64,000 bases of DNA from the NCBI RefSeq assembly GCF_030271835.1, contig NZ_CP127389.1, positions 3,384,001 through 3,448,000 on the forward strand, read 5' to 3'. Below, in pieces: positions 1 through 64,000 of the stretch. The notes under the pieces are model-generated. The model did not search any database and was not told the origin of the DNA. It saw nothing but the letters and a program-made list of their open reading frames with translations. Made by a program: the position numbers and the translations under genes. Origin of the DNA: Proteus appendicitidis. GTDB lineage: Bacteria; Pseudomonadota; Gammaproteobacteria; Enterobacterales; Enterobacteriaceae. Position 1 is the stretch's first letter. The number at the start of each line of letters is the position of its first letter.

Positions 1-805
1 GGGTTGCTTCTTTCGATGTATTATCCCAATGCCCTTCAATTGCAGCTATTTTCGCTGGCTGATGTTCAAGTGTATTTAATCCATGCGCATCACCAACAAA
101 GGCTTGTATTGGTGCAATAATCAGCACTAACCATAACGCCATTGATAACATTTTACGTACTGCTGCTGTATCTTTCCCTTTTAATAAAAGCCATGCCGCA
201 CACGCGGCAATAAATAAAGCGCTAGCTAAAAATGCCCCAATTGACATATGTAATAGGCGATAAGGAAATGAGGGATTAAAAATAATCTGTAACCAATCAA
301 CAGGAACGACGACACCATTTTCAATTTCATAGCCTTGTGGTGTTTGCATCCAGCTATTTGATGACAAAATCCAAAATGTTGAAATAATAGTGCCTAATGC
401 CACCATGCAAGTTGCAAAAAAATGGAGCTTACGCCCTACTTTATTCCAACCAAATAACATAATACCAAGGAATCCCGCCTCTAAGAAAAAAGCGGTAAGG
501 ACTTCATAGGTCAACAATGGCCCTGTAATACTGCCTGCAAATTGAGAAAAACCACTCCAGTTTGTCCCAAATTGGTACGCCATGACTAGCCCCGATACCA
601 CGCCCATACCAAAATTGACGGCAAAAATTTTCACCCAAAATTGATATAAAGTGAGATAACTCGACTCTTTTGTTTTTAGCCACAAACCTTCTAATAAAGC
701 TAAAAAGCTTGCCAAGCCTATTGTAATGGCAGGGAAAATAATATGAAAAGAGACCGTGAAAGCAAATTGTATTCTTGCTAAGTGAAATGCATCTAATCCA
801 AACAT
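1..805 (-). CDS. cioA: Cytochrome bd-type ubiquinol oxidase subunit I, CioA-like (5' part, cut by window start)
   Basis: Integral membrane subunit of a bd-type quinol oxidase, which reduces O2 to water and carries hemes b558, b595 and d. About 268 N-terminal residues are present; the gene runs off the left edge. Seen: an opening MFGLDAFHLARIQFAF, then a FHIIFP segment with the likely heme-ligand His, the YQFGTNWSGFS stretch, and the paired glutamates of EVLTAFFLEAGFLG in the next helix. PYRLLHMS supplies a later conserved His. The wording of these blocks is closer to cyanide-insensitive CioA than to E. coli CydA, but the diagnostic Q-loop lies beyond the edge, so the subtype is inferred. The start is the ATG at 803-805, preceded by an AGGTGG ribosome site. 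Subunit II would lie to the left. Nothing suggests truncation other than the window edge. Confidence 0.88.
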   Translation of the reverse strand, partial: MFGLDAFHLARIQFAFTVSFHIIFPAITIGLASFLALLEGLWLKTKESSYLTLYQFWVKIFAVNFGMGVVSGLVMAYQFGTNWSGFSQFAGSITGPLLTYEVLTAFFLEAGFLGIMLFGWNKVGRKLHFFATCMVALGTIISTFWILSSNSWMQTPQGYEIENGVVVPVDWLQIIFNPSFPYRLLHMSIGAFLASALFIAACAAWLLLKGKDTAAVRKMLSMALWLVLIIAPIQAFVGDAHGLNTLEHQPAKIAAIEGHWDNTSKEAT

Positions 806-1476
806 AATGCCCCACCTAGTATAAATCTATTTGTCATAAATTTATTCATTTCTATTTTCCTATTTGTGTTTTTCTCAAATAAAATTATTATTAACGTTTT
901 ATTATTAATACCAACTACCTTTATTCCATCGCTGAAAAATTAAAGATAAAAGTATTTAATTTATATTTACATATATTATTCATATAATCGCCTTTCTATT
1001 TTCTAATAAAAAACAGAAACAACAATAGACGCTGCATATTTAAATATACATCGATAATAAAACTACACCTCATTGATTAACAAGTATATTTCAAAAAATG
1101 CAGAGTTGAAGAGTGTATATTCACTAACGTGTTAATATTTTTAACCAGCCTATAACAGTTAGTCAAATAAATTGATTTTATTAGACGATAGATATGCTCT
1201 ATCGTGCCTTGAAATATAGCGATAAAGCACTATTTAGAATGTTACTTTCGTTGACAACTAAGACACATTGATTTAACTTTTTAAACAACAGAAAATTCGT
1301 ATGTTTATATAACCTCAGGCTTACTTACTTATTAACTATTAATGTTAATAAGTTTAAATATATTATTTAATTTAGACACCAATATATATTTAATTATATA
1401 ACCATATTGATTTTCATATTCACCTGCCAATATTTTCATAAATAAATATTATTATTTACGTTTTAGGAATGTATAT
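806..1476. other. AT-rich spacer between divergent genes
   Basis: This 670-base gene-free stretch must hold the promoters of both the oxidase gene and the ydeP-like gene. I looked for an FNR-type site (TTGAT-N4-ATCAA) and found only half-site matches, for example TTGAT near 1172 and 1259. No ORF of convincing composition, no tRNA fold and no strong inverted repeat was seen. Confidence 0.7.
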
Positions 1477-3762
1477 ATGAGTAAAAATAAATTGCCTATT
1501 CCTGGAGTGAAACCGTATAACGGACCCGCTGGAGGATGGGGAGCATTAAAAGCAACAGCAATCGCGGTACGCACTCAAATGGATGCGCTTATTGCACCTA
1601 AAACATTGCTTAATACCAATCAACCTGATGGCTTTGATTGTCCAGGTTGTGCATGGCCAGATAAAGAGCATCACTCTACTTTTCAATTTTGCGAGAATGG
1701 CGCTAAAGCCGTTACTTGGGAAGCGACAAAAAAAAGAGTCACACCAGAATTTTTAGCACAAAACACAGTTACTGAATTACTAAAAAAATCAGATTTTGAA
1801 CTTGAAGGTTATGGTCGTTTAACTCACCCACTTTCTTACGATCCTATTACTGATACACTTATTCCTGTCTCTTGGGATCACGCATTTAGTCGTATTGGCG
1901 AGCTATTAAGAGACATCCCTTCACCAGATAGTGTGGAATTTTATACATCAGGTAGAGCTTCAAATGAAGCCGCTTATTTATTCCAGCTTTTTGCTAGAGA
2001 ATATGGCACCAACAATTTTCCAGATTGTTCAAATATGTGCCATGAACCCACCAGCGTAGGGTTACCACAATCAATTGGTATTGGTAAAGGGACTGTTTCT
2101 TTAGATGACTTCGACAACACACAATTAATTATTGCCATTGGTCATAATCCCGGCACCAATCACCCTAGAATGATGGGAACATTACATGAAGTTGCTCGTC
2201 GAGGTGTACCAATTGTTGTTTTTAATCCATTAAAAGAACGAGCATTAGAGCGATTTACAGATCCTCAAAGCGTAATTGAAATGGCAACCTATAGCTCAAC
2301 CAATATTGCATCATCTTATTATCAGGTTAAAGCAGGAGGTGATGCAGCCGCGTTAAAAGGCATTATGAAAACCTTATTAACATGGGATAATGAGCGTGGC
2401 GATATTCTTGATCATGACTTTATCGCAGAACATACTCAAGGATTTGAAGCCGTTATTGACGATCTTAACCATACCACTTGGCAAGATATTGAAAGTGAAA
2501 GTGGGCTATCACAAGCCGAACTTGAAAGTGTTGCACTACTTTATGCAAATTCCCCAGCCACCATTATTACTTATGGTATGGGTATTACCCAACATAATAA
2601 AGGAACCGCAAATGTTCGCTTAATTGCCGATTTATTATTAATGAAAGGCAATATCGGTAAAAAAGGAGCAGGAATATGCCCACTACGCGGACACTCTAAT
2701 GTTCAAGGTAATCGAACTGTAGGGATCACTGAAAAACCCTCTACAGAATTTCTGCAAAAAATAGAACAAACCTTCGGTTTCAAACCACCTTATAAACATG
2801 GTCATGATGCTGTTAATGCCATGCAAGCAATGGTTGAAGGTAAAGCAAAAGCATTAATTTGCTTAGGCGGTAATTTTGCTGTGGCATTGCCTGATCCAGA
2901 GCTTTCCTTTTCAGCAATGCGAAAACTGGATCTCAGTGTTCATATTGGAACAAAACTAAATCGCTCTCATTTATTAACCGCTAAAAATACCTTTATTTTA
3001 CCTTGTTTAGGTCGTACTGAATCCGATATACAAGCATTAGGACGCCAATCAATCACCGTTGAAGATTCTATGTCGATGGTACATGCGTCTTCAGGTAAAT
3101 TAACACCCGCATCTCCTTTGCTAAAATCGGAGCCGGCTATTGTTGCTGAAATGGCTGCCACTACGTTATCTAATAGCAAAACGCCTTGGATGAGATTTAC
3201 TGAAAGTTATGATCTTATTCGTGACATGATTGAAAAAACGATCCCAGGTTTTGATAACTATAATCAACGCATTCGAGTACCTGGTGGATTTCGTATGCCA
3301 CTTCCTGCGGTGGATAGAGTATGGGATACGCCAACAGGCAAAGCGATGTTTTCTGTTTTTGACGGAGTTAACGAGAATGAACCTGTCGCTGGAGAAGATA
3401 TATTACGCCTAGTCACTATACGTAGTCATGACCAATATAATACAACAATTTATGCATTAGATGACCGCTATCGCGGTATTTTCGGTAGACGTGATGTGCT
3501 CTTTATGAGCGAGGTTGATTTAATCGCAAGAGGCTTAAAAGAAGGCGATAAAGTGACTATTGAAACCGTAAGTCAAAATAGAAAGCTACAGCTTAATGAT
3601 ATTACTGTTGTTTCATTTAGTATTGCACCGGGTACTGTTGCAGCTTATTACCCTGAAGCTAATGTTCTTATTCCGCTGGATTATATTGATAAAGAAAGTG
3701 GAACACCTTCATATAAAGCGACACCCGTTAGAATTTATGCCCAAAAAGCACAAGTTGCCTAA
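1477..3762 (+). CDS. ydeP: FdhF/YdeP family molybdopterin oxidoreductase
   Basis: Predicted cytoplasmic oxidoreductase of the DMSO reductase/formate dehydrogenase superfamily that binds a molybdopterin guanine dinucleotide cofactor. Its 761 residues match the length of E. coli YdeP (about 759), which is linked to acid resistance; the true substrate is unknown. Seen: CPGCAWPD at residues 55-62, the SGRASNEAAYLFQLFAREYG and CSNMCHEPTS blocks, GHNPGTNHPRM, CPLRGHSNVQGNRTVGI, the TKLNRSHLL block, and a C-terminal molydopterin-dinucleotide-binding region with RSHDQYNTTIYALDDRYRG. A hairpin terminator shared with the convergent LysR gene follows. The ATG at 1477 has only a weak ribosome site (TAGGAATG, a little far upstream). 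The LysR neighbour is a candidate regulator, from position only. Confidence 0.92.
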   Translation: MSKNKLPIPGVKPYNGPAGGWGALKATAIAVRTQMDALIAPKTLLNTNQPDGFDCPGCAWPDKEHHSTFQFCENGAKAVTWEATKKRVTPEFLAQNTVTELLKKSDFELEGYGRLTHPLSYDPITDTLIPVSWDHAFSRIGELLRDIPSPDSVEFYTSGRASNEAAYLFQLFAREYGTNNFPDCSNMCHEPTSVGLPQSIGIGKGTVSLDDFDNTQLIIAIGHNPGTNHPRMMGTLHEVARRGVPIVVFNPLKERALERFTDPQSVIEMATYSSTNIASSYYQVKAGGDAAALKGIMKTLLTWDNERGDILDHDFIAEHTQGFEAVIDDLNHTTWQDIESESGLSQAELESVALLYANSPATIITYGMGITQHNKGTANVRLIADLLLMKGNIGKKGAGICPLRGHSNVQGNRTVGITEKPSTEFLQKIEQTFGFKPPYKHGHDAVNAMQAMVEGKAKALICLGGNFAVALPDPELSFSAMRKLDLSVHIGTKLNRSHLLTAKNTFILPCLGRTESDIQALGRQSITVEDSMSMVHASSGKLTPASPLLKSEPAIVAEMAATTLSNSKTPWMRFTESYDLIRDMIEKTIPGFDNYNQRIRVPGGFRMPLPAVDRVWDTPTGKAMFSVFDGVNENEPVAGEDILRLVTIRSHDQYNTTIYALDDRYRGIFGRRDVLFMSEVDLIARGLKEGDKVTIETVSQNRKLQLNDITVVSFSIAPGTVAAYYPEANVLIPLDYIDKESGTPSYKATPVRIYAQKAQVA

Positions 3763-3787
3763 TATTTTCATTTAACTAAAAAATAAA

Positions 3788-3813
3788 AAGCTGAGTCTAT
3801 TTAGACTCAGCTT
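3788..3813. terminator. Bidirectional hairpin terminator between ydeP-like and LysR genes
   Basis: A perfect inverted repeat of 12-bp arms (AAGCTGAGTCTA and its complement) around a TT loop, placed between two convergent stop codons. A-rich and T-rich flanks suit termination from either side. Confidence 0.9.
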
Positions 3814-3824
3814 CTCTTTATTAT

Positions 3825-4718
3825 CTACAAGCTCATATCAACTAAATAAGCACGCATTTCAGTAAAGCATTTTTCAATCAGTATCGATCGAGGCTCTTCT
3901 CGCCGAATAATAATACCAAGAGGAGAATTTATTGTTGCGTCAGCAATAGGCACTACATCCAAATTTGGGCTGAGTTTTTCCATTCCTTTTGAAATAGGCA
4001 CTATGGATGCGCAAAATCCTGTATCGACAGATTGCATAAGATGAAGTGTCGAACTGCTTTCAACTAACACTTTGGGATGTAGATTATAACGCTGAAATGC
4101 CAAATCAACAGATTGCCTAAAATGATTTGATTTATTAAGCAATGCTAAAGGCAGTTTGACTGCTTCCTCCCATGAAATCGTTTTTGCCGATGGCATAAAA
4201 TAATTACGATGGAATAAAAGCCCTAATTTCGTTTGCTTTAAAGCATAAATTTCATGTTGCTGGGCATTCGCTTTTTCTAAATAACAGATACCAATATCAA
4301 GCCGATTACTATTAAGACTGTCGATTATCTCCTCGCTATTTGTCGAAGAGACTTGAAAGCGAATTTCAGGAAATGTCGATGAGATTTTCTGCAACATTTG
4401 CATCGGATTTAAATTGGTCAAAGGCACAATACCGATACGTAATTGACCTAACAGTTGTTGTCGAAAATTTGCTGCTTCTGCTTGTAACCCATCATAAGCA
4501 GACTCCATGGTTTTCGCCCATTTCAAGATTTTTTCGCCTTCTTGCGTAAATCCTTCAAAGCGAGAACTTCGCTTGATAAGTACTACATCAAGCTCTTTTT
4601 CTAAATTACGTAATCGCATTGATAAAGTCGGCTGAGTCACATGGCACATCTCAGCAGCTTGACCAAAATGTTGCGTTTTATCTAAAGCGATTAGATAAAA
4701 TAATTGTTTGATGTCGAT
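3825..4718 (-). CDS. LysR-family transcriptional regulator, start codon uncertain
   Basis: DNA-binding regulator with an N-terminal winged helix-turn-helix (residues about 1-60, containing DIKQLFYLIALDKTQHF and VTQPTLSMRLRNLEKEL) and a periplasmic-binding-type effector domain (about 90-297). The first ATG in frame is at 4649, but it falls inside the HTH and would remove its first helix. The missing 22 residues are encoded in frame just upstream, without ATG, GTG or TTG before the in-frame TGA. I place the start at the ATC ending at 4718, which sits after a GAGG motif and exactly where family members usually have their Met; an ATT at 4736 is the alternative. The gene is convergent with the ydeP-like gene. 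The inducer is unknown. Either initiation is non-canonical or the start codon has mutated. Confidence 0.8.
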   Translation of the reverse strand: MDIKQLFYLIALDKTQHFGQAAEMCHVTQPTLSMRLRNLEKELDVVLIKRSSRFEGFTQEGEKILKWAKTMESAYDGLQAEAANFRQQLLGQLRIGIVPLTNLNPMQMLQKISSTFPEIRFQVSSTNSEEIIDSLNSNRLDIGICYLEKANAQQHEIYALKQTKLGLLFHRNYFMPSAKTISWEEAVKLPLALLNKSNHFRQSVDLAFQRYNLHPKVLVESSSTLHLMQSVDTGFCASIVPISKGMEKLSPNLDVVPIADATINSPLGIIIRREEPRSILIEKCFTEMRAYLVDMSL

Positions 4719-4879
4719 ATGCGATAACCTCGTAATAAGCAGGTGAATTGGAGAAAATGCAACTTTTCATATTATGTCGTCAACAATACGCAAAAATTTG
4801 CTTATCTACCAACCATTTTCTCAATAAAGTCATAATAGAAAGGAAATAAAAGAGAGGATTAAATAATGTTTCAAAAATA

Positions 4880-4913
4880 AAGCTCACCCTCATATTTCGA
4901 TGAAAGTGAGCTT
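4880..4913 (-). terminator. Hairpin terminator of the first chemoreceptor gene
   Basis: Inverted repeat AAGCTCAC ... GTGAGCTT with a middle that pairs further (CCTCAT/ATGAAAG, imperfect). Read on the minus strand it is followed by TTATTTTTG. It lies 36 bases past the stop codon of the chemoreceptor gene. Confidence 0.75.
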
Positions 4914-4949
4914 GTTTTAAATACAATATTAACTGACTAACTTAACGGA

Positions 4950-6476
4950 TTAATACTGTTCTTTGATTTGAAAGACTGAAACTTTGTCTGTTAAGTTTTG
5001 TGCTTTCTCATCTAAAATCATTGTTGAAGTTGCACCTTGTTCAACTAAAGCCGCATTTTGCTGAACAACAGAATCCATTTGGTTAATGGCTACTGCTATC
5101 TGTTCAATACCTACTTTTTGCTCTTCTGATGCAATACTAATGCCCTGCATGATATCGCTCACTTTCGTAATAGAAGAAACGATATCCTGCATATGCTCGC
5201 CCGTTTTATTTACCAATTCTCTACCATGAGCGACATCCGCAACAGATTCTCTGATAATTTGGTTAATTTCGCGTGCAGCATCCGCACTTCTTGCCGCTAA
5301 ATTTCTCACTTCTGTTGCAACAACAGTAAATCCACGACCTTGCTCACCTGCACGCGCCGCTTCAACAGCTGCGTTTAATGCCAGAATATTAGTTTGGCTT
5401 GCTATGTTGTTAACCACATCATTGATTTCAGCAACTTTTAATGTTCCTACCTCGATTTTCTTCATCGAGTCAATGGCATCACTCATAATGTTAGAGCCAT
5501 CAATTGCTAAATCGCGGGTTTCTGCGGTAATAGAGTTTGCTAAAATCGCATTATCAGTATTATTCACTACAGCGATTTTTATCTCTTCCATACTTGCTGC
5601 TGTTTGTTGCAGAGCGCTTGCTTGCTCCTCAGTACGAGAAGAGAGATCTTGGTTGCCAGAAGCAATTTCTGCTGAACCTTTTTTGATCTCTAGCGCTTCG
5701 TCTTTAACAAGTTGAATCGTCGATGTAAGCGCAGTCTGCATATCCCCAACATTAGAGAATAAGGTTCCAAACTCATCATTACGTTTCTTAGGTAGAGTGA
5801 AACTTAAATCGCCCTTTCCTACTTTCTGCAAAATAGCCGACAGTGTATTCAAATTAAAGATAAACGTTTTATTTACCCAACGGATGACAACATAAAGGAT
5901 CACTAAAATGGAGATCAAAGCAATAAACGTTGCATAAATAGAAAGTGTTACCATCCACTGTTGTTCAGCATTAATATCATCATTAACTTTCTGAGTAATA
6001 ATTAAATACTCATCAAAGAGTTTAGATAAGCGGGTGAAATCTTTTGATAAATCCACATCCTCATATTCTAAGGTGTCCATTGGCGCAATGATTTGATCAA
6101 GAAGCTGTAAAAACAGTGCAGATAACGCTTGTGCATTTTTATCGGCTTCAGGGCTTATTTTTTTCTCTTCAGCCCAATTGATTATCGTTAATTTTGATTT
6201 TTCCCCTAACGCTTTGGCTTCTGCCACTAATGATGCTTTAGTTTTTTCTTTCTCCGCTGTCATTGTCCCCAGATTCATCAAGAAATTAACGTGTGAGCGT
6301 ATTGTTGCTAACTCATATCTTGATTCCTGTACGCGACTTAATCTATTGGTTAACGAATCAAGTGATGCATAGTTATTTTGCATTCTATAAATAAAGAACG
6401 ATGATAGTACTGATGACAGTAAAAATATAAATAAAAGCAATATCGAGCCAACTTTGGCTGATTTTTCAATACTCAT
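4950..6476 (-). CDS. Methyl-accepting chemotaxis protein (copy 1)
   Basis: Inner-membrane chemoreceptor that would signal to CheA/CheW. Seen in order over 508 residues: TM1 (about 10-30), a periplasmic helical ligand domain of about 150 residues, TM2 (about 180-205), HAMP (about 205-260), and the signalling coiled coil with the family hairpin tip EAARAGEQGRGFTVVATEVR. Start chosen at 6476 (MSIEKSAKVGS) because GAGGTGG lies just upstream and the paralogue at 13496-15025 begins identically; a longer frame adds ten residues without support. The C-terminus ends in VFQIKEQY and has no NWETF-type CheR-binding tail. The paralogue shares domain layout and most of the signalling half. The ligand is unknown. 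Confidence 0.93.
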   Translation of the reverse strand: MSIEKSAKVGSILLLFIFLLSSVLSSFFIYRMQNNYASLDSLTNRLSRVQESRYELATIRSHVNFLMNLGTMTAEKEKTKASLVAEAKALGEKSKLTIINWAEEKKISPEADKNAQALSALFLQLLDQIIAPMDTLEYEDVDLSKDFTRLSKLFDEYLIITQKVNDDINAEQQWMVTLSIYATFIALISILVILYVVIRWVNKTFIFNLNTLSAILQKVGKGDLSFTLPKKRNDEFGTLFSNVGDMQTALTSTIQLVKDEALEIKKGSAEIASGNQDLSSRTEEQASALQQTAASMEEIKIAVVNNTDNAILANSITAETRDLAIDGSNIMSDAIDSMKKIEVGTLKVAEINDVVNNIASQTNILALNAAVEAARAGEQGRGFTVVATEVRNLAARSADAAREINQIIRESVADVAHGRELVNKTGEHMQDIVSSITKVSDIMQGISIASEEQKVGIEQIAVAINQMDSVVQQNAALVEQGATSTMILDEKAQNLTDKVSVFQIKEQY

Positions 6477-7607
6477 GATTATCCACCTCACAATATAAAA
6501 TGACACAAAGGTACTGATATATCGGCAGTGGATAGATTTTATTTACACATTAATCAGAATTATCGATACAAACACTTATTACAGATCTCAATCAATGATG
6601 CCAATCAGTTTTTTATTCTGTTTTCAAACCAGTAATGCAGATCATATACCATAATGAAATAGTATTTCAGTGTTATTAATTGGTTGGCAACTGGGGCTTG
6701 ATTTTGATTAAAACCCAAAATCAGTAAAAAATTTAAGTTCCTAACAAAACAATAAACATTGTTTAGCAATTAATACTTCTTAAGTATTTTTACGATCCAG
6801 TGCGTAAATTTGGTATAAATAGCTTCAGAAAAAGGCACAAATGCAGTATATACACTTAGGATATTATTAACAAAAAATTATCATCTTAAAAAGAATAGAA
6901 GAGAGAAGTTAGTACTCAATTTATACATCTACTTTCTGATCGTAAAAGAAATAAGTCATTTTAGAAAATAAACCAATCATTATTGCAACTAATACTTAAA
7001 AATAAGCTCCTTTTCTTTGTATAGAACAATCAAATTACTTTCTTTTTAATATCCCCTTCAATAATTATTGCGTTAGATCAATTTTTTACATTTCATTTAT
7101 TCTAATAAAAATAGGTTAAACATATTATTTAGAAAAACACATAACCGATTTTCATCATATAACCTAAATTTTAATTTTATTCAGAGAATTCTTACATTCT
7201 ACACTTTTCATAAATACCCATAATACGCGTAAAATACTTTTACTTACAATAACTAACCCTTTCATACAATTCATCTTATAAAGATTAAAAATGAAATATA
7301 AAATAACATATAACTTACCAAACAACATTTTTCACCCAAATAAAACTCATATAATGAGTATCATAATTAGTCTGTAGTTTCATTAAATTACTTAACGTAT
7401 TGATATGCTTATCACTTACAAAAACTTAAGTATAACCTTACAATAATTACTCCCTTGATAGGCTAAGCCTATTACAAATAGTAATCGCATAGAGTAAACC
7501 ATTTTTACGCAATAATTTATGTGTAATATAGTTATTCAAACTTAAATGACTAATTTTAATATGTGATAACTTCTATATATTAGACCTCATGTTATTGGAA
7601 TTAATTT
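6477..7607. other. Long AT-rich gene-free stretch upstream of the XRE gene
   Basis: About 1.1 kb with no convincing ORF on either strand, dense in A/T runs. It holds the promoter of the chemoreceptor (near its left end) and presumably that of the XRE regulator (right end). No paired long inverted repeats of the kind that flank an invertible fimbrial promoter were found by eye. An unannotated small RNA cannot be excluded. Confidence 0.7.
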
Positions 7608-7907
7608 ATGAACGATCTAGACACTAAAGTAGGCCTTTTTTTTAAGAAGGCTAGAAAAGAGAAGAAATTATCAGGTCGTGAACTGGCAAAAATAATCTCT
7701 GTCAGCCAGCAACAAATATCACGTTATGAAAACGGTAAAAATAGTATGTCACTTAGCTTAATAAATAAGTTACTTATTATTTTTGATAAATCATGGGATG
7801 ATTTGAATCGTGAAGTAATAAGCACCTACAACGAAAAAGGACCAATCTCACAACCTAAAAAAAAGGATTATGAATTGAGTGCTAATGTTATTAGTCAGCT
7901 AAATTAA
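7608..7907 (+). CDS. MrpJ-like XRE-family regulator
   Basis: Small cytoplasmic DNA-binding protein of 99 residues. A helix-turn-helix of the Cro/CI type covers about residues 8-65, with LSGRELAKIISVSQQQISRYENGKNSMSL readable as two segments (LSGRELAKIISVSQQQISRY, then ENGKNSMSL). In Proteus, MrpJ and its paralogues are encoded beside fimbrial operons and repress flagellar genes while promoting adhesion; the size and position here, 323 bases before a pilin gene, fit that family. Whether it controls the downstream operon, motility, or both is inference. The ATG at 7608 follows TTGGA. The gene may be transcribed separately from the pilin because a hairpin lies between them. Confidence 0.85.
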   Translation: MNDLDTKVGLFFKKARKEKKLSGRELAKIISVSQQQISRYENGKNSMSLSLINKLLIIFDKSWDDLNREVISTYNEKGPISQPKKKDYELSANVISQLN

Positions 7908-8230
7908 AAAACAAACATTTAACACGATTATGTAAATATCAGTATAAAGAATTAACCATGAAAATAAAATATTTAATTATGTTTTATTTTCATGAGCTAT
8001 TAGCTTTATGAAACCGGGAGTGTTAACAACAGACAAACTATTATTCTGCATTAATAAATAATAATTATTAGGAAAATAAAAAATACTTATTAAGCATTTT
8101 TATTTGCCAGGGATTGCTTTATTTATTTTTACACTAATAGAGAGTCAATAAATAAATTTATAAATATTAATTTTAATATTTATCGATTTATTAAAACGTA
8201 GTTATCTAATATAAAACGAAGGAACTTAGA
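7908..8230. other. Leader region of the first fimbrial operon, with two palindromes
   Basis: The 323-base gap between the XRE gene and the pilin gene holds two clear inverted repeats. One at 7957-7994 has 13-bp arms (CATGAAAATAAAA) and a 12-base loop, and could end the XRE transcript. The other, at 8161-8182, is TAAATATTAA-TT-TTAATATTTA, about 50 bases before the pilin start, inside the likely 5' untranslated region. No site-specific recombinase gene is nearby. Confidence 0.6.
7957..7994 (+). terminator. AT-rich hairpin after the XRE gene
   Basis: Perfect 13-bp inverted repeat (CATGAAAATAAAA / TTTTATTTTCATG) 50 bases after the XRE stop codon. There is no following T-run, so it may be a weak terminator or an operator rather than a strong terminator. 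Confidence 0.45.
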
Positions 8231-8794
8231 ATGAAAAAATCTATCATTGGTGCATCATTAGCAATGGCATTTGGTCTGATGGCTGGTAATGCAATCGCTG
8301 CTGATAATACGGGTACAATTACTTTTAATGGTGAATTAACAGATACAACTTGTAAAGTTGATATCGAAGGTCAAGGCCCAGATGCAACTATTACTCTGCC
8401 AACAGTAAGTACTAATGTTTTACAAAATGCAGGTGAAGTAACTGGACGTACTTCGTTCAATATGAATCTGTCTGATTGTAAAGTTGGCACAGCAGGTCAT
8501 AGCACTGTTTCTGCATTCTTTGAAACAGGTGCAACAGTAGACCAAGCGAGTGGTCGTCTGAAAAATATGGATGTTGCTGCAACGGGAGCAAAAGAGGTTC
8601 AATTACAACTGTTAGATGGAGCTAACTTCAACGCAATTAAAGTAGGTAACACATCTCAAGTAAATGATACTACTTATTATACAATTACTAATGATAAAGC
8701 CACTCTGCCATACGCTGTTGAATACTACGCTATCGGTAAAACTGAAGCGGGTAAAGTAACAAGTAGCGTTGTTTATACTCTGCAGTATAAATAA
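8231..8794 (+). CDS. Type 1-like major fimbrial subunit (operon 1)
   Basis: Secreted pilin of 187 residues that would form the fimbrial rod by donor-strand exchange. Seen: a signal peptide MKKSIIGASLAMAFGLMAGN ending AIA (cleavage near residue 23), a conserved Cys pair (TTCKVD and LSDCKVG) and a C-terminal strand ending VVYTLQYK with the penultimate aromatic typical of the chaperone-recognised tail. It opens a four-gene operon with chaperone, usher and tip adhesin. A GC-rich hairpin with a T-run follows directly, which usually lets the major pilin be made in excess of downstream genes. The ATG at 8231 follows GAAGGAAC. Which named Proteus fimbria this is cannot be told by eye. Confidence 0.95.
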   Translation: MKKSIIGASLAMAFGLMAGNAIAADNTGTITFNGELTDTTCKVDIEGQGPDATITLPTVSTNVLQNAGEVTGRTSFNMNLSDCKVGTAGHSTVSAFFETGATVDQASGRLKNMDVAATGAKEVQLQLLDGANFNAIKVGNTSQVNDTTYYTITNDKATLPYAVEYYAIGKTEAGKVTSSVVYTLQYK

Positions 8795-8801
8795 TCGAAA
8801 T

Positions 8802-8831
8802 AAACAGGGAGGGGACTCCTCCTTCCTGTTT
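8802..8831 (+). terminator. Intra-operon attenuator between pilin and chaperone
   Basis: Stem of AAACAGG paired to CCTGTTT, with further G-rich/C-rich pairing inside (AGG with CCT), followed by GCTTTTTATT. Placed 7 bases after the pilin stop. Partial termination here would lower chaperone and usher expression relative to pilin (inference). Confidence 0.8.
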
Positions 8832-8859
8832 GCTTTTTATTAATGGAATAAAGATAAAT

Positions 8860-9579
8860 ATGAAAACCCCTAGATTAATTAAAAGCTTTTTCTTGAGTTT
8901 ATTATTAATTATTCCGACAGGGATAAACGCTGGCGTTATTATTAGTGGTACTCGTGTTATTTATAATGAAAATGAAAAAGAAGTCACAGTAAAAATTAGT
9001 AATGAAGGGAAAGTGCCTGTATTAATTCAAAACTGGATTGACACAGGTAATGTTGATGCAAAACCAGAAAATATTCAGGTTCCCTTTGTATTAACACCAC
9101 CGGTATTCCGTATTGAGCCAGAAAAATCGCAATCATTAAGAATTAGTTTTACTGGTGCAGCAACATTACCTAAAGATAAAGAATCTATTTATTGGTTAAA
9201 TGTATTAGAAATACCACCAAATACAAATACAGAAATAGATAATAAATTACAAATTGCTTATCGCTCTAGAATAAAACTATTTTATCGTCCAGACGTACTA
9301 AAAGATAAAATAGGTGCAATAAATGCAGCTGAAGGTCTTCAATTTTCAATTGCTGGTAACAAATTAAAAGCAATTAATAATTCACCTTATTTTGTTTCAC
9401 TTGTTTCTATCACGATTGCAAATAATGAGAAAAATCCAATTGATGGTGAAGTTGTTCCACCATTAGGCCAACACGAATTTACGCTCCCCAATGGTGTATT
9501 GGCAAATTTAGGAAGCAAGGTTGTTTATCGTTATGTGAATGACTGGGGTGCAATGAAAATAGTTGAAACGAAACTCTAG
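8860..9579 (+). CDS. Periplasmic fimbrial chaperone, PapD family (operon 1)
   Basis: Periplasmic chaperone of 239 residues that caps fimbrial subunits before delivery to the usher. Seen: a signal peptide (MKTPRLIKSFFLSLLLIIP, cleaved near NAG), the chaperone signature GTRVIYNENEKEVTVKISN, PFVLTPPVFRIEPEKSQSLRI in the G1 strand region, and the second Ig-like domain with INNSPYFVSLVSI. The frame extends ten codons up to a TTG inside the attenuator hairpin, but the ATG at 8860 directly before the signal peptide is the sensible start. The usher follows after 38 bases. Confidence 0.94.
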   Translation: MKTPRLIKSFFLSLLLIIPTGINAGVIISGTRVIYNENEKEVTVKISNEGKVPVLIQNWIDTGNVDAKPENIQVPFVLTPPVFRIEPEKSQSLRISFTGAATLPKDKESIYWLNVLEIPPNTNTEIDNKLQIAYRSRIKLFYRPDVLKDKIGAINAAEGLQFSIAGNKLKAINNSPYFVSLVSITIANNEKNPIDGEVVPPLGQHEFTLPNGVLANLGSKVVYRYVNDWGAMKIVETKL

Positions 9580-9617
9580 CACTCTCAATACTTCATAAAA
9601 TATATGGGAATATTCAA

Positions 9618-12257
9618 ATGAGCAGTTATATTTTAAAAACTATTATAATATCTGCTAGTGCTACTTTATTTTTAGTAACACCTTATACTTATGCAGAAAA
9701 TATAACAGGGATCGAAAATAATAAATGGCTACCTAATGGTACTCCTTCATTATCACCCAATACGTCGCCTTTATTACAAAATAGTACTGACTCATCAACA
9801 GAGAATAATAGCTCTTCTCATACAAATAGCTCACTCTCATTTAACCCTATTTTTATGAATACTTCTCAAGGTGATATTGATATCAGTCGCTTTGATAAAG
9901 AAAATACCTTCTTGCCTGGTACATGGAATGTTGAGATCTATGTCAATAGCCAATTTATGGCAAGAACGCCAGTCACTTTTAAAGATATGAAAAATGGTCA
10001 AGTATCACCTTGTTTAACTAAAGATATTATCGACTTAATTGGCTTTAAAAGTGACAAAATCCCCCCCTTATTAAAAAGCGCACTAGAATTACATGAGTGT
10101 ATTGCACTAACCGATTTTGTCCCCTCGACGGAAGTAAACTATGACCATTCAGTTCAACGTTTAACGATTAATACACCACAGGCTCTTGTTGGTTATAAAC
10201 CTCGTGGTTATGTAAATCCTTCACTCTGGGATCGAGGCATAAATGCATTATTAGTGAGCTATAACGCAAACTATTTTATGTCTCGTAGCAATGGAACGAA
10301 TTACAAATCTGCTTTCGTTGGTGTTAATGGCAATCTTAATTTAGGTACATGGAGTTTCCATCATACTGGCAACTATTCATGGAATGAACAGAACGGCCAT
10401 GACTACACATCAACTTATAATTATCTACAACGCATTATCACGACAATAAAAGGTGTGGTTCAAGTTGGTGATGTCCTTACGACAGGGCAACTTTTTGATT
10501 CTCAACCATTAAGAGGGATCCAGCTCTTTAGTGATGAGAAAATGTTACCTGACTCTCAACGTGGCTTTGCGCCAACGATCCGTGGGGTCGCAAAATCCAA
10601 TGCGCGAGTTATTATTCGCCAAGATGGGCAAGTGATCCATGAGATTGCCGTTCCACCAGGCCCATTTGAAATTGATGACCTTTACCCATCAGGATATGGT
10701 GGTAACTTGGATGTCACCATCCAAGAGTCTGACGGTTCACAGCAGAATTTTAGAGTCTATTATGCTTCTGTTGTACAGTTACTGCGCCCTGGGCAACATA
10801 ACTATACCGTGGCAGCCGGTCATTTAAATTCATCAGCAGTGGATTATGATCCAACCTTATATCAAGCTACCTATCGTCGTGGATTAACTAACTTGATAAC
10901 GGGTTACGCTGGTATACAGAGTACTGGTGCAGATTATTATGCACTTCAAGCGGGTTTAGCATTAAGTACGCCATTAGGGGCATTTTCTGCTGACATCACC
11001 CAAGCACGCTTACACTTAAATACAACATCATCAAAAGTGAATAACGGGCAAAGTTATCAAATCAGTTACAGTAAATTCATTCAAGATACTAATAGTAACC
11101 TGACAATTGCCGCTTATAAATTTAATACCGAAAAATTCTATGACTATAGCTCTGCCGTTCAAGCAATAAATGAAGAACGACACGGTCGAAGTATCAACAA
11201 TATTTGGCGTCCTAAAAGTCGCTTTAACGTCACGATTGATCAAGGTTTACCTGAAGGTTGGGGAACATTCTATGTTAGTGGATTTACACAAAACTACTGG
11301 AATAACGATACCACTGACTTGCAATATCAAATGGGTTATAACAATCGCTGGAAGCGCCTCTCCTATGGCTTAAACGTCGGTCAAGCACGTAATTCGGATG
11401 GTAAAAAAGAGACATCTTTTGAATTGAACTTTATTTTACCACTCTACGATTTAAGTGTTGATCATATGCCAACCTTAACCGCAGCTCTAACTCGTAATGG
11501 CCGAGGTGACGTAGGTGAGCGTATCGGGATCTCAGGATCTGCGGGTGAAAATAACCGTTATAACTATGGCATAACTGCAATGAATACTAACCATGGAATT
11601 GGCTCTAGTATGACCTTAAACGGTAGTGCAAAAACTAACTATACCAACTTAACAGCAAACTATGGCTTAGGTGAGCATTATCAAAATGGTTCGATTGGTG
11701 CTAGCGGTTCATTAATTGGCTGGTCTGGTGGTGTAGTTGCAACTCCTTATCAAGGTAATACTTTTGCTGTAGTTGAAGCCGATGGTGCTAAAGGTGCTAA
11801 AGTCAGTGGCTATCCGGGCATTGAAATCGATGGCTTTGGCCATGCTGCTGTACCTTATTTAACCCCATATCAAATGAATGACATCACGATTAACCCGAAA
11901 GGAATGTCAAATAATATCGAGCTACAAAATACACAAGTGCGTATTGCACCATTCGAAGGAGCAATTACTAAAGTTGCCTTTGAAACTGACAAAGGTATGC
12001 CATTGTTGATTACTATTCAAAGAAATAATGGACCAATTCCATTTGGTAGTGTCGCTTACGATGAACAGAACAGTGAAGTGGGTAGCATTGGTCAGGGAGG
12101 GCTTCTCTACGCCCGCGTTAAAAATCCATCAGGTCGTTTAACCATTAAGTGGGGACCGGGTGAAATCCAGCAATGTACCATTAACTATAGTGCACCAGCA
12201 CAAGATAAAGATAATCAAAGTAGTTTTGTTCAATTGACTAGTGTCTGTGGAGAATAA
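9618..12257 (+). CDS. Outer-membrane fimbrial usher (operon 1)
   Basis: Outer-membrane beta-barrel that assembles and secretes the fimbria, 879 residues. Seen: a signal peptide ending TYA, then an unusual Ser/Asn-rich stretch (about residues 28-78) before the standard N-terminal domain, which begins SFNPIFMNTSQGDIDISRFD. Also present are the DVLTTGQLFDS and PLRGIQLFSDEKMLPDSQRG blocks of the barrel, the plug region with RVIIRQDGQVIHE and PPGPFEIDDLYPSGYGGNL, and C-terminal domains ending in the Cys-containing tail (QQCTIN and SVCGE). The ATG at 9618 follows GGGAATATT. The tip-adhesin gene begins three bases after the stop. The N-terminal spacer is longer than in ushers I recall. Confidence 0.95.
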   Translation: MSSYILKTIIISASATLFLVTPYTYAENITGIENNKWLPNGTPSLSPNTSPLLQNSTDSSTENNSSSHTNSSLSFNPIFMNTSQGDIDISRFDKENTFLPGTWNVEIYVNSQFMARTPVTFKDMKNGQVSPCLTKDIIDLIGFKSDKIPPLLKSALELHECIALTDFVPSTEVNYDHSVQRLTINTPQALVGYKPRGYVNPSLWDRGINALLVSYNANYFMSRSNGTNYKSAFVGVNGNLNLGTWSFHHTGNYSWNEQNGHDYTSTYNYLQRIITTIKGVVQVGDVLTTGQLFDSQPLRGIQLFSDEKMLPDSQRGFAPTIRGVAKSNARVIIRQDGQVIHEIAVPPGPFEIDDLYPSGYGGNLDVTIQESDGSQQNFRVYYASVVQLLRPGQHNYTVAAGHLNSSAVDYDPTLYQATYRRGLTNLITGYAGIQSTGADYYALQAGLALSTPLGAFSADITQARLHLNTTSSKVNNGQSYQISYSKFIQDTNSNLTIAAYKFNTEKFYDYSSAVQAINEERHGRSINNIWRPKSRFNVTIDQGLPEGWGTFYVSGFTQNYWNNDTTDLQYQMGYNNRWKRLSYGLNVGQARNSDGKKETSFELNFILPLYDLSVDHMPTLTAALTRNGRGDVGERIGISGSAGENNRYNYGITAMNTNHGIGSSMTLNGSAKTNYTNLTANYGLGEHYQNGSIGASGSLIGWSGGVVATPYQGNTFAVVEADGAKGAKVSGYPGIEIDGFGHAAVPYLTPYQMNDITINPKGMSNNIELQNTQVRIAPFEGAITKVAFETDKGMPLLITIQRNNGPIPFGSVAYDEQNSEVGSIGQGGLLYARVKNPSGRLTIKWGPGEIQQCTINYSAPAQDKDNQSSFVQLTSVCGE

Positions 12258-12260
12258 AGT

Positions 12261-13424
12261 ATGAAGCCGATTATTAAAAACTCATTAGCCTTAATGCTTC
12301 TACTTTTTCCTGTTGCGGAGGTCATGGCACAACAAACAGTCAAATGTTATGTTAGTGGTCCTCCAGATAATCAGACTATGTCCATTGGTGGCGCAATTCA
12401 TGTTGGTGCTGATATGCCAGTAGGCTCTGTTGTTTACCAAGGTAAAATCGATATTGCTAGTTATACATACAACTATACCTGTGCATTTAATGTGCCTTCA
12501 ACAGGATTAGGAAAATATTACTTTTTAGAAAGGCAAGAGGTAAAATTATTAAGTATGAGAGGAACACCTGCTGTTGGCGCAGGTATTCCTCCTAATGTCT
12601 ATAAAACCAATAACCCAGGTCTTGGTATTGTATTTTATACAAATAGAAATAGAAATAATTCACTAACACCTAATATTGCTAAACTCTCTTGGGAAGGAAA
12701 TCGTGAACTTATTGAAAAAAATAGAGAAAGTATGGAATATTGGGCGCACCCAATATTAAATTATTCTTTAATTAAATTAGGTCCTATTCAGCCAGGTATA
12801 TTTGATTTAAGCAATATTGCAAGAATGCAACTTGATGTGAACTATCCCGAAAAAGATAAGGTTCTAGCAGAAGGATTCCCTTTTATAGCCGCATATATGA
12901 ATATTACAGGTTCGGTTAGTGTTACCGCTTCAAGTTGTAAAACACAAGACTACACCGTGGAATTAGGCAAACATGAAATATCTACCTTACCTGCAAAAGG
13001 TAGTTCAACCAAATGGATAAATTCTGATATTAATTTATACAATTGTCCTGCGTTTCGAGGTTACTATTCTGGTGGCAAAGGAGATGTATTAACCACAGAG
13101 AGAGGACAAACATTCCCTGATCGTGATCCTAATGAGATTAGAGTGACCATCAAGCCTGTAAATCCAGCTATTCCTGAATATCCTGGTACTTTTAAAATTA
13201 ATGATGTACCCGGAGCGGCTAAAGGTGTCGGTATCCAACTTGCATTTGGTGATGTCGGCGAAGATTTTGTTAAATTTAATACACCAACCGCCTTTGCACA
13301 GCCAGTTACAGAAAAAGCAGGCACTGTAAGCATTCCATTGCGTGCGCGGTATCTTCGTGTCGATGACAGAATATCCGCAGGTATCGCCAATGGTGCTGCA
13401 ACCTTTATGATTGAATATTATTAA
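12261..13424 (+). CDS. Fimbrial tip adhesin (operon 1)
   Basis: Last gene of the operon; a 387-residue secreted protein, twice the size of a pilin, which fits a two-domain tip adhesin. Seen: a signal peptide (ends VMAQ near residue 24), an N-terminal receptor-binding half with no recognised motif (Cys in VKCYVSG and NYTCAFN), and a C-terminal pilin-like domain starting near residue 215 with VSVTASSCKTQDYTVELGKH and DINLYNCP, ending AATFMIEYY. The ATG follows GGAGAATAAAG and lies three bases after the usher stop. The receptor is unknown. Confidence 0.88.
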   Translation: MKPIIKNSLALMLLLFPVAEVMAQQTVKCYVSGPPDNQTMSIGGAIHVGADMPVGSVVYQGKIDIASYTYNYTCAFNVPSTGLGKYYFLERQEVKLLSMRGTPAVGAGIPPNVYKTNNPGLGIVFYTNRNRNNSLTPNIAKLSWEGNRELIEKNRESMEYWAHPILNYSLIKLGPIQPGIFDLSNIARMQLDVNYPEKDKVLAEGFPFIAAYMNITGSVSVTASSCKTQDYTVELGKHEISTLPAKGSSTKWINSDINLYNCPAFRGYYSGGKGDVLTTERGQTFPDRDPNEIRVTIKPVNPAIPEYPGTFKINDVPGAAKGVGIQLAFGDVGEDFVKFNTPTAFAQPVTEKAGTVSIPLRARYLRVDDRISAGIANGAATFMIEYY

Positions 13425-13452
13425 TCCCTTGCTCTGTTTGCCAGAATAGAAT

Positions 13453-13489
13453 AAAACTCACTCTGATACGTTAATTCAGAGTGAGTTTT
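13453..13489. terminator. Bidirectional terminator between fimbrial operon 1 and chemoreceptor 2
   Basis: Perfect 14-bp arms AAAACTCACTCTGA / TCAGAGTGAGTTTT around a 9-base loop, flanked by A- and T-runs, between convergent genes. Confidence 0.93.
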
Positions 13490-13495
13490 TTATCG

Positions 13496-15025
13496 TTATA
13501 ATGCTTGTTCTTCTATTTGAAAAACGGCCACATTATCCATCAATACCTGCGCTTTCTCGTCTAACATCATCATTGAAGATGCGCCATTATCCACTAAAGA
13601 GGCATTTTGTTGCACAACCGTATCCATCTGATTAATCGCTACCGCAATTTGTTCAATGCCAACCCGTTGCTCTTCTGAAGCAAGACTTATCCCTTGCATA
13701 ATATTGTTTACTTTTGCAATTGAAGAAACGATCTCTTGCATATGTTTTCCCGTTTTATTCACGAGAGCGGTTCCTTCAGCGACATCTTTTATAGATGCTT
13801 TTAATATCTGACTGATCTCTTTTGCGGCATCTGCACTTTTAGCCGCTAAATTTCGTACTTCCACCGCAACAACGGTAAAACCTCGCCCTTGTTCCCCAGC
13901 TCTTGCAGCTTCTACCGCAGCATTTAGCGCTAAAATATTCGTTTGGCTCGCAAGATTATTAATCACTTCGTTAATCTCACCCACTTTTAACGCACCTTGC
14001 TCTATTTTTTTCATCGATGAGATAGCTTCTTTCATTACACTTGCACCATCTATAACAATGTCATTAGATTGATTAATAATCTCATTGGCTTCTTGGGTAT
14101 TTTCGGTGTTATTGGCTACAGCGGTTCTAATCTCTTCCATACTGGCTGCGGTTTGTTGCAATGCGCTAGCTTGCTCTTCAGTACGGGCAGAGAGTTCCTG
14201 ATTACCTGATGAAATTTCAGAAGCTCCCCGTTTTATCTCTAATGTTTCTCTTTTTACAGTAAGAATGGTAGAGGTTAACGCTTTTTGCATATCACTAACA
14301 TGTAAAAATAACTCACCAAATTCATCTTTTTTTATTTTAGGTAAAGCGAAAACTAATTCCCCTTTACCAACTTTATTTAACATATTAGACAATGCATTAA
14401 GGTTATAAATAAAGGTTTTGTTTATCCAACGAATAACAAAATATAAAATAATAAATAGAATTAATAATGAGATGAGCGTGGAGTAAATAGAAAGCTGAAC
14501 CATAGTATCTTGTCTATTTCTGAGTCCAGCACTGTTTTTAGCTTTAATAGAAACATAGTTATCAAATAGATGATCTAATCTATCAAAGTCATTGGCAAAT
14601 TCTGTATCTTTTATATGTATTGCTTCTAAGCCATTTGACGCAATCAAAAGTCTATCAATTAAACTATAAAATAACTTTGCTATTTCATCCGCACTTTTTT
14701 GTGCTTCTACTGTGACTTTTTTTTCTTTTACCCATATATCCATTGCACGTTTAGCACTTACCGCAATCTTTTTATTTTTCTCAATAATTTCAGCACCTTT
14801 AGTATTTGTCTCTGCTGTATCTCGCATCAAAAAGTTCACATTAGAACGCATCGTTGCTAATTGATAACGTGCCATCAATACATCGGTGTAACGTGTTAAC
14901 AATGTTTCCACTTGGGTGAAATTATTTTTCATTTTGTAGATGAAAAATGTAGATAATACAGAAGATAAAATAAAAATTAATAACAGTGCAGAGGAGCCTA
15001 TTTTAGCACTTCGTTTAATACTCAT
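13496..15025 (-). CDS. Methyl-accepting chemotaxis protein (copy 2)
   Basis: Chemoreceptor of 509 residues, paralogous to the one at 4950-6476. Seen: MSIKRSAKIGSSALLLIFIL opening into TM1, a periplasmic helical domain, TM2 (about 178-200), HAMP, and the signalling hairpin EAARAGEQGRGFTVVAVEVR. The signalling half is nearly the same as copy 1; the periplasmic half has diverged strongly, which suggests duplication followed by a change in ligand. It ends VFQIEEQAL, without an NWETF-type tail. The start has a weak ribosome site (AGGC 11 bases away). It faces the fimbrial operon and shares its terminator. Confidence 0.93.
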   Translation of the reverse strand: MSIKRSAKIGSSALLLIFILSSVLSTFFIYKMKNNFTQVETLLTRYTDVLMARYQLATMRSNVNFLMRDTAETNTKGAEIIEKNKKIAVSAKRAMDIWVKEKKVTVEAQKSADEIAKLFYSLIDRLLIASNGLEAIHIKDTEFANDFDRLDHLFDNYVSIKAKNSAGLRNRQDTMVQLSIYSTLISLLILFIILYFVIRWINKTFIYNLNALSNMLNKVGKGELVFALPKIKKDEFGELFLHVSDMQKALTSTILTVKRETLEIKRGASEISSGNQELSARTEEQASALQQTAASMEEIRTAVANNTENTQEANEIINQSNDIVIDGASVMKEAISSMKKIEQGALKVGEINEVINNLASQTNILALNAAVEAARAGEQGRGFTVVAVEVRNLAAKSADAAKEISQILKASIKDVAEGTALVNKTGKHMQEIVSSIAKVNNIMQGISLASEEQRVGIEQIAVAINQMDTVVQQNASLVDNGASSMMMLDEKAQVLMDNVAVFQIEEQAL

Positions 15026-15441
15026 AATTAAAAAGCCTATATGTAAATATCGATAAACTTTATTTCTTATCGACCAAGTTAATTTTTTTATTTAATTATT
15101 GTTGATACATATAAGTTAATAATTTTTATTTGAAAATTTTTATTCTATAAATAATCACTAATCATATTTTAAATAATTTACGTTTTATTCTTATTTTATA
15201 AAATAATGCAACCGATAGTGTTAATAATAAATAAGCTATTTTTTATCAATCACACATTACTTTATTGAGTAGCCAATATCTGCTGATGTTTTCATAGATT
15301 ATTCATACACTCCATTATTCAAAAAATAATAAATATCTTTATTTTCAATAAGTAACAACCATACTATCTCATTTTGAGAACAATGATATAATATGCGCAA
15401 TGACCTTAAAAACTCTGATGATTTACGGAGCTTAACTTTTT
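15026..15441. other. AT-rich spacer between divergent genes
   Basis: 416 bases holding the promoters of chemoreceptor 2 and of the HAD phosphatase gene. No ORF, RNA fold or strong repeat was recognised. Confidence 0.7.
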
Positions 15442-16116
15442 ATGCAACCCCAATTTGAAAACGCGAAAAACACCGTAAAAACGTTATCAGTGTTTGATTT
15501 TGATGGCACGCTAACCTATCACGACAGTTTTATTCCTTTTCTAAAATTTGCCTTTGGTAAACGTAAATTCTCACGCCGTTTAATTAAAATGGTATTACCG
15601 ACATTACGTTGCTTTAGACGCAAGCTCACGCGTGATGAGCTAAAAGAAGTGCTGATAAAAACCTTCCTAACCGATATAGAAGAGCAATGGTTAAAAGAAA
15701 AAGCCGAAGCATTTTGTCAGCTTTACTGGGCTAAATTAATGCGCCCTACTGGCTTGTTAGCCGTTGCAGAAGAAGTAAATAACAATGCTGAAGTGACAAT
15801 TTGCTCTGCATCACCAGCAATGGTATTACAACCATTTGCTGATCGCTTAGGGATTAAATTAATTGGTACAACACTCGAAGTGGTTGATGGAAAGCTGACA
15901 GGCAAAATTATTGGTAATAACTGCCGTTGTGGTGAAAAAATAAAACGATTAGAAGCGGTATACGGTGACTTAACACAATACCATTTAAGAGCGTGGGGAG
16001 ATTCTCGTGGCGATCATGAACTGCTTTTTGCTGCGCAAGATCCTCATTGGCGCCACTTTCATACGGGTCGTCGTAAATCTAAAAATTCACCCATCAAGAT
16101 AGAAATAAAAAAATAA
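15442..16116 (+). CDS. HAD superfamily IB phosphatase
   Basis: Haloacid-dehalogenase-type hydrolase of 224 residues, probably a cytoplasmic or membrane-associated phosphomonoesterase. Seen: motif I FDFDGTLTYHDSF (nucleophile Asp near residue 19), a helical cap with RRKLTRDELKEVL, motif II in TICSASPAMVLQPFADRLG, motif III Lys in CGEKIKRLEAVYG, and motif IV WGDSRGDHELL. This is the subfamily IB pattern shared with serine phosphatase-like enzymes and phosphatidylglycerophosphatase C; the substrate cannot be told. It is convergent with terE and shares a terminator with it. The ATG at 15442 lies 11 bases after GGAG. Confidence 0.85.
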   Translation: MQPQFENAKNTVKTLSVFDFDGTLTYHDSFIPFLKFAFGKRKFSRRLIKMVLPTLRCFRRKLTRDELKEVLIKTFLTDIEEQWLKEKAEAFCQLYWAKLMRPTGLLAVAEEVNNNAEVTICSASPAMVLQPFADRLGIKLIGTTLEVVDGKLTGKIIGNNCRCGEKIKRLEAVYGDLTQYHLRAWGDSRGDHELLFAAQDPHWRHFHTGRRKSKNSPIKIEIKK

Positions 16117-16140
16117 TTTCCCTCGCAAAATAGAGCGCAA

Positions 16141-16167
16141 AAAAACCCTCGATTAACGAGGGTTTTT
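16141..16167. terminator. Bidirectional terminator between the HAD gene and terE
   Basis: Perfect inverted repeat AAAAACCCTCG / CGAGGGTTTTT with a 5-base loop between convergent stop codons. It closes the terZABCDE transcript. Confidence 0.95.
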
Positions 16168-16190
16168 ACGATGTACTAATGATATAGATA

Positions 16191-16766
16191 TTAGATATTC
16201 ACGCCGTGTTGTGATGCTAACGCACCTAAACCACCCGCAAAACCTTGACCTACCGCTTTAAATTTCCACTCTGTACCATGGCGATATAACTCACCAAAGA
16301 TCATTGCAGTTTCTGTTGATGCATCTTCAGAAAGATCAAAGCGTGCAATTTCAGTATTATTGTCGTTGTTATAAACGCGCATAAAACTGTTGCTGACCAT
16401 ACCGAAGTTTTGTTTACGGCTTTCCGCTTCATAAATAGTGACTGCGAATACCAGTTTTTTCACTTCAGCAGGGACTTTTGATAGGGTGATTTTTACTTGT
16501 TCATCATCACCATCGCCTTCCCCAGTACGGTTATCTCCTTGGTGTTCAACGCTTCCACATTGACTCACTTTGTTATTAAAGAAGATAAAACTTGCATCTG
16601 AAAGTACTTTTCCATCTTCACCTACCATGAATACTGACGCATCTAAATCGAACTCTGCGCCATCAGTCACGCGGGCATCCCATCCTAGACCAACCATAGC
16701 AACCGACATTGTTGGTGCTTCTTTAGTCAGAGAAACATTACCACCTTTAACAAGGGAAACTGCCAT
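16191..16766 (-). CDS. terE: Tellurium resistance protein TerE
   Basis: TerD-fold cytoplasmic protein of 191 residues, last gene of terZABCDE. Seen: the paired [20 protein letters not shown] repeat at the N-terminus, LGWDAR at 28-32, DLDASVF, and the calcium-binding acidic loop [13 protein letters not shown] at 77-89, ending in [20 protein letters not shown]. TerD-family proteins bind Ca2+ and are needed for tellurite, phage and colicin resistance phenotypes; the biochemical role remains unclear. It is very similar to terD next door. The ATG at 16766 is preceded by GGAGC. A hairpin separates it from terD. Confidence 0.95.
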
Positions 16767-16792
16767 ATCAAAGCTCCTACTTTATTGAATAA

Positions 16793-16821
16793 ACTGGCAA
16801 TCACATCTTATGACTGCCAGT
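16793..16821 (-). other. Intercistronic hairpin between terD and terE
   Basis: ACTGGCA / TGCCAGT arms of 7 bp with a 15-base loop in the 79-base gap. There is no T-run, so it is more likely an mRNA processing or stability element than a terminator. Confidence 0.5.
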
Positions 16822-16845
16822 GGGTAGTATTTTACCAATCAGCTA

Positions 16846-17424
16846 TCAAGAGGCATTAATACCGTATTGAGCACAAACTGAACCTAAACCACCCGCGTAA
16901 CCTTGGCCTACTGCACGGAATTTCCACTCTGTACCGTGGCGATATAACTCACCAAATAACATTGCAGTTTCTGTTGATGCATCTTCCGTTAAGTCATAAC
17001 GAGCAACTTCAATTTGGTTGTCATCATTAACTAAACGAATAAATGCACCCGATACTTGGCCAAAGCTTTGGCGGCGTGCTTGCGCATCATGGATTGTGAC
17101 AACAAAGATCACCTTATCGACATCATTTGGGATCATGTCTAATTTGATTTTCAGCGCTTCATCATCACCATCGCCTTCACCTGTGCGGTTATCACCGGTA
17201 TGAACGACAGAGCCATCAGCAGATCTTAAATTGTTATAAAAAATGAAATCGGCATCGCTACGCACTTTTCCATTTGCAGCTAACAGAAATACAGATGCAT
17301 CTAAGTCAAAATCTTGACCATCTGTAGAACGGGCATCCCAACCAAGTCCGACAAGGACGTTTTTCATCGTTGGGGCTGCTTTGCTCAGAGAGACATTACC
17401 ACCTTTAGAAAGAGAAACGCTCAT
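16846..17424 (-). CDS. terD: Tellurium resistance protein TerD
   Basis: TerD-fold protein of 192 residues. Seen: [20 protein letters not shown] with its internal SLSK repeat, LGWDAR near 27-32, [10 protein letters not shown], the acidic Ca2+-binding loop [13 protein letters not shown] at 77-89, and [20 protein letters not shown] at the end. It is the archetype of the family, and in E. coli it is one of the genes essential for the tellurite-resistance phenotype. It sits between terC (53-base gap holding an AT hairpin) and terE, consistent with one ter transcript. Start at 17424 preceded by AGAGG. Confidence 0.96.
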
Positions 17425-17450
17425 TTTATAACCTCTTTAGTTTTGTTTTT

Positions 17451-17475
17451 AATATTCTGATTTTTCAAGAATATT
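17451..17475 (-). other. AT-rich hairpin between terC and terD
   Basis: AATATTCT / AGAATATT with a 9-base loop; on the minus strand it is followed by AAAAAC rather than T's. Probably a processing or stability element within the ter mRNA. Confidence 0.4.
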
Positions 17476-17477
17476 TG

Positions 17478-18518
17478 TTAATTTGTCTTACCTTTATCAT
17501 CTTTTTTCTCTGGGAATACAAAGCTTGCAATAATACCCAGAGCAAGAACACCTAGCACAACAAATAAGCTAGTTGTCGCGGAGATGCTGTATCCATGTTG
17601 CCAGATATGATCTGTTGCATTTAAACCTAGTTTTGCAGCAATAAAGAACAACAACACAATAACCGCTTTTTCAAGGTAAACCAGATACTGTTTCAACGCT
17701 TCTAACACGAAGTAGAGCGTACGTAAGCCTAAGATTGCAAACATCATTGCACTATAAACAATGAGGGGTTCACGGCTTACTGCGATAATAGCGGGAACCG
17801 AGTCGAAAGCAAACATCACATCGGAAAGCTCTACCACAGCCACACACAGCATAAGTGGTGTTGCATATAACGCGGCTTTTGTACCACGACCGATAGTAAT
17901 TTCTTTGTTCTCTGGTTTTGCTAATTCAGCATCAACTTCTTTTTGTGTTAGTAAGAATGCATGCCCAGTAATTTTTGGCCATATAGGGAAAAATCGTTTT
18001 ACTAAGCGATAAGCAAGATGTTGTGAATAGTCTTCAATCTCTTCACTATCATCACCGCTTTTCAGCATCATAACTGCCGTCCAAGCAACGATTAAGGCAA
18101 ATACTATCTCAACATATGGTCCTAAACTTAACAGCCCTGTACCGATGGCAACAAAGATCCCACGGAAAACGATAGCACCGATGATCCCCCAATAAAGAAC
18201 GCGGTGACGGAAGCGATCAGGTACGGCAAACCAAGAGAAAATCGCCATCATGACAAACAAGTTATCAACGGAGAGCACTTTCTCTAATGCATAACCTGTT
18301 ACGAATAAGCTCGCAACTTCTGCACCATGGTGAACATAAAGGAATCCTGCGAATGCCATTGCAACGGCAACCCAGAATATAGACCAGAATATGGCATTCT
18401 TTAACGTTATCGGCTTATCTGCACGATGCATAAATAAGTCGATAAAAATAGCGCCAATCGCAAGTACAACAAAGACAATGACAGTTTCTGTCGGAAAACC
18501 AATATGTGTGGATACCAT
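17478..18518 (-). CDS. terC: TerC integral membrane protein
   Basis: Polytopic inner-membrane protein of 346 residues of the TerC/Alx family (Alx has been tied to manganese export). Seen: about nine hydrophobic segments, conserved acidic residues within membrane helices in LSVDNLFVMMAIFSW and ELSDVMFAFDSVPAIIAVS, and a long cytosolic loop around residues 155-195. It ends with a charged tail EKKDDKGKTN. In the ter system it is thought to be the membrane anchor that interacts with TerB and the TerD-type proteins. Spaced 34 bases from terB and 53 from terD, so co-transcribed. Confidence 0.96.
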   Translation of the reverse strand: MVSTHIGFPTETVIVFVVLAIGAIFIDLFMHRADKPITLKNAIFWSIFWVAVAMAFAGFLYVHHGAEVASLFVTGYALEKVLSVDNLFVMMAIFSWFAVPDRFRHRVLYWGIIGAIVFRGIFVAIGTGLLSLGPYVEIVFALIVAWTAVMMLKSGDDSEEIEDYSQHLAYRLVKRFFPIWPKITGHAFLLTQKEVDAELAKPENKEITIGRGTKAALYATPLMLCVAVVELSDVMFAFDSVPAIIAVSREPLIVYSAMMFAILGLRTLYFVLEALKQYLVYLEKAVIVLLFFIAAKLGLNATDHIWQHGYSISATTSLFVVLGVLALGIIASFVFPEKKDDKGKTN

Positions 18519-18552
18519 AATAATTCCTGAACGGTTCCCTATCTTAAATTAA

Positions 18553-19008
18553 TTACAAACCAAATTCTGCGGGCTGAAAGCCTAATGCAATGGCAATAGC
18601 GCGCACCGCTTCTTTTTCATCATTGTCAAAATCACCATCACTTTTCGCAACAGCAATACCGACACGAATAGCTAATTGCGCAGCTTCTGGCTGATCTTTC
18701 ATTGCCAGAATATACTTCATGGTTTCACCTTTACCGACTTCGGTATCGAATTCGAAACTCAGGATTAGCTTATTAAAGAATTCGATAACTTCAGAAGTAT
18801 CAAAAACTTTAAGTTCATCTGATGCTTTTAAAAAACCAAGCATCTTCTGTTTTTCTTCAGAACTCACACCGTCACTAGCAATGGCGATTTGCGCGCAAAC
18901 CGCAACAGTGCCTTGCATAAATTTTTTGTTTTTAAAGCGAGCAACTTGCTTGGTTAACTCAGAACGTCCTGTATTAAAACCTTCTTTTAATTTGTTAAAA
19001 AAACTCAT
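18553..19008 (-). CDS. terB: Tellurite resistance protein TerB
   Basis: All-helical acidic protein of 151 residues that binds metal and associates with the inner face of the membrane with TerC. Seen: MSFFNKLKEGFNTGRSELTK, then two acidic motifs, IASDGVSSEEK and KSDGDFDNDEK, placed symmetrically as in the duplicated TerB fold. The frame stays open 38 codons further upstream, overlapping terA, but the ATG at 19008 with AAGGA just before it gives the family's standard length. It lies 25 bases after terA. Confidence 0.95.
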   Translation of the reverse strand: MSFFNKLKEGFNTGRSELTKQVARFKNKKFMQGTVAVCAQIAIASDGVSSEEKQKMLGFLKASDELKVFDTSEVIEFFNKLILSFEFDTEVGKGETMKYILAMKDQPEAAQLAIRVGIAVAKSDGDFDNDEKEAVRAIAIALGFQPAEFGL

Positions 19009-19033
19009 GCTATTTTTCCTTATATCAACTTGA

Positions 19034-20200
19034 TCACTTAGAACCCGCTGTCCAGCGAAATCCCCACCCATAGGCATTATCCATATCGCGGTGGCCTTTA
19101 AAAAATTCATTGAGACGTTCAACTTTTATTGATCCGTTCTCATTAACGAGTCGGGCAATCGCACACATATTGCGACCATTATTACCATCAGTTAAGCGAG
19201 TTTCGATAGGCGGTTGATCCGGCACATGAATGGTAACCACACCATCAGTCTTGCTCCAATTTGGTACGCCTTCATAAATAAACGCGAAAATCAGCACTTG
19301 CTTAATATTTTTCCATTCACGTCCATTTACAAAGATCCATTCACCACCAGCAACGTCTCCAGTACGATCATCACCTTGTAATTCAACATAAGGAATACGA
19401 TTAAAATCACCAAATCCGTTTCCTAATGCTTGAATAACGGACTTATGTCCTTGCTGAAGTTCAACAAAAGCACCGATATCTAAATCGATACCTTTATTGC
19501 CACCGAACAATCCACCTAATAGCCCAGAGCCTCCACTTTTGCTTTCACGATGCCAATCAAGGTTGATCCGAATTTTACCGAAGTCGTCTTTCTTCGTTAG
19601 GCTGATTGCCGGTTTCTCTTTAGTTAAAGAAACCTTACTTAAGTTCACCGAACTTGGCGCTGGCACTGGTTTCGGTGCTGGTGCTGGTGCTGGTGCTGGT
19701 GCTGAGTCTGCAATATCAACACCAAAATGTTCAGCTAATGGCTTTAAACCACCGTTAAACCCTTGAGCGATAAAACGGAACTTCCAACTCCCATTACGAC
19801 GATACAATTCACCTAAAATTAATGCCGCTTCAGGACGACCGTTAATATCAACATTACCGTTCGCTACAACTTCGTTATTAGCATCAACTTGAATTGATAA
19901 TCGTTGTAAATTTGCGATAGTTTGTTGACCTTCACAAGTCGCTGTAAACGCAATTTTTTCAACATCTGGGCGTAAACGCGTTAGATCCACCGTGAAAGAT
20001 GTGCTGTTTCCTGCTGTTGCATAAATAATGGTGCGATCATCATTAGCGGTCTGTCCATAAAACACCATATCGGTGTCGCCATTCACTTTACCTGATGCAT
20101 AAAGTCTAAAAGCAGACACATCAACAGGCGCACCTGATTGAATTCTAATGATTAATGTTTGATTCGGAACAGGTACGTTCCCACCTGGAGTCATATTCAT
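19034..20200 (-). CDS. terA: Tellurium resistance protein TerA
   Basis: Two-domain TerD-fold protein of 388 residues, close to the known TerA length (about 385). Seen: N-terminal TerD-like domain (about 1-165) with GELYRRNGSWKFRFIAQGF, then an Ala-Pro linker (about 166-180), then a second TerD-like domain (about 185-388) with DLDIGAFVELQQGHKS, LQGDDRTGDVAGGEW and EFFKGHRDMDNAYGWGFRW. The acidic loops are less complete than in TerD/TerE, so calcium binding may be weaker (inference). The start codon abuts the terZ stop. The linker is coded by a hexamer repeat at 19674-19703. Confidence 0.96.
   Translation of the reverse strand: MNMTPGGNVPVPNQTLIIRIQSGAPVDVSAFRLYASGKVNGDTDMVFYGQTANDDRTIIYATAGNSTSFTVDLTRLRPDVEKIAFTATCEGQQTIANLQRLSIQVDANNEVVANGNVDINGRPEAALILGELYRRNGSWKFRFIAQGFNGGLKPLAEHFGVDIADSAPAPAPAPAPKPVPAPSSVNLSKVSLTKEKPAISLTKKDDFGKIRINLDWHRESKSGGSGLLGGLFGGNKGIDLDIGAFVELQQGHKSVIQALGNGFGDFNRIPYVELQGDDRTGDVAGGEWIFVNGREWKNIKQVLIFAFIYEGVPNWSKTDGVVTIHVPDQPPIETRLTDGNNGRNMCAIARLVNENGSIKVERLNEFFKGHRDMDNAYGWGFRWTAGSK
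19674..19703. repeat. Five tandem GGTGCT hexamers coding the TerA Ala-Pro linker
   Basis: Five exact in-frame copies of GGTGCT (minus strand AGCACC, reading Ala-Pro). Changes in copy number would lengthen or shorten the interdomain linker without a frameshift. Confidence 0.9.
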
Positions 20201-20785
20201 TTATCGCACCACCGTAGCCACAATATCAGGCATCATGTCGTTAATAACACGGCCTTTACAAGGCGCACCAAACGCAGTGAAATCCCATTGACCATGATTA
20301 CGTTGTAAAGAAGCAATCACGATACCTGTATGAGAGCCTTGCTCTGTTAAGGTATAACGCACCAGCTCTTTATTCGTTGCTTTATCAACAACTCGACAGA
20401 ATGCGTTTTCAACTTCATTAAATGTTTGTCCACGGAAACTGTTTACTGTGAATACCAAATATTCAACATTTGCCGATAAACGGGCTAAATCAACGAAAAT
20501 TGTTTCATCATCACCATCGCCGTCACCTGTTAAGTTATCACCAGAGTGAATAACTGACTGACAGCTTGATTTTAATTTTCTAAACCAAATGGTATCGATT
20601 TGATTACCACTTGCGTCAAGCAATACGCAACTTGCATCTAAATCAATAGAACCACCGCCACCAAAAAGACTGCCTAATAATCCTTTTTTCTTAATCGGAT
20701 CCCAGCCTAAACCAAACATTAAATGGCTCAGTGCAGGTGCTTGTTTACTGAGAGAAACTGTTTGATTCTTGCTTAATGAAACCAT
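20201..20785 (-). CDS. terZ: Tellurium resistance protein TerZ
   Basis: First gene of terZABCDE; TerD-fold protein of 194 residues. Seen: SLSKNQTVSLSKQAP at the N-terminus, GLGWDP at 25-30, a Gly-rich insertion LLGSLFGGGGSIDLDAS (36-52), the acidic loop GDNLTGDGDGDDE at 82-94, and HGQWDFTAFGAP near the C-terminus. The Gly-rich insert is shared with TerX at 28078. The ATG at 20785 is preceded by GAAGGAATT. A candidate promoter with a palindrome over its -10 lies at 20855-20882. Confidence 0.95.
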   Translation of the reverse strand: MVSLSKNQTVSLSKQAPALSHLMFGLGWDPIKKKGLLGSLFGGGGSIDLDASCVLLDASGNQIDTIWFRKLKSSCQSVIHSGDNLTGDGDGDDETIFVDLARLSANVEYLVFTVNSFRGQTFNEVENAFCRVVDKATNKELVRYTLTEQGSHTGIVIASLQRNHGQWDFTAFGAPCKGRVINDMMPDIVATVVR

Positions 20786-21108
20786 AATTAAATTCCTTCA
20801 GAGGTAGAGTGAAACAATAACGCCATTTGTGATTAATTCCATATCATGAAAATCATCATATCATGATGAAGTACATGAGCAAGACTATTTTTCTCACTCA
20901 AACTTAAAGTTTTGTCAACCTATTGATATTAATGATATTAAATTACAATAAAATGTTAAAAACACAAAAAAATCACAATAATAACTTACGTAATTACACG
21001 ATTTAAAAATTAACTCAAATAAATCATATTATGATTGACACAGTTCTGCGAAATCTTCATGATTATAGGCATTGAACCCTACACTTTTATTTCACGGTAT
21101 ACAGAGTA
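20786..21108. promoter_or_regulatory. Divergent ter control region with two ATCAT/ATGAT palindromes
   Basis: 323-base gap between terZ and the ATP-grasp gene. Minus strand: TTGCTC (20877-20882), 16-base spacer, TATGAT (20855-20860); the palindrome TCATCAT-ATC-ATGATGA (20853-20869) covers this -10. Plus strand: consensus TTGACA (21035-21040), 17-base spacer, CATGAT (21058-21063); the palindrome AATCATATTATGATT (21022-21036) touches this -35. The shared core suggests one regulator for both operons. TerW, encoded at 26390, is the natural candidate because E. coli TerW was reported to bind the ter promoter region. Binding here is inference. Confidence 0.65.
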
Positions 21109-22176
21109 ATGAATAACACAATTTGGTTTATGGAAGGTTTATCATCACAACGCGATATAATTCAAAGTGTTAAAGACTTTGCAAAACAGCAGCACCAAGA
21201 GATCGTTGTGCTCGCATCTCATCGTCATACTCGAAATGAGATTTTATCGCTTGCTGATGGGGCTTTTTATGAACCTCTTGAAGAGACATTACGCTTACAA
21301 TTTATCAATGATGTTGTAAAACAGCATCAAGTCAGTGCCATTCACACTGGTCGTAATAGCGCATGGTTTGAACGACACCGCCAAGAAATTGAGTCATTTG
21401 GGGTAAAATTAACAACTGGGGCCACACAACTTGAACAGCTTCAATTAGCTGATAATAAAGTTGCATTTGCACAAGCGATGGAACAATGTGGGCTTCCTGC
21501 AGTACCGTCTATTTACATTGAATCTATCGATGAATTAGAAACACATATAAAAGAGCCTCCTTTTGGCGAAATACCTTTATGTATTAAACCTGTAAAAGGG
21601 ATTTACGGCATGGGTTTTTGGCGCTTTGATAATCAAGTTTCACCAATGGCACTGTTTAATCACCCAGAAAATCGCCAAGTCAATCCGCAACAATATCTTG
21701 ATGCATTAAAGGCGGTTGAACGTTTTGAACCTTTAGTCTTAATGCCTTATTTACCCGGCCCTGAATACTCTGTTGATATGGTGGTAGAGCAAGGTGATGT
21801 TATTGCGGCTGTAGCTCGACGCAAAGAGGGTGCAATACAACATCTAGAAATCTCAGGCGAGGCTTATGAATTAGGTAAAGCGTGCGCAACAGCGATGAAA
21901 GCCGATGGGATTGTGAATGTGCAAACTCGCAATAATCATCAAGGTCGCCCACTCTTACTTGAAATTAATATGCGCCCTTCTGGTGGTATTGGTTATACCC
22001 AACATTGTGGAATTAATCTTGCAGGTATTTTTGCTTTACGCCAATTAGGATTAATGAGTATTGAAGAGGCGACAGCTCAAACCAACCATTTTACACCAAC
22101 AAAAATACGCTCAATCACCGATTCTATTGTTTTCAATTCAACGCTAACAAACTTAATCAGTACGGATAATAATTAA
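21109..22176 (+). CDS. ATP-grasp ligase of the ter-linked biosynthetic cluster
   Basis: Predicted ATP-dependent carboxylate-amine/thiol ligase of 355 residues. Seen: an N-terminal Rossmann-like preATP-grasp domain (about 1-100), DNKVAFAQAMEQCGLPAVPS starting the ATP-grasp core, IPLCIKPVKGIYGMGF as the ATP-binding Lys and Gly-rich loop, MPYLPGPEYSVDMVV, and LLLEINMRPSGGIGYTQHCG with the metal-binding Glu/Asn. This is the family found beside ter genes and proposed by comparative genomics to help make a nucleoside-like metabolite; no product is known. It opens a tightly packed five-gene operon (gaps of 2 bases or overlaps). Ribosome site ACAGAGTA is weak. Confidence 0.88.
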   Translation: MNNTIWFMEGLSSQRDIIQSVKDFAKQQHQEIVVLASHRHTRNEILSLADGAFYEPLEETLRLQFINDVVKQHQVSAIHTGRNSAWFERHRQEIESFGVKLTTGATQLEQLQLADNKVAFAQAMEQCGLPAVPSIYIESIDELETHIKEPPFGEIPLCIKPVKGIYGMGFWRFDNQVSPMALFNHPENRQVNPQQYLDALKAVERFEPLVLMPYLPGPEYSVDMVVEQGDVIAAVARRKEGAIQHLEISGEAYELGKACATAMKADGIVNVQTRNNHQGRPLLLEINMRPSGGIGYTQHCGINLAGIFALRQLGLMSIEEATAQTNHFTPTKIRSITDSIVFNSTLTNLISTDNN

Positions 22177-22178
22177 TA

Positions 22179-23327
22179 ATGAAAAATAGTATGAGTGACT
22201 CATCCGTTTATCGTCGCCTTCTTTCTTGTGGCACATTAAGTGTGACGCCAAATTGCTCTATTGAGTTACTTGATGAATTATTTGATATCGCAGAAAGACG
22301 CAATCCTAAGCGTGCATTTTTATTTGTCAGTAAAGTATTAGGTCGTCATATTCCAGTTTCACCGAAAAAAATGCGTGAAACCTACCAAAAACTTGCCCGT
22401 CAATTTCCTGACTCACTTGACGGCCCTGTTCTGTTTATTGGCATGGCAGAAACTGCGGTGGGTTTAGGTGCTGGCATTTTTGATGAAGTGAGAAATCGCT
22501 ATCAACAAACCATTTATTTAACATCAACACGCCACCCTATTGATAAAGGTGAGCTGCTGTGTGAATTTAAAGAAAATCACAGCCACGCGACTGATCACTT
22601 ACTCTATTTGCCTACAACAGCAGAGCAACGCCAATGGGTACAACAAGCAAAAACCGTTGTATTGATTGATGATGAAGCGACTACGGGTAACACCTTTATT
22701 AACCTGCTTTCAGCGCTGCGTGAAGAAGGTGGATTAACCCATATTGAGCAGGTTATAGCGGTAACCTTAACCGATTGGAGTGGTGATTCTATCGCTGAGC
22801 GCTCCCCATTACCGATTAAAACCCTTTCTCTAGTTCAAGGGAAGTGGCAATGGGATGCCGATCCAAATGCGCCTTTACCTGTTATGCCTAATGTTAATAT
22901 CACTGCATCAGGGGAAGTTGCTATCACGGGTAAACAGGGTTGGGGTCGATTAGGAATGACAACGCCCGCAAACGATCTGGGTTTATCCATCAATGCATCT
23001 TTAGGTGAAAAAATCCTTGTTTTAGGATCAGGAGAATTTGTTTGGGAGCCGTTCTTATTAGCTGAACGGCTTGAAAAACAAGGTGCTATCGTAAAATATA
23101 GCTCAACAACGCGTTCACCGATTTCAACTAATTTTGCCATTCAATCAGCAATCACATTTACTGATAATTATGGTTTAGGTATTCCTAATTTCGTCTATAA
23201 CGTGGCACATCAACAATTTGATCGCATTTTGCTTTGTTGTGAAACACCCGCCGAAAGTATTGATAGCCAACTGATTGAAGCCCTCAATAAAGTTGCACCT
23301 ATTGTTGAGGTAATTAGTTATGACTAA
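22179..23327 (+). CDS. Phosphoribosyltransferase with TRSP domain (ter-linked)
   Basis: 382 residues with an N-terminal type I PRTase domain and a C-terminal TRSP domain. Seen: FIGMAETAVGLGAGIFDEV and the PRPP-binding loop VVLIDDEATTGNTFINLLSA (about 163-182), then KQGWGRLGM, GSGEFVWEPFLLAERLEKQG, and the name-giving TTRSPI (about 307-312). Probably transfers a base or base-like group to or from PRPP in the proposed ter metabolite pathway (inference from family and context). It begins 2 bases after the ATP-grasp stop and overlaps the next gene by 8 bases. An ATG four codons further in is an alternative start; neither has a strong ribosome site. Confidence 0.88.
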   Translation: MKNSMSDSSVYRRLLSCGTLSVTPNCSIELLDELFDIAERRNPKRAFLFVSKVLGRHIPVSPKKMRETYQKLARQFPDSLDGPVLFIGMAETAVGLGAGIFDEVRNRYQQTIYLTSTRHPIDKGELLCEFKENHSHATDHLLYLPTTAEQRQWVQQAKTVVLIDDEATTGNTFINLLSALREEGGLTHIEQVIAVTLTDWSGDSIAERSPLPIKTLSLVQGKWQWDADPNAPLPVMPNVNITASGEVAITGKQGWGRLGMTTPANDLGLSINASLGEKILVLGSGEFVWEPFLLAERLEKQGAIVKYSSTTRSPISTNFAIQSAITFTDNYGLGIPNFVYNVAHQQFDRILLCCETPAESIDSQLIEALNKVAPIVEVISYD

Positions 23328-24090
23328 GCCTGTTATTTTAACTGATCTCGATGACACTCTATTTCAAACACGTCGTAAGATGGTGGATGAATTAGCACTA
23401 GAACCCTATAAGACTGGCGCGCTAGATAGAAGCTTAGAACCCCGTAGCTTTATGACTCAAGAGCAAACCCTACTTGTAGATTGGATGTTAGAGCATGCAG
23501 ATTTAATTCCTGTTACCGCTCGTGGAACAGAAGAGATTAGCCGAGTCACTATTCCTTTTCATTCTTGGGCGATTACCACACATGGTGCGGTGATATTGAC
23601 GCCTGAAGGCAACGCTGATGCCCAATGGCAACACCACATCACTCAAAGCTTAGCGCCCTATACACAGCGTTTGTTGACGCTACAACAATCAATTACGCAA
23701 TTAATGGCAGAACGAAACATTGATGGTTGGGCGCGAATTAACTATGAATACGGTGATTTGCCTATTTATTTAGTCATGAAGCATAACGATAGCACCCGAT
23801 TAAGCGAGCTATACGCCATAGGTGATGAGATAGAAAAAATATTCTCAACCGAAGGTTTTTATATTCATCGCAACAGCAACAATATTGCTTGGTTACCGGA
23901 GCCTATCGAAAAAGGCAAAGCGGTCACCTATTTGCTCAATAAATTAAAAGCTGAGCGAGGTGTTTTTCCTGTGATTGGGCTAGGTGATAGCCTAAGTGAT
24001 CATCGCTTTATGAAATTATGCAGTTGGTATGGGCTTCCTCGTCAAAGCCAATTTGCGGATGCGATCAACACAAAAATTTTTGGAGAATAA
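23320..24090 (+). CDS. HAD-family phosphatase (ter-linked, Cof-like)
   Basis: HAD hydrolase of 256 residues. Seen: motif I LTDLDDTLFQT (Asp 9 and 11), motif II VTARGTEEISR, motif III Lys in EPIEKGKAVTYLLNKLKAER, and motif IV GLGDSLSDHRFMKLC, with an inserted C2-type cap between II and III. It would dephosphorylate an intermediate made by the PRTases of the operon (inference). GAGG precedes the ATG, which overlaps the TRSP-PRTase gene; the next start follows after 2 bases, so translation is probably coupled. Confidence 0.87.
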   Translation: MTKPVILTDLDDTLFQTRRKMVDELALEPYKTGALDRSLEPRSFMTQEQTLLVDWMLEHADLIPVTARGTEEISRVTIPFHSWAITTHGAVILTPEGNADAQWQHHITQSLAPYTQRLLTLQQSITQLMAERNIDGWARINYEYGDLPIYLVMKHNDSTRLSELYAIGDEIEKIFSTEGFYIHRNSNNIAWLPEPIEKGKAVTYLLNKLKAERGVFPVIGLGDSLSDHRFMKLCSWYGLPRQSQFADAINTKIFGE

Positions 24091-24092
24091 AC

Positions 24093-25169
24093 ATGATGGA
24101 TCATAAGCCTTTTTCAGGCTCTTATGTATCAGGGGATGTCGATTTCCTACTTCAACCGGTTAATATCGAAATGACGCCCGTTGAGTTAAAAGAAGAGCTG
24201 ATACAATCGGGTAAACGCCACTATTCTGACATGCTAAGTCAAGAGCCAGAGCCAACAACATGGCATTTAGATCTCTTTGAAAAAGCGCTAGAAACAGGTG
24301 CTACACGCTTAGCAACTGAAGTCATAATGTTGGCTAAATCACTGATTGAACGCTTTGGTGATACCCCAATTATCTTAACCAGCCTTGTTCGTGCTGGTGT
24401 TCCTTTAGGCGTCATGTTGCAACAAACATTGCGCAAAATGGGCAGAACCTCTTACCACTACGGCATTAGTATTATTCGAGATAGAGGCATTGATAGCGCA
24501 GCGCTTTCATGGATAGAACAACGCCACGGCACAGAAGGTATTGTATTTGTTGATGGATGGACAGGAAAAGGCGCTATTACAGGTGAACTTATTCGTTCGT
24601 TATCAGGACGAAAAGGCTATCCAGCCCAGCCTCGTCTTGTCGTCCTCGCCGATCCTTGTGGCTGTGCATGGTTAAGTGCCAGCGATGAAGATTGGCTTAT
24701 TCCATTTGGGATCATGGGAGCGCCTGTTTCAGGATTAATTTCACGTTCAATTTGGACTGAAAAAGGCTTTCACGGTTTTGTAGATTGCCAGCATTTAAAA
24801 CAGTATGAATGCAGTCGTTACCTTGTTGATACTGTCGGAAAAGTCGTTGATACATTAATCGATAATGATATTCCACTAGCCACATTTAAAGCACAACAAT
24901 CAGACTTAAAAAAGCTGAGCGAAAACGTCGTTAGTTCACTTGCAAACAAATATGATATTTCAAATATCAATCGTATAAAACCCGGTATTGCTGAAGCCAC
25001 ACGCGCTGTTTTGCGCCGTGTACCTGACCATATTCTGGTCAGGGAAATAACCGATCCTGATGTGGCGTTACTCGTTTATCTTGCACAGGAAAAAAATATT
25101 GCTGTTATTGAAGCAGGGCAAGCGCTTGGTCAGTATCGTGCAGTGACTATCATTAAAAAGGTGAAATAA
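24093..25169 (+). CDS. StiP-family PRTase-like protein with C-terminal PELOTA domain (ter-linked)
   Basis: 358 residues. Databases name this family cysteine protease StiP; comparative genomics instead reads its core as PRTase-like, with a C-terminal PELOTA-type RNA-binding domain. Seen: LVRAGVPLGVMLQQTLRKMG and YHYGISIIRDRGID as the PRTase core, VFVDGWTGKGAITGEL as the PRPP-loop equivalent, CGCAWLSASDEDWLIPFGIM and SRSIW, and the tail IKPGIAEATRAVLRRVPDHI, which opens the PELOTA part (about 270-358). The true start is the ATG at 24093 after GGAGAATAA; the frame is open further upstream inside the HAD gene. The stop overlaps the next start as TAATG. Confidence 0.86.
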   Translation: MMDHKPFSGSYVSGDVDFLLQPVNIEMTPVELKEELIQSGKRHYSDMLSQEPEPTTWHLDLFEKALETGATRLATEVIMLAKSLIERFGDTPIILTSLVRAGVPLGVMLQQTLRKMGRTSYHYGISIIRDRGIDSAALSWIEQRHGTEGIVFVDGWTGKGAITGELIRSLSGRKGYPAQPRLVVLADPCGCAWLSASDEDWLIPFGIMGAPVSGLISRSIWTEKGFHGFVDCQHLKQYECSRYLVDTVGKVVDTLIDNDIPLATFKAQQSDLKKLSENVVSSLANKYDISNINRIKPGIAEATRAVLRRVPDHILVREITDPDVALLVYLAQEKNIAVIEAGQALGQYRAVTIIKKVK

Positions 25170-26113
25170 TGATTGAACGATTATCCCCATGGAATTTAGG
25201 GGCAACGCTTTATATGCCCGCAACACGAACAGATATCGCGACGACAATTATCGACCAGAAAGTTGAAGGGTTACGCTCTTTAATTATCTGTTTAGAAGAT
25301 GCCGTGAGTGATGCCGATATTCCTGTTGCATTAGAAAACTTGGCAACCTTATTAAATACCTTAGCAGAGCACAAAAAAAACAGCGATTGTAGCCATTGGC
25401 CACTGCTGTTTATTCGCCCTCGCCACACTGAAATGGGTCAATGGATCACTGAAAACCTGGATATCAGTGCCATCGATGGTCTTGTTTTGCCTAAGTTTAC
25501 ACAAGTTTCTCTGCCAATTTGGTGGAGTATTATTGAAAACACGCATTTATGTATGATGCCAACACTTGAAACAGAAGAAGTGTTTGATGTTATTCAAATG
25601 ACAGCACTTGCAAACCACTTACTGACTCACCCTTGCCATAAAAGAATTATTGCATTACGTATTGGTGGCAATGATTTAATGAATGTCATTTCGCTTAGAC
25701 GTAATCGCCAATTAACACTTTATGATGGCCCAATGGGTTACGTGATAAAAATGTTAGTTGCTGTCTTTGGCGCTCGCCAATTTGCCCTCACAGCACCTGT
25801 TTGTGAGCATATTGATGATCACCATATTATGGATAAAGAGCTGGCGCTTGATATTGCGAATGGTCTTGTAGGTAAAACAGCGATCCACCCAAAGCAAATT
25901 CATAAAATTGAACAAGCTCTTATGGTGTCTCAATCTGATCATTCAGATGCATTACGTATTTTAAATTCGACACAAGCCGTTTTTAAATCACAAGGTGCAA
26001 TGTGTGAACCCGCAACACATCGTCGCTGGGCATTGAGTATTTTAACCAGAGCTAAAATTTATGGCATTATTCCTAACCAACAAAATAATGCCCAACGTTT
26101 TAATGCAACATAA
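25169..26113 (+). CDS. HpcH/HpaI aldolase / CitE-like lyase (ter-linked)
   Basis: TIM-barrel lyase of 314 residues, last of the five-gene operon. Seen: GATLYMPATRTDIA, IICLEDAVSDADI with acidic metal ligands, LLFIRPRHTEMG with the substrate-binding Arg, GLVLPKFT, MMPTLETEEVF with the metal-binding Glu, ALRIGGNDLM, and GKTAIHPKQI. The fold makes or breaks C-C bonds of CoA thioesters or keto acids; here it probably supplies or attaches a small acid in the proposed metabolite (inference). It starts within TAATG shared with the upstream gene. An inverted repeat at 26140-26164 follows. Confidence 0.88.
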   Translation: MIERLSPWNLGATLYMPATRTDIATTIIDQKVEGLRSLIICLEDAVSDADIPVALENLATLLNTLAEHKKNSDCSHWPLLFIRPRHTEMGQWITENLDISAIDGLVLPKFTQVSLPIWWSIIENTHLCMMPTLETEEVFDVIQMTALANHLLTHPCHKRIIALRIGGNDLMNVISLRRNRQLTLYDGPMGYVIKMLVAVFGARQFALTAPVCEHIDDHHIMDKELALDIANGLVGKTAIHPKQIHKIEQALMVSQSDHSDALRILNSTQAVFKSQGAMCEPATHRRWALSILTRAKIYGIIPNQQNNAQRFNAT

Positions 26114-26139
26114 AATACGCTATAACTAGTGATGAATTT

Positions 26140-26164
26140 GATAAGATAAAATAATTATCTTATC
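26140..26164 (+). terminator. AT-rich hairpin after the ter-linked biosynthetic operon
   Basis: GATAAGATAA / TTATCTTATC, perfect 10-bp arms with a 5-base loop, 26 bases past the aldolase stop; followed by TTGATTTAT, so termination is plausible but weak. Confidence 0.55.
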
Positions 26165-26170
26165 TTGATT

Positions 26171-26215
26171 TATAAGTTTCTAGTTAAAACATGTTATCTT
26201 TAACTAGAACTTATA
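26171..26215. promoter_or_regulatory. 45-bp imperfect palindrome upstream of terW
   Basis: Left arm TATAAGTTTCTAGTTAAA and right arm TTTAACTAGAACTTATA pair over 17 positions with one extra A, around a 10-base loop; the centre itself holds AACATGTT. It lies about 175 bases before terW, in the gap between the two plus-strand ter operons. With no T-run and such long symmetry it could be an operator, for instance for TerW acting on its own gene, or a second terminator. Confidence 0.55.
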
Positions 26216-26389
26216 AAAACAAGACTTACTTTTTTATTTGAAAAAATAAATTTTTTATTTCAATTATCAATTTATACTACATTTAATAGGAAGCTTATTT
26301 TATTTATCCTTGTCAACAGAGAACAAGAATAATAGAAATTATTGCTGAATATTTTAACACACGAATAACAAAACAAGTGGTAACTAAGC

Positions 26390-26875
26390 ATGCAATTAAG
26401 CACTCGTCAGGTCAGAGTCTTTACACTGGCAACCCTTTTAAGCTCAGGAAAAAAGGTTCCAACCATTAAGATTATTTCTGCTCTTGAATGCTCAGAGCCT
26501 ACGTTAACTCGCGTATTAAAAGAGATAAGAGATTCTTATGGTGCTGAAATAAAATACAGCAAAGCCTCTCGCGCATATCAAATGACTGAACGAGGCCAAC
26601 TCGATAGTAAAGCGTTACGCCGTATGCGTGAGGCATTATCCGCCAATGAAGATCTACGCCACAATGGAATGACAAGCCGAGTTTATCTCGATAAAGATAA
26701 AAAGAAATCTGTTTCACTTTCATTAAAAATGTCGGCATTACGCAAGATTGATAGATTATCTTATTTAAATAATTCCACACGTAGTGAAGCTGTTGAATTA
26801 TTAGTTGATCACTATATTGAAAATTTAATTCAATCAACACTTGCTGAAATAGCAGAAAAAGAAAAAAAGAATTAA
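26390..26875 (+). CDS. terW: Ter operon regulator TerW
   Basis: DNA-binding regulator of 161 residues. Seen: an N-terminal winged HTH-like half (about 1-75) with SALECSEPTLTRVLKEIRDS and KASRAYQMTERG, and a C-terminal ribbon-helix-helix-like half with KSVSLSLKMSALRKIDRLSY and NNSTRSEAVELLVDHYIENL. E. coli TerW, about the same length, was reported to bind the terZABCDE promoter region. Here it lies alone between the biosynthetic operon and the terY operon, with its own hairpins on both sides. The ribosome site is weak. Confidence 0.92.
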   Translation: MQLSTRQVRVFTLATLLSSGKKVPTIKIISALECSEPTLTRVLKEIRDSYGAEIKYSKASRAYQMTERGQLDSKALRRMREALSANEDLRHNGMTSRVYLDKDKKKSVSLSLKMSALRKIDRLSYLNNSTRSEAVELLVDHYIENLIQSTLAEIAEKEKKN

Positions 26876-26884
26876 AAGTAAATA

Positions 26885-26926
26885 ATATAAAGTAACTTAA
26901 TATCTCAGTATCAAGTTACTTTATAT
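26885..26926 (+). terminator. Terminator-like hairpin after terW
   Basis: 14-bp arms (ATATAAAGTAACTT and complement) around a 14-base loop, 10 bases after the terW stop codon; AT-rich and without a long T-run. Confidence 0.6.
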
Positions 26927-27421
26927 AAAATAGAAAAATAGAAAAATAGAAACAAAATAAAAAATATATAAAAACTTATTTTATAAAGTTGATTTATATA
27001 TTTATCCACTCACTTATTTTATTTTAAATTACTTCCAAAAATAAAAAAATAATAATACATTAATGCTTTGAATTTATTGGTTTTTATAATTATTACTATT
27101 TTTAGTTAAAATCGTGTTTATACTTAATCATTATTAGCTATTCATTTGATATTACTCTTATTAAGATGATCCAATAAGATATATTTCCTTTAAAGAAAAT
27201 AAAATAAAATCGCTCCATTACTCAATTCAAAGGGGGTAAATAGGTTAATTCTTCTTTTATTTTACTTTTCATACTATCTTCATTCGGATTAATAATATTG
27301 GACAATCATCACTGCGTTTTTCCTCTAATTTAATTAAACTAAGCATAATCTCAATTGAACACCTTCACGAGTCGGTTAGTATATTAATCGCTTATCTCTA
27401 TCTCACTCACAGGATTAATGC
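26927..27421. other. AT-rich spacer upstream of the terY operon
   Basis: About 500 bases without a convincing ORF. It should hold the promoter of the terY1 operon. I looked for the ATCAT/ATGAT palindrome seen upstream of terZ and found none here; imperfect pairing exists between CTCTTATT (27154 region) and AATAAGATA (27173 region). Confidence 0.6.
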
Positions 27422-28060
27422 ATGAGAAGATTGCCAGTTTACCTTTTACTTGATACATCGACTTCCATGTATGGAGAACCTATTGCAGCAGTAAAAAATG
27501 GCGTTGAAATGCTCTTATCAACACTACGCCAAGATCCTTACGCATTAGAAACAGCTTATATTTCTATCATCACCTTTGACTCAACCGCACAACAAGTTGT
27601 GCCACTCACTGATTTAATCAATTTTAAAGTACCTGATTTAGTCGCAAGTGGAACAACAGCATTAGGTTCTGCGCTCACTTTAGTTTCTAGTCGTATTGAA
27701 AAAGAAGTACAAAAAACGACGGCTGAAACAAAAGGCGATTGGCGCCCGTTAGTTTTTGTGATGACAGATGGCGCTCCCACAGACGATTGGAAAAAAGGCG
27801 TTGAGAAATTTAAAGCGGCACGCACTGGCGTTGTTATTGCGTGTGCAGCAGGACGATCAGCACAAACTGATGTCCTAAAAAACATCACTGAAATTGTATT
27901 ACAGCTAGATACTGCGGATGCCAATACCATTAAGTCATTCTTTAAGTGGGTTTCAGCCAGTATTTCTGTCGGTAGTCAAAAAGTCGATTTAACTAAGAAA
28001 GATATTAGTGATCTTGATGACTTACCACCGCCACCTCCTGAGGTTAACGTTGTACTTTAA
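27422..28060 (+). CDS. terY1: vWA-domain protein TerY1
   Basis: Stand-alone von Willebrand factor A domain of 212 residues, cytoplasmic. Seen: opening MRRLPVYLLLDTSTSM with MIDAS residues D11, S13, S15; the MIDAS Thr region in VASGTTALGSAL; and VFVMTDGAPTDDW with the MIDAS Asp. It ends in a low-complexity tail LPPPPPEVNVVL that recurs in terY2. vWA domains make metal-dependent protein contacts; in ter systems they are thought to bridge TerD-type proteins and the phosphatase/kinase pair. It is first in the terY1-terX-terY2 run, 17 bases before terX. AGGA lies before the ATG. Confidence 0.93.
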   Translation: MRRLPVYLLLDTSTSMYGEPIAAVKNGVEMLLSTLRQDPYALETAYISIITFDSTAQQVVPLTDLINFKVPDLVASGTTALGSALTLVSSRIEKEVQKTTAETKGDWRPLVFVMTDGAPTDDWKKGVEKFKAARTGVVIACAAGRSAQTDVLKNITEIVLQLDTADANTIKSFFKWVSASISVGSQKVDLTKKDISDLDDLPPPPPEVNVVL

Positions 28061-28077
28061 ATAAAAAAGGAATGAAT

Positions 28078-28719
28078 ATGTCTGTTAGTTTAAAAAAAGG
28101 ACAAGGTGTTAGTTTAAAGAAAAATGAATATGACCTTTCCTCTGTCACTATTGGTTTAGGTTGGGATATCAACGAAGAAAAACGCGGATTCCTTGGTGGG
28201 CTTTTTGGTAAAAAAAGCGAAGAATACGATTTAGATGTTATTGCTTTCTTATGTGGCGAAAACGGCAAAGTAAACGATTTAGGTGCCATTGAAGGTGGAC
28301 AACCCTCTCTCGTCAATGGTGATATTATTTTCTTTAATAGCCTACAACACAAATCAGGACAGATTTGGTTAACGGGTGATAACCGAACTGGCGCAGGTGA
28401 TGGCGATGATGAGCAGATCATCGTGAAATTAAACACACTAGATCCTAAATTTACCAAAATCGTCTTTATTGTTCAGATTTACAATGGTCGAGAACGACAA
28501 CAACACTTTGGTAAAGTACAAAACGCCTTTATCCGTGCTGTTGATGCAAAAAATGTCGAAATGGCTCGTTTTGATTTATCGGGAGGCGAAGCCTTCAACA
28601 ACCAACGTTCCATGCTGTTTGCTGAATTAGTCAGAGAAGAGAATGGCTGGAAACTTAACGCCATTGGAGAGCCTTCAAGTTCAGATAGCTTTATTTCTTA
28701 CTTAAAGGATTTCGCCTAA
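28078..28719 (+). CDS. terX: TerD-family protein TerX
   Basis: TerD-fold protein of 213 residues lying between terY1 and terY2, as in the E. coli terWY1XY2Y3 arrangement. Seen: MSVSLKKGQGVSLKKNE with the doubled SLKK, IGLGWD at 25-30, a Gly-rich insert GFLGGLFGKK also found in TerZ, the acidic loop GDNRTGAGDGDDE at 100-112, and SMLFAELVREENGWKLNAIG near the end. An ATG six bases upstream overlaps the ribosome site AAAGGA, so the ATG at 28078 with proper spacing is preferred. Stop overlaps terY2 start as TAATG. Confidence 0.93.
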   Translation: MSVSLKKGQGVSLKKNEYDLSSVTIGLGWDINEEKRGFLGGLFGKKSEEYDLDVIAFLCGENGKVNDLGAIEGGQPSLVNGDIIFFNSLQHKSGQIWLTGDNRTGAGDGDDEQIIVKLNTLDPKFTKIVFIVQIYNGRERQQHFGKVQNAFIRAVDAKNVEMARFDLSGGEAFNNQRSMLFAELVREENGWKLNAIGEPSSSDSFISYLKDFA

Positions 28720-29357
28720 TGAGAAGACTTCCTGTTTACTTGCTGATTGATACTTCAGGATCAATGAGAGGTGAATCTATTCATGCAGTTAACGTGGGGA
28801 TACAAACCATGCTTAATGCATTGAGACAAGATCCTTACGCATTAGAAAGCGTGCATATCTCTATCATTACCTATGATAACGAGGCTCGTGAATTTATCCC
28901 ATTAACTGCATTAGAAGATTTCCAATTCTCCGATATCACAGTGCCTAGCTCTGGCGGCACTTTCACGGGTGCTGCGCTGGAGTGTTTAATCAAGTGTGTC
29001 GATCGTGATATTAAACGTTCCGATGGTGACCAAAAAGGTGATTGGCGCCCTCTCGTCTTTTTAATGACGGATGGCACACCTTCTGATGCTTATGCCTACG
29101 GTGAAGCGATTAAAGAAGTGAAAAAGCGCTCATTTGGTTCGATCATCGCTTGCGCTGTTGGTCCTAAAGCCAAACACGATCACCTTAAAGAGCTTACCTC
29201 TCAAGTGGTTGCTTTAGAAACGCTAGACTCTAATGCCTTCTCTGGCTTTTTTAAATGGGTTTCTGCCAGTGTCGCATCTGGCAGTTCAAGTGCAGGAGTG
29301 AATACGGATAAAGACACCCTACCGCCGCCGCCTCCTGAAATCCAACTGGTATTGTGA
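28719..29357 (+). CDS. terY2: vWA-domain protein TerY2
   Basis: vWA protein of 212 residues, paralogue of terY1. Seen: MRRLPVYLLIDTSGSM with MIDAS D11, S13, S15, the SSGGTFTGAAL loop, VFLMTDGTPSDAY, and the C-terminal tail LPPPPPEIQLVL matching terY1. Start is coupled to terX by TAATG. A strong terminator follows, so terY3 onward may be transcribed at lower level or separately. Confidence 0.93.
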   Translation: MRRLPVYLLIDTSGSMRGESIHAVNVGIQTMLNALRQDPYALESVHISIITYDNEAREFIPLTALEDFQFSDITVPSSGGTFTGAALECLIKCVDRDIKRSDGDQKGDWRPLVFLMTDGTPSDAYAYGEAIKEVKKRSFGSIIACAVGPKAKHDHLKELTSQVVALETLDSNAFSGFFKWVSASVASGSSSAGVNTDKDTLPPPPPEIQLVL

Positions 29358-29362
29358 TCCAC

Positions 29363-29394
29363 AAAAGCAAAGCGCTTCAAAAGGCTTTGCTTTT
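29363..29394 (+). terminator. Terminator between terY2 and terY3
   Basis: AAAAGCAAAGC / GCTTTGCTTTT, perfect 11-bp arms with a 10-base loop, followed by ATTTTATT; six bases past the terY2 stop. It may fully separate, or attenuate into, the terY3-phosphatase-kinase genes. Confidence 0.88.
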
Positions 29395-29462
29395 ATTTTA
29401 TTCAGGCTTTGATTTACCCATCACAATACATAACAGCCACGATAAAGTAATAAGGTATAACA

Positions 29463-30503
29463 ATGAGAAGGCTACCCATTTTCTTTGTTTTAGATTGTTC
29501 AGAATCCATGATCGGTGAAAACCTAAAAAAGATGAATGACGGTCTAACGACGATTATTAGCGACCTAAGGCGAGATCCGCACGCTCTTGAAACTGCTTGT
29601 ATCTCTGTTATCGCTTTTGCTGGCGTTGCAAAAACGATTGTTCCACTCACTGAAGTCGTCTCTTTTTATCCTCCTCAACTTCCTTTAGGAGGAGGCACTT
29701 CATTAGGCAGCGCATTACGAGAACTTTCTCACCAAATCGACACTCAAGTAAGAAAAACCACACTTGAGCAAAAAGGCGATTGGAAACCTGTCGTTTACCT
29801 TTTAACTGACGGCAGACCGACTGATGATTGCGCGCAAGAGATCAAACGCTGGAAAGCTCACTACGCCAACAAAGTTAACTTAATTGCGATTGGATTAGGC
29901 TTAAGCGCAGACTTACATGTACTGTCGCAATTAACTGAAAATGTGCTGTTATTTACCGAAGCACAAGAAGGTGATTTTACTCGTTTCATTAAATGGATAA
30001 CGATGTCAGTGGTTTCTCATAGCCGAAGTGTTGGCGAAGAGGCACCACCACTTTTAAGTCAAACAGAGCATATTGTTCGTCTTGCAAAAGATGATGTTGC
30101 TCGTGCCTATGATGAATCTTGTGTCACTTTCGTCGGGCGTTGTAGCCACACTCGTTCACCTTATTTAATGAAATATGAACGTCCACCAATGAAAGCTTCA
30201 GGGCTTGATTTTAACCTCAATCTTAATGGCTTTAATTTAACAGGTTGCTACACCTTAAATGAAGATTACTTTGCATGGAGTGATCTCAGCGCCACGGCAT
30301 ATCAAGTTAACACCAGCGAACTTCATGGTACACCCGGTTGCCCTTATTGCGGCAATGCGACTGCTTTTGCCGTTTGCCAATGTGGTAAATTACTCTGTGT
30401 AAATGGCCCTGAAACCGTTATTTGTCCTTGGTGTGATAACAACATCACCTTTGGAGATAACAGCAACCAATCTGACTTTGATGTCACACGAGGTAAAGGC
30501 TAA
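29463..30503 (+). CDS. terY3: vWA protein TerY3 with C-terminal zinc ribbon
   Basis: 346 residues: an N-terminal vWA domain (about 1-200) and a C-terminal TerY-C zinc-ribbon region. Seen: MRRLPIFFVLDCSESM with MIDAS D11, S13, S15, LGGGTSLGSAL, VYLLTDGRPTDDC, then VTFVGRCSHTRSPYLMKYER, and a Cys array CPYCGN ... CQCGKLLCVNGP ... CPWCDNN near the end that would bind zinc. It lacks the polyproline tail of terY1/terY2. It is the vWA member of the TerY-PP2C-kinase triad described by comparative genomics. Its stop overlaps the PP2C start (TAATG). Ribosome site AAGG. Confidence 0.92.
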   Translation: MRRLPIFFVLDCSESMIGENLKKMNDGLTTIISDLRRDPHALETACISVIAFAGVAKTIVPLTEVVSFYPPQLPLGGGTSLGSALRELSHQIDTQVRKTTLEQKGDWKPVVYLLTDGRPTDDCAQEIKRWKAHYANKVNLIAIGLGLSADLHVLSQLTENVLLFTEAQEGDFTRFIKWITMSVVSHSRSVGEEAPPLLSQTEHIVRLAKDDVARAYDESCVTFVGRCSHTRSPYLMKYERPPMKASGLDFNLNLNGFNLTGCYTLNEDYFAWSDLSATAYQVNTSELHGTPGCPYCGNATAFAVCQCGKLLCVNGPETVICPWCDNNITFGDNSNQSDFDVTRGKG

Positions 30504-31999
30504 TGGATAAAAAAGCCCTACTCAGAAAACTGATTATTGATGACACGCTGACACAACATCGCATTCCTGTACATGAGGAGCTTGTTATTGCGCTGTATGA
30601 AGATATGGAAATCGCTCAACACATTGATTTTATTATCGATAAAATTAACGCTAAAACGGCAGAAAAAATCACACCACAAGACAAGACACAACCTATTCTT
30701 CTGTTATTACCACCCGCTCGTAATTTAGCCGGTGAAGAAACATCATTAACAGAAGATAGCTCATTAAAGCCTGGTCAAATTCCAACGCACTCGTCGCCAA
30801 TGCCAACAGAAAAACCGATTATTCATCGCCCTACGGCAAAAATTACCCTTTCTAATGCCAAAGTAGGTACAGCGTTCAATTCTACGCTCAGTATCGAGCT
30901 AAATACCCTCGAAATTGCCGAAATTGATGCGGTTGATATTCCTGAAGGGCTTGGAATAACCTTTGATCATGAAAATCGCTGCTTAGTGGGTATGCCAACA
31001 AACAGTGGCAATTTCACATTGATTGTCCATTGGTCTGTTAATGCCGTTTGCTATCACGATGAAGTCTTATTAATCATCAATCCTGATCCGCGTAGCTTAT
31101 GGCAAATCAATGAACCTCCCGCGGATAGCCCTTATCCCAAAGCCCATATAGATAGCAAACTTATTCTTGAAGAAGATATTCGAATTGCGGCAGCAAGCCG
31201 TCGTGGGCGTTCTCATGAACATGCCGGCACATTCCGTGATGATGATTTTTATATTCACCACGATAATCACAGCCAATGGAATATTTTAATTGTTGCTGAT
31301 GGTGCAGGCAGCGCTCGCTATTCTCGCGAAGGCTCTCGCATTGCTATCAATACTGTAAGCCATTATTTAAAATCACAATTAAGCGTGAAAAATGATGCAT
31401 TTAAACCCCATCTTGAAGCCATTCATCAATGGAATGACGCCAACGCCATTAATCAAGTGGGTAGCTTCTTTGCTCAACTCTTTCGTAATGCGGCACAATT
31501 AGCGGTTAATAACCTCAAAAACGAAGCTATACATATTAATGAGCCTGTAAAATCTTTTTCTACTACGTTATTAGCTACGGTTTCTTTACGTATCAATGAT
31601 GAGTTATTTGCCGCCTCCTTTTGGATGGGAGATGGTGCGATTGCCGCTTATGGTCCTGCCGGAAAAGTGCGCATTTTAGGTATTCCTGATAGTGGTGAAT
31701 ATGCAGGACAAACCCGTTTTCTTGATGATAGTGCGCTCAACGATGCGGAATTTAATCGACGCATTATTATTGGTAAATGGAAAGAAATTTCACATCTTAT
31801 TTTAATGACAGATGGGGTGTCCGATCCGGTATTTGAAACCGATAATGGCTTACAAGATCCCAATAAATGGGCTGCACTCATTGATGAAATATCGCCTTGT
31901 TTAGCCTCTCCTGAAAATGCAAATAACGCATTGGCTGAATGGCTGAATTTCTTTTCAGCAGGCAATCACGATGACCGCACTCTGGTTGTGGCTTGGTAA
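30503..31999 (+). CDS. PP2C-type serine/threonine phosphatase (TerY-associated)
   Basis: 498 residues. N-terminal part: a short helical region (1-60), a Pro/Ser/Thr-rich linker and an immunoglobulin-like segment (about 110-195, PTAKITLSNAKVGTAF ... FTLIVHWSV). C-terminal PP2C domain from about 225: RRGRSHEHAGTFRDDDFYIH, the metal-binding VADGAGSARYSREGS (DGAG at 266-269), FWMGDGAIAAYGP, and LMTDGVSDPVF. It would reverse phosphorylation by the kinase encoded 18 bases downstream. It is coupled to terY3 by overlapping stop and start. Targets are unknown; TerD-family or TerY proteins are the obvious candidates (inference). Confidence 0.9.
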   Translation: MDKKALLRKLIIDDTLTQHRIPVHEELVIALYEDMEIAQHIDFIIDKINAKTAEKITPQDKTQPILLLLPPARNLAGEETSLTEDSSLKPGQIPTHSSPMPTEKPIIHRPTAKITLSNAKVGTAFNSTLSIELNTLEIAEIDAVDIPEGLGITFDHENRCLVGMPTNSGNFTLIVHWSVNAVCYHDEVLLIINPDPRSLWQINEPPADSPYPKAHIDSKLILEEDIRIAAASRRGRSHEHAGTFRDDDFYIHHDNHSQWNILIVADGAGSARYSREGSRIAINTVSHYLKSQLSVKNDAFKPHLEAIHQWNDANAINQVGSFFAQLFRNAAQLAVNNLKNEAIHINEPVKSFSTTLLATVSLRINDELFAASFWMGDGAIAAYGPAGKVRILGIPDSGEYAGQTRFLDDSALNDAEFNRRIIIGKWKEISHLILMTDGVSDPVFETDNGLQDPNKWAALIDEISPCLASPENANNALAEWLNFFSAGNHDDRTLVVAW

Positions 32000-32017
32000 T
32001 CATAAAAGAGAGAATGG

Positions 32018-33526
32018 GTGAATTTCATGGCAGAGATCATTACCTGTACAACGCAAAGTGGAAAAACAGTTCAGTACGTCAATGAGATCATTGGCTCTGG
32101 CTCTATGAAAGATGTCTATTTTTCCCCAGACCGAACCTACGTTGTCGCCTTCTATAAAACAAAACAGAATGCACAAGCCAAAGATAGAATCGATATGATA
32201 ACAGGCTCTTATCGACATAATATCTTTGAACAAAGTGGTGGAGAATATTGGAAAAACCTCTTTTGCTGGCCAACAGATGTTGTCGAACATCAAGGCAAAA
32301 TTGGTATTGTTGTTCCAACTTATCAATCCCACTTTTTCTTTAAATATGGCTCTAAAAACAATGACTTTCTTGCGATAAAAGGTCGAGAAAAAGAAGGTAA
32401 ATGGTTTGCAAGTGCCAATAACCAAAATAAATTTCTCGATCCTCGTGAAAGAGGCAATCTATTAAATTATCTGAAAGTCTGTTTATTGCTTTCTCGTGCT
32501 GTACGTCGAATGCATGCAGCAGGCTTATGTCACAGTGATTTAAGCTATAAAAACGTCCTTATCGATCCTGAGCAAGGTCATGCCTGTGTTATTGATATTG
32601 ACGGTTTAGTGGTTCCAGGGAAATACCCCCCAGATGTAGTGGGAACACCTGATTTTATTGCACCTGAAGTGGTAAAAACCGGCCATTTACCGAAAGAAGA
32701 TCCTAACCGTATCTTGCCAAGCATCACAACAGATAGACACGCACTTGCGGTATTAATCTATATGTATCTGTTTTATCGACACCCATTACGGGGCGGTAAA
32801 ATTCACGATCTTGACGATGAAATGCGCGATGAAACACTCTCTATGGGCGAAAAAGCGTTGTTTATTGAGCACCCAACTGATCGTAGCAATGCCGTAAAAC
32901 TTAATCAGGTAAAATCGTCATCACTACCTTGGGCTGATCCTGAAAAAATCCCATACACGATTATGGGGCCGTACTTAACGCCTCTTTTTGAAAGAGCCTT
33001 TATGACAGGATTACACGATCCTTCACAACGCCCAACCGCAGATGAATGGGAAACGGCTTTAGTCAAAACGGTAGATTTAGTTCAGCCTTGCCAAAATAAA
33101 GATTGTGAACAGCAATGGTATGTTTTTTCAGGCAAAACACAGCCTGTTTGCCCCTATTGTCACACGCCTTATAAAGGTCAATTGCCGATTTTAAATCTCT
33201 ACTCTTCGCGCAAGGCAGGTAGCTTTAGACCTGACGATCACCGCTTAATGGTTTGGAGTAATCAATCACTCTTTCCTTGGCATGTTAATCGCCTTATTGC
33301 GCCCAATGAACGTACCACTGATGAACAAAAAAAACGTGTCGGTTATTTTGTTTATCACAACTCAACATGGTGGCTGGTTAATGAGCGTATTGAGGGATTG
33401 ATGGTATTGCCAGAAAAAAAACAGATAGCCATTGGCGATAAAATTGCCCTAACTGATGGATTACAATTTGTGTTATCAACAGAAGAAGGCGGACGACTGG
33501 TTGTGGTGCAATTAGTCTCAAATTAA
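32018..33526 (+). CDS. Serine/threonine protein kinase-like protein with zinc ribbon (TerY-associated)
   Basis: 502 residues. Protein-kinase domain about 20-350: Gly-rich loop IGSGSMKDVY (25-34), ATP-anchoring Lys in VVAFYK (47), catalytic loop HSDLSYKN (Asp174, Asn179), and DID in place of DFG (Asp193), then GTPDFIAPEV. After it come a zinc ribbon (CQNKDCEQQW ... CPYCHTPY) and a C-terminal region of about 110 residues. The GTG at 32018 follows a GAGAG site; an ATG three codons later is possible. Last gene of the ter supercluster, with a terminator after it. Catalytic residues are present, so it is probably active, though distant from Hanks kinases. Confidence 0.88.
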   Translation: MNFMAEIITCTTQSGKTVQYVNEIIGSGSMKDVYFSPDRTYVVAFYKTKQNAQAKDRIDMITGSYRHNIFEQSGGEYWKNLFCWPTDVVEHQGKIGIVVPTYQSHFFFKYGSKNNDFLAIKGREKEGKWFASANNQNKFLDPRERGNLLNYLKVCLLLSRAVRRMHAAGLCHSDLSYKNVLIDPEQGHACVIDIDGLVVPGKYPPDVVGTPDFIAPEVVKTGHLPKEDPNRILPSITTDRHALAVLIYMYLFYRHPLRGGKIHDLDDEMRDETLSMGEKALFIEHPTDRSNAVKLNQVKSSSLPWADPEKIPYTIMGPYLTPLFERAFMTGLHDPSQRPTADEWETALVKTVDLVQPCQNKDCEQQWYVFSGKTQPVCPYCHTPYKGQLPILNLYSSRKAGSFRPDDHRLMVWSNQSLFPWHVNRLIAPNERTTDEQKKRVGYFVYHNSTWWLVNERIEGLMVLPEKKQIAIGDKIALTDGLQFVLSTEEGGRLVVVQLVSN

Positions 33527-33534
33527 TAATAACG

Positions 33535-33572
33535 AGAGAATAATCCGTTTAGTTTATCGTGGGTTATTCTCT
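33535..33572 (+). terminator. Terminator of the terY3-phosphatase-kinase transcript
   Basis: AGAGAATAATCC paired with GGGTTATTCTCT (one G-T wobble) around a 14-base loop, then TTGC; it lies just past the kinase stop and before a convergent gene. Confidence 0.8.
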
Positions 33573-33593
33573 TTGCTATAAGCTATTTTTAAA

Positions 33594-34010
33594 TCAACGT
33601 TTAAATTCCATGGTTAAATTTAAATCTTTTGTCGGTTTTCCTGACTCATAACGCCATTTTTCCATAGCTCGAATAGTCGATAAACCAAAAACCTCCACTA
33701 AAGGGGAATCTAACATCCTAATATTTTGCACATATCCATTTTCATCAATATCAAATTTAATATTTAACGTTCCCTCAATGCCTTGAGAATACGCTTTTGC
33801 AGGATAATCAGGAAATACTCGTAATAAATTCTTAGGGCGATTTTTAACCGTAAGATTTGACTCATTTATTTCACTCTGAGTTATTTTCTCTGGTTCATCA
33901 GCTAATTTTGCTTTCAATAATTGCACATCCGACTGTGTTGATTGAATAGCACATCCATTTAATAAAATGGTGCTGCAAAGTAAACTTAAAATAGCTAATT
34001 TTATTTTCAT
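33594..34010 (-). CDS. TonB C-terminal-domain lipoprotein
   Basis: Predicted lipoprotein of 138 residues. Seen: a lipoprotein signal MKIKLAILSLLCSTILLNGC with lipidated Cys20, a polar linker, and a TonB C-terminal-like domain (about 65-138): FPDYPAKAYSQGIEGTLNIK, FDIDENGYVQNIRMLDS, MEKWRYESG. TonB proteins span the inner membrane; a lipoprotein-anchored TonB box domain without a Pro-rich spacer is a different arrangement, so an envelope-stress or outer-membrane interaction role is possible but unknown. A longer frame adds 23 residues up to 34079; the lipoprotein start fits better. Confidence 0.75.
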   Translation of the reverse strand: MKIKLAILSLLCSTILLNGCAIQSTQSDVQLLKAKLADEPEKITQSEINESNLTVKNRPKNLLRVFPDYPAKAYSQGIEGTLNIKFDIDENGYVQNIRMLDSPLVEVFGLSTIRAMEKWRYESGKPTKDLNLTMEFKR

Positions 34011-34267
34011 TTTTCTTTTCTGAAATAAGATTAAATATAAAGATACAATAACATATCTCATTATCATTTCTATTCTCAATGAAATATTTAGTTAAGAAAA
34101 ACTGTGCAATTAATCATATTTCAGCCGTTCTATTTAAATCAAAGTTAAATCACATATTCACGTCACACCCTCACTATTTAACGCTAACGTTCAATATTGG
34201 ATATCAAGATCCCAGTTTATTACGCCCCGATATTTACAATACCGCACAGTGATAATTGGAGGGGCTA

Positions 34268-35236
34268 ATGAAAACTAAAAATAAAATCAATGTACTAAAA
34301 CTTATTTCGCCAGAAATGCAGCAAGTTATGCAATTTTATGCAGATAATCCGCAACCTGCACCGGAAAGTAATGACTACCCTTCTATGCGCCTTGCTTATA
34401 ATCAAGACCGACGTTATTGGAATGCAGATGCACCCGAAATGTTTAGCATTCAAGATATTTCCGTTAGTACCTCTTATGGCGATGTACTCACACGCCTTTA
34501 TCAACCTACAGAAAAACCCCCCGCAACACTCTATTATCTTCATGGCGGGGGCTTTATTTTAGGGAATTTAGATACCCACGATCGTATTATGCGATTACTC
34601 GCGTCTTATACAGGTTGTACGGTGATTGGTATTGATTACTCACTCTCACCTGAAGCACATTATCCACAAGCGATTGATGAATCAGCGCAAGTCTGCCAAT
34701 TTTATTATCAACATGCTGACCATTACGGCATTAACACTCAATACATTGGTTTTGCGGGCGATTCTGCGGGTGCCATGTTATCGCTTGCTACTGTGCTGTG
34801 GTTACGCGACAAACAAATCCACTGTGGCAAGGTAAGTGCAGCTTTATTATGGTATGGATTATACGGTTTACGTGATTCCACCAGCCGCCGACTTTATGGT
34901 GGTGAATGGGATGGGTTGCGCCAGCAAGATCTCGAAGAATATGATAATGCCTATTTAACCGCATTAGGAAATCGTAATGCGCCTTATTATTGCTTATTTA
35001 ATAACGACTTAACGCAAGATATTCCCCCTTGCTTTATCGCCAGTGCGCAATACGATCCACTTATTGATGACAGCGTGACACTATTTAAAACCTTAGAAGC
35101 CCATCAATTAGCTTGTGAATATAAAATGTATCCCGGCACATTACATGCTTTTTTACACTACTCACGTATGATGAAAGTGGCTGATGACGCCATTCGAGAT
35201 GGCGCTCATTACTTTGTAAAACAGCTAGCTTTGTAA
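34268..35236 (+). CDS. aes: Acetyl esterase Aes (HSL-family alpha/beta hydrolase)
   Basis: Cytoplasmic esterase of 322 residues, close to E. coli Aes (319). Seen: oxyanion-hole motif HGGGF at 92-96, nucleophile Ser166 in GDSAG, Asp263 in [10 protein letters not shown], and His293 in PGTLHAF, which match the E. coli triad positions within one residue. Acts on short-chain acyl esters, and in E. coli Aes binds MalT and alpha-galactosidase. The frame can be read from a TTG at 34256, but GGAGGGG lies directly before the ATG at 34268. The 3' end is duplicated just after the stop (35230-35253). Confidence 0.92.
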
Positions 35237-35266
35237 AACAACTGGCTTTATAGAACAGCCATCGCT

Positions 35267-35980
35267 TTAAAACTCAAGATTTCGAATAAAACGATAATCC
35301 GCAGACGCCTTTTTAAGTCGATACAGACTCGCTGGGCGTCCTCTCTCTGCCCGTTTTTCTCCAGTATCAATCAATAAATCTGCTTGTTCGATGCGTCGTC
35401 TAAAGGATTTTTTCTGGATTTCTTTACCAATCAAAATTTCATGAACATGTTGCAACTCTGGCAAGGTAAAGACTTCTGGCAATGCAAATCCGGGAACAAT
35501 CGAATAAAGTGATTTTTGCTTTAATCGCTCTCTCGCTTGTGTAATTAATTCATGGTGATCAAACGCTAAGCTTTGTTGTGCAATCTCATTGATAGGACAC
35601 CATATTACCGAATCCACGCTATCAATATGTGCTTCACACACTTGATGCGCAATCAACGCGGTATAACAAACCGTCACCGACCAACCTCTTGCGTCACGCT
35701 GGTTATTTCCCACTGAACAGAGTTGCTCAATATAAGGGGGGATCACACCTGTTTTCTCTTTTAATTTTCTTAGCACAGTATCTTCAAGGCAGTTGTCCTG
35801 CACTTCATCGACAAATCCACCGGGTAAACCCCATTTCCCTTTTTCAGGATGCTCCGCTCTTTTCACTAACAATACTTTTAACTGCTCTTCATGATAAGTA
35901 AACAGTACCGCATCAACCGTAATCAATGGAGATAGGAAATCACGGCGGTTATAGCTGGCTAAAAAATCTTGTTCATTCAT
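35267..35980 (-). CDS. NrtR-type Nudix-domain transcriptional regulator
   Basis: 237 residues: an N-terminal Nudix domain (about 18-145) and a C-terminal winged HTH (about 155-237). Seen: LITVDAVLFTYHEEQLKVLL, the Nudix box region GLPGGFVDEVQDNCLEDTVL with RKLKEKTGV in place of REL-EE-G (the metal-binding Glu pair is altered, suggesting loss of hydrolase activity), then SFRRRIEQADLLIDTGEKR and RGRPASLYRLKK as the wing. NrtR proteins repress NAD-metabolism genes and respond to ADP-ribose. Start at 35980 (MNEQDFLASYNRRDF); a longer frame to 36109 would read through the operators. Divergent from an SPFH and NAD-kinase-like pair. Confidence 0.88.
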   Translation of the reverse strand: MNEQDFLASYNRRDFLSPLITVDAVLFTYHEEQLKVLLVKRAEHPEKGKWGLPGGFVDEVQDNCLEDTVLRKLKEKTGVIPPYIEQLCSVGNNQRDARGWSVTVCYTALIAHQVCEAHIDSVDSVIWCPINEIAQQSLAFDHHELITQARERLKQKSLYSIVPGFALPEVFTLPELQHVHEILIGKEIQKKSFRRRIEQADLLIDTGEKRAERGRPASLYRLKKASADYRFIRNLEF

Positions 35981-36042
35981 GGCGTAAGTTTGATTAGAAA
36001 ACGATAAAACTATTTTAAGCCTAAACAGCAAAAAATCAAATT

Positions 36043-36120
36043 TTGTCATAAAGACACTAAATCGGTTGACAAGAATAGTGTCGATAAGACACAATTCAGT
36101 TGTTGTCATAAAGACACTAA
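36043..36120. promoter_or_regulatory. Three NrtR-type operators over the SPFH/NAD-kinase-like promoter
   Basis: Two exact 18-bp direct repeats, TTGTCATAAAGACACTAA, at 36043-36060 and 36103-36120, start 60 bases apart. Between them is a palindrome GTGTC-GATAA-GACAC at 36078-36092. All three share TAGTGTC-N5-GAC when oriented alike. They bracket and overlap a promoter TTGACA (36066-36071)-N18-CACAAT (36090-36095) for the plus-strand genes. The GTC...GAC symmetry resembles published NrtR sites, and the NrtR-type gene is adjacent; binding is inferred. Confidence 0.8.
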
Positions 36121-36133
36121 CTGGAGAAAGACT

Positions 36134-37153
36134 ATGTTTAACTTAAATTACTTTAAAGCAGACTCATCAACATTCATTATTAAATCGGTAAATGGCAAAA
36201 TTCGCCAGCAAGGTAAAGGCTTGAGTTTTTGGTATAACTCCGCCACAACCTCTATTGCGGCACTACCTTTAAACGCCCAAGAAGCGCCGTTTATTTTCAA
36301 CTTCCAAACCTCGGACTTTCAGGGTTTACGCATCCAAGGGCAAATTTCATTTCAGGTCAAAATGCCTGAAAAAGCCGCAGAAGTACTCAACTTTAACTTG
36401 AGCAAAAACGGCAAATCTTATGCCTCTGAAGATCCACTAAAACTCAGTGATCGTGTTGTGCGTATTGCACAAACTTTAATTCAAGCAAAGATCCAAAGTA
36501 CACCTCTTAGAGAAGCGTTATTACTTAGCCAATCATTAGTCACTTTGGTGATGGAACAATTAATTGAACACCCATCATTAGAAGCATTAGGTATTGCAAT
36601 TTTAGATGTCTCTATTGCGGCAATCACGCCATCACCAGAAACCTTAAAAGCACTCGAAGCCGAAGCGAGAGAATCCTTACTGAAAGAAGCTGATGATGCC
36701 ATTTATGCACGTCGTAAATTCTCAGTAGAACAAGAGCGCACCATTAAAGAGGCTGAATTAGAAACCGATTTATCTGTTCAACGTAAACGTCAAGAAATCG
36801 AAGAAGCACGTTTAGAAAACGAACGTACATTATTGCGTGAACAAGCAGAGATTGAAAAAGAGCGCCTTGAAGCGAAGGTTAATGCAGAAGCGAAACGCAA
36901 AGAACTGGTGGCGTTAAGTGCTGAAAATCAGCGAACACAATCAGAAGCCGATGCTTATGCTATTGAAGCGACTATGCGTGCTTATCGTGAATTGCCAGTT
37001 GAAAACCTAAAAGCCATGGCACTCGCGAAAATGGACTCACAACAATTAATGGCAATGGCATTTGAAACCTTAGCGCTGAATTCAGGAAAAATCGGCGAAT
37101 TGAATATCACCCCTGATTTATTTAGCCAATTTATGAAAAAAGGGAGTAAATAA
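36134..37153 (+). CDS. SPFH/band 7 domain protein without transmembrane segment
   Basis: 339 residues. Seen: an SPFH-like domain (about 1-165; GLSFWYNSATTSIAALPLNA, FQTSDFQGLRIQGQISFQVK, LGIAILDVSIAAITPSPET), a long Glu/Arg/Ala-rich coiled coil (about 170-270), and a helical tail ending LFSQFMKKGSK. SPFH proteins (stomatin, prohibitin, flotillin, HflK/C) usually form ring-like membrane scaffolds, but this one lacks an N-terminal hydrophobic anchor, so it is soluble or peripheral. Its stop overlaps the next start as TAATG. GGAGAAAG precedes the ATG at 36134, just after the third operator. Function unknown. Confidence 0.85.
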   Translation: MFNLNYFKADSSTFIIKSVNGKIRQQGKGLSFWYNSATTSIAALPLNAQEAPFIFNFQTSDFQGLRIQGQISFQVKMPEKAAEVLNFNLSKNGKSYASEDPLKLSDRVVRIAQTLIQAKIQSTPLREALLLSQSLVTLVMEQLIEHPSLEALGIAILDVSIAAITPSPETLKALEAEARESLLKEADDAIYARRKFSVEQERTIKEAELETDLSVQRKRQEIEEARLENERTLLREQAEIEKERLEAKVNAEAKRKELVALSAENQRTQSEADAYAIEATMRAYRELPVENLKAMALAKMDSQQLMAMAFETLALNSGKIGELNITPDLFSQFMKKGSK

Positions 37154-38097
37154 TGCAACGTAACGAAGATTTTCGTTTTGTGCTGGTGATGAGAAAAAGC
37201 CGTTTACAGGAATTAATTGAACGCTTTAATACTTGGTCACAAGCCAAATTCTATTTAGAACACAACAATGTTGAGGTAACGGATTACCTCAACGAACACA
37301 ATTTATATCAAAAGCAACTAACAGAAGCTGAACTGATTTTAAAATCATTAGGACGTTTTCAACTTTTAGAAAGAGGTTTACTACCTAGTTATCAATTCTC
37401 ATCCCACGATATTGTGGTCGTAATCGGTCAAGATGGGCTGGTCGCCAATACGCTGAAATACCTTAATGGGCAGCCTATTATTGCCATCAATCCCGACCCA
37501 TCACGATGGGATGGTAAATTATTACCGTTCGAAATTGGACAATTAAAAGAGACGGTAATTAATACCATTAATCAAAAAATGCCGTTTAAATCTGTGACCT
37601 TTGCGCAAGCGACAACCAATGATGGTCAATCACTGTTAGCCGTTAATGATTTATTTATTGGCCCCAAAAGCCACACGTCTGCACGCTATATTTTACAATG
37701 GAACGGTGCTGAAGAAGTACAATCCTCATCAGGGATTATTGTGTCTACGGGGCTTGGCTCAACAGGGTGGTTTCAATCTATTCTCGCGGGAGCGATGGCA
37801 ATTACAGGGGAAGCGTCACATCCCCTGTTACAAGGATTTAGCTGGGGTGACAAAAAGCTGCAATTTAGTGTGAGAGAACCGTTTCCAAGTCGAACAACCG
37901 GTGTAGCTATGACCTTTGGGACAATAGAGCCTGATTCACCGTTACAATTAGGATCTTTGATGCCTGAAAATGGCGTGATTTTCTCTGATGGCATCGAAGA
38001 TGACTATTTACAATTTAATGCAGGTTGCATTGCTCATATTGGTATCGCTGACATACAAGGGCAATTAATTAGCCAAAAAGGACGTCAGCGTATTTAA
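37153..38097 (+). CDS. NAD kinase-like (ATP-NAD kinase fold) protein
   Basis: 314 residues with an NAD kinase/diacylglycerol kinase fold. Seen: a non-typical N-terminal helical part (1-85), VVVIGQDGLVANTLKYL corresponding to the GGDG motif with its catalytic Asp kept, LLAVNDLFIG in place of the NE motif (Asn kept, Glu replaced by Asp), and STGLGSTGWFQSILAGA for the GSTA motif, then an all-beta region with IFSDGIEDDYLQF. It could phosphorylate NAD or another nucleotide, or bind one as a sensor. It is translationally coupled to the SPFH gene and governed by the NrtR-type operators, which points to NAD(P) metabolism (inference). Confidence 0.82.
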   Translation: MQRNEDFRFVLVMRKSRLQELIERFNTWSQAKFYLEHNNVEVTDYLNEHNLYQKQLTEAELILKSLGRFQLLERGLLPSYQFSSHDIVVVIGQDGLVANTLKYLNGQPIIAINPDPSRWDGKLLPFEIGQLKETVINTINQKMPFKSVTFAQATTNDGQSLLAVNDLFIGPKSHTSARYILQWNGAEEVQSSSGIIVSTGLGSTGWFQSILAGAMAITGEASHPLLQGFSWGDKKLQFSVREPFPSRTTGVAMTFGTIEPDSPLQLGSLMPENGVIFSDGIEDDYLQFNAGCIAHIGIADIQGQLISQKGRQRI

Positions 38098-38098
38098 T

Positions 38099-38124
38099 AG
38101 CCTGATAGATAACTTTATCAGGCT
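38099..38124. terminator. Terminator between the NAD-kinase-like gene and the methyltransferase
   Basis: AGCCTGATA / TATCAGGCT with an 8-base loop, followed by TAATTTTAG; lies just past the plus-strand stop and 36 bases from the convergent methyltransferase stop. Confidence 0.88.
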
Positions 38125-38159
38125 TAATTTTAGTTCAATCAATTAACTAGCTGAATACA

Positions 38160-38924
38160 CTATAATATATTTATTTGCAGTTTAGCGGCAGCAATCATAA
38201 ACATTGGCGTCGAGCGATAAAGTACTTTACGTTTTTCATCATACACTTGCTCATTAATATTGGTTAAACAAGTCAATGCTGAATAACCGAGAGTAACTAG
38301 CGTATCAAGATCCCATTGTGGCCTAATTTTTTGACACATTGGCATGCTTTTGCGGTAATCGAGCATTGCATCGCTATAACCTGCTGGCTTTTCATTAAAC
38401 AGTTCCGTATATGCTGCAATATCTTCACTATTTTTCTGGTTTAAAGCGTCATCAAATAAATAACGATTCCAGTTAGCATCAAAAATCAGCGTTCTTGCTC
38501 CCGGTTTTAAAACACGTAACCACTCTTTATAACCTTGTTTTGCATCTAATAACGTCCATGCCACATTACGGCTAATCACCAAATCAAAGTGATCATCAGG
38601 AAAAGGCAAACAATGGCTATCACCTTGCATGACTTCCACATCAACTTGGTAGGCTTCAAAGTTTTTCTTCGCAACATCAACCATTGCTTCAGTGCAATCT
38701 ATTGCTGTCACTTTATGCCCTGCTTTCGCCATAATGATAGAGAAAAAGCCGGGGCCAGTTCCCACATCCAGTACCTTTAATTTGCCTTGCTGACCACAAT
38801 ATTCATGAATAATATTCAACCACGCTTCTCGCTGAAAACCGTTTAACTCGAGTTGGATCAAATTACTGTAATTTTCAGCACCTTCAGTCCAATTTTTTAA
38901 TAATTTATCTTTTGAGTCCTGCAT
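38160..38924 (-). CDS. Class I SAM-dependent methyltransferase
   Basis: 254 residues. Seen: motif I KVLDVGTGPGFFSIIMAKAG, VTAIDCTEAMVDVAKKNF with the acidic motif II, MQGDSHCLPFPDDHFDLVIS, RNVAWTLLDAKQGYKEWLRVLKPG (shown here as two parts, RNVAWTLLDA and KEWLRVLKPG). It resembles UbiE-like small-molecule methyltransferases; the substrate is not evident. It lies downstream of the NikA-like gene in the same direction, 90 bases away with a hairpin between, so it may be the last gene of the metal-uptake operon. A role in metal or metallophore chemistry is conjecture. Confidence 0.85.
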   Translation of the reverse strand: MQDSKDKLLKNWTEGAENYSNLIQLELNGFQREAWLNIIHEYCGQQGKLKVLDVGTGPGFFSIIMAKAGHKVTAIDCTEAMVDVAKKNFEAYQVDVEVMQGDSHCLPFPDDHFDLVISRNVAWTLLDAKQGYKEWLRVLKPGARTLIFDANWNRYLFDDALNQKNSEDIAAYTELFNEKPAGYSDAMLDYRKSMPMCQKIRPQWDLDTLVTLGYSALTCLTNINEQVYDEKRKVLYRSTPMFMIAAAKLQINIL

Positions 38925-38970
38925 AACAAAACCTATCAGTATGTAAACTAAAATAAATAAACAAAATCAT

Positions 38971-39007
38971 GGCGCTGCAAGATCTTCTAAAGATAACCAA
39001 GAGCGCC
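38971..39007 (-). other. Nested hairpin between the NikA-like gene and the methyltransferase
   Basis: Outer arms GGCGCT / AGCGCC and inner arms ATCTT / AAGAT stack in one 37-base structure eight bases past the binding-protein stop at 39015. On the minus strand there is no clean T-run, so an attenuator or mRNA-stability role is as likely as full termination. Confidence 0.6.
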
Positions 39008-39014
39008 GTAGAGA

Positions 39015-40637
39015 CTATTTTTCAGATGCATGAGGTACAGTGAGCTTTTCCCATGCAACAGGTGCGTAGTTATTTACACCAACTTCAAAATTAGCCACCT
39101 TCTTAGGATTAATAGCAAAGTTGGTGACAAGATGATAAACCGGTGCGGTGATCGCCTCTTCACTAATAAAGGTCATAATGCCGTCATAACCTTTTTGGCG
39201 ATCTTCTTCGTTTAATGTTGCTAAGGTTTTATAAATCATCGCAGAGAGATTTTCGTCATACCATGCTTTAGCTTGCTGATTATTGGCTTGGATATCGTAG
39301 ATCTCTAGCATAGAGCTATGGGGCATCCATGAATCTGATGCCGTGCGCATTAAAGCCATATCAAAATCTTTTGATTCTAAAGTGGATTGGGTATAACCAT
39401 TACGATCGAGTATTTTTAAATTAACTTGTATACCCGTTTGCGCTAATTCTGCTTGAATAAATTCAGCAAGGGTTTTCCATTCAGGGAACTCATCTGTTGT
39501 TAACAAGAAAGAAAAAGCTAAAGGCTTACCCTCTTTTTCAAAAATACCTTGAGCATTTTTGCTATATCCAGCTTCAATTAATAATGCCTGCGCTTTATCT
39601 TTATCACCCGCTAAGGTGTAGTTATTTTTTGCATTAGCATAAGGCACACCGGACTGATACATTCCGGTCGCTTCTTTACCAATATGATTAAAGAGATCTT
39701 CCGCAATACTTTTTTTATCAATGGCGTAATTAATCGCTTGGCGAATACGCTTGTCTTGTAGCTCGGGTGTACGTTGGTTAAAAGCAATAAAGTGAGAACT
39801 TAAGGTATCAGCAGTAAATGTTTCAAACTGCTTATCTTGTTCTAATTCCTGAATATTTCCCATTGGAATTTTACCAATCAGATCACCGCCAATAATATCT
39901 ACCTCACCACTTTGTAAGGCAAAAATACGCGCCTGACCGTCTGGAACAACTTTAAAGATAATACGATCTAACTTTGGTTTTTCACCCCAATAGTAAGGAT
40001 TTGGTACTAGCGTAAAGCTTTTATCTTTTTCATAGCTTTCTAACATCCAAGGTCCTGTTCCAACCGGCTTAGTAAAGGTTTTACCGTCTTCACCTAACGA
40101 AGCGGGGCTTAAAAAGCGCACAGGTCGAGGATAGGTCATTTCCATTAAAATAGGATAAGAAGGATTTTTGTAAGTAATACGCACCGTATGTTTATCAATG
40201 GCTTCCATTGAATCCACTAAGGTAGCGGTAATTTGACTATAACGAGGATTATTCACCCAACGTTTTAAATTAAAAATAACCGCATCTGCATCAAACGGAG
40301 TACCATCTGAAAACTTCACATTTTCGCGCAGTTTAAAAGTATAGGTTTTACCGTCTTTTGAAATATCCCAACTGGTTGCTAATGTTGGAATAATCTTACC
40401 TTCACCGCCATCTTCTGTTAAACCGTCATAAATCATCTTAAAGACAAAATGTGGACCGTTATAACTGGCAGCATCAAGCATATTCATCGCACCATCGCGA
40501 TAAATTGCAACGACAACTTCTTTTTTCTGTTCAACTTGAGTGGTGTTTTCTGTTGGTTTCTCATCATTACAGCCCGTTAATACGGTTATTGAAAGAAAAC
40601 CAACCAATAAAGTTCGATGTATTAATTGTTTAAACAT
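39015..40637 (-). CDS. NikA-like extracytoplasmic solute-binding lipoprotein
   Basis: ABC importer binding protein of 540 residues, family 5 (peptide/nickel). Seen: a lipoprotein signal MFKQLIHRTLLVGFLSITVL then TGC (Cys23), MIYDGLTEDGGEGKIIPTLA, LRENVKFSDGTPFDADAV, RPVRFLSPASLGEDGKTF, GTGPWMLESY, and FALQSGEVDIIGGD. The layout and wording follow E. coli NikA closely, so nickel, or a nickel-chelate, is the likely cargo; this would suit a urease producer. It is the last transporter gene of a five-gene set on the minus strand. A start six codons upstream (40655) is possible, but the signal peptide favours 40637. Confidence 0.88.
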   Translation of the reverse strand: MFKQLIHRTLLVGFLSITVLTGCNDEKPTENTTQVEQKKEVVVAIYRDGAMNMLDAASYNGPHFVFKMIYDGLTEDGGEGKIIPTLATSWDISKDGKTYTFKLRENVKFSDGTPFDADAVIFNLKRWVNNPRYSQITATLVDSMEAIDKHTVRITYKNPSYPILMEMTYPRPVRFLSPASLGEDGKTFTKPVGTGPWMLESYEKDKSFTLVPNPYYWGEKPKLDRIIFKVVPDGQARIFALQSGEVDIIGGDLIGKIPMGNIQELEQDKQFETFTADTLSSHFIAFNQRTPELQDKRIRQAINYAIDKKSIAEDLFNHIGKEATGMYQSGVPYANAKNNYTLAGDKDKAQALLIEAGYSKNAQGIFEKEGKPLAFSFLLTTDEFPEWKTLAEFIQAELAQTGIQVNLKILDRNGYTQSTLESKDFDMALMRTASDSWMPHSSMLEIYDIQANNQQAKAWYDENLSAMIYKTLATLNEEDRQKGYDGIMTFISEEAITAPVYHLVTNFAINPKKVANFEVGVNNYAPVAWEKLTVPHASEK

Positions 40638-40665
40638 ATTCTTTTCTCTTTCCATCTTATTGTTA

Positions 40666-41598
40666 TTAATGCATTATTTTATGGCATGCAACCCAGTGGT
40701 CAGATGCAATTTCTATCAAAGGCGGGTTTTGTTGCTTACAGATATCTTGTCGATTTAAACAACGGTGGTAATAAGGGCATCCCGTGAGTACTTTAGGTGC
40801 ATCGGTGTAGATCTGTTGTTTAAAAGGCGTGCGTTGTGTGGGATGCGTTGGCAATACGGCAGATAATAAAGCCTGACTATATGGATGCTGAACACGGTTA
40901 TCCATTTTAGGAATAACTTCAACAATATGACCAAGATACATCACAATAATACGGTCACTCACAAAGTTCACCGCAGAAATATCATGAGAAATAAACAGAT
41001 AGGTCAGTTGTAATGTCTTTTTAAGGGTATTTATTAACGTGAGAATTTGCTGTTTTAACGCAAAATCAATACTCGATACAATTTCATCACACACCACAAA
41101 TTCAGGTTCCAGCACTAACGCTCTTGCAATACCAATACGTTGTTTTTGCCCACCTGAAAGCGCATCAGAATGTCTTGATAAAAAAGTGCTATCTAAGCCG
41201 ACTAATTCTAATATTTTACCGATACGTTGCTGCCGCGCTTGGCGAGTCATATTTTTATAATTAATAAGTGGCTCAGCAATAATTTGTTCTACGGTAAAAT
41301 AAGGATTAAACGAATCGGCACTGGCTTGAAAGATCATCTGCATATTTTGGCGGACTTGGCGCATCTGTTTAAAACTAAAATGCGTGATCTCTTGCTTTGA
41401 AAAGGTAATAACACCGTCATCACTTTGTTCTAATTTTAGTAATAATTTGCCAAGTGTGGTTTTTCCACATCCAGATTCCCCCACAACACCGAGTGTTTCT
41501 CCTCGATAAATACAAAATGAGGCATTGGCAACAGCACAGGTTACGACACCATTTTTTTTATAATATTTGGAAAGGTTTTTTACTTCGACTAATGGCAT
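40666..41598 (-). CDS. NikE-like ABC transporter ATP-binding protein
   Basis: ATPase subunit of 310 residues. Seen: Walker A GESGCGKTTLGKLL, Q-loop QMIFQASADSFNP, signature LSGGQKQRIGIARAL, Walker B VVCDEIVSSID, H-loop FISHDIS, and the C-terminal oligopeptide/nickel-type extension with Cys residues (CPYYHRCLNRQDICKQQNPP) typical of this ABC subfamily. Pairs with the ATPase encoded one base upstream. The 28-base gap before the binding-protein gene holds its ribosome site. Confidence 0.93.
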   Translation of the reverse strand: MPLVEVKNLSKYYKKNGVVTCAVANASFCIYRGETLGVVGESGCGKTTLGKLLLKLEQSDDGVITFSKQEITHFSFKQMRQVRQNMQMIFQASADSFNPYFTVEQIIAEPLINYKNMTRQARQQRIGKILELVGLDSTFLSRHSDALSGGQKQRIGIARALVLEPEFVVCDEIVSSIDFALKQQILTLINTLKKTLQLTYLFISHDISAVNFVSDRIIVMYLGHIVEVIPKMDNRVQHPYSQALLSAVLPTHPTQRTPFKQQIYTDAPKVLTGCPYYHRCLNRQDICKQQNPPLIEIASDHWVACHKIMH

Positions 41599-41599
41599 C

Positions 41600-42394
41600 T
41601 TATTCCCCCTGCTTTATTGTTGAAAATAAGCGCTGGGTATATTCATGCTGAGGCTTATCAAAAAGTAGAGTCGCACTTCCTGAACTCACAATATCACCTT
41701 GATACATCACATAAACGTTATCCGCCATTTGCGCCACAATACCCAGATCATGAGTGATCAGCAAAATAGCGATCCCTAATGATTTCAAGCGATCAATTTC
41801 ATATAAAATAGCGGCTTGCGTAGTGAGATCTAAAGAAGCCGTTGGCTCATCGGCAATGACAACTGGGGCTTCAGATAACAATCCCATTCCCACCATAATG
41901 CGCTGACACATACCGCCACTTAACTCAAATGGATATTTATTTAGCAACTCATCTGCATGGCTTAACCCAAGGCGAGATAAAATATCTTTATATCGCTGTC
42001 GCTTTTCTGTTTTTGATTTCTTACGCCATAAAGGAGGTAGCGATTCAGCAAAATGCTTTTCTATTTTAATCGTAGGATTTAAGGCACTTCTTGGCTCTTG
42101 GAAAATCATGGCAATCTTCTGCCCACGAATATTTCGCCACTGTCTTTCGCTTTTATTTGAAATCACTTCACCTGATAACGTTATTTCACCCGAAATAACC
42201 TTTCCAGGTTTATCAATTAAATTCATTAAAGAGAGTGCCGTTGCTGATTTACCACTTCCTGAGCCACCGATTAATGCGGTTATTTTTCCAGCATAAAGTT
42301 CAAGGTTGATATTATTGACCGCGACAAATTCACTCTTTTGTTGTTGAAAAACAGTCGTCAATCCTTTAACGGATAAAACAGGTTTAGAGCGCAT
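41600..42394 (-). CDS. NikD-like ABC transporter ATP-binding protein
   Basis: ATPase subunit of 264 residues. Seen: Walker A GGSGSGKSATALSL, Q-loop MIFQEPRSALNP, signature LSGGMCQRIMVGMGL, Walker B VVIADEPTASLD, H-loop LLITHDLGIVAQMADNVYVM. Works with the NikE-like ATPase and the two permeases to import the ligand bound by the NikA-like protein. Genes abut on both sides (1 base to the next, 0 from the permease), so co-translation is likely. Confidence 0.93.
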   Translation of the reverse strand: MRSKPVLSVKGLTTVFQQQKSEFVAVNNINLELYAGKITALIGGSGSGKSATALSLMNLIDKPGKVISGEITLSGEVISNKSERQWRNIRGQKIAMIFQEPRSALNPTIKIEKHFAESLPPLWRKKSKTEKRQRYKDILSRLGLSHADELLNKYPFELSGGMCQRIMVGMGLLSEAPVVIADEPTASLDLTTQAAILYEIDRLKSLGIAILLITHDLGIVAQMADNVYVMYQGDIVSSGSATLLFDKPQHEYTQRLFSTIKQGE

Positions 42395-43264
42395 CTAAAT
42401 TTCCTCCTGTTTTTTCAAATCTAAGGCTTTCGCATTATTTTGTAAGACATCATTTAACCCTTCACCAATCATATTTAACGCCCAAACGGACAACATAATG
42501 GCGAGAGCAGGATAGATAATCATCATCGGATATTGCGTCATATATTGCCGGCTATCACTTAACATCACTCCCCAATCTGCAATCGGTGGTTGTGATCCCA
42601 AACCGATAAATGAGAATGCTGCAACGTGTGTGATCACCGCTGCAATACGCAATGTGGCGAGAACAATAATGGATGACATGGCATTAGGAATAATGTGATG
42701 AAATATGATACGACGATGAGGCGAACCAACAGATATCGCTGCTTGAATAAAATCTTTCTCTTTTAAAGCGATGACAGAGCCACGAATAATACGAGCAAAA
42801 GGCGCCCACCAAAGCGTAATAAATACCAATAAAATAGTCATTAAACTGGGACCAGTGATCCCTATCGCAGCCAATGCCAATAAACTGGATGGAAATGTTG
42901 ATGCAATATCAACAAGACGCATAATCACGTTATCGGTTTTTCCACCGACATATCCCGCTAAAATTCCCAATGGAATACCAATACTAAGCATTAATGCGGT
43001 GGCAAGTACTGCCGTCGAAAGGCTAGTTCGAATACCATAAATTAAGCGAGAAAAGACACAACGCCCCAACTGATCGGTTCCTAATGGATAATCAAAGCTA
43101 GCACTCATCAGTTTTAATTTAACGTTAGTCAAATAAGGATCATGAGGTGCTAAATAAGGCGCAAAAATACCCAAAATAACTAAAAAAAGAATGATCAAAA
43201 CGCCAGTCATCGCTAAACGTTGTTGTAAAAATCGCTGAAAAAAATTCAGTTGCATCGTTATCAC
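42395..43264 (-). CDS. NikC-like ABC transporter permease
   Basis: Inner-membrane permease of 289 residues with about six TM segments. Seen: PYLTNVKLKLMSASFDYPLG followed by TDQLGRCVFSRLIYGIRTSL, the pattern of the DppC/NikC family, and the EAA-like loop SVGSPHRRIIFHHIIPNA that contacts the ATPase. The GTG at 43264 overlaps the upstream permease stop by four bases (GTGA); an ATG at 43255 is an alternative. Confidence 0.93.
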   Translation of the reverse strand: MITMQLNFFQRFLQQRLAMTGVLIILFLVILGIFAPYLAPHDPYLTNVKLKLMSASFDYPLGTDQLGRCVFSRLIYGIRTSLSTAVLATALMLSIGIPLGILAGYVGGKTDNVIMRLVDIASTFPSSLLALAAIGITGPSLMTILLVFITLWWAPFARIIRGSVIALKEKDFIQAAISVGSPHRRIIFHHIIPNAMSSIIVLATLRIAAVITHVAAFSFIGLGSQPPIADWGVMLSDSRQYMTQYPMMIIYPALAIMLSVWALNMIGEGLNDVLQNNAKALDLKKQEEI

Positions 43265-44196
43265 TCCATCATTATTTTTGGATCGATAAACACATACAAC
43301 ATGTCTATCAAGAGATTAATAACAATGTAGGTCACCGCTACAACAACGATATATCCTTGAATAACAGGTAAATCTTTAAGACGAATACTGTCTACGGCAA
43401 ATTTACCAATACCATTCCATGAAAAAATAGTTTCACAAGCGAATTGCCCACCTAACAACTTACCAAAATTCACGCCAATTAAAGTTATACAAGGTAAGAC
43501 TGCATTTTTTAAACCATGGCGAAAAAGTGCCGCTGTTTTACCTAAACCTCTTGCTCTAGCCGCTCGAATATAATCGGTATAACTCACTTCGATTAAATTA
43601 TTACGTAAAATACGGGTATACATAGCGGCATAACCGGCACTCAGTGTTAAAGCAGGTAAGAGAATATTTTGCATACTGTCGCCAGCAATCACTGGCGCAA
43701 GGTGTAATTGGATTGCAAAGATATACAGTAGTAATAATCCGAGACAAAAGTCAGGTAAGGTTGCTGCAACTGTGGTTAAGAACCGAATACCATGATCAAT
43801 CGGTGTATCTTTAAAACGCACAGAAACTAACGCGATAGGGACACATAAAATGATGGCAAATAATGTGGAAACCAACGCTAATTTTAACGTTGCTGGAAAT
43901 CTATCCATAATTTCTTGGCTGACAGGTAAACCGGATTGAATCGATGTGCCAAAATCACCTTGTAAGGTGTGTGCCAACCAACTTAAGTACTGAATATACA
44001 GAGGTCTATCTAATCCAAGCTCTGTTCGCACCGCGGCAATACTGTCCGGTGTTGGAATAATTCCCTTGCTACGTAAGGTAATTTCAGCAATATCACCTGC
44101 TGAAATATGGCTTAATATAAATGCCAATATACTGACAATAATAAGCATAGGAACAACTTGGATAAGTCGTTTAAAAATAAAGCGTTTAAAGTTCAT
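43261..44196 (-). CDS. NikB-like ABC transporter permease
   Basis: First gene of the transporter set; permease of 311 residues with about six TM segments. Seen: LGLDRPLYIQYLSWLAHTLQ and GDFGTSIQSGLPV, typical of DppB/NikB, and the ATPase-contacting loop RAARARGLGKTAALFRHGLK. The start is the ATG at 44196. The promoter should lie in the AT-rich spacer 44197-44630. No NikR-like GTATGA palindrome was seen there, so nickel repression by that route is not supported. Confidence 0.93.
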   Translation of the reverse strand: MNFKRFIFKRLIQVVPMLIIVSILAFILSHISAGDIAEITLRSKGIIPTPDSIAAVRTELGLDRPLYIQYLSWLAHTLQGDFGTSIQSGLPVSQEIMDRFPATLKLALVSTLFAIILCVPIALVSVRFKDTPIDHGIRFLTTVAATLPDFCLGLLLLYIFAIQLHLAPVIAGDSMQNILLPALTLSAGYAAMYTRILRNNLIEVSYTDYIRAARARGLGKTAALFRHGLKNAVLPCITLIGVNFGKLLGGQFACETIFSWNGIGKFAVDSIRLKDLPVIQGYIVVVAVTYIVINLLIDMLYVFIDPKIMME

Positions 44197-44630
44197 TTTG
44201 ATGATTTATTATAATGATAAATTTAGCGTCTAGTCACTTAAAGCCAAATTATAGAGATTAATCTTTAATGAACTATTGATATAACACGTTATTTATTCAA
44301 TTTATTTAGCTAAATAAAAAATAACTTTTTTATTTTGTATATATTCTAAAGATAACCATTTATATTTTTTAAATAGTTATAAACAAAATTATATTTGGAA
44401 TTTTAGAAATAATAACACTTTATTTAGATTTTATTTATACACTTTAAAATCAATAGGTTAATAAGATAAAAGAAGATAAAATAAGAAATGCAACGCGTTT
44501 AATAAAAATAAAATAAATATTTACTTTATTTAGCATCAGAATAATCTTTCAAAAAATAGAACAAACCCGAGGAAAAGACACAAATGAATAAAAAGCAGAA
44601 GTAAAAAATGAAACACATTACCAAGACTTA
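44197..44630. other. AT-rich spacer upstream of the nickel-type importer
   Basis: 434 bases containing the importer promoter and the 3' side of the small membrane-protein gene. No ORF, repeat or recognisable regulator site was found. Confidence 0.65.
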
Positions 44631-44990
44631 TTAATAAACAGAAATACTTCCTAAATAAAAACCTCCCACTTCACATCGCGTATTATTAAATACCGTAATA
44701 AAATCTGTATTAATACAATGATTTTCAAAATCTGCCTTTGCTATTTCTTGATTATATTGATGGTGCAATAAAGAAAAAATTGATTTTATTTCTGACACAT
44801 TCCTCATACAAATATCTGAAGAAAAAAGTTGAAGATCAAGACAAGCATCCATGTTTGCTTGATCTTCGATTGCCGTTATTAACATCCGCTGTTCCAACGC
44901 TATATTGTCTCGATGCCATCCTTGAGCAATCCAACCCAAACTAAACGCCAGTAGTGCAATCCATGCATATAACGCTTGTGTGTTGAACAT
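44631..44990 (-). CDS. Small membrane-anchored hypothetical protein
   Basis: 119 residues; not recognised. Seen: an N-terminal hydrophobic segment (about 8-24, ALYAWIALLAFSLGWIAQGW) with the remainder polar and likely periplasmic, containing five Cys (ACLDLQLFSSDICM, NHCINTD, NTRCEVGG) that could form disulfides. A GGAG ribosome site before the ATG at 44990 supports it as a real gene. It stands apart from its neighbours. A phage lysis accessory protein (Rz-like topology) is one guess, in view of the Ogr-type gene close by, but no motif supports it. Confidence 0.6.
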   Translation of the reverse strand: MFNTQALYAWIALLAFSLGWIAQGWHRDNIALEQRMLITAIEDQANMDACLDLQLFSSDICMRNVSEIKSIFSLLHHQYNQEIAKADFENHCINTDFITVFNNTRCEVGGFYLGSISVY

Positions 44991-45493
44991 GACCTAACTC
45001 CCTAGTCATTCGAGACAAAATTTATTTCATCGACTTTTTATTATAAAAATCAGCTTTTAACACTTTTCGCTTAAGCGCGATGCGAAATCCTTTCACACGC
45101 CCCCTCAACTATTGAAAAGTATTTTTACGCACTTCCTTGTTAACTTGTAATAGACATCCTTGTCTATTCTTTTCTACTTACACTGAAAACCAACACAAAC
45201 AATAAACAATAAATTCAATATGTTGTTTATCTCCGTATGATTTAACGTGGAGCCATTATCTACAAAGTTTGTATTTCAGGCTAGTAAGTTTGTTCGGTTA
45301 ACCTCGGTTATGCGTGCTTATCCGACAATAACCGAATTAACTCGCCCATTTAAAACAATTTAACTTGTTTTATTGTCTTTTAATCACGTTAAAACAATTA
45401 TTTACATAAAAAAACAATAATAATACTGGTTATAATACAAATTTAAGCTAATATAGAAGACATAATAGAACTGATAATAAAGAGAAACATAAC
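44991..45493. other. Spacer between the small membrane protein and the Ogr-type gene
   Basis: 503 bases containing promoters of two divergent small genes. The clearest structure is an inverted repeat TTCGGTTA (45293-45300) / TAACCGAA (45329-45336), with a second CGGTTAT (45305-45311) also able to pair with the right arm. No ORF or tRNA was seen. Confidence 0.6.
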
Positions 45494-45754
45494 ATGCGTG
45501 TCCTTACTATTTATTGTCCTGAATGTGGCGAAAAAGCGCTTATAAAAAAAAGTAATCGTAAACACAAAGAGTTATCGGATCTCTATTGTGCTTGTCGTGA
45601 TCCTGAATGCGGGCATACCTTTGTTTTAAACCTCACGTTTAGTCACACCCTTATGCCAAGTGCAAAAAACAAAGATACGTTGTTATTAGATGTGATCAAA
45701 AATCTTTCTCCAGAACAACGAGAGAAAGCACTTACTCTTTTACAAAGCATGTAG
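45494..45754 (+). CDS. Ogr/Delta-type zinc-finger transcription activator
   Basis: 86 residues. Seen: zinc-binding Cys set CPECGE (9-12) and CACRDPECGHTF (about 34-43), the pattern of phage P2 Ogr, which activates late promoters by contacting RNA polymerase, and a helical C-terminus with LSPEQREKALTLLQSM not found in P2 Ogr. No other P2-like late gene is present nearby, so this is an orphan, either a prophage relic or a domesticated regulator. Start ATG 45494 after AAAGAGAAA. Confidence 0.8.
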   Translation: MRVLTIYCPECGEKALIKKSNRKHKELSDLYCACRDPECGHTFVLNLTFSHTLMPSAKNKDTLLLDVIKNLSPEQREKALTLLQSM

Positions 45755-46026
45755 CCATCTCGAACAGATACTCTTTTTTTCATTTATTTTTATGATCTTG
45801 CTCTCATTCTGGCAGGTTATTTGACTAACCTATTCTTATAGAAAGATAAATGATGTAGATTCATTTTTAAGCTAAATAAAAATAATTCTTATGTTTTAAA
45901 TAAAACAAACACCTCTATTGATGCCGTGTTTGCCAATCCTTTAATAAATAATTTGTCAGCCCCCCAAACCAGAAACCTAATTTATGGTTTGAAGACTAAA
46001 CACAAATTTCAAATGGACCATTTAAG
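45755..46026. other. Spacer upstream of dhaKLM
   Basis: 272 bases presumably holding the dhaKLM promoter. An imperfect AAACC...GGTTT pairing lies at about 45966-45990. No dhaR gene is in the window and no operator was recognised. Confidence 0.5.
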
Positions 46027-47091
46027 ATGAAAAAGCTGATTAATCGAGTTGATGATGTGTTATCTGAACAACTACAAGGCTTTGCAAAAGCCCATCCTGA
46101 AATCAAATTTCATCCCTCCTCTTTTTATGTCACACGCAAAGATGCTCCAGTAAAAGGTAAAGTGGCTCTGTTATCTGGCGGTGGTAGCGGGCATGAACCC
46201 ATGCATGCAGGTTTTGTTGGTAAAGGAATGCTTGATGGTGCATGCCCCGGTGAAATATTTACGTCACCAACACCTGATAAAATGTATGACTGCGCCAAAG
46301 AGATTGATAGCGGTGAAGGCGTTTTAATGATCGTGAAAAACTACACCGGTGATGTGCTTAACTTTGAAACAGCGACAGAACTGCTTCATGACGATGGTGT
46401 AAAAATCGCAACGGTATTAGTTGATGATGATGTGGCGGTAAAAGATAGCTTATATACCGCAGGACGCCGTGGTGTTGCCAATACCGTTTTAATCGAAAAA
46501 CTGCTGGGTGCGGCGGCTGAAAGGGGTGACTCTCTTGATGAACTGGTTAAATTAGGTCATCACATTAATAACAATGGTTTTTCTATTGGTATTGCCTTGG
46601 AAGCCTGTACCGTTCCAGCCGCAGGAAAACCTTCTTTTACTTTACCTGAAAATGAAATGGAGTTTGGTGTCGGTATTCACGGTGAACCAGGTATTGACCG
46701 TCGTAAATTTACGTCCCTCAACGATACTGTTGATGCCATGTTTAATACCTTAATTGAGAATGGTCACTATCAACGAGTGATCCGCAATTGGGATCGTGAA
46801 AACGGCAGTTGGATTGATGAGGCTCAGGAAAAACAGCCGTTAAAATCTGGCGATCGCGTCATTGTTTTAGTTAATAACCTTGGTGCCACACCACAATCTG
46901 AACTTTATGGTGTTTATAACCGTTTAACTCAATGCTGTGAAAAATTTGGCTTAACCATCGAACGTTCTTTAATTGGTTCTTATTGCACTTCGCTCGATAT
47001 GACAGGGATCTCAATAACGTTATTAAAAGTTGATAACGAATTACTTACCTTGTGGGATGCCCCTGTAAATACGCCAGCAATGGTGAAATAA
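46027..47091 (+). CDS. dhaK: Dihydroxyacetone kinase subunit DhaK
   Basis: Substrate-binding subunit of the PTS-dependent dihydroxyacetone kinase, 354 residues. Seen: LLSGGGSGHEPMHAGFVGKG at 48-67 with catalytic His56, and FGVGIHGEPG with His218, which binds dihydroxyacetone as a hemiaminal; both numbers agree with the E. coli enzyme. Cytoplasmic. First gene of dhaKLM, 30 bases before dhaL. The ribosome site is weak (GGACC well upstream). Confidence 0.96.
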   Translation: MKKLINRVDDVLSEQLQGFAKAHPEIKFHPSSFYVTRKDAPVKGKVALLSGGGSGHEPMHAGFVGKGMLDGACPGEIFTSPTPDKMYDCAKEIDSGEGVLMIVKNYTGDVLNFETATELLHDDGVKIATVLVDDDVAVKDSLYTAGRRGVANTVLIEKLLGAAAERGDSLDELVKLGHHINNNGFSIGIALEACTVPAAGKPSFTLPENEMEFGVGIHGEPGIDRRKFTSLNDTVDAMFNTLIENGHYQRVIRNWDRENGSWIDEAQEKQPLKSGDRVIVLVNNLGATPQSELYGVYNRLTQCCEKFGLTIERSLIGSYCTSLDMTGISITLLKVDNELLTLWDAPVNTPAMVK

Positions 47092-47121
47092 GTCTTTAAT
47101 AACAAGAAAAGGAACAAAAAA

Positions 47122-47754
47122 ATGGCTTTAACTCGTGCTCAAATTATTCTTTGGTTACAACAATGTGCGCTACTGTTTGAACAAAATAGTGATTATTTAA
47201 CGGATTTAGATCGTGAAATTGGTGATGCTGACCACGGTTTAAATATGAACCGTGGCTTTAGAAAAGTGCAGGAAAAACTCCCTGAATTTGAAGGGCAAGA
47301 TATCGGCACTATCCTCAAAACTACGGGCATGACATTGCTCTCAAATATTGGCGGAGCAAGTGGTCCCCTATTTGGCACCTTCTTTATTCGTGCAGCTAAA
47401 CCTACTGCTTCATTGCAAAGCCTAGAACTTAATCAACTTGTTGAAATGGTAACAGAAGGTGTAGAAGGCATTGTAAGCCGAGGAAAAGCAGAGCCAAATG
47501 ACAAAACCATGTGTGATGTTTGGTGGCCAGTGGTTGAGTCATTAAAACACGCGAATGAACAAAACCTTTCTATCAAAGAAGCTATCGCTCAAGCACAAGT
47601 TGTCGCTGAAAAAGCAGCTGAAAATACCATTGCGATGCAAGCACGAAAAGGACGAGCAAGCTACTTAGGTGAGCGCAGTATCGGGCATAAAGATCCTGGC
47701 AGTGCTTCGGTGGTACTGATGATACAAGCCCTTGCAAATAGCATTAATGCATAA
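47122..47754 (+). CDS. dhaL: Dihydroxyacetone kinase subunit DhaL
   Basis: ADP-binding subunit of 210 residues that carries the phosphoryl group between DhaM and DhaK-bound dihydroxyacetone. Seen: the Mg-binding Asp cluster LDREIGDADHGLNM (Asp30, 35, 37, as in E. coli), LLSNIGGASGPLFGTFFIRA, and KGRASYLGERSIGHKDPGSA in the ADP lid. AAGGAAC precedes the ATG. Confidence 0.96.
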   Translation: MALTRAQIILWLQQCALLFEQNSDYLTDLDREIGDADHGLNMNRGFRKVQEKLPEFEGQDIGTILKTTGMTLLSNIGGASGPLFGTFFIRAAKPTASLQSLELNQLVEMVTEGVEGIVSRGKAEPNDKTMCDVWWPVVESLKHANEQNLSIKEAIAQAQVVAEKAAENTIAMQARKGRASYLGERSIGHKDPGSASVVLMIQALANSINA

Positions 47755-47795
47755 CTGACCAAGCAACCAATATAAGCAACCAATAAAGGTCTACC

Positions 47796-49244
47796 ATGAT
47801 AAATATTGTTATTGTTTCTCATAGTAAACATCTCGCTGATGGTGTGGCAGAACTTGCCAGTCAGATGCTTAATCCGGCTCATTGCCAACTTGCGGTTGCC
47901 GCAGGTATCAACGATGAAGAATATGCGATTGGTACTGATGCCGTTAAAATTATGACGGCGATAGAATCGCTTTCACAAGCACAGTCCATTGTTGTGATGA
48001 TGGATTTAGGCAGTGCTATCTTAAGTGCAGAAACGGCAATTGAGTTACTTGATCCAGAACTAGCTGAGAAAGTCACTCTTTGCTCAGCGCCCTTAGTTGA
48101 AGGCACTCTTGCAGCAGTTGTAGCGGCTTCTTCTGGGGCATCACTAGAAAAAGTGATTGAAGAAGCTTCAAATTCTTTATATCCAAAGAAAATCCAACTT
48201 GGTGAAAATTTCGTTCAACCTAAAAGTGATATTAATGCCCCTGTCAAAATTCACGGTAAAGAGGCGAGTTGGGTAGTTCGTAATCCTCATGGTTTACACG
48301 TAAGACCCGCGGCAACGTTAGTTGAGGTGCTTTCTTCTTTTCAGGCTGATTATCAATTAGTTAAAGGGGATAGACGTATTAATCCTCTCAGTTTAAATCA
48401 GCTTTCATTAATACAAATTCGTCAAGGCGATGAAATAACGCTAATTGCCTCTGGTGAACAAGAAGATGAAGCGATTGCGGCTTTTCTTAAACTTGCCCAA
48501 AATGGCTTTGGTGAGGAGCTATCTTCTGATCCTAATACCATAACATTAAAAGGTCTTTTGGCCCCTGTATCTCAAATTAAAGCACCCGCTTTTGTTTGGC
48601 ATGAAATAGAGCTATCACCCGCTGAAAATTTATCAGAGCCGATTGATATTGATGTTCAAATTGGCAAATTTAATTTTGCCATAAAGAGTACGCTAAAAGC
48701 ACTAAAACAAAGTGCCAATAAAGCTAGCCAAAAATTAGGTGAGCATATTGGTGCTATTTTTAACGGTCATATCATGATGTTAGATGATGATGAGTTAATA
48801 ATAAGCGTGATTGATCGCATCAGAGCAGAGAAGATCAGCGCCCAGCAAAGTTGGTCGGATGAAATGCAGGAAAGAGCGCAGGTGTATTGCGCACTCACCG
48901 ATCCTTATTTACGCGCGCGTGAACTTGATCTTCGTGATCTACGTAATCAAGTACTTTATCATTTACAAGATAAAACTCGTCCAAGCTTTACCCCTTCACA
49001 ACCCGCTATTTTGGTCGCAAAAGAGCTTTTCCCTTCCACATTAATTCAATTAGTTGATAGTCAATTGGTCGGTATTGCTTTAGCAAACGGTGATAGTCGC
49101 TCTCACAGCGCCATTATCGCGGCTGAAATGCGCTTACCTATGTTAGTCAATTTAGGATCTACGCTATTAAAAGTCACTGACTCCCAAAAGTTAAAATTAG
49201 ATACGAATAAGGGCGAATTAGTTATTGAACCGGTAATGCTATAA
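47796..49244 (+). CDS. dhaM: PTS-dependent dihydroxyacetone kinase phosphotransferase subunit DhaM
   Basis: 482 residues in three phosphotransfer domains: EIIA-mannose-like (1-135, His9 in VSHSKHL), HPr-like (about 155-240, His168 in NPHGLHVRPAAT) and an enzyme-I N-terminal-like part (about 265-482, His437 in DSRSHSAIIAAEMRLP). It passes phosphate from the general PTS to DhaL-ADP, so dihydroxyacetone kinase uses PEP rather than ATP. This three-domain form matches E. coli DhaM. AAAGG precedes the ATG at 47796. It ends the operon, before the terminator at 49275. Confidence 0.95.
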   Translation: MINIVIVSHSKHLADGVAELASQMLNPAHCQLAVAAGINDEEYAIGTDAVKIMTAIESLSQAQSIVVMMDLGSAILSAETAIELLDPELAEKVTLCSAPLVEGTLAAVVAASSGASLEKVIEEASNSLYPKKIQLGENFVQPKSDINAPVKIHGKEASWVVRNPHGLHVRPAATLVEVLSSFQADYQLVKGDRRINPLSLNQLSLIQIRQGDEITLIASGEQEDEAIAAFLKLAQNGFGEELSSDPNTITLKGLLAPVSQIKAPAFVWHEIELSPAENLSEPIDIDVQIGKFNFAIKSTLKALKQSANKASQKLGEHIGAIFNGHIMMLDDDELIISVIDRIRAEKISAQQSWSDEMQERAQVYCALTDPYLRARELDLRDLRNQVLYHLQDKTRPSFTPSQPAILVAKELFPSTLIQLVDSQLVGIALANGDSRSHSAIIAAEMRLPMLVNLGSTLLKVTDSQKLKLDTNKGELVIEPVML

Positions 49245-49274
49245 ACCTCTTTTCAAATTAACCGCATAAAAAAA

Positions 49275-49296
49275 ACCCGCACAATAATGTGCGGGT
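49275..49296. terminator. Terminator between dhaM and fimbrial operon 2
   Basis: ACCCGCACA / TGTGCGGGT with a 4-base loop. The T-run lies on the minus-strand exit (GGGTTTTTTTT), so it mainly ends the fimbrial transcript coming from the right, while also lying just past the dhaM stop. Confidence 0.93.
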
Positions 49297-49349
49297 AAGT
49301 CAACGAAAAACGCTATCAATCTAGGTCATTATTGACTCTTCTAATTTTA

Positions 49350-50201
49350 TTAAGGTATTGATAATACCAATGTCGTAGTACCACTAAAGTTACCTAATGA
49401 CGGAGTGCCATTAGCTTGAAGTTTTGATAATACTCTCACATAGGTGTATTCATTCTTGATTGCGTTAACTTGTGTACCAATTGATGCAGGTGAACCATTT
49501 AACGTTAAAAAAGAACGGATGCTGCCATCTGGTTTTAAGTTTAAATAATGTTCTTCCATCGAACTGGTAATTTTTACTGGCATAGTTTCATTACAAGTGA
49601 GCGCAAATTGTTCTTCCACCTCATTACCATTAACTTGTGTCACATCAAGTACACCATGTGAAATAGTAAGATTATTAGAAATAAATGCACATTTACCTTC
49701 AGGCGGTGGAGCAATACCACATACACCACCCGGTACCATTCTTCCGCTTCCCCCCGTTGGGCTACTCGTCATAAAAAAAGCAATACATTCATCAACAGTA
49801 ACAGATCCAGCATGGGTACTATAATTCACATAAGGGAAAGTCAGCCCGCATTGGTTAACAGCCACATCGCGTATTTCAGCCATAGAGCTTAAATGCTGTA
49901 AATCGACATCGCACCGCCATCTTGCCCGATGCTCAGTACCCGTTCCTCCCTTATTAGGTTTTGAGTGGAAGTGATTTAATTGAATATAACACCGACCACT
50001 CAAACCTAAACTTTTACAAGGGTTTGGCGTAAATCCTATTTCTGTCCAATATTCCAATACATAGTCGTAACGAATATTCCCTTTAATTTCTGGAGAGGGA
50101 CCGGATTTAGTAATATAAGTAAAATAACCCGCTTGTACGCTAAATAGTGAAAAACTGCATAGTACAATTAATAACTTTAAAATTTGCTGTATTTTTTTCA
50201 T
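49350..50201 (-). CDS. MrpH-like fimbrial tip adhesin (operon 2)
   Basis: Two-domain tip adhesin of 283 residues with a signal peptide (ends VQAG near residue 24). Seen: an N-terminal receptor-binding domain with His77 and His79 (LNHFHSK) and His130 (NYSTHAG), placed like the three His that hold zinc in MrpH of P. mirabilis, with several Cys (CKSLGLSGRC, RCDVDLQ, NQCGL). The C-terminal pilin domain runs from about 170 (EGKCAFISNNLTISHGVLDV) to VLSIP. It closes the seven-gene operon. Zinc binding is inferred from the His pattern only. Confidence 0.85.
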   Translation of the reverse strand: MKKIQQILKLLIVLCSFSLFSVQAGYFTYITKSGPSPEIKGNIRYDYVLEYWTEIGFTPNPCKSLGLSGRCYIQLNHFHSKPNKGGTGTEHRARWRCDVDLQHLSSMAEIRDVAVNQCGLTFPYVNYSTHAGSVTVDECIAFFMTSSPTGGSGRMVPGGVCGIAPPPEGKCAFISNNLTISHGVLDVTQVNGNEVEEQFALTCNETMPVKITSSMEEHYLNLKPDGSIRSFLTLNGSPASIGTQVNAIKNEYTYVRVLSKLQANGTPSLGNFSGTTTLVLSIP

Positions 50202-50207
50202 TATCTT

Positions 50208-50744
50208 TTACTCATATTTCAAAGAAAACACGGCAGTAGCAGAAAAATGCCCCGGTTTAATTGACTTGTCTGCGATCGCTTTTGCTGTCGCTTGCAAATA
50301 AGCAATAAAATTAAGCTCAAAAATGCCATTATTAGGAATATTATATAAACCCGTGTAATCCCCTAATTTAATAGGGATACCCTCTTTAGTCGTAATTTTT
50401 ATTCCTAAATCAGGATTATTAGCGCTATCGTCTAATGCTAATAATCCGGCAAGTTCATTATGCGTTGCCCCTTCAAATTTTATTTTCACTTGCTTGGCAA
50501 TAGAAATATCGCACTCTGATAAAATAATTTTGAAATCCTTTTTCTCGAATTCAAAATAACTTTTATAAATATCATCCAAGCGAATTTCATCAAATACCAC
50601 ATCAACCTGAGAGTGCTCAGGTAAAACTTTGCAAGGTGCAATAATTAATGAACCAAAAATATTAAGGTTTTCAGCCGCAAAGACAGAAGATGAAAATAAT
50701 AAACAACTACCAATAATACAACTAGATAACATTGATTTATTCAT
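50208..50744 (-). CDS. Minor fimbrial subunit (operon 2, MrpG-like position)
   Basis: Pilin-family protein of 178 residues with a signal peptide (MNKSMLSSCIIGSCLLFSSS, cleaved after FAA). Seen: LIIAPCKVLPEHSQVDVVFD and LSECDISI (Cys pair) and a C-terminal strand ATAVFSLKYE. It precedes the adhesin gene, as MrpG does in MR/P, so it may adapt the adhesin to the tip fibre. Its start overlaps the upstream stop (TAATG). Confidence 0.9.
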   Translation of the reverse strand: MNKSMLSSCIIGSCLLFSSSVFAAENLNIFGSLIIAPCKVLPEHSQVDVVFDEIRLDDIYKSYFEFEKKDFKIILSECDISIAKQVKIKFEGATHNELAGLLALDDSANNPDLGIKITTKEGIPIKLGDYTGLYNIPNNGIFELNFIAYLQATAKAIADKSIKPGHFSATAVFSLKYE

Positions 50745-51235
50745 TATTGGTACTCCACAAACAAGGTGCCACCCGCGGTAAAATTACCCGGTGCCAGTTC
50801 ACTATTTTCTTTTTTCACCAATACGGCCCAAATTTTTTCAGGGTTATTCAAATTAACCGAATATTTTTTATTTAAATCAATAATGGAATCACCCATCATA
50901 AATTTTACGGTTAATTCATTAATATTGGTTCTCAGCCCATTAGGATCGAAGCTACTTTTATTACCATCAATCGATAAATACATATTCCAGTTATTTAAAT
51001 TTTCTTCACAAGTAATTTGGTAATTAATTTCTCTTTTTTGGTCATAGCCTTTGATCGTTTTTATCGCCACAGGACCAAAGTTCACCTCAATCATATTGCC
51101 GTCATTTACTTTGCAAGGAGGTGGCGTTAATAAATTACCTTTAATCAGTACTTGTGTTTCATTATCTTTTGCCAAACTGGGTGAAGAAAATACAGAAAAT
51201 AAAAATAACATAATGAGGAATGGATAATAACGCAT
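50744..51235 (-). CDS. Minor fimbrial subunit (operon 2, MrpF-like position)
   Basis: 163 residues with a signal peptide (MRYYPFLIMLFLFSVFSSPS, cleaved after LAK region). Seen: LTPPPCKVNDGNMIEVNFGP, a second Cys in YQITCEENLN, and a C-terminal beta strand AGGTLFVEYQ. The preceding gene (51252-51737) has the same PCKVNDGKPIEVNFND wording, so the two are recent paralogues. A longer frame up to 51316 overlaps that gene; the ATG at 51235 before the signal peptide is preferred. Confidence 0.9.
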   Translation of the reverse strand: MRYYPFLIMLFLFSVFSSPSLAKDNETQVLIKGNLLTPPPCKVNDGNMIEVNFGPVAIKTIKGYDQKREINYQITCEENLNNWNMYLSIDGNKSSFDPNGLRTNINELTVKFMMGDSIIDLNKKYSVNLNNPEKIWAVLVKKENSELAPGNFTAGGTLFVEYQ

Positions 51236-51251
51236 GTTGTTTATTCCTCTG

Positions 51252-51737
51252 TTAGTTGTAATAAACCTGCATAGTTGCAGTTGCAGTAAAGGAGCCGGTT
51301 GGTAGTGTGGCGCCACTTTTTTTCACCAGTACCGCATAAAGCTCTGGTCGAGTTTGATAGTTAAACTTAAACGGTTCTGTCATATAAACATTGGTATCAG
51401 CGGTTTTAAATAACACGCCTAAATCTGTCACGCTTGTTTTTAAATAACGCGTATCAAATCCAGCACCGTCGCCCGTAAATTTCAATGACATACTTGGATC
51501 ACCCGTTGTTTTACAATCCAAGGTGTAATCCATTTTTTGTTTATAATTTTCGTTTTCTATTCTTGTGGTCATCACATCATTAAAATTCACTTCGATAGGT
51601 TTACCATCGTTAACCTTACAAGGACGTGACTCCACACTCCCGCTCACTGTCAATCTTAAAAAACCAGAAACAGCCCATACAGAAGGAGCGAGAAAACTCA
51701 TACAAAGAAAAAGTATTACACCTCGGAATATAAGCAT
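51252..51737 (-). CDS. Minor fimbrial subunit (operon 2, MrpE-like position)
   Basis: 161 residues with a signal peptide (MLIFRGVILFLCMSFLAPSV, cleaved near WAV). Seen: PCKVNDGKPIEVNFNDV, TLDCKTTGDPSMSLKFTG, and a donor-strand C-terminus TATATMQVYYN. It follows the chaperone gene immediately (stop at 51742, four bases away), as mrpE follows mrpD. Ribosome site AAGAAGG. Confidence 0.9.
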   Translation of the reverse strand: MLIFRGVILFLCMSFLAPSVWAVSGFLRLTVSGSVESRPCKVNDGKPIEVNFNDVMTTRIENENYKQKMDYTLDCKTTGDPSMSLKFTGDGAGFDTRYLKTSVTDLGVLFKTADTNVYMTEPFKFNYQTRPELYAVLVKKSGATLPTGSFTATATMQVYYN

Positions 51738-51741
51738 AATA

Positions 51742-52497
51742 TTACGCCTTCTTATCTTTGATATTTGCTGAACAAATATCTCCGCGACACTGGAATGTTA
51801 ATTCAACTAATCCACCGAAATCATTGAGGTATTCAATGGAGGGTGCCGCACCTAAATCACCCACTTTTGCCCCTAATGGACGTTGACCAAACGGCTCAAT
51901 CATCACGGCTTCAAAACCATTAACCTCCGTATTATTTTTTCTCACTTTGGTGATAGTCAGATAATAAGGTGAAGGGTTTTTTACATTGTAATGACTCCCC
52001 TGTTTTTCAATCACAATGTCTTTTTCCATTGGATTAGCCTCTAAACGGCTAGGTGCAACAATGCTTTTTGGTCGATAAAACACTTTAATTTTTGTCTGCA
52101 ATGCAATTTGCAACACATTGGGAGAATCACTACGAGGTGGAATTTCACGAACATTAAGGTAATAAATACTTTCTCTGTCTGTAGGCAACATATTGGTTGC
52201 TGGTAATGCCTGAATTTTAATTTGGCTTTTGTTACCCGCTTCTATACGTTGAACTGGCGGTGTTACCACAAAAGGAGAATTAATTTTTTCATCTTTGCTA
52301 TTCTCAAGCCAAGATTGTGCTAAATAAGGTTTAGATTCATTTTCATTTTCTAAAACCATACTGACTGAGCGCTCACCTTCATTATATAAAACACGCGTTC
52401 TATCTAAGGCGATAGCGGAATAAGCGGATTGAGAAAAAAGGCAAAGTGTAACGATAGCGCTTAATGTTTTTATGTTGATATATTTCATTTCATTCAC
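51742..52497 (-). CDS. Periplasmic fimbrial chaperone (operon 2)
   Basis: PapD-family chaperone of 251 residues. Seen: a signal peptide ending YSA, the RTRVLYNEGERSVSMVLEN strand, PFVVTPPVQRIEAGNKSQIK, and IKVFYRPKSIV. The C-terminal end has a short extension with two Cys (CRGDICSANIKDKKA) beyond the usual domain. An ATG three codons in is an alternative start. It lies 17 bases after the usher. Confidence 0.94.
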   Translation of the reverse strand: MNEMKYINIKTLSAIVTLCLFSQSAYSAIALDRTRVLYNEGERSVSMVLENENESKPYLAQSWLENSKDEKINSPFVVTPPVQRIEAGNKSQIKIQALPATNMLPTDRESIYYLNVREIPPRSDSPNVLQIALQTKIKVFYRPKSIVAPSRLEANPMEKDIVIEKQGSHYNVKNPSPYYLTITKVRKNNTEVNGFEAVMIEPFGQRPLGAKVGDLGAAPSIEYLNDFGGLVELTFQCRGDICSANIKDKKA

Positions 52498-52514
52498 CGT
52501 TGACTTAAATTTAA

Positions 52515-55010
52515 TTACTTACAAGGAAGCAACAACATGTTGCTTAAATTATTTTCTAGCACCTGAGGTAATTGGAATTGGCAAGTTTCACCATTCCAAA
52601 CAAGATCTAAAGTTTCACCCGCTTTTACACCGGATAAATAAACAAAACCGTCATCTGAAATAATGCCAACTTCTAATTTATCTTTGTTATAAACACTGGC
52701 ACCAAAAGGAGGATGTTTCTTATCAGCCATCGTGATCACCGCTAACACTTTCTCACCTTCAATCACATGGAATTTACGATAACCAATCGCCCCTTCGGTT
52801 AAGGTGGCATATTGTGACGATTGAACGGCATCCGCTTTTTCCGGAAGATTATTAATATCGATGGTGATATTGCTACGAGAGTAGTTTTGCACCCCCATTA
52901 AAACTGCTTTGCCATGTCGGTTGGTTTCAATTGGCGTTAAACCTGTTTTAATCGGAATGTCTTGAACATTATTGGTATCAACCAATATGCGTGAATTTCC
53001 CATTGAAGTGACTCGGTGGAATGCACCACCTTCTGGAGTAAGTGTTATTCCCCCCATTAATTGCATCGATAATGCACTTTGGTTATTTTGGGTATAAGTT
53101 CCACTTGTCGTCAGTTTTGTTAAATTACCGTCATAATTATAGAAACCTGAAAGATTAACTTTATCGCTATCCCAAGTACCCGCAGATAAGTTATAGGTAC
53201 TTCTTTCATTCAGCCGCTCATAATAGTTAACGGTATTGCTAGTATTATGACGATTAAACGATCCCGAATAACTAATATTGGCGTCATTACGCTCTAGCGG
53301 TACACCCAATGACACATAAACACCTTCGTCATTGTTATGGCTTGATTCCACTTTATAAGCAGATAAGTTAATAGATAGATTTTTAAAACTAGCCCAATCA
53401 AAATAGCTGGAAACCGTAAAACTGTAGTTATCAGTTGAAGGTCGATTCCAATAGGTTTGGCGAGAATAGTTTAAATACGTATTGATATTGTAATCAGGAA
53501 AAGCCGTACCAAAGATGGCTGTATAAAGCTCTTTACCACTGTCGATATGAAGCCCACGATAACGACCATCTAAAAACTGAGTCATACTTAAATAGTCACG
53601 TTGAGAGAAGCGATAGCCCGCAAAGGTAATCTGACTATTTATTTCATCGAATTGCTTTGAATAAGTAACGTTATAAGACGTTCCTGATAGCGTTTTATCA
53701 TCAAAGTTACTGCCTATCTCAGCGCGTGAAGCTGAAATATTAAAGGAAAGCACCCCAAATGGAGCTAAGTCTTGCCCTAAACCTAACGCAATATTTTGAT
53801 ATTCTGTTGAGGCTAATAACCCGCCATAAACTGTGGTGTTATTCGCAGCCCCCCATGAGAAAGAGCCTAATGAAAATGCAGGGCCTTCAGTGTCATGTTC
53901 ATTTTTAGTTGGCTTACCCATGACCAACTTATATAAAAACTGCCCCGGTCTTGTTAGTGTTCCTAAACGTGACGTTTCTACTTTAAATGTTTGAACAGAA
54001 CCATCTTGCTCTTCAATAGCAACATCTAAAGTACCGCCCCCAAATGTATTGACGTCTTGAATTCGAAATGGTCCAGGGCTGACTTCATTTTGATAAACAA
54101 TACGGCCATCTTGACGCACAATAACCGTGGCATTAGTTCTTGCAACCCCTGCAATTTCAGGCGCATAGCCCTGTAAACGCGGTGGGATCATTGCGTTATC
54201 ACTCTCTAATGAAGCACCAAGATAACGGAAGCTATCAAAAAGCTCTGATGAGAGATATTGTTCACCTAACGTTAATTTTGCACCTAAAGAGCGAATGGCA
54301 CGAAAAAGATAAAGCTGGTTCCAACGCCATGATTTATCGCTGCTATTTAAATTACCGCCTGAGGCTTGCCAATCTGAACGAAAACGCCAAGCTCCCATAT
54401 TAATGCCCATTACACCATTAATATTGGTTCCCGTTTCGGTTCCTTTGCCGTTGTTTTCATATCGAATAAGGCGATTACTCATATTGTAATCAAGAAAGAA
54501 CCCTGCAATACCATCATCCCAACGTGACGGGGGGTCCCAACTAGGATCTTGATATTCCATAAAGGCCTGAGGAATACTAACATTTAAAATACCGGTGTAG
54601 AGATCACCCACAGCATTCATATTTGGTACTGAACGAAAATCAAGGCACTGGGTATTATTTGTTGTTAGCCAGGTGACTTTTTTTTCCCATTCAGATTTTA
54701 AGCCTAAAAGGGGATAAACCTCTGGGGTGATACAAGGAATAGATAATTCTGCGTTGTAATCTGGGGCAAAAAATAAAGTAGGTTCTTCATTTCTTACTCT
54801 TTGTTTATTAACGTCGGTCGCCAGTAAATGAGTGCCCGGCTGAATATAGTTTGCGTAAGAGAATTTAGTAAAATCGGTATTTTCAATACCCTTATCTGTT
54901 AAGAAATCGGTATTAAAATCGACGGCTTCTTCTGCAAAAACAGGCAACGAAAAAGGAACAAAGAATAAAAGCATTACTTTTGTGATCGTATTTATTTTCA
55001 TGCTTTTCAT
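52515..55010 (-). CDS. Outer-membrane fimbrial usher (operon 2)
   Basis: 831 residues. Seen: a signal peptide ending VFA (residue 26), an N-terminal domain with VDFNTDFLTDKGIENTDFTK, the SLESDNAMIPPRLQGYAPEI plug boundary, VIVRQDGRIVYQNEVSPGPF, GGTLDVAIEEQDGSVQTFKV, barrel blocks, and C-terminal domains with PPFGASVYNKDKLEVGIISD and a Cys pair (ETCQFQ, LLPCK). No Ser/Asn-rich N-terminal spacer, unlike usher 1. An ATG three codons in could be the start. Confidence 0.95.
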   Translation of the reverse strand: MKSMKINTITKVMLLFFVPFSLPVFAEEAVDFNTDFLTDKGIENTDFTKFSYANYIQPGTHLLATDVNKQRVRNEEPTLFFAPDYNAELSIPCITPEVYPLLGLKSEWEKKVTWLTTNNTQCLDFRSVPNMNAVGDLYTGILNVSIPQAFMEYQDPSWDPPSRWDDGIAGFFLDYNMSNRLIRYENNGKGTETGTNINGVMGINMGAWRFRSDWQASGGNLNSSDKSWRWNQLYLFRAIRSLGAKLTLGEQYLSSELFDSFRYLGASLESDNAMIPPRLQGYAPEIAGVARTNATVIVRQDGRIVYQNEVSPGPFRIQDVNTFGGGTLDVAIEEQDGSVQTFKVETSRLGTLTRPGQFLYKLVMGKPTKNEHDTEGPAFSLGSFSWGAANNTTVYGGLLASTEYQNIALGLGQDLAPFGVLSFNISASRAEIGSNFDDKTLSGTSYNVTYSKQFDEINSQITFAGYRFSQRDYLSMTQFLDGRYRGLHIDSGKELYTAIFGTAFPDYNINTYLNYSRQTYWNRPSTDNYSFTVSSYFDWASFKNLSINLSAYKVESSHNNDEGVYVSLGVPLERNDANISYSGSFNRHNTSNTVNYYERLNERSTYNLSAGTWDSDKVNLSGFYNYDGNLTKLTTSGTYTQNNQSALSMQLMGGITLTPEGGAFHRVTSMGNSRILVDTNNVQDIPIKTGLTPIETNRHGKAVLMGVQNYSRSNITIDINNLPEKADAVQSSQYATLTEGAIGYRKFHVIEGEKVLAVITMADKKHPPFGASVYNKDKLEVGIISDDGFVYLSGVKAGETLDLVWNGETCQFQLPQVLENNLSNMLLLPCK

Positions 55011-55107
55011 TTTGCTATGCCATCCTCAGCATTATTAACAGAAGATAATCTTAATGAGATGCATGGCGTCTAGACGCCACACATCTTATTAAATAAAAAA
55101 ACAACAA

Positions 55108-55674
55108 TTATTCGTAAATAACTTTGAAGTTAGCTACTGTGTCGAAAGAACCTGTTGTTGCTTTCTTATCATCTGCTTCATTACCTTTCACATAAGCTGA
55201 GAATTGCAGAGTAGTGACAGAGCCATCGCCATTATTTAAAGCGTGACCTGCTACTGGGAAGCCTTGGCCAAAAGTAATTGGATTATTACCACGGTCAGTG
55301 ATAACGATACCTGCGTTTTGTACTTTGCCACCTAAGCCCAGTAATTCGCCGGTATAACCGTCAAAACCACTTACCGTTGCACCAGTGAATGATACTTTTG
55401 CAGTTTTGTAAGTTTCAGTTGAGCAGTTTTTCAGGATAATATCGAAGTTTTCGCTATCTGAACGGAATTTATTGCTGGTCAGTTCATGCAATGCAATTTC
55501 ACCAAACTTAACAGTTTGATCTAAGCTTTTATCATCGATTGAACATGGAACATCATTGATAAAGCCCGTAAAACGTACTTTACCTTCACGGCTTTCCGCT
55601 GGATCTGCAGCAAAGCTTGGAGCAGCAACAACTAAAGATAACGCAACACCTAAAGCTAATTTAGTAAATTTCAT
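55108..55674 (-). CDS. Major fimbrial subunit (operon 2)
   Basis: Pilin of 188 residues with a signal peptide (MKFTKLALGVALSLVVAAPS, cleaved after FAA). Seen: VRFTGFINDVPCSIDDKSLD and LKNCSTETYKTAKVSFTG (Cys pair) and a tail NFKVIYE with the penultimate Tyr. The NCSTETYKT block resembles MrpA-type pilins. It is first in operon 2, separated from the usher by 97 bases. The start is the ATG at 55674 after AAGGAAAT; the frame can extend six codons to a GTG. Confidence 0.93.
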   Translation of the reverse strand: MKFTKLALGVALSLVVAAPSFAADPAESREGKVRFTGFINDVPCSIDDKSLDQTVKFGEIALHELTSNKFRSDSENFDIILKNCSTETYKTAKVSFTGATVSGFDGYTGELLGLGGKVQNAGIVITDRGNNPITFGQGFPVAGHALNNGDGSVTTLQFSAYVKGNEADDKKATTGSFDTVANFKVIYE

Positions 55675-56819
55675 AACATTTCCTTTATACACATAAAGAT
55701 ATTGATATTTCTTGGTTTCTGACTAAATAAGCGATAGGTAATAAAACCTCACCGCCTTTCTACAATTTAAAATTCACAGATCCATTGATATTGATTTATA
55801 AAACCAAGATAGGGGATATCCTACGAATGCGTCCTTTGTGCATTCATATTAAAATTAATTTATGAAATAAATTAATCGCATTAACTTTTTTAAACGTCAC
55901 TTTTAAATATTTTAGAAATTAAGTTCCTTAATTAATAAAAACATCTTAATTAGACATATAAATAAGTAATAAACTTTGATCAGAAAGTAAGAGTCAAAAT
56001 TTAAAGCAAAAAAACAGATTTAAATTATGTTTCTTTACTTATTTTGCAATGAAATACTCGCAAAAGGTGTAAATTAAGTCAAAAGTCAGAAAAGGATATT
56101 ATTAGTAAAACTGAAGGATAGTTATCAATTGAAACAATTCTTTAAATGAGCACTTAAAGTATTTTAAACTAAAATGACACATGAACTAGATATTATTACT
56201 TAGTAAAGAAGAAAGACACCATCATTAACACTTATATTAAGTAAATTAAATAAAAAAACCAAATAAACGGATTATATTGGATTTTTATAACGTAAAGTGA
56301 TAGTTATTTAGTGTATTGATTTTTGCTGAAACGATAAACCCAATATATATACAATAACACTTAGGATTCATCTTAATTGAGGAATTAAATTATATTCTCT
56401 TATTTAATTAAAAATTAGACAATCTAATTATGACGATATATTTCAATATCATTAATTAATTATTAATAATGAATAAAAAATAAATTATAGAGACAAAATA
56501 AATATGAGACTCTTTTAATGAGCACTCTTTTTAATATAGTCAATTATAGAATAAAATCCCTTTTAACATAAATAAAAAATAATATTCACAATAAGAGAGA
56601 TAATAATATTTAGTAACTATTTTTTTACTTTGTTATTTTATCTATTTTATAAAAAATAAAAAATCAACCGCTATATCAAAAATACCATTATGACAGTCAA
56701 ATAAAGACACTTTATTTTTTATATTTAACTCTTAATATAATTTTAAGAATAATAGCAACAAAAGAAAACGCTGAAAGAGCGCCTGTATGGCGCTTCTTTG
56801 TTATTAAATAGCGGATAAA
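55675..56819. other. Very AT-rich gene-free stretch upstream of fimbrial operon 2
   Basis: About 1.1 kb with no convincing ORF. It holds the pilin promoter at its left end; possible sites are the palindrome GGATATCC (55814-55821) and the inverted repeat GAATGC (55825-55830) / GCATTC (55840-55845). No pair of long inverted repeats or mrpI-type recombinase marks an invertible switch. The right end holds the pgtA terminator. Long A/T runs suggest binding by H-NS (inference). Confidence 0.65.
56778..56794 (-). terminator. Terminator of the pgtA transcript
   Basis: AGCGCC / GGCGCT with a 5-base loop, followed on the minus strand by CTTTCAGCGTTTTC; 26 bases past the pgtA stop. Confidence 0.8.
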
Positions 56820-58097
56820 TCACACTTTTGGTTTATAGCTATCTTTATCAAGATCATGTTTTTTCATTCGTAAATACAGCTTTTTACGTGGAATACCCAA
56901 ATAATCCGCCACATCACTCACACGTCCCGCAAATAAATATAACGCATCTTCAATTAATCGACGTTCATACTCATCCACAAGATTATCCAAAGGACCTTCA
57001 GGTGGAATAATGGCTCGATGTTGTTCACTATCAACCATTTTCACAATGCCTACCGCATATAATTCAGCAACATTTCGTAACTCACGAATATTACCCGGCC
57101 AATCGTAACGTTTTAAAATATCGAGATAATTACGATCAATCTTGGGTACTGCAATACCGAGTCGCTGTGCGCTTTGTCGTAAGAAAGCTCTAAATAACGG
57201 AATAATATCTGGGCGTCTAGCACTTAACGGAGGCAGTGAAAAAGTGATTTGTGAAAAATAGTAATAGAATTCAGGGATCAATCGCCCTTCTGTTACCAGT
57301 TGCTGAGTATTATTTTCTAAAATCGCAATTGTTCTAAAATGGCGCTTTCCTTGACGCTCCATATCTAACAGATAAGAACTTAACCAGCGTTGTGCTTCTG
57401 ATGACAAATCATAAGGGGAACGTAAAATCAGTGTTCCGACTTCATCTGCTTCAATTTGGGCAATAACTTGTTTTATATCCGCTAAATTTTGGCAATCGAC
57501 GGTTTGAATAGCTTTATCACTATGCGGGCTTAATTCATGCAATAGTTGCGCAAGAAGATGTCGCCCTGTTCCCATCTCACCTTCTATCATTAAATCTTTA
57601 TCTATATCTGCGATTTGTTGTACTTGTTCTCTAATTGCAGTGATTTGCGCACTGTCTCCCACTAATCGCTCTTGTGTGGTACTTATTACCGCATTTCTAA
57701 GAGAAAGAATAGATTGACGCTCTTTGTGTGCCTTTGCCACTAACTCTAAGAAAACAGGTGGATTAATCGGTTTTTCAATAAAATCATAAGCCCCTTTTTT
57801 TACCGCTTCTACGGCTAACGGTATATCGCCATGCCCTGTGATCATGATAACCGGAATACGAGAGTCAATGTGTTTAATCCGCTCTAATACTTCCATGCCA
57901 TTCATTGCTGGCATATAAATATCAAGTACAACAGCCCCCTGCCATTCTGGTGTTAACAGGCTTAGTGCTTTTTCTGGTGAGTCGGTTACTCTAGCAACCA
58001 TTCCCGCAAGATTGAGTAAATGACGATAAGATTCAAGAATATCTTCATCGTCATCAATTAATAAAACATCGATATCAGGCATGTGTGATTGTGTCAT
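56820..58097 (-). CDS. pgtA: Phosphoglycerate transport response regulator PgtA
   Basis: NtrC-like response regulator of 425 residues that activates pgtP. Seen: receiver domain (about 1-125) with VLLIDDDEDI and phospho-acceptor Asp59 (VVLDIYMPAMNG) and IEKPINPP; a degenerate AAA domain (about 150-370); and a Fis-type HTH (about 385-425, VADYLGIPRKKLYLRMKKH). In the AAA part the Walker A reads GEMGTGRH (173-180) with no Lys, and no GAFTGA loop is seen, so sigma-54-type ATP-driven activation is unlikely. Start at 58097 overlaps pgtB by 23 bases and has GGAG before it. Confidence 0.93.
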   Translation of the reverse strand: MTQSHMPDIDVLLIDDDEDILESYRHLLNLAGMVARVTDSPEKALSLLTPEWQGAVVLDIYMPAMNGMEVLERIKHIDSRIPVIMITGHGDIPLAVEAVKKGAYDFIEKPINPPVFLELVAKAHKERQSILSLRNAVISTTQERLVGDSAQITAIREQVQQIADIDKDLMIEGEMGTGRHLLAQLLHELSPHSDKAIQTVDCQNLADIKQVIAQIEADEVGTLILRSPYDLSSEAQRWLSSYLLDMERQGKRHFRTIAILENNTQQLVTEGRLIPEFYYYFSQITFSLPPLSARRPDIIPLFRAFLRQSAQRLGIAVPKIDRNYLDILKRYDWPGNIRELRNVAELYAVGIVKMVDSEQHRAIIPPEGPLDNLVDEYERRLIEDALYLFAGRVSDVADYLGIPRKKLYLRMKKHDLDKDSYKPKV

Positions 58098-60450
58098 CTG
58101 TAAACTCCAAAACAACCATGGCGCCACCGTTTAATGTAGAGGCCAAGTAAATTTCATAACCAAACCGTTGCATAATTGAACGGCAAATGGATAACCCTAA
58201 CCCAAGCCCCACATCTTTTGTGGTTGTAAATGGGGTAAATAGTTTTGGTAAAACGTCTGAATTGAATCCTTTTCCACTGTCGGCAATCGCCACTAATTTT
58301 CGTTTAGGATCAACAGATAAAAGATCAATTGTAATTTGGCTTTCACCAACACCCGCAATGGCATCCATTGCATTAACAAACAAGTTAACCAAGACTTGTT
58401 CAATTTGTGTCGGGTCTGCACAAATGGTTAATTCATCAGGAATATTATTGGTAATAATGCACTGCTCTCGTTTAGAGCGGGACTCCACCAGCACCATCGC
58501 GCTATCTACTAGCTCCTTTAACGGCGCTGAAACAAAGCTAATTTCAGACGAAGATTTACGTGAGAAATTACGTAATGCAGTGATTATTCGATTCATTCGC
58601 GCGCACAGCTTTTCAATACGTTCGATAGAATCAGGTAATTGATCATATTTGCCCATCTGCATAGTCAGTTTTGCACTGTATAGATAGGTGTTGATTGCAG
58701 AGAGTGGCTGATTAAGCTCATGTGCAAGGCTTGTCATCGCCTGCCCTACAACGGCCATTTTAGCAGCTTGTACTAACTCTTCTTGTGTCTGAATTAAATG
58801 TTTCTGTGCCTGTTCGCGGCGCAATATCTCTTCATTTAATTGCTGGTTTTTATCCTGTAAATCTTGTGTTTTTAATGTCACCAGCCGTTGAAGCTCTAAT
58901 CGGCTTAGCTCTTGGCGCGTAATATCCGTGATAGTCACAATATATTTGTGTTCGTCTTTATGCGGATATTCTCGAATATTAAATTGTAAAAAATGCGGCT
59001 CGCCTTCTTTTACCATTCGAATGGTACATTCACTTTGCCCGAAGCGATAAAGCTGACTGGTTGAGCTAAATTGCGCTTTCAGCATGGTGCTCGCTTCACC
59101 ACTAAACAGTAACCAAAGTGGCTTATTACTTTGCTCTTTTCCTGTTCCTAATAACATTGCCGCACTTGGATTAACGGTTTCCATTCTGCCATCGTGGTGA
59201 CAGGTAATTAAGCTTGCATCGGTATTATTAATAAGATTTAACGCATTGCTGGTTTCAACTTCTTTCATTTGACGCCAAAATCGGCGAAGTCGCCGACTTA
59301 ACAGACCAATCTCATCTTGCCCTTCAATCAGTACAGGCTCGGTTAAATGACCTTTGGCAACATGCGCTAAGTCATCACTAAGTTTATTCAATCTTGCAAT
59401 AAGTCTTCTATCAATCAAGATTTTCATCACAATAATACTCAGCAATAGTGATGCAATAATAATGACAACAATAACAATTTTCCCCGTTGCCATTAGCTTA
59501 CGGGTATTATCATTAAGCTTATTTAGCGCTTCACTGGTAGCAAAAACATTGCCTCTTACAGCATTATCAAATTGTGATAATTTTTCATTGAGTTCAGGGG
59601 TTAATGCTTTGAGCTTTTTCTCGTTATCTACATCATCAATCAGTGTTTGATAAATATCACCGTCATAACGGGTGATCGCAATAATCTCTTGTAATACTTG
59701 GCGATGAGCAATTGTCGATGGATAGCTTTTTAGTTTCTGATTTAAAGCAATTATTTCATCAATTTTGACGCTGATATAATGGAAAGCGACATCAATATCA
59801 CGGCTATAACGTTGGTGAGCAATCTCTTCAACTAAGCTGATTAATTCATTTTCGGTCGTAAACAACTCTTGTAACAGCGTTGATTCCAATAGGAGTTGTA
59901 GGCTGTTTTCCTGCACATTTTTTTCATTGAGCATTTGGCTGACATGCCACTCAATTTCATTCAGTAGCGGTTTAATGTCTTCACCAACAGCGTCATGCAT
60001 CCACGCCAATTGCCCTAATAATTGGGCAAGGCGGTTTTCTAATTCACGTCGTTTATCCAATAACACATCTTGTTGATTAATAAGCGCCGATAGCTCATCA
60101 ACAAGTTGAGTATAAAAATCACGCTGTGGCTTTTGCTCAATAGGAAACTCACGCAAATTATCTAATAACTGATGAATTTCCTGCTGTTGTTGCTCTGAAA
60201 TCGATTTTCTCTGTGTTTGCTCTCGCTCTTTTAATAGCATTTGTAAATTGGTGCTATAACGTTCCATGGTATAGCTGGTGGTTAACATCGGCAGAGACTC
60301 TCCCACTGACGCATTAATTTGTGTCGCCAGTTTTCCCCACATAAAAAAGATAACCACACCAATCAATAAGGTGAGTAAAGAACTAAAGATAAACGCCATA
60401 TACAGGCGTCTACCTAGTTTGCCAAATTGTTTAGGCACTAATAATTTCAT
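58075..60450 (-). CDS. pgtB: Phosphoglycerate transport sensor kinase PgtB
   Basis: Membrane sensor histidine kinase of 791 residues. Seen: TM1 (about 15-38), a long helical periplasmic region (about 40-310), TM2 (about 320-345), HAMP, a PAS-like domain (about 405-525), and a kinase core with H-box LAHELNQPLSAINTYLYSAK, N-box LVNLFVNAMDAIAGVG, G1/G2 DSGKGFNSDVLPKLF and GLGLGLSICR. It would phosphorylate PgtA Asp59 in response to PgtC and phosphoglycerate. From memory it is longer than the Salmonella protein, mainly in the periplasmic region. Confidence 0.93.
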   Translation of the reverse strand: MKLLVPKQFGKLGRRLYMAFIFSSLLTLLIGVVIFFMWGKLATQINASVGESLPMLTTSYTMERYSTNLQMLLKEREQTQRKSISEQQQQEIHQLLDNLREFPIEQKPQRDFYTQLVDELSALINQQDVLLDKRRELENRLAQLLGQLAWMHDAVGEDIKPLLNEIEWHVSQMLNEKNVQENSLQLLLESTLLQELFTTENELISLVEEIAHQRYSRDIDVAFHYISVKIDEIIALNQKLKSYPSTIAHRQVLQEIIAITRYDGDIYQTLIDDVDNEKKLKALTPELNEKLSQFDNAVRGNVFATSEALNKLNDNTRKLMATGKIVIVVIIIASLLLSIIVMKILIDRRLIARLNKLSDDLAHVAKGHLTEPVLIEGQDEIGLLSRRLRRFWRQMKEVETSNALNLINNTDASLITCHHDGRMETVNPSAAMLLGTGKEQSNKPLWLLFSGEASTMLKAQFSSTSQLYRFGQSECTIRMVKEGEPHFLQFNIREYPHKDEHKYIVTITDITRQELSRLELQRLVTLKTQDLQDKNQQLNEEILRREQAQKHLIQTQEELVQAAKMAVVGQAMTSLAHELNQPLSAINTYLYSAKLTMQMGKYDQLPDSIERIEKLCARMNRIITALRNFSRKSSSEISFVSAPLKELVDSAMVLVESRSKREQCIITNNIPDELTICADPTQIEQVLVNLFVNAMDAIAGVGESQITIDLLSVDPKRKLVAIADSGKGFNSDVLPKLFTPFTTTKDVGLGLGLSICRSIMQRFGYEIYLASTLNGGAMVVLEFTDDTITHA

Positions 60451-60507
60451 CCGTAATACCTTTCATAAAAACAGCGCTTCCTGCTGTATATTTGAACCAC
60501 AAGGCGG

Positions 60508-61797
60508 TTAGGGTGATTTTGTCTCTTTCAATAAAACCAGTGCTTGTTCAAGCCTTTCAGCTTCTAATGTACGCCATTGATACAACACAGCTAATGCTTG
60601 ATCAGAGTATTCTCGCTGATCAGCTTCTTTCATAAATAACGCTTGTAATGTAGGAGAATTAGCCTCTTTTTCACTAATAAGCACTGAACTTGCTATTTTT
60701 CGCGCTTTATTAATGGCAGAAATACGTTCTGGCGTTTTATTTTCCTGTCTTTCTGCTTCGTGGATATCATTCCAAACTTGGCGCATTAACGGAAAATTAT
60801 GGGTGATCATTTGATCAAATAACGCATTAACGACTTCACTACGACGATAAGCCTCATTACTGTTTAAAATAAATTCGGTGTTATTAGCAAGTTCATCGTT
60901 ATTACGTAAAATCTCTTTGCTTAATGGGATCTTTGCCATATCACTTTTATAGATGATCTCTTGTCCTTCATCCGATAAAAGAAAGGCAATAAATTTGGCT
61001 GCTGTGTCTCTTTTACTGCTTTCGGCAACAATAGCAACATAAGCCGGTAAAATAATCGACTTATCAAAATAGCTAAATTCGACAAAATCAAAGCGTTTCT
61101 GATGATTAAAAGCGTAGTTATCGATAATTGGACCAGCCCCTACAATGCCTCTGGCGATAGCATCACTGACACGAGAACTCCGTGCCGAAATAGAGGAAAG
61201 ATTACCACTGGTTTCGAGTAGGATCTGCCATCCACGCTCCCAGCCGTACTCTTGTAGCACATTTTCCACCATCAATTGCATCGTGCCAGAGTTCGCTGGA
61301 GTGGTCATAGTTAAGTGCCCTTGGTAAATCGGATCACTTAAATCAACCCAGCTTTTAGGTGCTGGAATACCCAGTTTTTGTAGGTATTGCGTATTGCTCA
61401 TAATACCAATACCGGAATAGCCAACCGTGGTTATCTTGTCGTTTAAGATATCACTATGGCGCGTTAACCATTTTGGCGTTTCGTAATTGACGGGTAATCG
61501 TGCCAGTAGCCCTTCTCTATCTAGATGATGGAAAAAATTAGCCGATGACGACATCACAATATCAACTGGCTGTGTGGGATATTGTTTCATCATCCGGGTC
61601 GCAATCGCGACGCGACGATAAACCACTTGCACCTTAGTATCTGGATAACGAGCGCTAAAAGCCTCTGTAAGTGGTCGCATTGGTGTATCTGAAAGAGTCG
61701 TCAGTATAACAAGTGGCTGCTCATCACTACGTACAGGTGTGATAAACAGCCAACTAAACAGTAAACAGACGAGGCTAAGCGTTATTTTTATTTTCAT
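60508..61797 (-). CDS. pgtC: Phosphoglycerate transport regulatory periplasmic protein PgtC
   Basis: Periplasmic binding-protein-like regulator of 429 residues. Seen: a signal peptide MKIKITLSLVCLLFSWLFIT (cleaved near VRS), then a family 1-type solute-binding fold with VDIVMSSSANFFHHLDREGL, GYSGIGIMSNTQYLQKLGIP, WVDLSDPIYQGHLTMTTPAN and AKFIAFLLSDEGQEIIYKSD. In Salmonella, PgtC modulates PgtB for induction by phosphoglycerate. It is first of pgtCBA on the minus strand, divergent from pgtP. Spaced 57 bases from pgtB. Confidence 0.92.
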   Translation of the reverse strand: MKIKITLSLVCLLFSWLFITPVRSDEQPLVILTTLSDTPMRPLTEAFSARYPDTKVQVVYRRVAIATRMMKQYPTQPVDIVMSSSANFFHHLDREGLLARLPVNYETPKWLTRHSDILNDKITTVGYSGIGIMSNTQYLQKLGIPAPKSWVDLSDPIYQGHLTMTTPANSGTMQLMVENVLQEYGWERGWQILLETSGNLSSISARSSRVSDAIARGIVGAGPIIDNYAFNHQKRFDFVEFSYFDKSIILPAYVAIVAESSKRDTAAKFIAFLLSDEGQEIIYKSDMAKIPLSKEILRNNDELANNTEFILNSNEAYRRSEVVNALFDQMITHNFPLMRQVWNDIHEAERQENKTPERISAINKARKIASSVLISEKEANSPTLQALFMKEADQREYSDQALAVLYQWRTLEAERLEQALVLLKETKSP

Positions 61798-62109
61798 GAC
61801 ATACCCCTGGTTTTGTTTTGAATAAACATAAAAATGTGTCGAACTTCAAACTTCTGATATTTAGCAATATTTATTATTTTTGGCTAATGAGTCCTTAATG
61901 ACCCATTTACAACAATGATACGACGATATCTTCACTCATTTTTAAACCAACGCCTAATAGCGATGTTACAAATTTGACTCACCGATTCAGCAGAATGTGT
62001 CATCGATGACTCAAATTCCCTCTTTTGCACCAAGATGACCTAAATGAATAGCATCAGCTCTGAAAACCAAAATCAGCTTCAGACATGAATAATATTCGGA
62101 GTCATCTCT
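61798..62109. promoter_or_regulatory. pgtC-pgtP divergent control region with paired TGACTCA sites
   Basis: 312-base gap. The clearest signal is an inverted repeat of AATTTGACTCA (61971-61981) and TGACTCAAATT (62007-62017), 10 of 11 bases matching, whose TGACTCA cores lie 32 bases apart (three helical turns), upstream of pgtP. Response regulators often bind such spaced repeats; PgtA is the obvious candidate (inference). No sigma-54 -24/-12 element (TGGCAC-N5-TTGC) was seen. Confidence 0.6.
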
Positions 62110-63447
62110 ATGCTAAGTTTCTTTAAAACCAGAAAGGATCTGCCGCTAATAGAAGCGTCAAGTGAAAAGATCCGCGCAATATATAAAAAGCACCAATGGC
62201 AGGTCTTCTTTGGTCTTGTTCTTGGTTATGCCATGTTCTATGTGGTTCGTATGGCACTCGGTGTGGTGAAAAAACCTATGCTGGATGCAGGTATCGTAAC
62301 CACCGCTGAACTCGGTTTAATGGGTTCTGCGTTCTTCTTTACCTACGCATTTGGTAAGTTCTCTAACGGCTTCTTGTCAGATTATGCCAATATTGGACGC
62401 TTTATGTCCATCTCGTTAATTGCCTCTTCCTTTGTTTGTATCTTCATGGGAATGTCAACGGCGAGCCTGTTCTTTATCCTATTATGGGGTATTAACGGTT
62501 GGTTCCAATCTGTGGGTTCAGCACCTTCTTGTGTCTCTATCTTCCAATGGTTCTCACCAAAACAGCGCGGTACAGTTTATTCCATCTGGGGTGGCTCGCG
62601 TAACATCGGTGAAGCAATTACGTGGATCTTAACGGCAACCATAGTGAGCTTCTTCGGCTGGCGTGCAGGTTTTATCGGTGCCGGTATCGCAGGTATTGCT
62701 GCGGGTATCATCTTACTGATGATTTTAAAAGACCGTCCTCGTACTTATGGCTTACCTGATCCAGCAACCGCATATGGCGAAGAGTCAGAAGCTGTTAAAT
62801 CAAGTGATCCTAAAGAAACACGTCGCGCTCAGTTATTCGTATTAAAACAACCAACAGTGTGGATCATCGCAGCAGCATGTGCGGCTATGTATATCTCTCG
62901 CTATGCAATCAGTTCATGGGCCGTTCTTTACCTACAAGGTTCAAAAGGTTACTCACTGATTGATGCTGGTTTCGCAATGTCTACTTACCCAATCGCTGGT
63001 TTCTTCGGTGCAATCTTAGCGGGTATGGCTTCAGACAAACTGTTTAACGCTAACCGTCATATTCCAACACTCATTTATGGTATCGCCAACATCGCTGGTT
63101 TTGCACTGATGTTCTGGGGTCCACAAAGCCGTGTTATGGATGCTATTGCATTAAGTATGGTTGGTTTTGCAATGGGTGGTCTGGTTGTGTTCTTAGCCGG
63201 TTTAACGGCTTGTGACCTGATGCCGAAAAACGCAGTAGGTGCAGTAAAAGGCTTTATTGGACTGTTCGCTTACATTGCAGCATCAGCGCAAGAACTGATT
63301 TCAGCATCACTGATTAAAGTGACTCAAGTTGGTGATATCACTCACTACGACTTCACCACAGTACAGTATTTCTGGATAGGTTCTGCCATCGTTTCCATGA
63401 TTTTAGCGACGCTAGTCTGGAATGCGAAAAAAGTTACCATGGATTAA
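62110..63447 (+). CDS. pgtP: Phosphoglycerate transporter PgtP
   Basis: Major-facilitator antiporter of the organophosphate:phosphate (OPA) family, 445 residues with about 12 TM helices. Imports 2- and 3-phosphoglycerate and PEP in exchange for phosphate. Seen: the conserved FGLVLGYAMFYVVRMALGVV of TM1 with its substrate Arg, GWFQSVGSAPSCVSIFQWFS with PKQRGTVYSIWGGSRNIGEA next (family signature between TM4 and TM5), and SRYAISSWAVLYLQ in TM7. CGGAG precedes the ATG. A hairpin and then a pyruvate kinase gene follow on the same strand. Confidence 0.95.
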   Translation: MLSFFKTRKDLPLIEASSEKIRAIYKKHQWQVFFGLVLGYAMFYVVRMALGVVKKPMLDAGIVTTAELGLMGSAFFFTYAFGKFSNGFLSDYANIGRFMSISLIASSFVCIFMGMSTASLFFILLWGINGWFQSVGSAPSCVSIFQWFSPKQRGTVYSIWGGSRNIGEAITWILTATIVSFFGWRAGFIGAGIAGIAAGIILLMILKDRPRTYGLPDPATAYGEESEAVKSSDPKETRRAQLFVLKQPTVWIIAAACAAMYISRYAISSWAVLYLQGSKGYSLIDAGFAMSTYPIAGFFGAILAGMASDKLFNANRHIPTLIYGIANIAGFALMFWGPQSRVMDAIALSMVGFAMGGLVVFLAGLTACDLMPKNAVGAVKGFIGLFAYIAASAQELISASLIKVTQVGDITHYDFTTVQYFWIGSAIVSMILATLVWNAKKVTMD

Positions 63448-63470
63448 TGAATTAATTAAGTTGTCATCAA

Positions 63471-63490
63471 GGGATACCTTTGGGTATCCC
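63471..63490 (+). terminator. Hairpin between pgtP and the pyruvate kinase gene
   Basis: GGGATACC / GGTATCCC, perfect 8-bp arms with a TTTG loop, followed by TCTTTAAAAAG, between pgtP and the downstream start 23 bases away. The T-run is short, so read-through into the kinase gene is plausible. Confidence 0.75.
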
Positions 63491-63512
63491 TCTTTAAAAA
63501 GAGAATGTCATT

Positions 63513-64000
63513 ATGCGTAAGACAAAAATTGTTGCGACTCTTGGCCCGGCTAGCTGTTCAGAACAGATGATTGAAAAGCTGATTATGGCGGGTGCTAACG
63601 TATTTCGTTTAAACTTTTCACACGGCACTCGCGAACAGCATCAGGCCACAGCCGCAACTATCCGTCAGGTCGCAGAAAAACATCGTGTATTTATCGGGAT
63701 CTTAGCAGACCTGCAAGGCCCTAAAATTCGTATCGCTAACTTTAAAAATGATTCAGTTCAATTAAAACAAGGCGATAGCTTTATTCTAAATGCAGATTTA
63801 GACAGCACATTAGGCGACGAACAACAAGTTGGTTTGGACTACCCACAGCTTGTTCAAGAAGTCACACCAGGGAATATTCTGTTACTGGACGACGGTAATA
63901 TCCAATTACAAGTCAGTGCCGTAAATAATAATAAAATAGAAACCATTGTCACTGTAGGTGGAAAACTCTCTAACCGTAAAGGTATTAACTTACTCGGTGG
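63513..64000 (+). CDS. Pyruvate kinase, PykA-like (5' part, cut by window end)
   Basis: The first 162 residues of a pyruvate kinase (PEP + ADP to pyruvate + ATP). Seen: MRKTKIVATLGPASCSEQMI, GANVFRLNFSHGTREQH with the active-site Arg and Asn-Ser, GILADLQGPKIR, ILLLDDGNIQLQV in the start of the B domain, and TVGGKLSNRKGINLLGG, where the window ends. The wording is closer to E. coli PykA than PykF. It starts about 65 bases after pgtP, at an ATG without a strong ribosome site. Whether this is the only pyruvate kinase or an extra copy tied to phosphoglycerate use cannot be told from here. Confidence 0.92.
   Translation, partial: MRKTKIVATLGPASCSEQMIEKLIMAGANVFRLNFSHGTREQHQATAATIRQVAEKHRVFIGILADLQGPKIRIANFKNDSVQLKQGDSFILNADLDSTLGDEQQVGLDYPQLVQEVTPGNILLLDDGNIQLQVSAVNNNKIETIVTVGGKLSNRKGINLLG

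Follow-up and report, generated by a model that had tools for sequence, protein, structure and literature searches.

A predicted NrtR-regulated operon pairing an SPFH protein with an NADK2-like NAD-kinase-fold protein in Proteus

Introduction

NrtR proteins combine a Nudix domain with a winged helix, and the closest described relative of the regulator studied here is NrtR of Shewanella (PDB 3gz5, 3gz6, 3gz8), which is listed under nicotinamide utilization in the relevant part of PMC3223726. For a mycobacterial NrtR, passages of PMC6800001 describe that ADP-ribose hydrolysis is undetectable and that ADP-ribose (50 mM as printed) frees the protein from DNA. Section 3.8 of PMC9503650 treats phage NadV salvage together with ARG-centred host systems that carry Nudix repressors; the main text of that paper makes no mention of SPFH, NAD kinase, NADK or DUF4291.

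Several Providencia orthologues of the SPFH protein described below (about 80% identical) and one from Methylomonas bear the database name “NrtR-regulated NrtX”, and P0059 from Providencia heimbachae, an orthologue of the kinase-like protein, is named “NrtY” in UniRef. These names carry no function in the database listings. Such genes were reportedly named by Rodionov in 2008, in work that might also describe their function, and de Souza and Aravind reportedly treated NAD-utilising pathways in 2012; in the literature that we searched, a collection with few subscription papers, we found no published function for NrtX or NrtY. The NrtR-NrtX-NrtY module is real, conserved and already named, and the Proteus genes, in the same order as those of Providencia, do not differ from the named ones in kind. 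What we add is the kinship of NrtY to NADK2, the presence of ADP-ribose-repair genes near the module in some lineages, and a single viral copy.

Results and discussion

NrtR and three conserved operators at the nrtXY promoter

We analyzed a 64-kb stretch of DNA (hereafter the window) from the single-contig, 4.1-Mb genome of Proteus appendicitidis. Within it, nrtR (positions 35267–35980, minus strand) is transcribed divergently from nrtX (36134–37153, plus strand; 339 aa) and nrtY (37153–38097, plus strand; 314 aa). The nrtX stop codon and the nrtY start codon overlap by one base (TAATG), suggesting that the two genes are translationally coupled. A first-pass annotation of the window had described this arrangement, with a Nudix/winged-helix gene divergent from a coupled SPFH and NAD-kinase-fold gene pair, and our gene calls agree with it.

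The regulator matches both the NrtR winged-helix family PF21906 (82 bits) and the Nudix family PF00293 (50.1 bits) above their cut-offs, and is identical to Shewanella NrtR at 163 of 236 residues (69%), confirming its initial description as NrtR-type. It scores 260 bits against the NCBIfam equivalog NF050029, whose cut-off is 400, and is therefore not that exact equivalog. Its Nudix box reads RKLKEK, as compared with RKLAEK in Shewanella NrtR, so that the missing pair of catalytic Glu residues first noted in the Proteus protein is a loss common to both. By homology, NrtR is expected to be a repressor that senses ADP-ribose, a breakdown product of NAD, and its regulation of nrtXY is likewise well supported by homology. 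While Shewanella NrtR is listed with nicotinamide/NAD use (PMC3223726, in part), the only clear target of Proteus NrtR is nrtXY. We found no second NrtR in this genome, which also encodes NadR, and NrtR therefore appears to serve the nrtXY operon alone.

Between the divergent genes lie three predicted operators of one design, as the first-pass annotation had proposed. Operator 1 (36043–36060, minus strand) contains the palindromic core TGTC-N5-GACA at 36044–36056, and operator 3 (36103–36120, minus strand; core start 36104) is an exact 18-bp copy of it. Operator 2 (36076–36091, plus strand; core start 36079) fills the spacer of a candidate nrtXY promoter, TTGACA-18-CACAAT (36066–36095, plus strand), and overlaps its second hexamer. 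This promoter came from a consensus scan (10/12 matches) that found two promoter-like sites, with 0.9 expected in shuffles. A palindromic predicted operator at the target promoter is a mark of NrtR regulators, and it is present here.

The weight of the operator evidence lies in clustering and conservation. Exact TGTCN5GACA occurs in the window at 36044, 36079 and 36104 and a fourth time at 10472. The longer TAGTGTCN5GACA has three exact matches in the 4.1-Mb genome, every one at the nrtR/nrtX promoter, and as we estimate that about two would be expected by chance, the evidence is their clustering within 75 bp and their conservation rather than their count. Shuffling individual regions to test the palindromes gave a weak result, with only some of 19 regions below 0.05 and the window’s region at 0.073, so that here, too, we rely on conservation. 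All three sites are kept in 10/10 other Proteus loci (L004-L013), and three sites also occur in L014, L016 (one site mismatched) and L017 with spacings within 2 bp of those in the window; a further locus, L015, keeps two of the three. The operator is thus conserved in relatives, a check that had been suggested at the outset. In six distant loci (L040, L083-L087), nrtR lies upstream in the same direction, and palindromes resembling TTAGTGT-N7-ACACTAA can be seen by eye just 5' of it; a one-mismatch core occupies the same position in two of the six (L083, L084) and falls at a second palindrome in L085. By eye, L037-L039 carry AGTTG-type palindromes in place of these. These differing palindromes indicate that the operator sequence drifts between clades.

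We also asked whether NrtR might control a wider regulon in the Proteus genome, and found no support for this. With up to one mismatch, the whole genome holds 25 operator matches, fewer than the 53 for a reversed control pattern, and it has no second NrtR. The pattern used in the first-pass annotation, allowing two mismatches, is not enriched in the window either (31 matches vs 28.3 in shuffles). Both of these loose counts weigh against the operator pattern taken by itself.

NrtY has an NAD-kinase fold of the NADK2 branch

In a single-sequence search of the PDB with NrtY, human NADK2 (mitochondrial NAD kinase 2) ranked first (E 6.2e-5). An 18-member NrtY profile strengthened this match to E 6.6e-21, as against 6.4e-6 or weaker for classical NAD kinases, and the two proteins have the segments N-x-DP-x-R, SSG, TGxGS-x-W and REP in common. 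In Pfam, NrtY gave no NAD-kinase match (PF01513) up to E 1, and its best score with the NCBIfam NAD kinase models was 23 bits against a cut-off of 211. Taking together the profile kinship, an altered motif and these sub-cut-off scores, we file NrtY as an NAD-kinase-fold protein of the NADK2 branch, an assignment at the level of the fold, with the activity putative. Database labels for NrtY relatives are mostly “sugar kinase” or “diacylglycerol kinase”. We reject an ordinary sugar or lipid kinase on the strength of the profile search, in which PDB entries with E <0.01 are all NAD kinases (one, 2an1, is named “putative kinase”), and the original reading of the protein as NAD-kinase-like stands, with NADK2 as its nearest relative.

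The GGDG, NE and similar motifs have functional roles in NAD kinases. Aligned NrtY members, in two overlapping sets of 18 and 63, all keep the GxDG Asp and the N-[D/E] Asn, and GGDG has become GQDG, with Gln for its second Gly, in 18/18 and 63/63. The first-pass annotation was accordingly right that the Asp of GGDG is kept, though the motif itself differs, and its remark that the NE motif differs needs correcting: this motif is not lost, being N-D in Proteus NrtY and N-E in distant members. Compared with NADK2 (PDB 7r4j, 7n29), with which it is aligned by profile and by the SSG, TGxGSxxW and REP segments, NrtY has GQDG for GGDG, a shorter length, and an SPFH partner. Its likeness to canonical bacterial NadK lies in the common fold family, seen as weak profile matches, and the N-[D/E] motif; where NadK has GGDG, SDG and TPTGSTAY, NrtY has GQDG, SSSG and TGxGSTGW. 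The genome encodes its own NadK, with GGDG, NE, SDG and ATPTGSTAY.

The change of GGDG in every aligned member, together with the near-constant SPFH partner described below, would fit a pseudokinase, in which NrtY is a non-catalytic sensor that reads NAD or ADP-ribose and controls SPFH assembly. We judge this very unlikely: the 18 and 63 members show no variation at the motif Asp, at N165 or in the SSSG segment, unlike what would be expected of a decayed enzyme.

NrtX is a predicted soluble SPFH protein that travels with NrtY

NrtX matches PF01145 (Band_7) at 38.6 bits (cut-off 23.6), and a sequence search of the PDB returned no relatives (best E 0.079). Its highest 19-residue Kyte-Doolittle mean is 1.55, with no transmembrane-like stretch, in line with its first description as an SPFH protein that lacks a membrane anchor. 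Proteins of the SPFH superfamily form oligomers, and by analogy NrtX may do so as well.

We examined the surroundings of nrtY in 54 non-Proteus loci (L014-L019, L035-L045, L079-L090, L095, L096, L099-L102, L110, L111 and L113-L129). Not counted were the Proteus loci (L004-L013), copies of Proteus type, either near-identical or shortened, from other hosts (L002, L003, L020-L022), plasmid loci L097 and L098, the loci of G376 (L034) and of the fragment in G719 (L075), and duplicates. In 51 of the 54, including loci from Spirochaetota and Actinomycetota, the kinase gene directly follows an SPFH gene in the same orientation; the 54 contain six loci hand-picked from plasmid listings (L095, L096, L099-L102), some of which already showed an SPFH label. 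Two of the three remaining loci (L088, L110) lie at contig ends and begin inside the kinase region, and the third (L080) is a true exception. NrtR is encoded within 0.6 kb of the SPFH gene in 35/54 loci and farther off within the fetched stretch in six (L018, L095, L111, L121, L128, L129; for L111 and L121 the match is weak or partial); we did not find it in the fetched stretches of the other 13, some of which are at contig ends. The first-pass annotation had proposed looking for genomes in which the three genes are adjacent, and their co-occurrence reaches far beyond close relatives. We also considered the neighbouring ter cluster as a part of the module and found no support for it: its kinase gene did not turn up in six non-Proteus loci (L014-L019), examined over up to 6 kb on each side.

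Distribution of the kinase gene is sporadic. Counting the window’s own or the centre genome in each sample, nrtY matches occur in 13 of 398 genomes of the phylum sample (one of them, G376, a weak match of 28% over part of the protein), 14 of 369 of the class sample (with G649 and G654 in pieces and G719 a fragment), 1 of 240 genomes of another class, which is the centre genome itself, 3 of 247 in the order, and 17 of 250 in family f11. This last family is probably Burkholderiales, since the DNA of one of its loci, L037, matches plasmids of Cupriavidus, Polaromonas and Variovorax at 73-76% identity.

Genes for ADP-ribose removal adjoin nrtXY in some lineages

In two f11 loci (L037, L116), genes on one strand run nrtR / SPFH, kinase, DUF4291 (L037 only), NADAR and DraG. 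In five more (L113, L118, L121, L125, L126), between one and three of the genes NADAR, DraG and DUF4291 occur no farther than about 6 kb away, so that 7 of the 17 f11 loci (L037, L038, L113-L127) carry at least one of these genes and 10 carry none. Outside this family, a Pseudomonadales MAG (L018) combines NADAR, a MavL-type macrodomain, nrtR, DraG, a 2OG-Fe(II) oxygenase, SPFH and kinase genes; L128, from the window’s own order, has NADAR, DraG and NrtR; and in L087, NadA is encoded next after the kinase. An ADP-ribosylglycohydrolase gene is present in eight loci (L018, L037, L110, L116, L121, L125, L126, L128), with none beside the window’s operon.

The 17 f11 genomes contain six NADAR genes in total, of which five lie within 2 kb of nrtY and the sixth (in G246) about 560 kb away. 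We computed a probability near 1e-14 that random placement in 5 Mb would put five of six within 3 kb on either side; two of the genomes, G196 and G1169, share a genus, and the five cases are therefore not fully independent. DraG matches above cut-off number 15 in these genomes and, as two in G1180 overlap, mark 14 places; five places are within 4 kb of nrtY (G196, G1053, G1110, G1169, G1183) and the other nine are not. The association of NADAR and DraG with nrtY is strong but limited to some lineages. In the Proteus, Providencia and Xenorhabdus loci examined, we found nrtXY without adjoining ADP-ribose or NAD genes, so the original proposal of an NAD/ADP-ribose module gains support from neighbouring genes in some relatives and none in Proteus itself.

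In the main rival to the NAD(H)-kinase reading developed below, NrtY would phosphorylate ADP-ribose or an ADP-ribosylated product instead of NAD, and the module would detoxify or tag ADP-ribose arising from NADAR, DraG or NADases. ADP-ribose is the expected inducer, five of the six NADAR genes and five DraG places in the 17 genomes lie near nrtY, GQDG suggests an altered substrate, and a canonical NadK is already encoded in the genome. We nonetheless consider ADP-ribose an unlikely substrate, given that the closest relatives of known activity are NAD(H) kinases and that an ADP-ribose hydrolase is missing from the neighbourhood of most loci.

A model for NAD management by NrtR, NrtX and NrtY

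That some relatives adjoin ADP-ribose-removing genes makes it probable that the module’s job is to manage NAD while NAD is being broken down. Our best specific reading, to which we give an even chance, is an ADP-ribose-induced module of the NAD(H)-kinase type that acts when NAD is consumed. Without ADP-ribose, NrtR would occupy the three palindromes and block the nrtXY promoter, as its kinship to Shewanella NrtR (69% identity) suggests. Once NAD is being cleaved or spent on ADP-ribosylation, free ADP-ribose would enter the dead Nudix pocket and, by analogy with the NrtR family, release NrtR, upon which NrtX and NrtY would be produced together from their overlapping genes. To judge from its fold and motifs, NrtY would then phosphorylate the 2'-OH of the adenosine ribose of NAD or NADH, in the manner of NADK2 and NadK, shifting part of the NAD pool to NADP(H), which would be unusable by many NAD consumers and would support repair. 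NrtX may assemble into a soluble SPFH oligomer and so hold or gate NrtY, a role suggested by the near-constant pairing of the two genes. In Proteus the module would operate alongside the ordinary NadK and NadR of the cell; elsewhere, in some bacteria, neighbouring NADAR and DraG would strip ADP-ribose marks and thereby free the inducer. The outcome would be a feedback loop, in which NAD breakdown or mark removal yields ADP-ribose, ADP-ribose switches on the kinase, and the pool is partly secured as NADP(H).

In favour of this NAD(H)-kinase reading are the kinship of NrtR, its shared Glu loss, the conserved triple operator, and the release of mycobacterial NrtR by ADP-ribose (PMC6800001, in the passages cited above), as well as the NADK2 kinship of NrtY, the SPFH pairing (51/54), the NADAR placement (5/6), NadA in L087, a NadV-like gene in the viral locus L111, and the separate NadK and NadR of the genome. 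Against it stand the invariant GQDG, the lack of a Pfam NAD-kinase match, the NCBIfam score of 23 against 211, the 13 of 54 loci in which NrtR was not found, the lack of ADP-ribose/NAD neighbours in Proteus, Providencia and Xenorhabdus, and the 10/17 f11 loci without NADAR, DraG or DUF4291.

The module connects, in a way that experiments can test, the sensing of ADP-ribose with an SPFH scaffold and with a protein of NADK2 type found outside mitochondria. Should NrtY produce NADP on demand under NAD attack, this would be a new way of responding to NADases and ADP-ribosyltransferases; should ADP-ribose be its substrate, ADP-ribose metabolism would gain a new step. The NADAR, DraG, macrodomain, NadA and NadV-like neighbours in some lineages point to the first assays.

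Viral, plasmid and defence-related contexts

A 257-kb contig, IMGVR_UViG_3300023296_000874 (locus L111), encodes NrtR-like, ClpP, SPFH, kinase and NadV-like proteins within 7 kb on one strand. Its status as a phage comes from its IMG/VR listing and a ClpP-like match to head-maturation-protease PHROGs, which a cellular ClpP might match too. The NrtR-like protein scores 24.5 bits for NUDIX and 19.8 bits for NrtR_WHD (under the cut-off of 27), and the kinase is 33% identical. The NadV-like gene adjoins the kinase gene; its product just misses the NAPRTase cut-off (20.3 vs 20.8 bits) and scores 22.5 bits with PHROG 448, nicotinamide phosphoribosyl transferase. A second match in the viral collection, L110, starts within the kinase and continues with DUF4291, NADAR and DraG; its kinase part is 99% identical to that of L037 and the gene order is the same, and L110 is therefore probably a piece of bacterial DNA from the edge of a prophage. 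When the kinase and SPFH proteins of L111 served as queries, viral scans returned nothing beyond the 257-kb contig itself.

ARG-centred ADP-ribose counter-systems resemble the module in their Nudix-type repressor and in the DraG, NADAR or macrodomain genes beside some nrtXY relatives. They differ in that SPFH, NAD kinase, NADK and DUF4291 do not appear in the main text of PMC9503650, while the window’s locus lacks an ADP-ribose hydrolase. Could the module itself be an anti-phage or ADP-ribosylation counter-defence, serving as counter-counter-defence in phages? The first-pass annotation had suggested phage attack as one setting, and what support there is for it is indirect. Its sporadic distribution (17/250 genomes in f11), the NADAR, DraG and macrodomain neighbours reminiscent of ARG-centred systems (PMC9503650, section 3.8), and the NadV-like gene on the viral contig lean this way. 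Nevertheless, PADLOC models matched none of NrtR, NrtX and NrtY (0 families each at E 0.001), the viral contig is a single one, a search of 50,697 phage records with the window’s kinase gave no hit, and the Proteus operon is present in every locus found there, outside any defence island that we recognised. We consider such a role quite improbable. A broader and more speculative picture, which we hold to be unlikely, would join these strands: NrtX-NrtY would be a soluble, SPFH-caged nucleotide kinase acting on NAD or on ADP-ribose freed by attack, the missing kinase arm of a NADAR/DraG/macrodomain repair network and induced by the ADP-ribose that those enzymes release, with at least one giant phage carrying it beside an NAD-salvage gene as counter-defence.

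Finally, we identified nrtY matches in 73 plasmid records, 42 of them from Rhizobium and others from hosts including Cupriavidus, Treponema and Streptomyces. Some of the plasmid copies are shortened and lie beside tet(H).

nrtY and a possible origin of mobile tet(H)

Four other Proteus loci (L004, L008, L010 and L012) carry a tetR/tet efflux pair only a few bases past nrtY, at about positions 6945-8865. On plasmids from Moraxella and from an uncultured bacterium (L097 and L098), nrtY is attached to genes annotated as tetR(H)-tet(H); on other plasmids the end of nrtY is all that remains of the gene. Together, the Proteus pairs, the plasmid joins and the nrtY ends suggest that mobile tet(H) departed from the nrtY spot of a Proteus-type chromosome. 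In the window, the corresponding stretch (38097-38160) has no tet gene behind nrtY.

Upstream of nrtRXY, the window holds a tellurite-resistance-type cluster of TerC/TerD-like, VWA, TerY-like, PP2C and kinase genes, accompanied by an ATP-grasp/phosphoribosyltransferase operon (17478-33526); all of these genes except the kinase were assigned by eye. The Moraxella osloensis plasmid pNP7-1 (L097) carries a block of TerD, VWA, TerY-C, PP2C and kinase genes, an esterase gene, nrtRXY and tet(H) (156-12748), in the same gene order as the window's chromosome and with 91% identity in the nrt part.

Further genes near nrtXY and its relatives

DUF4291 repeatedly adjoins NADAR, DraG and nrtXY, in four family f11 loci (L037, 8060-8776; L118, 7195-7791; L121, 7079-7672; L126, 2972-3574) and in L110 (523-1284), a viral-collection match that is probably bacterial DNA. 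The literature searched yielded no mention of DUF4291, which may be a further ADP-ribose enzyme.

Two genes on the viral contig L111 (214-1179 and 1900-2853) resemble each other, and the second has a match to the phosphatidylglycerol lysyltransferase C-terminal domain. The contig also encodes a lysyl-type class II tRNA synthetase (10663-12156).
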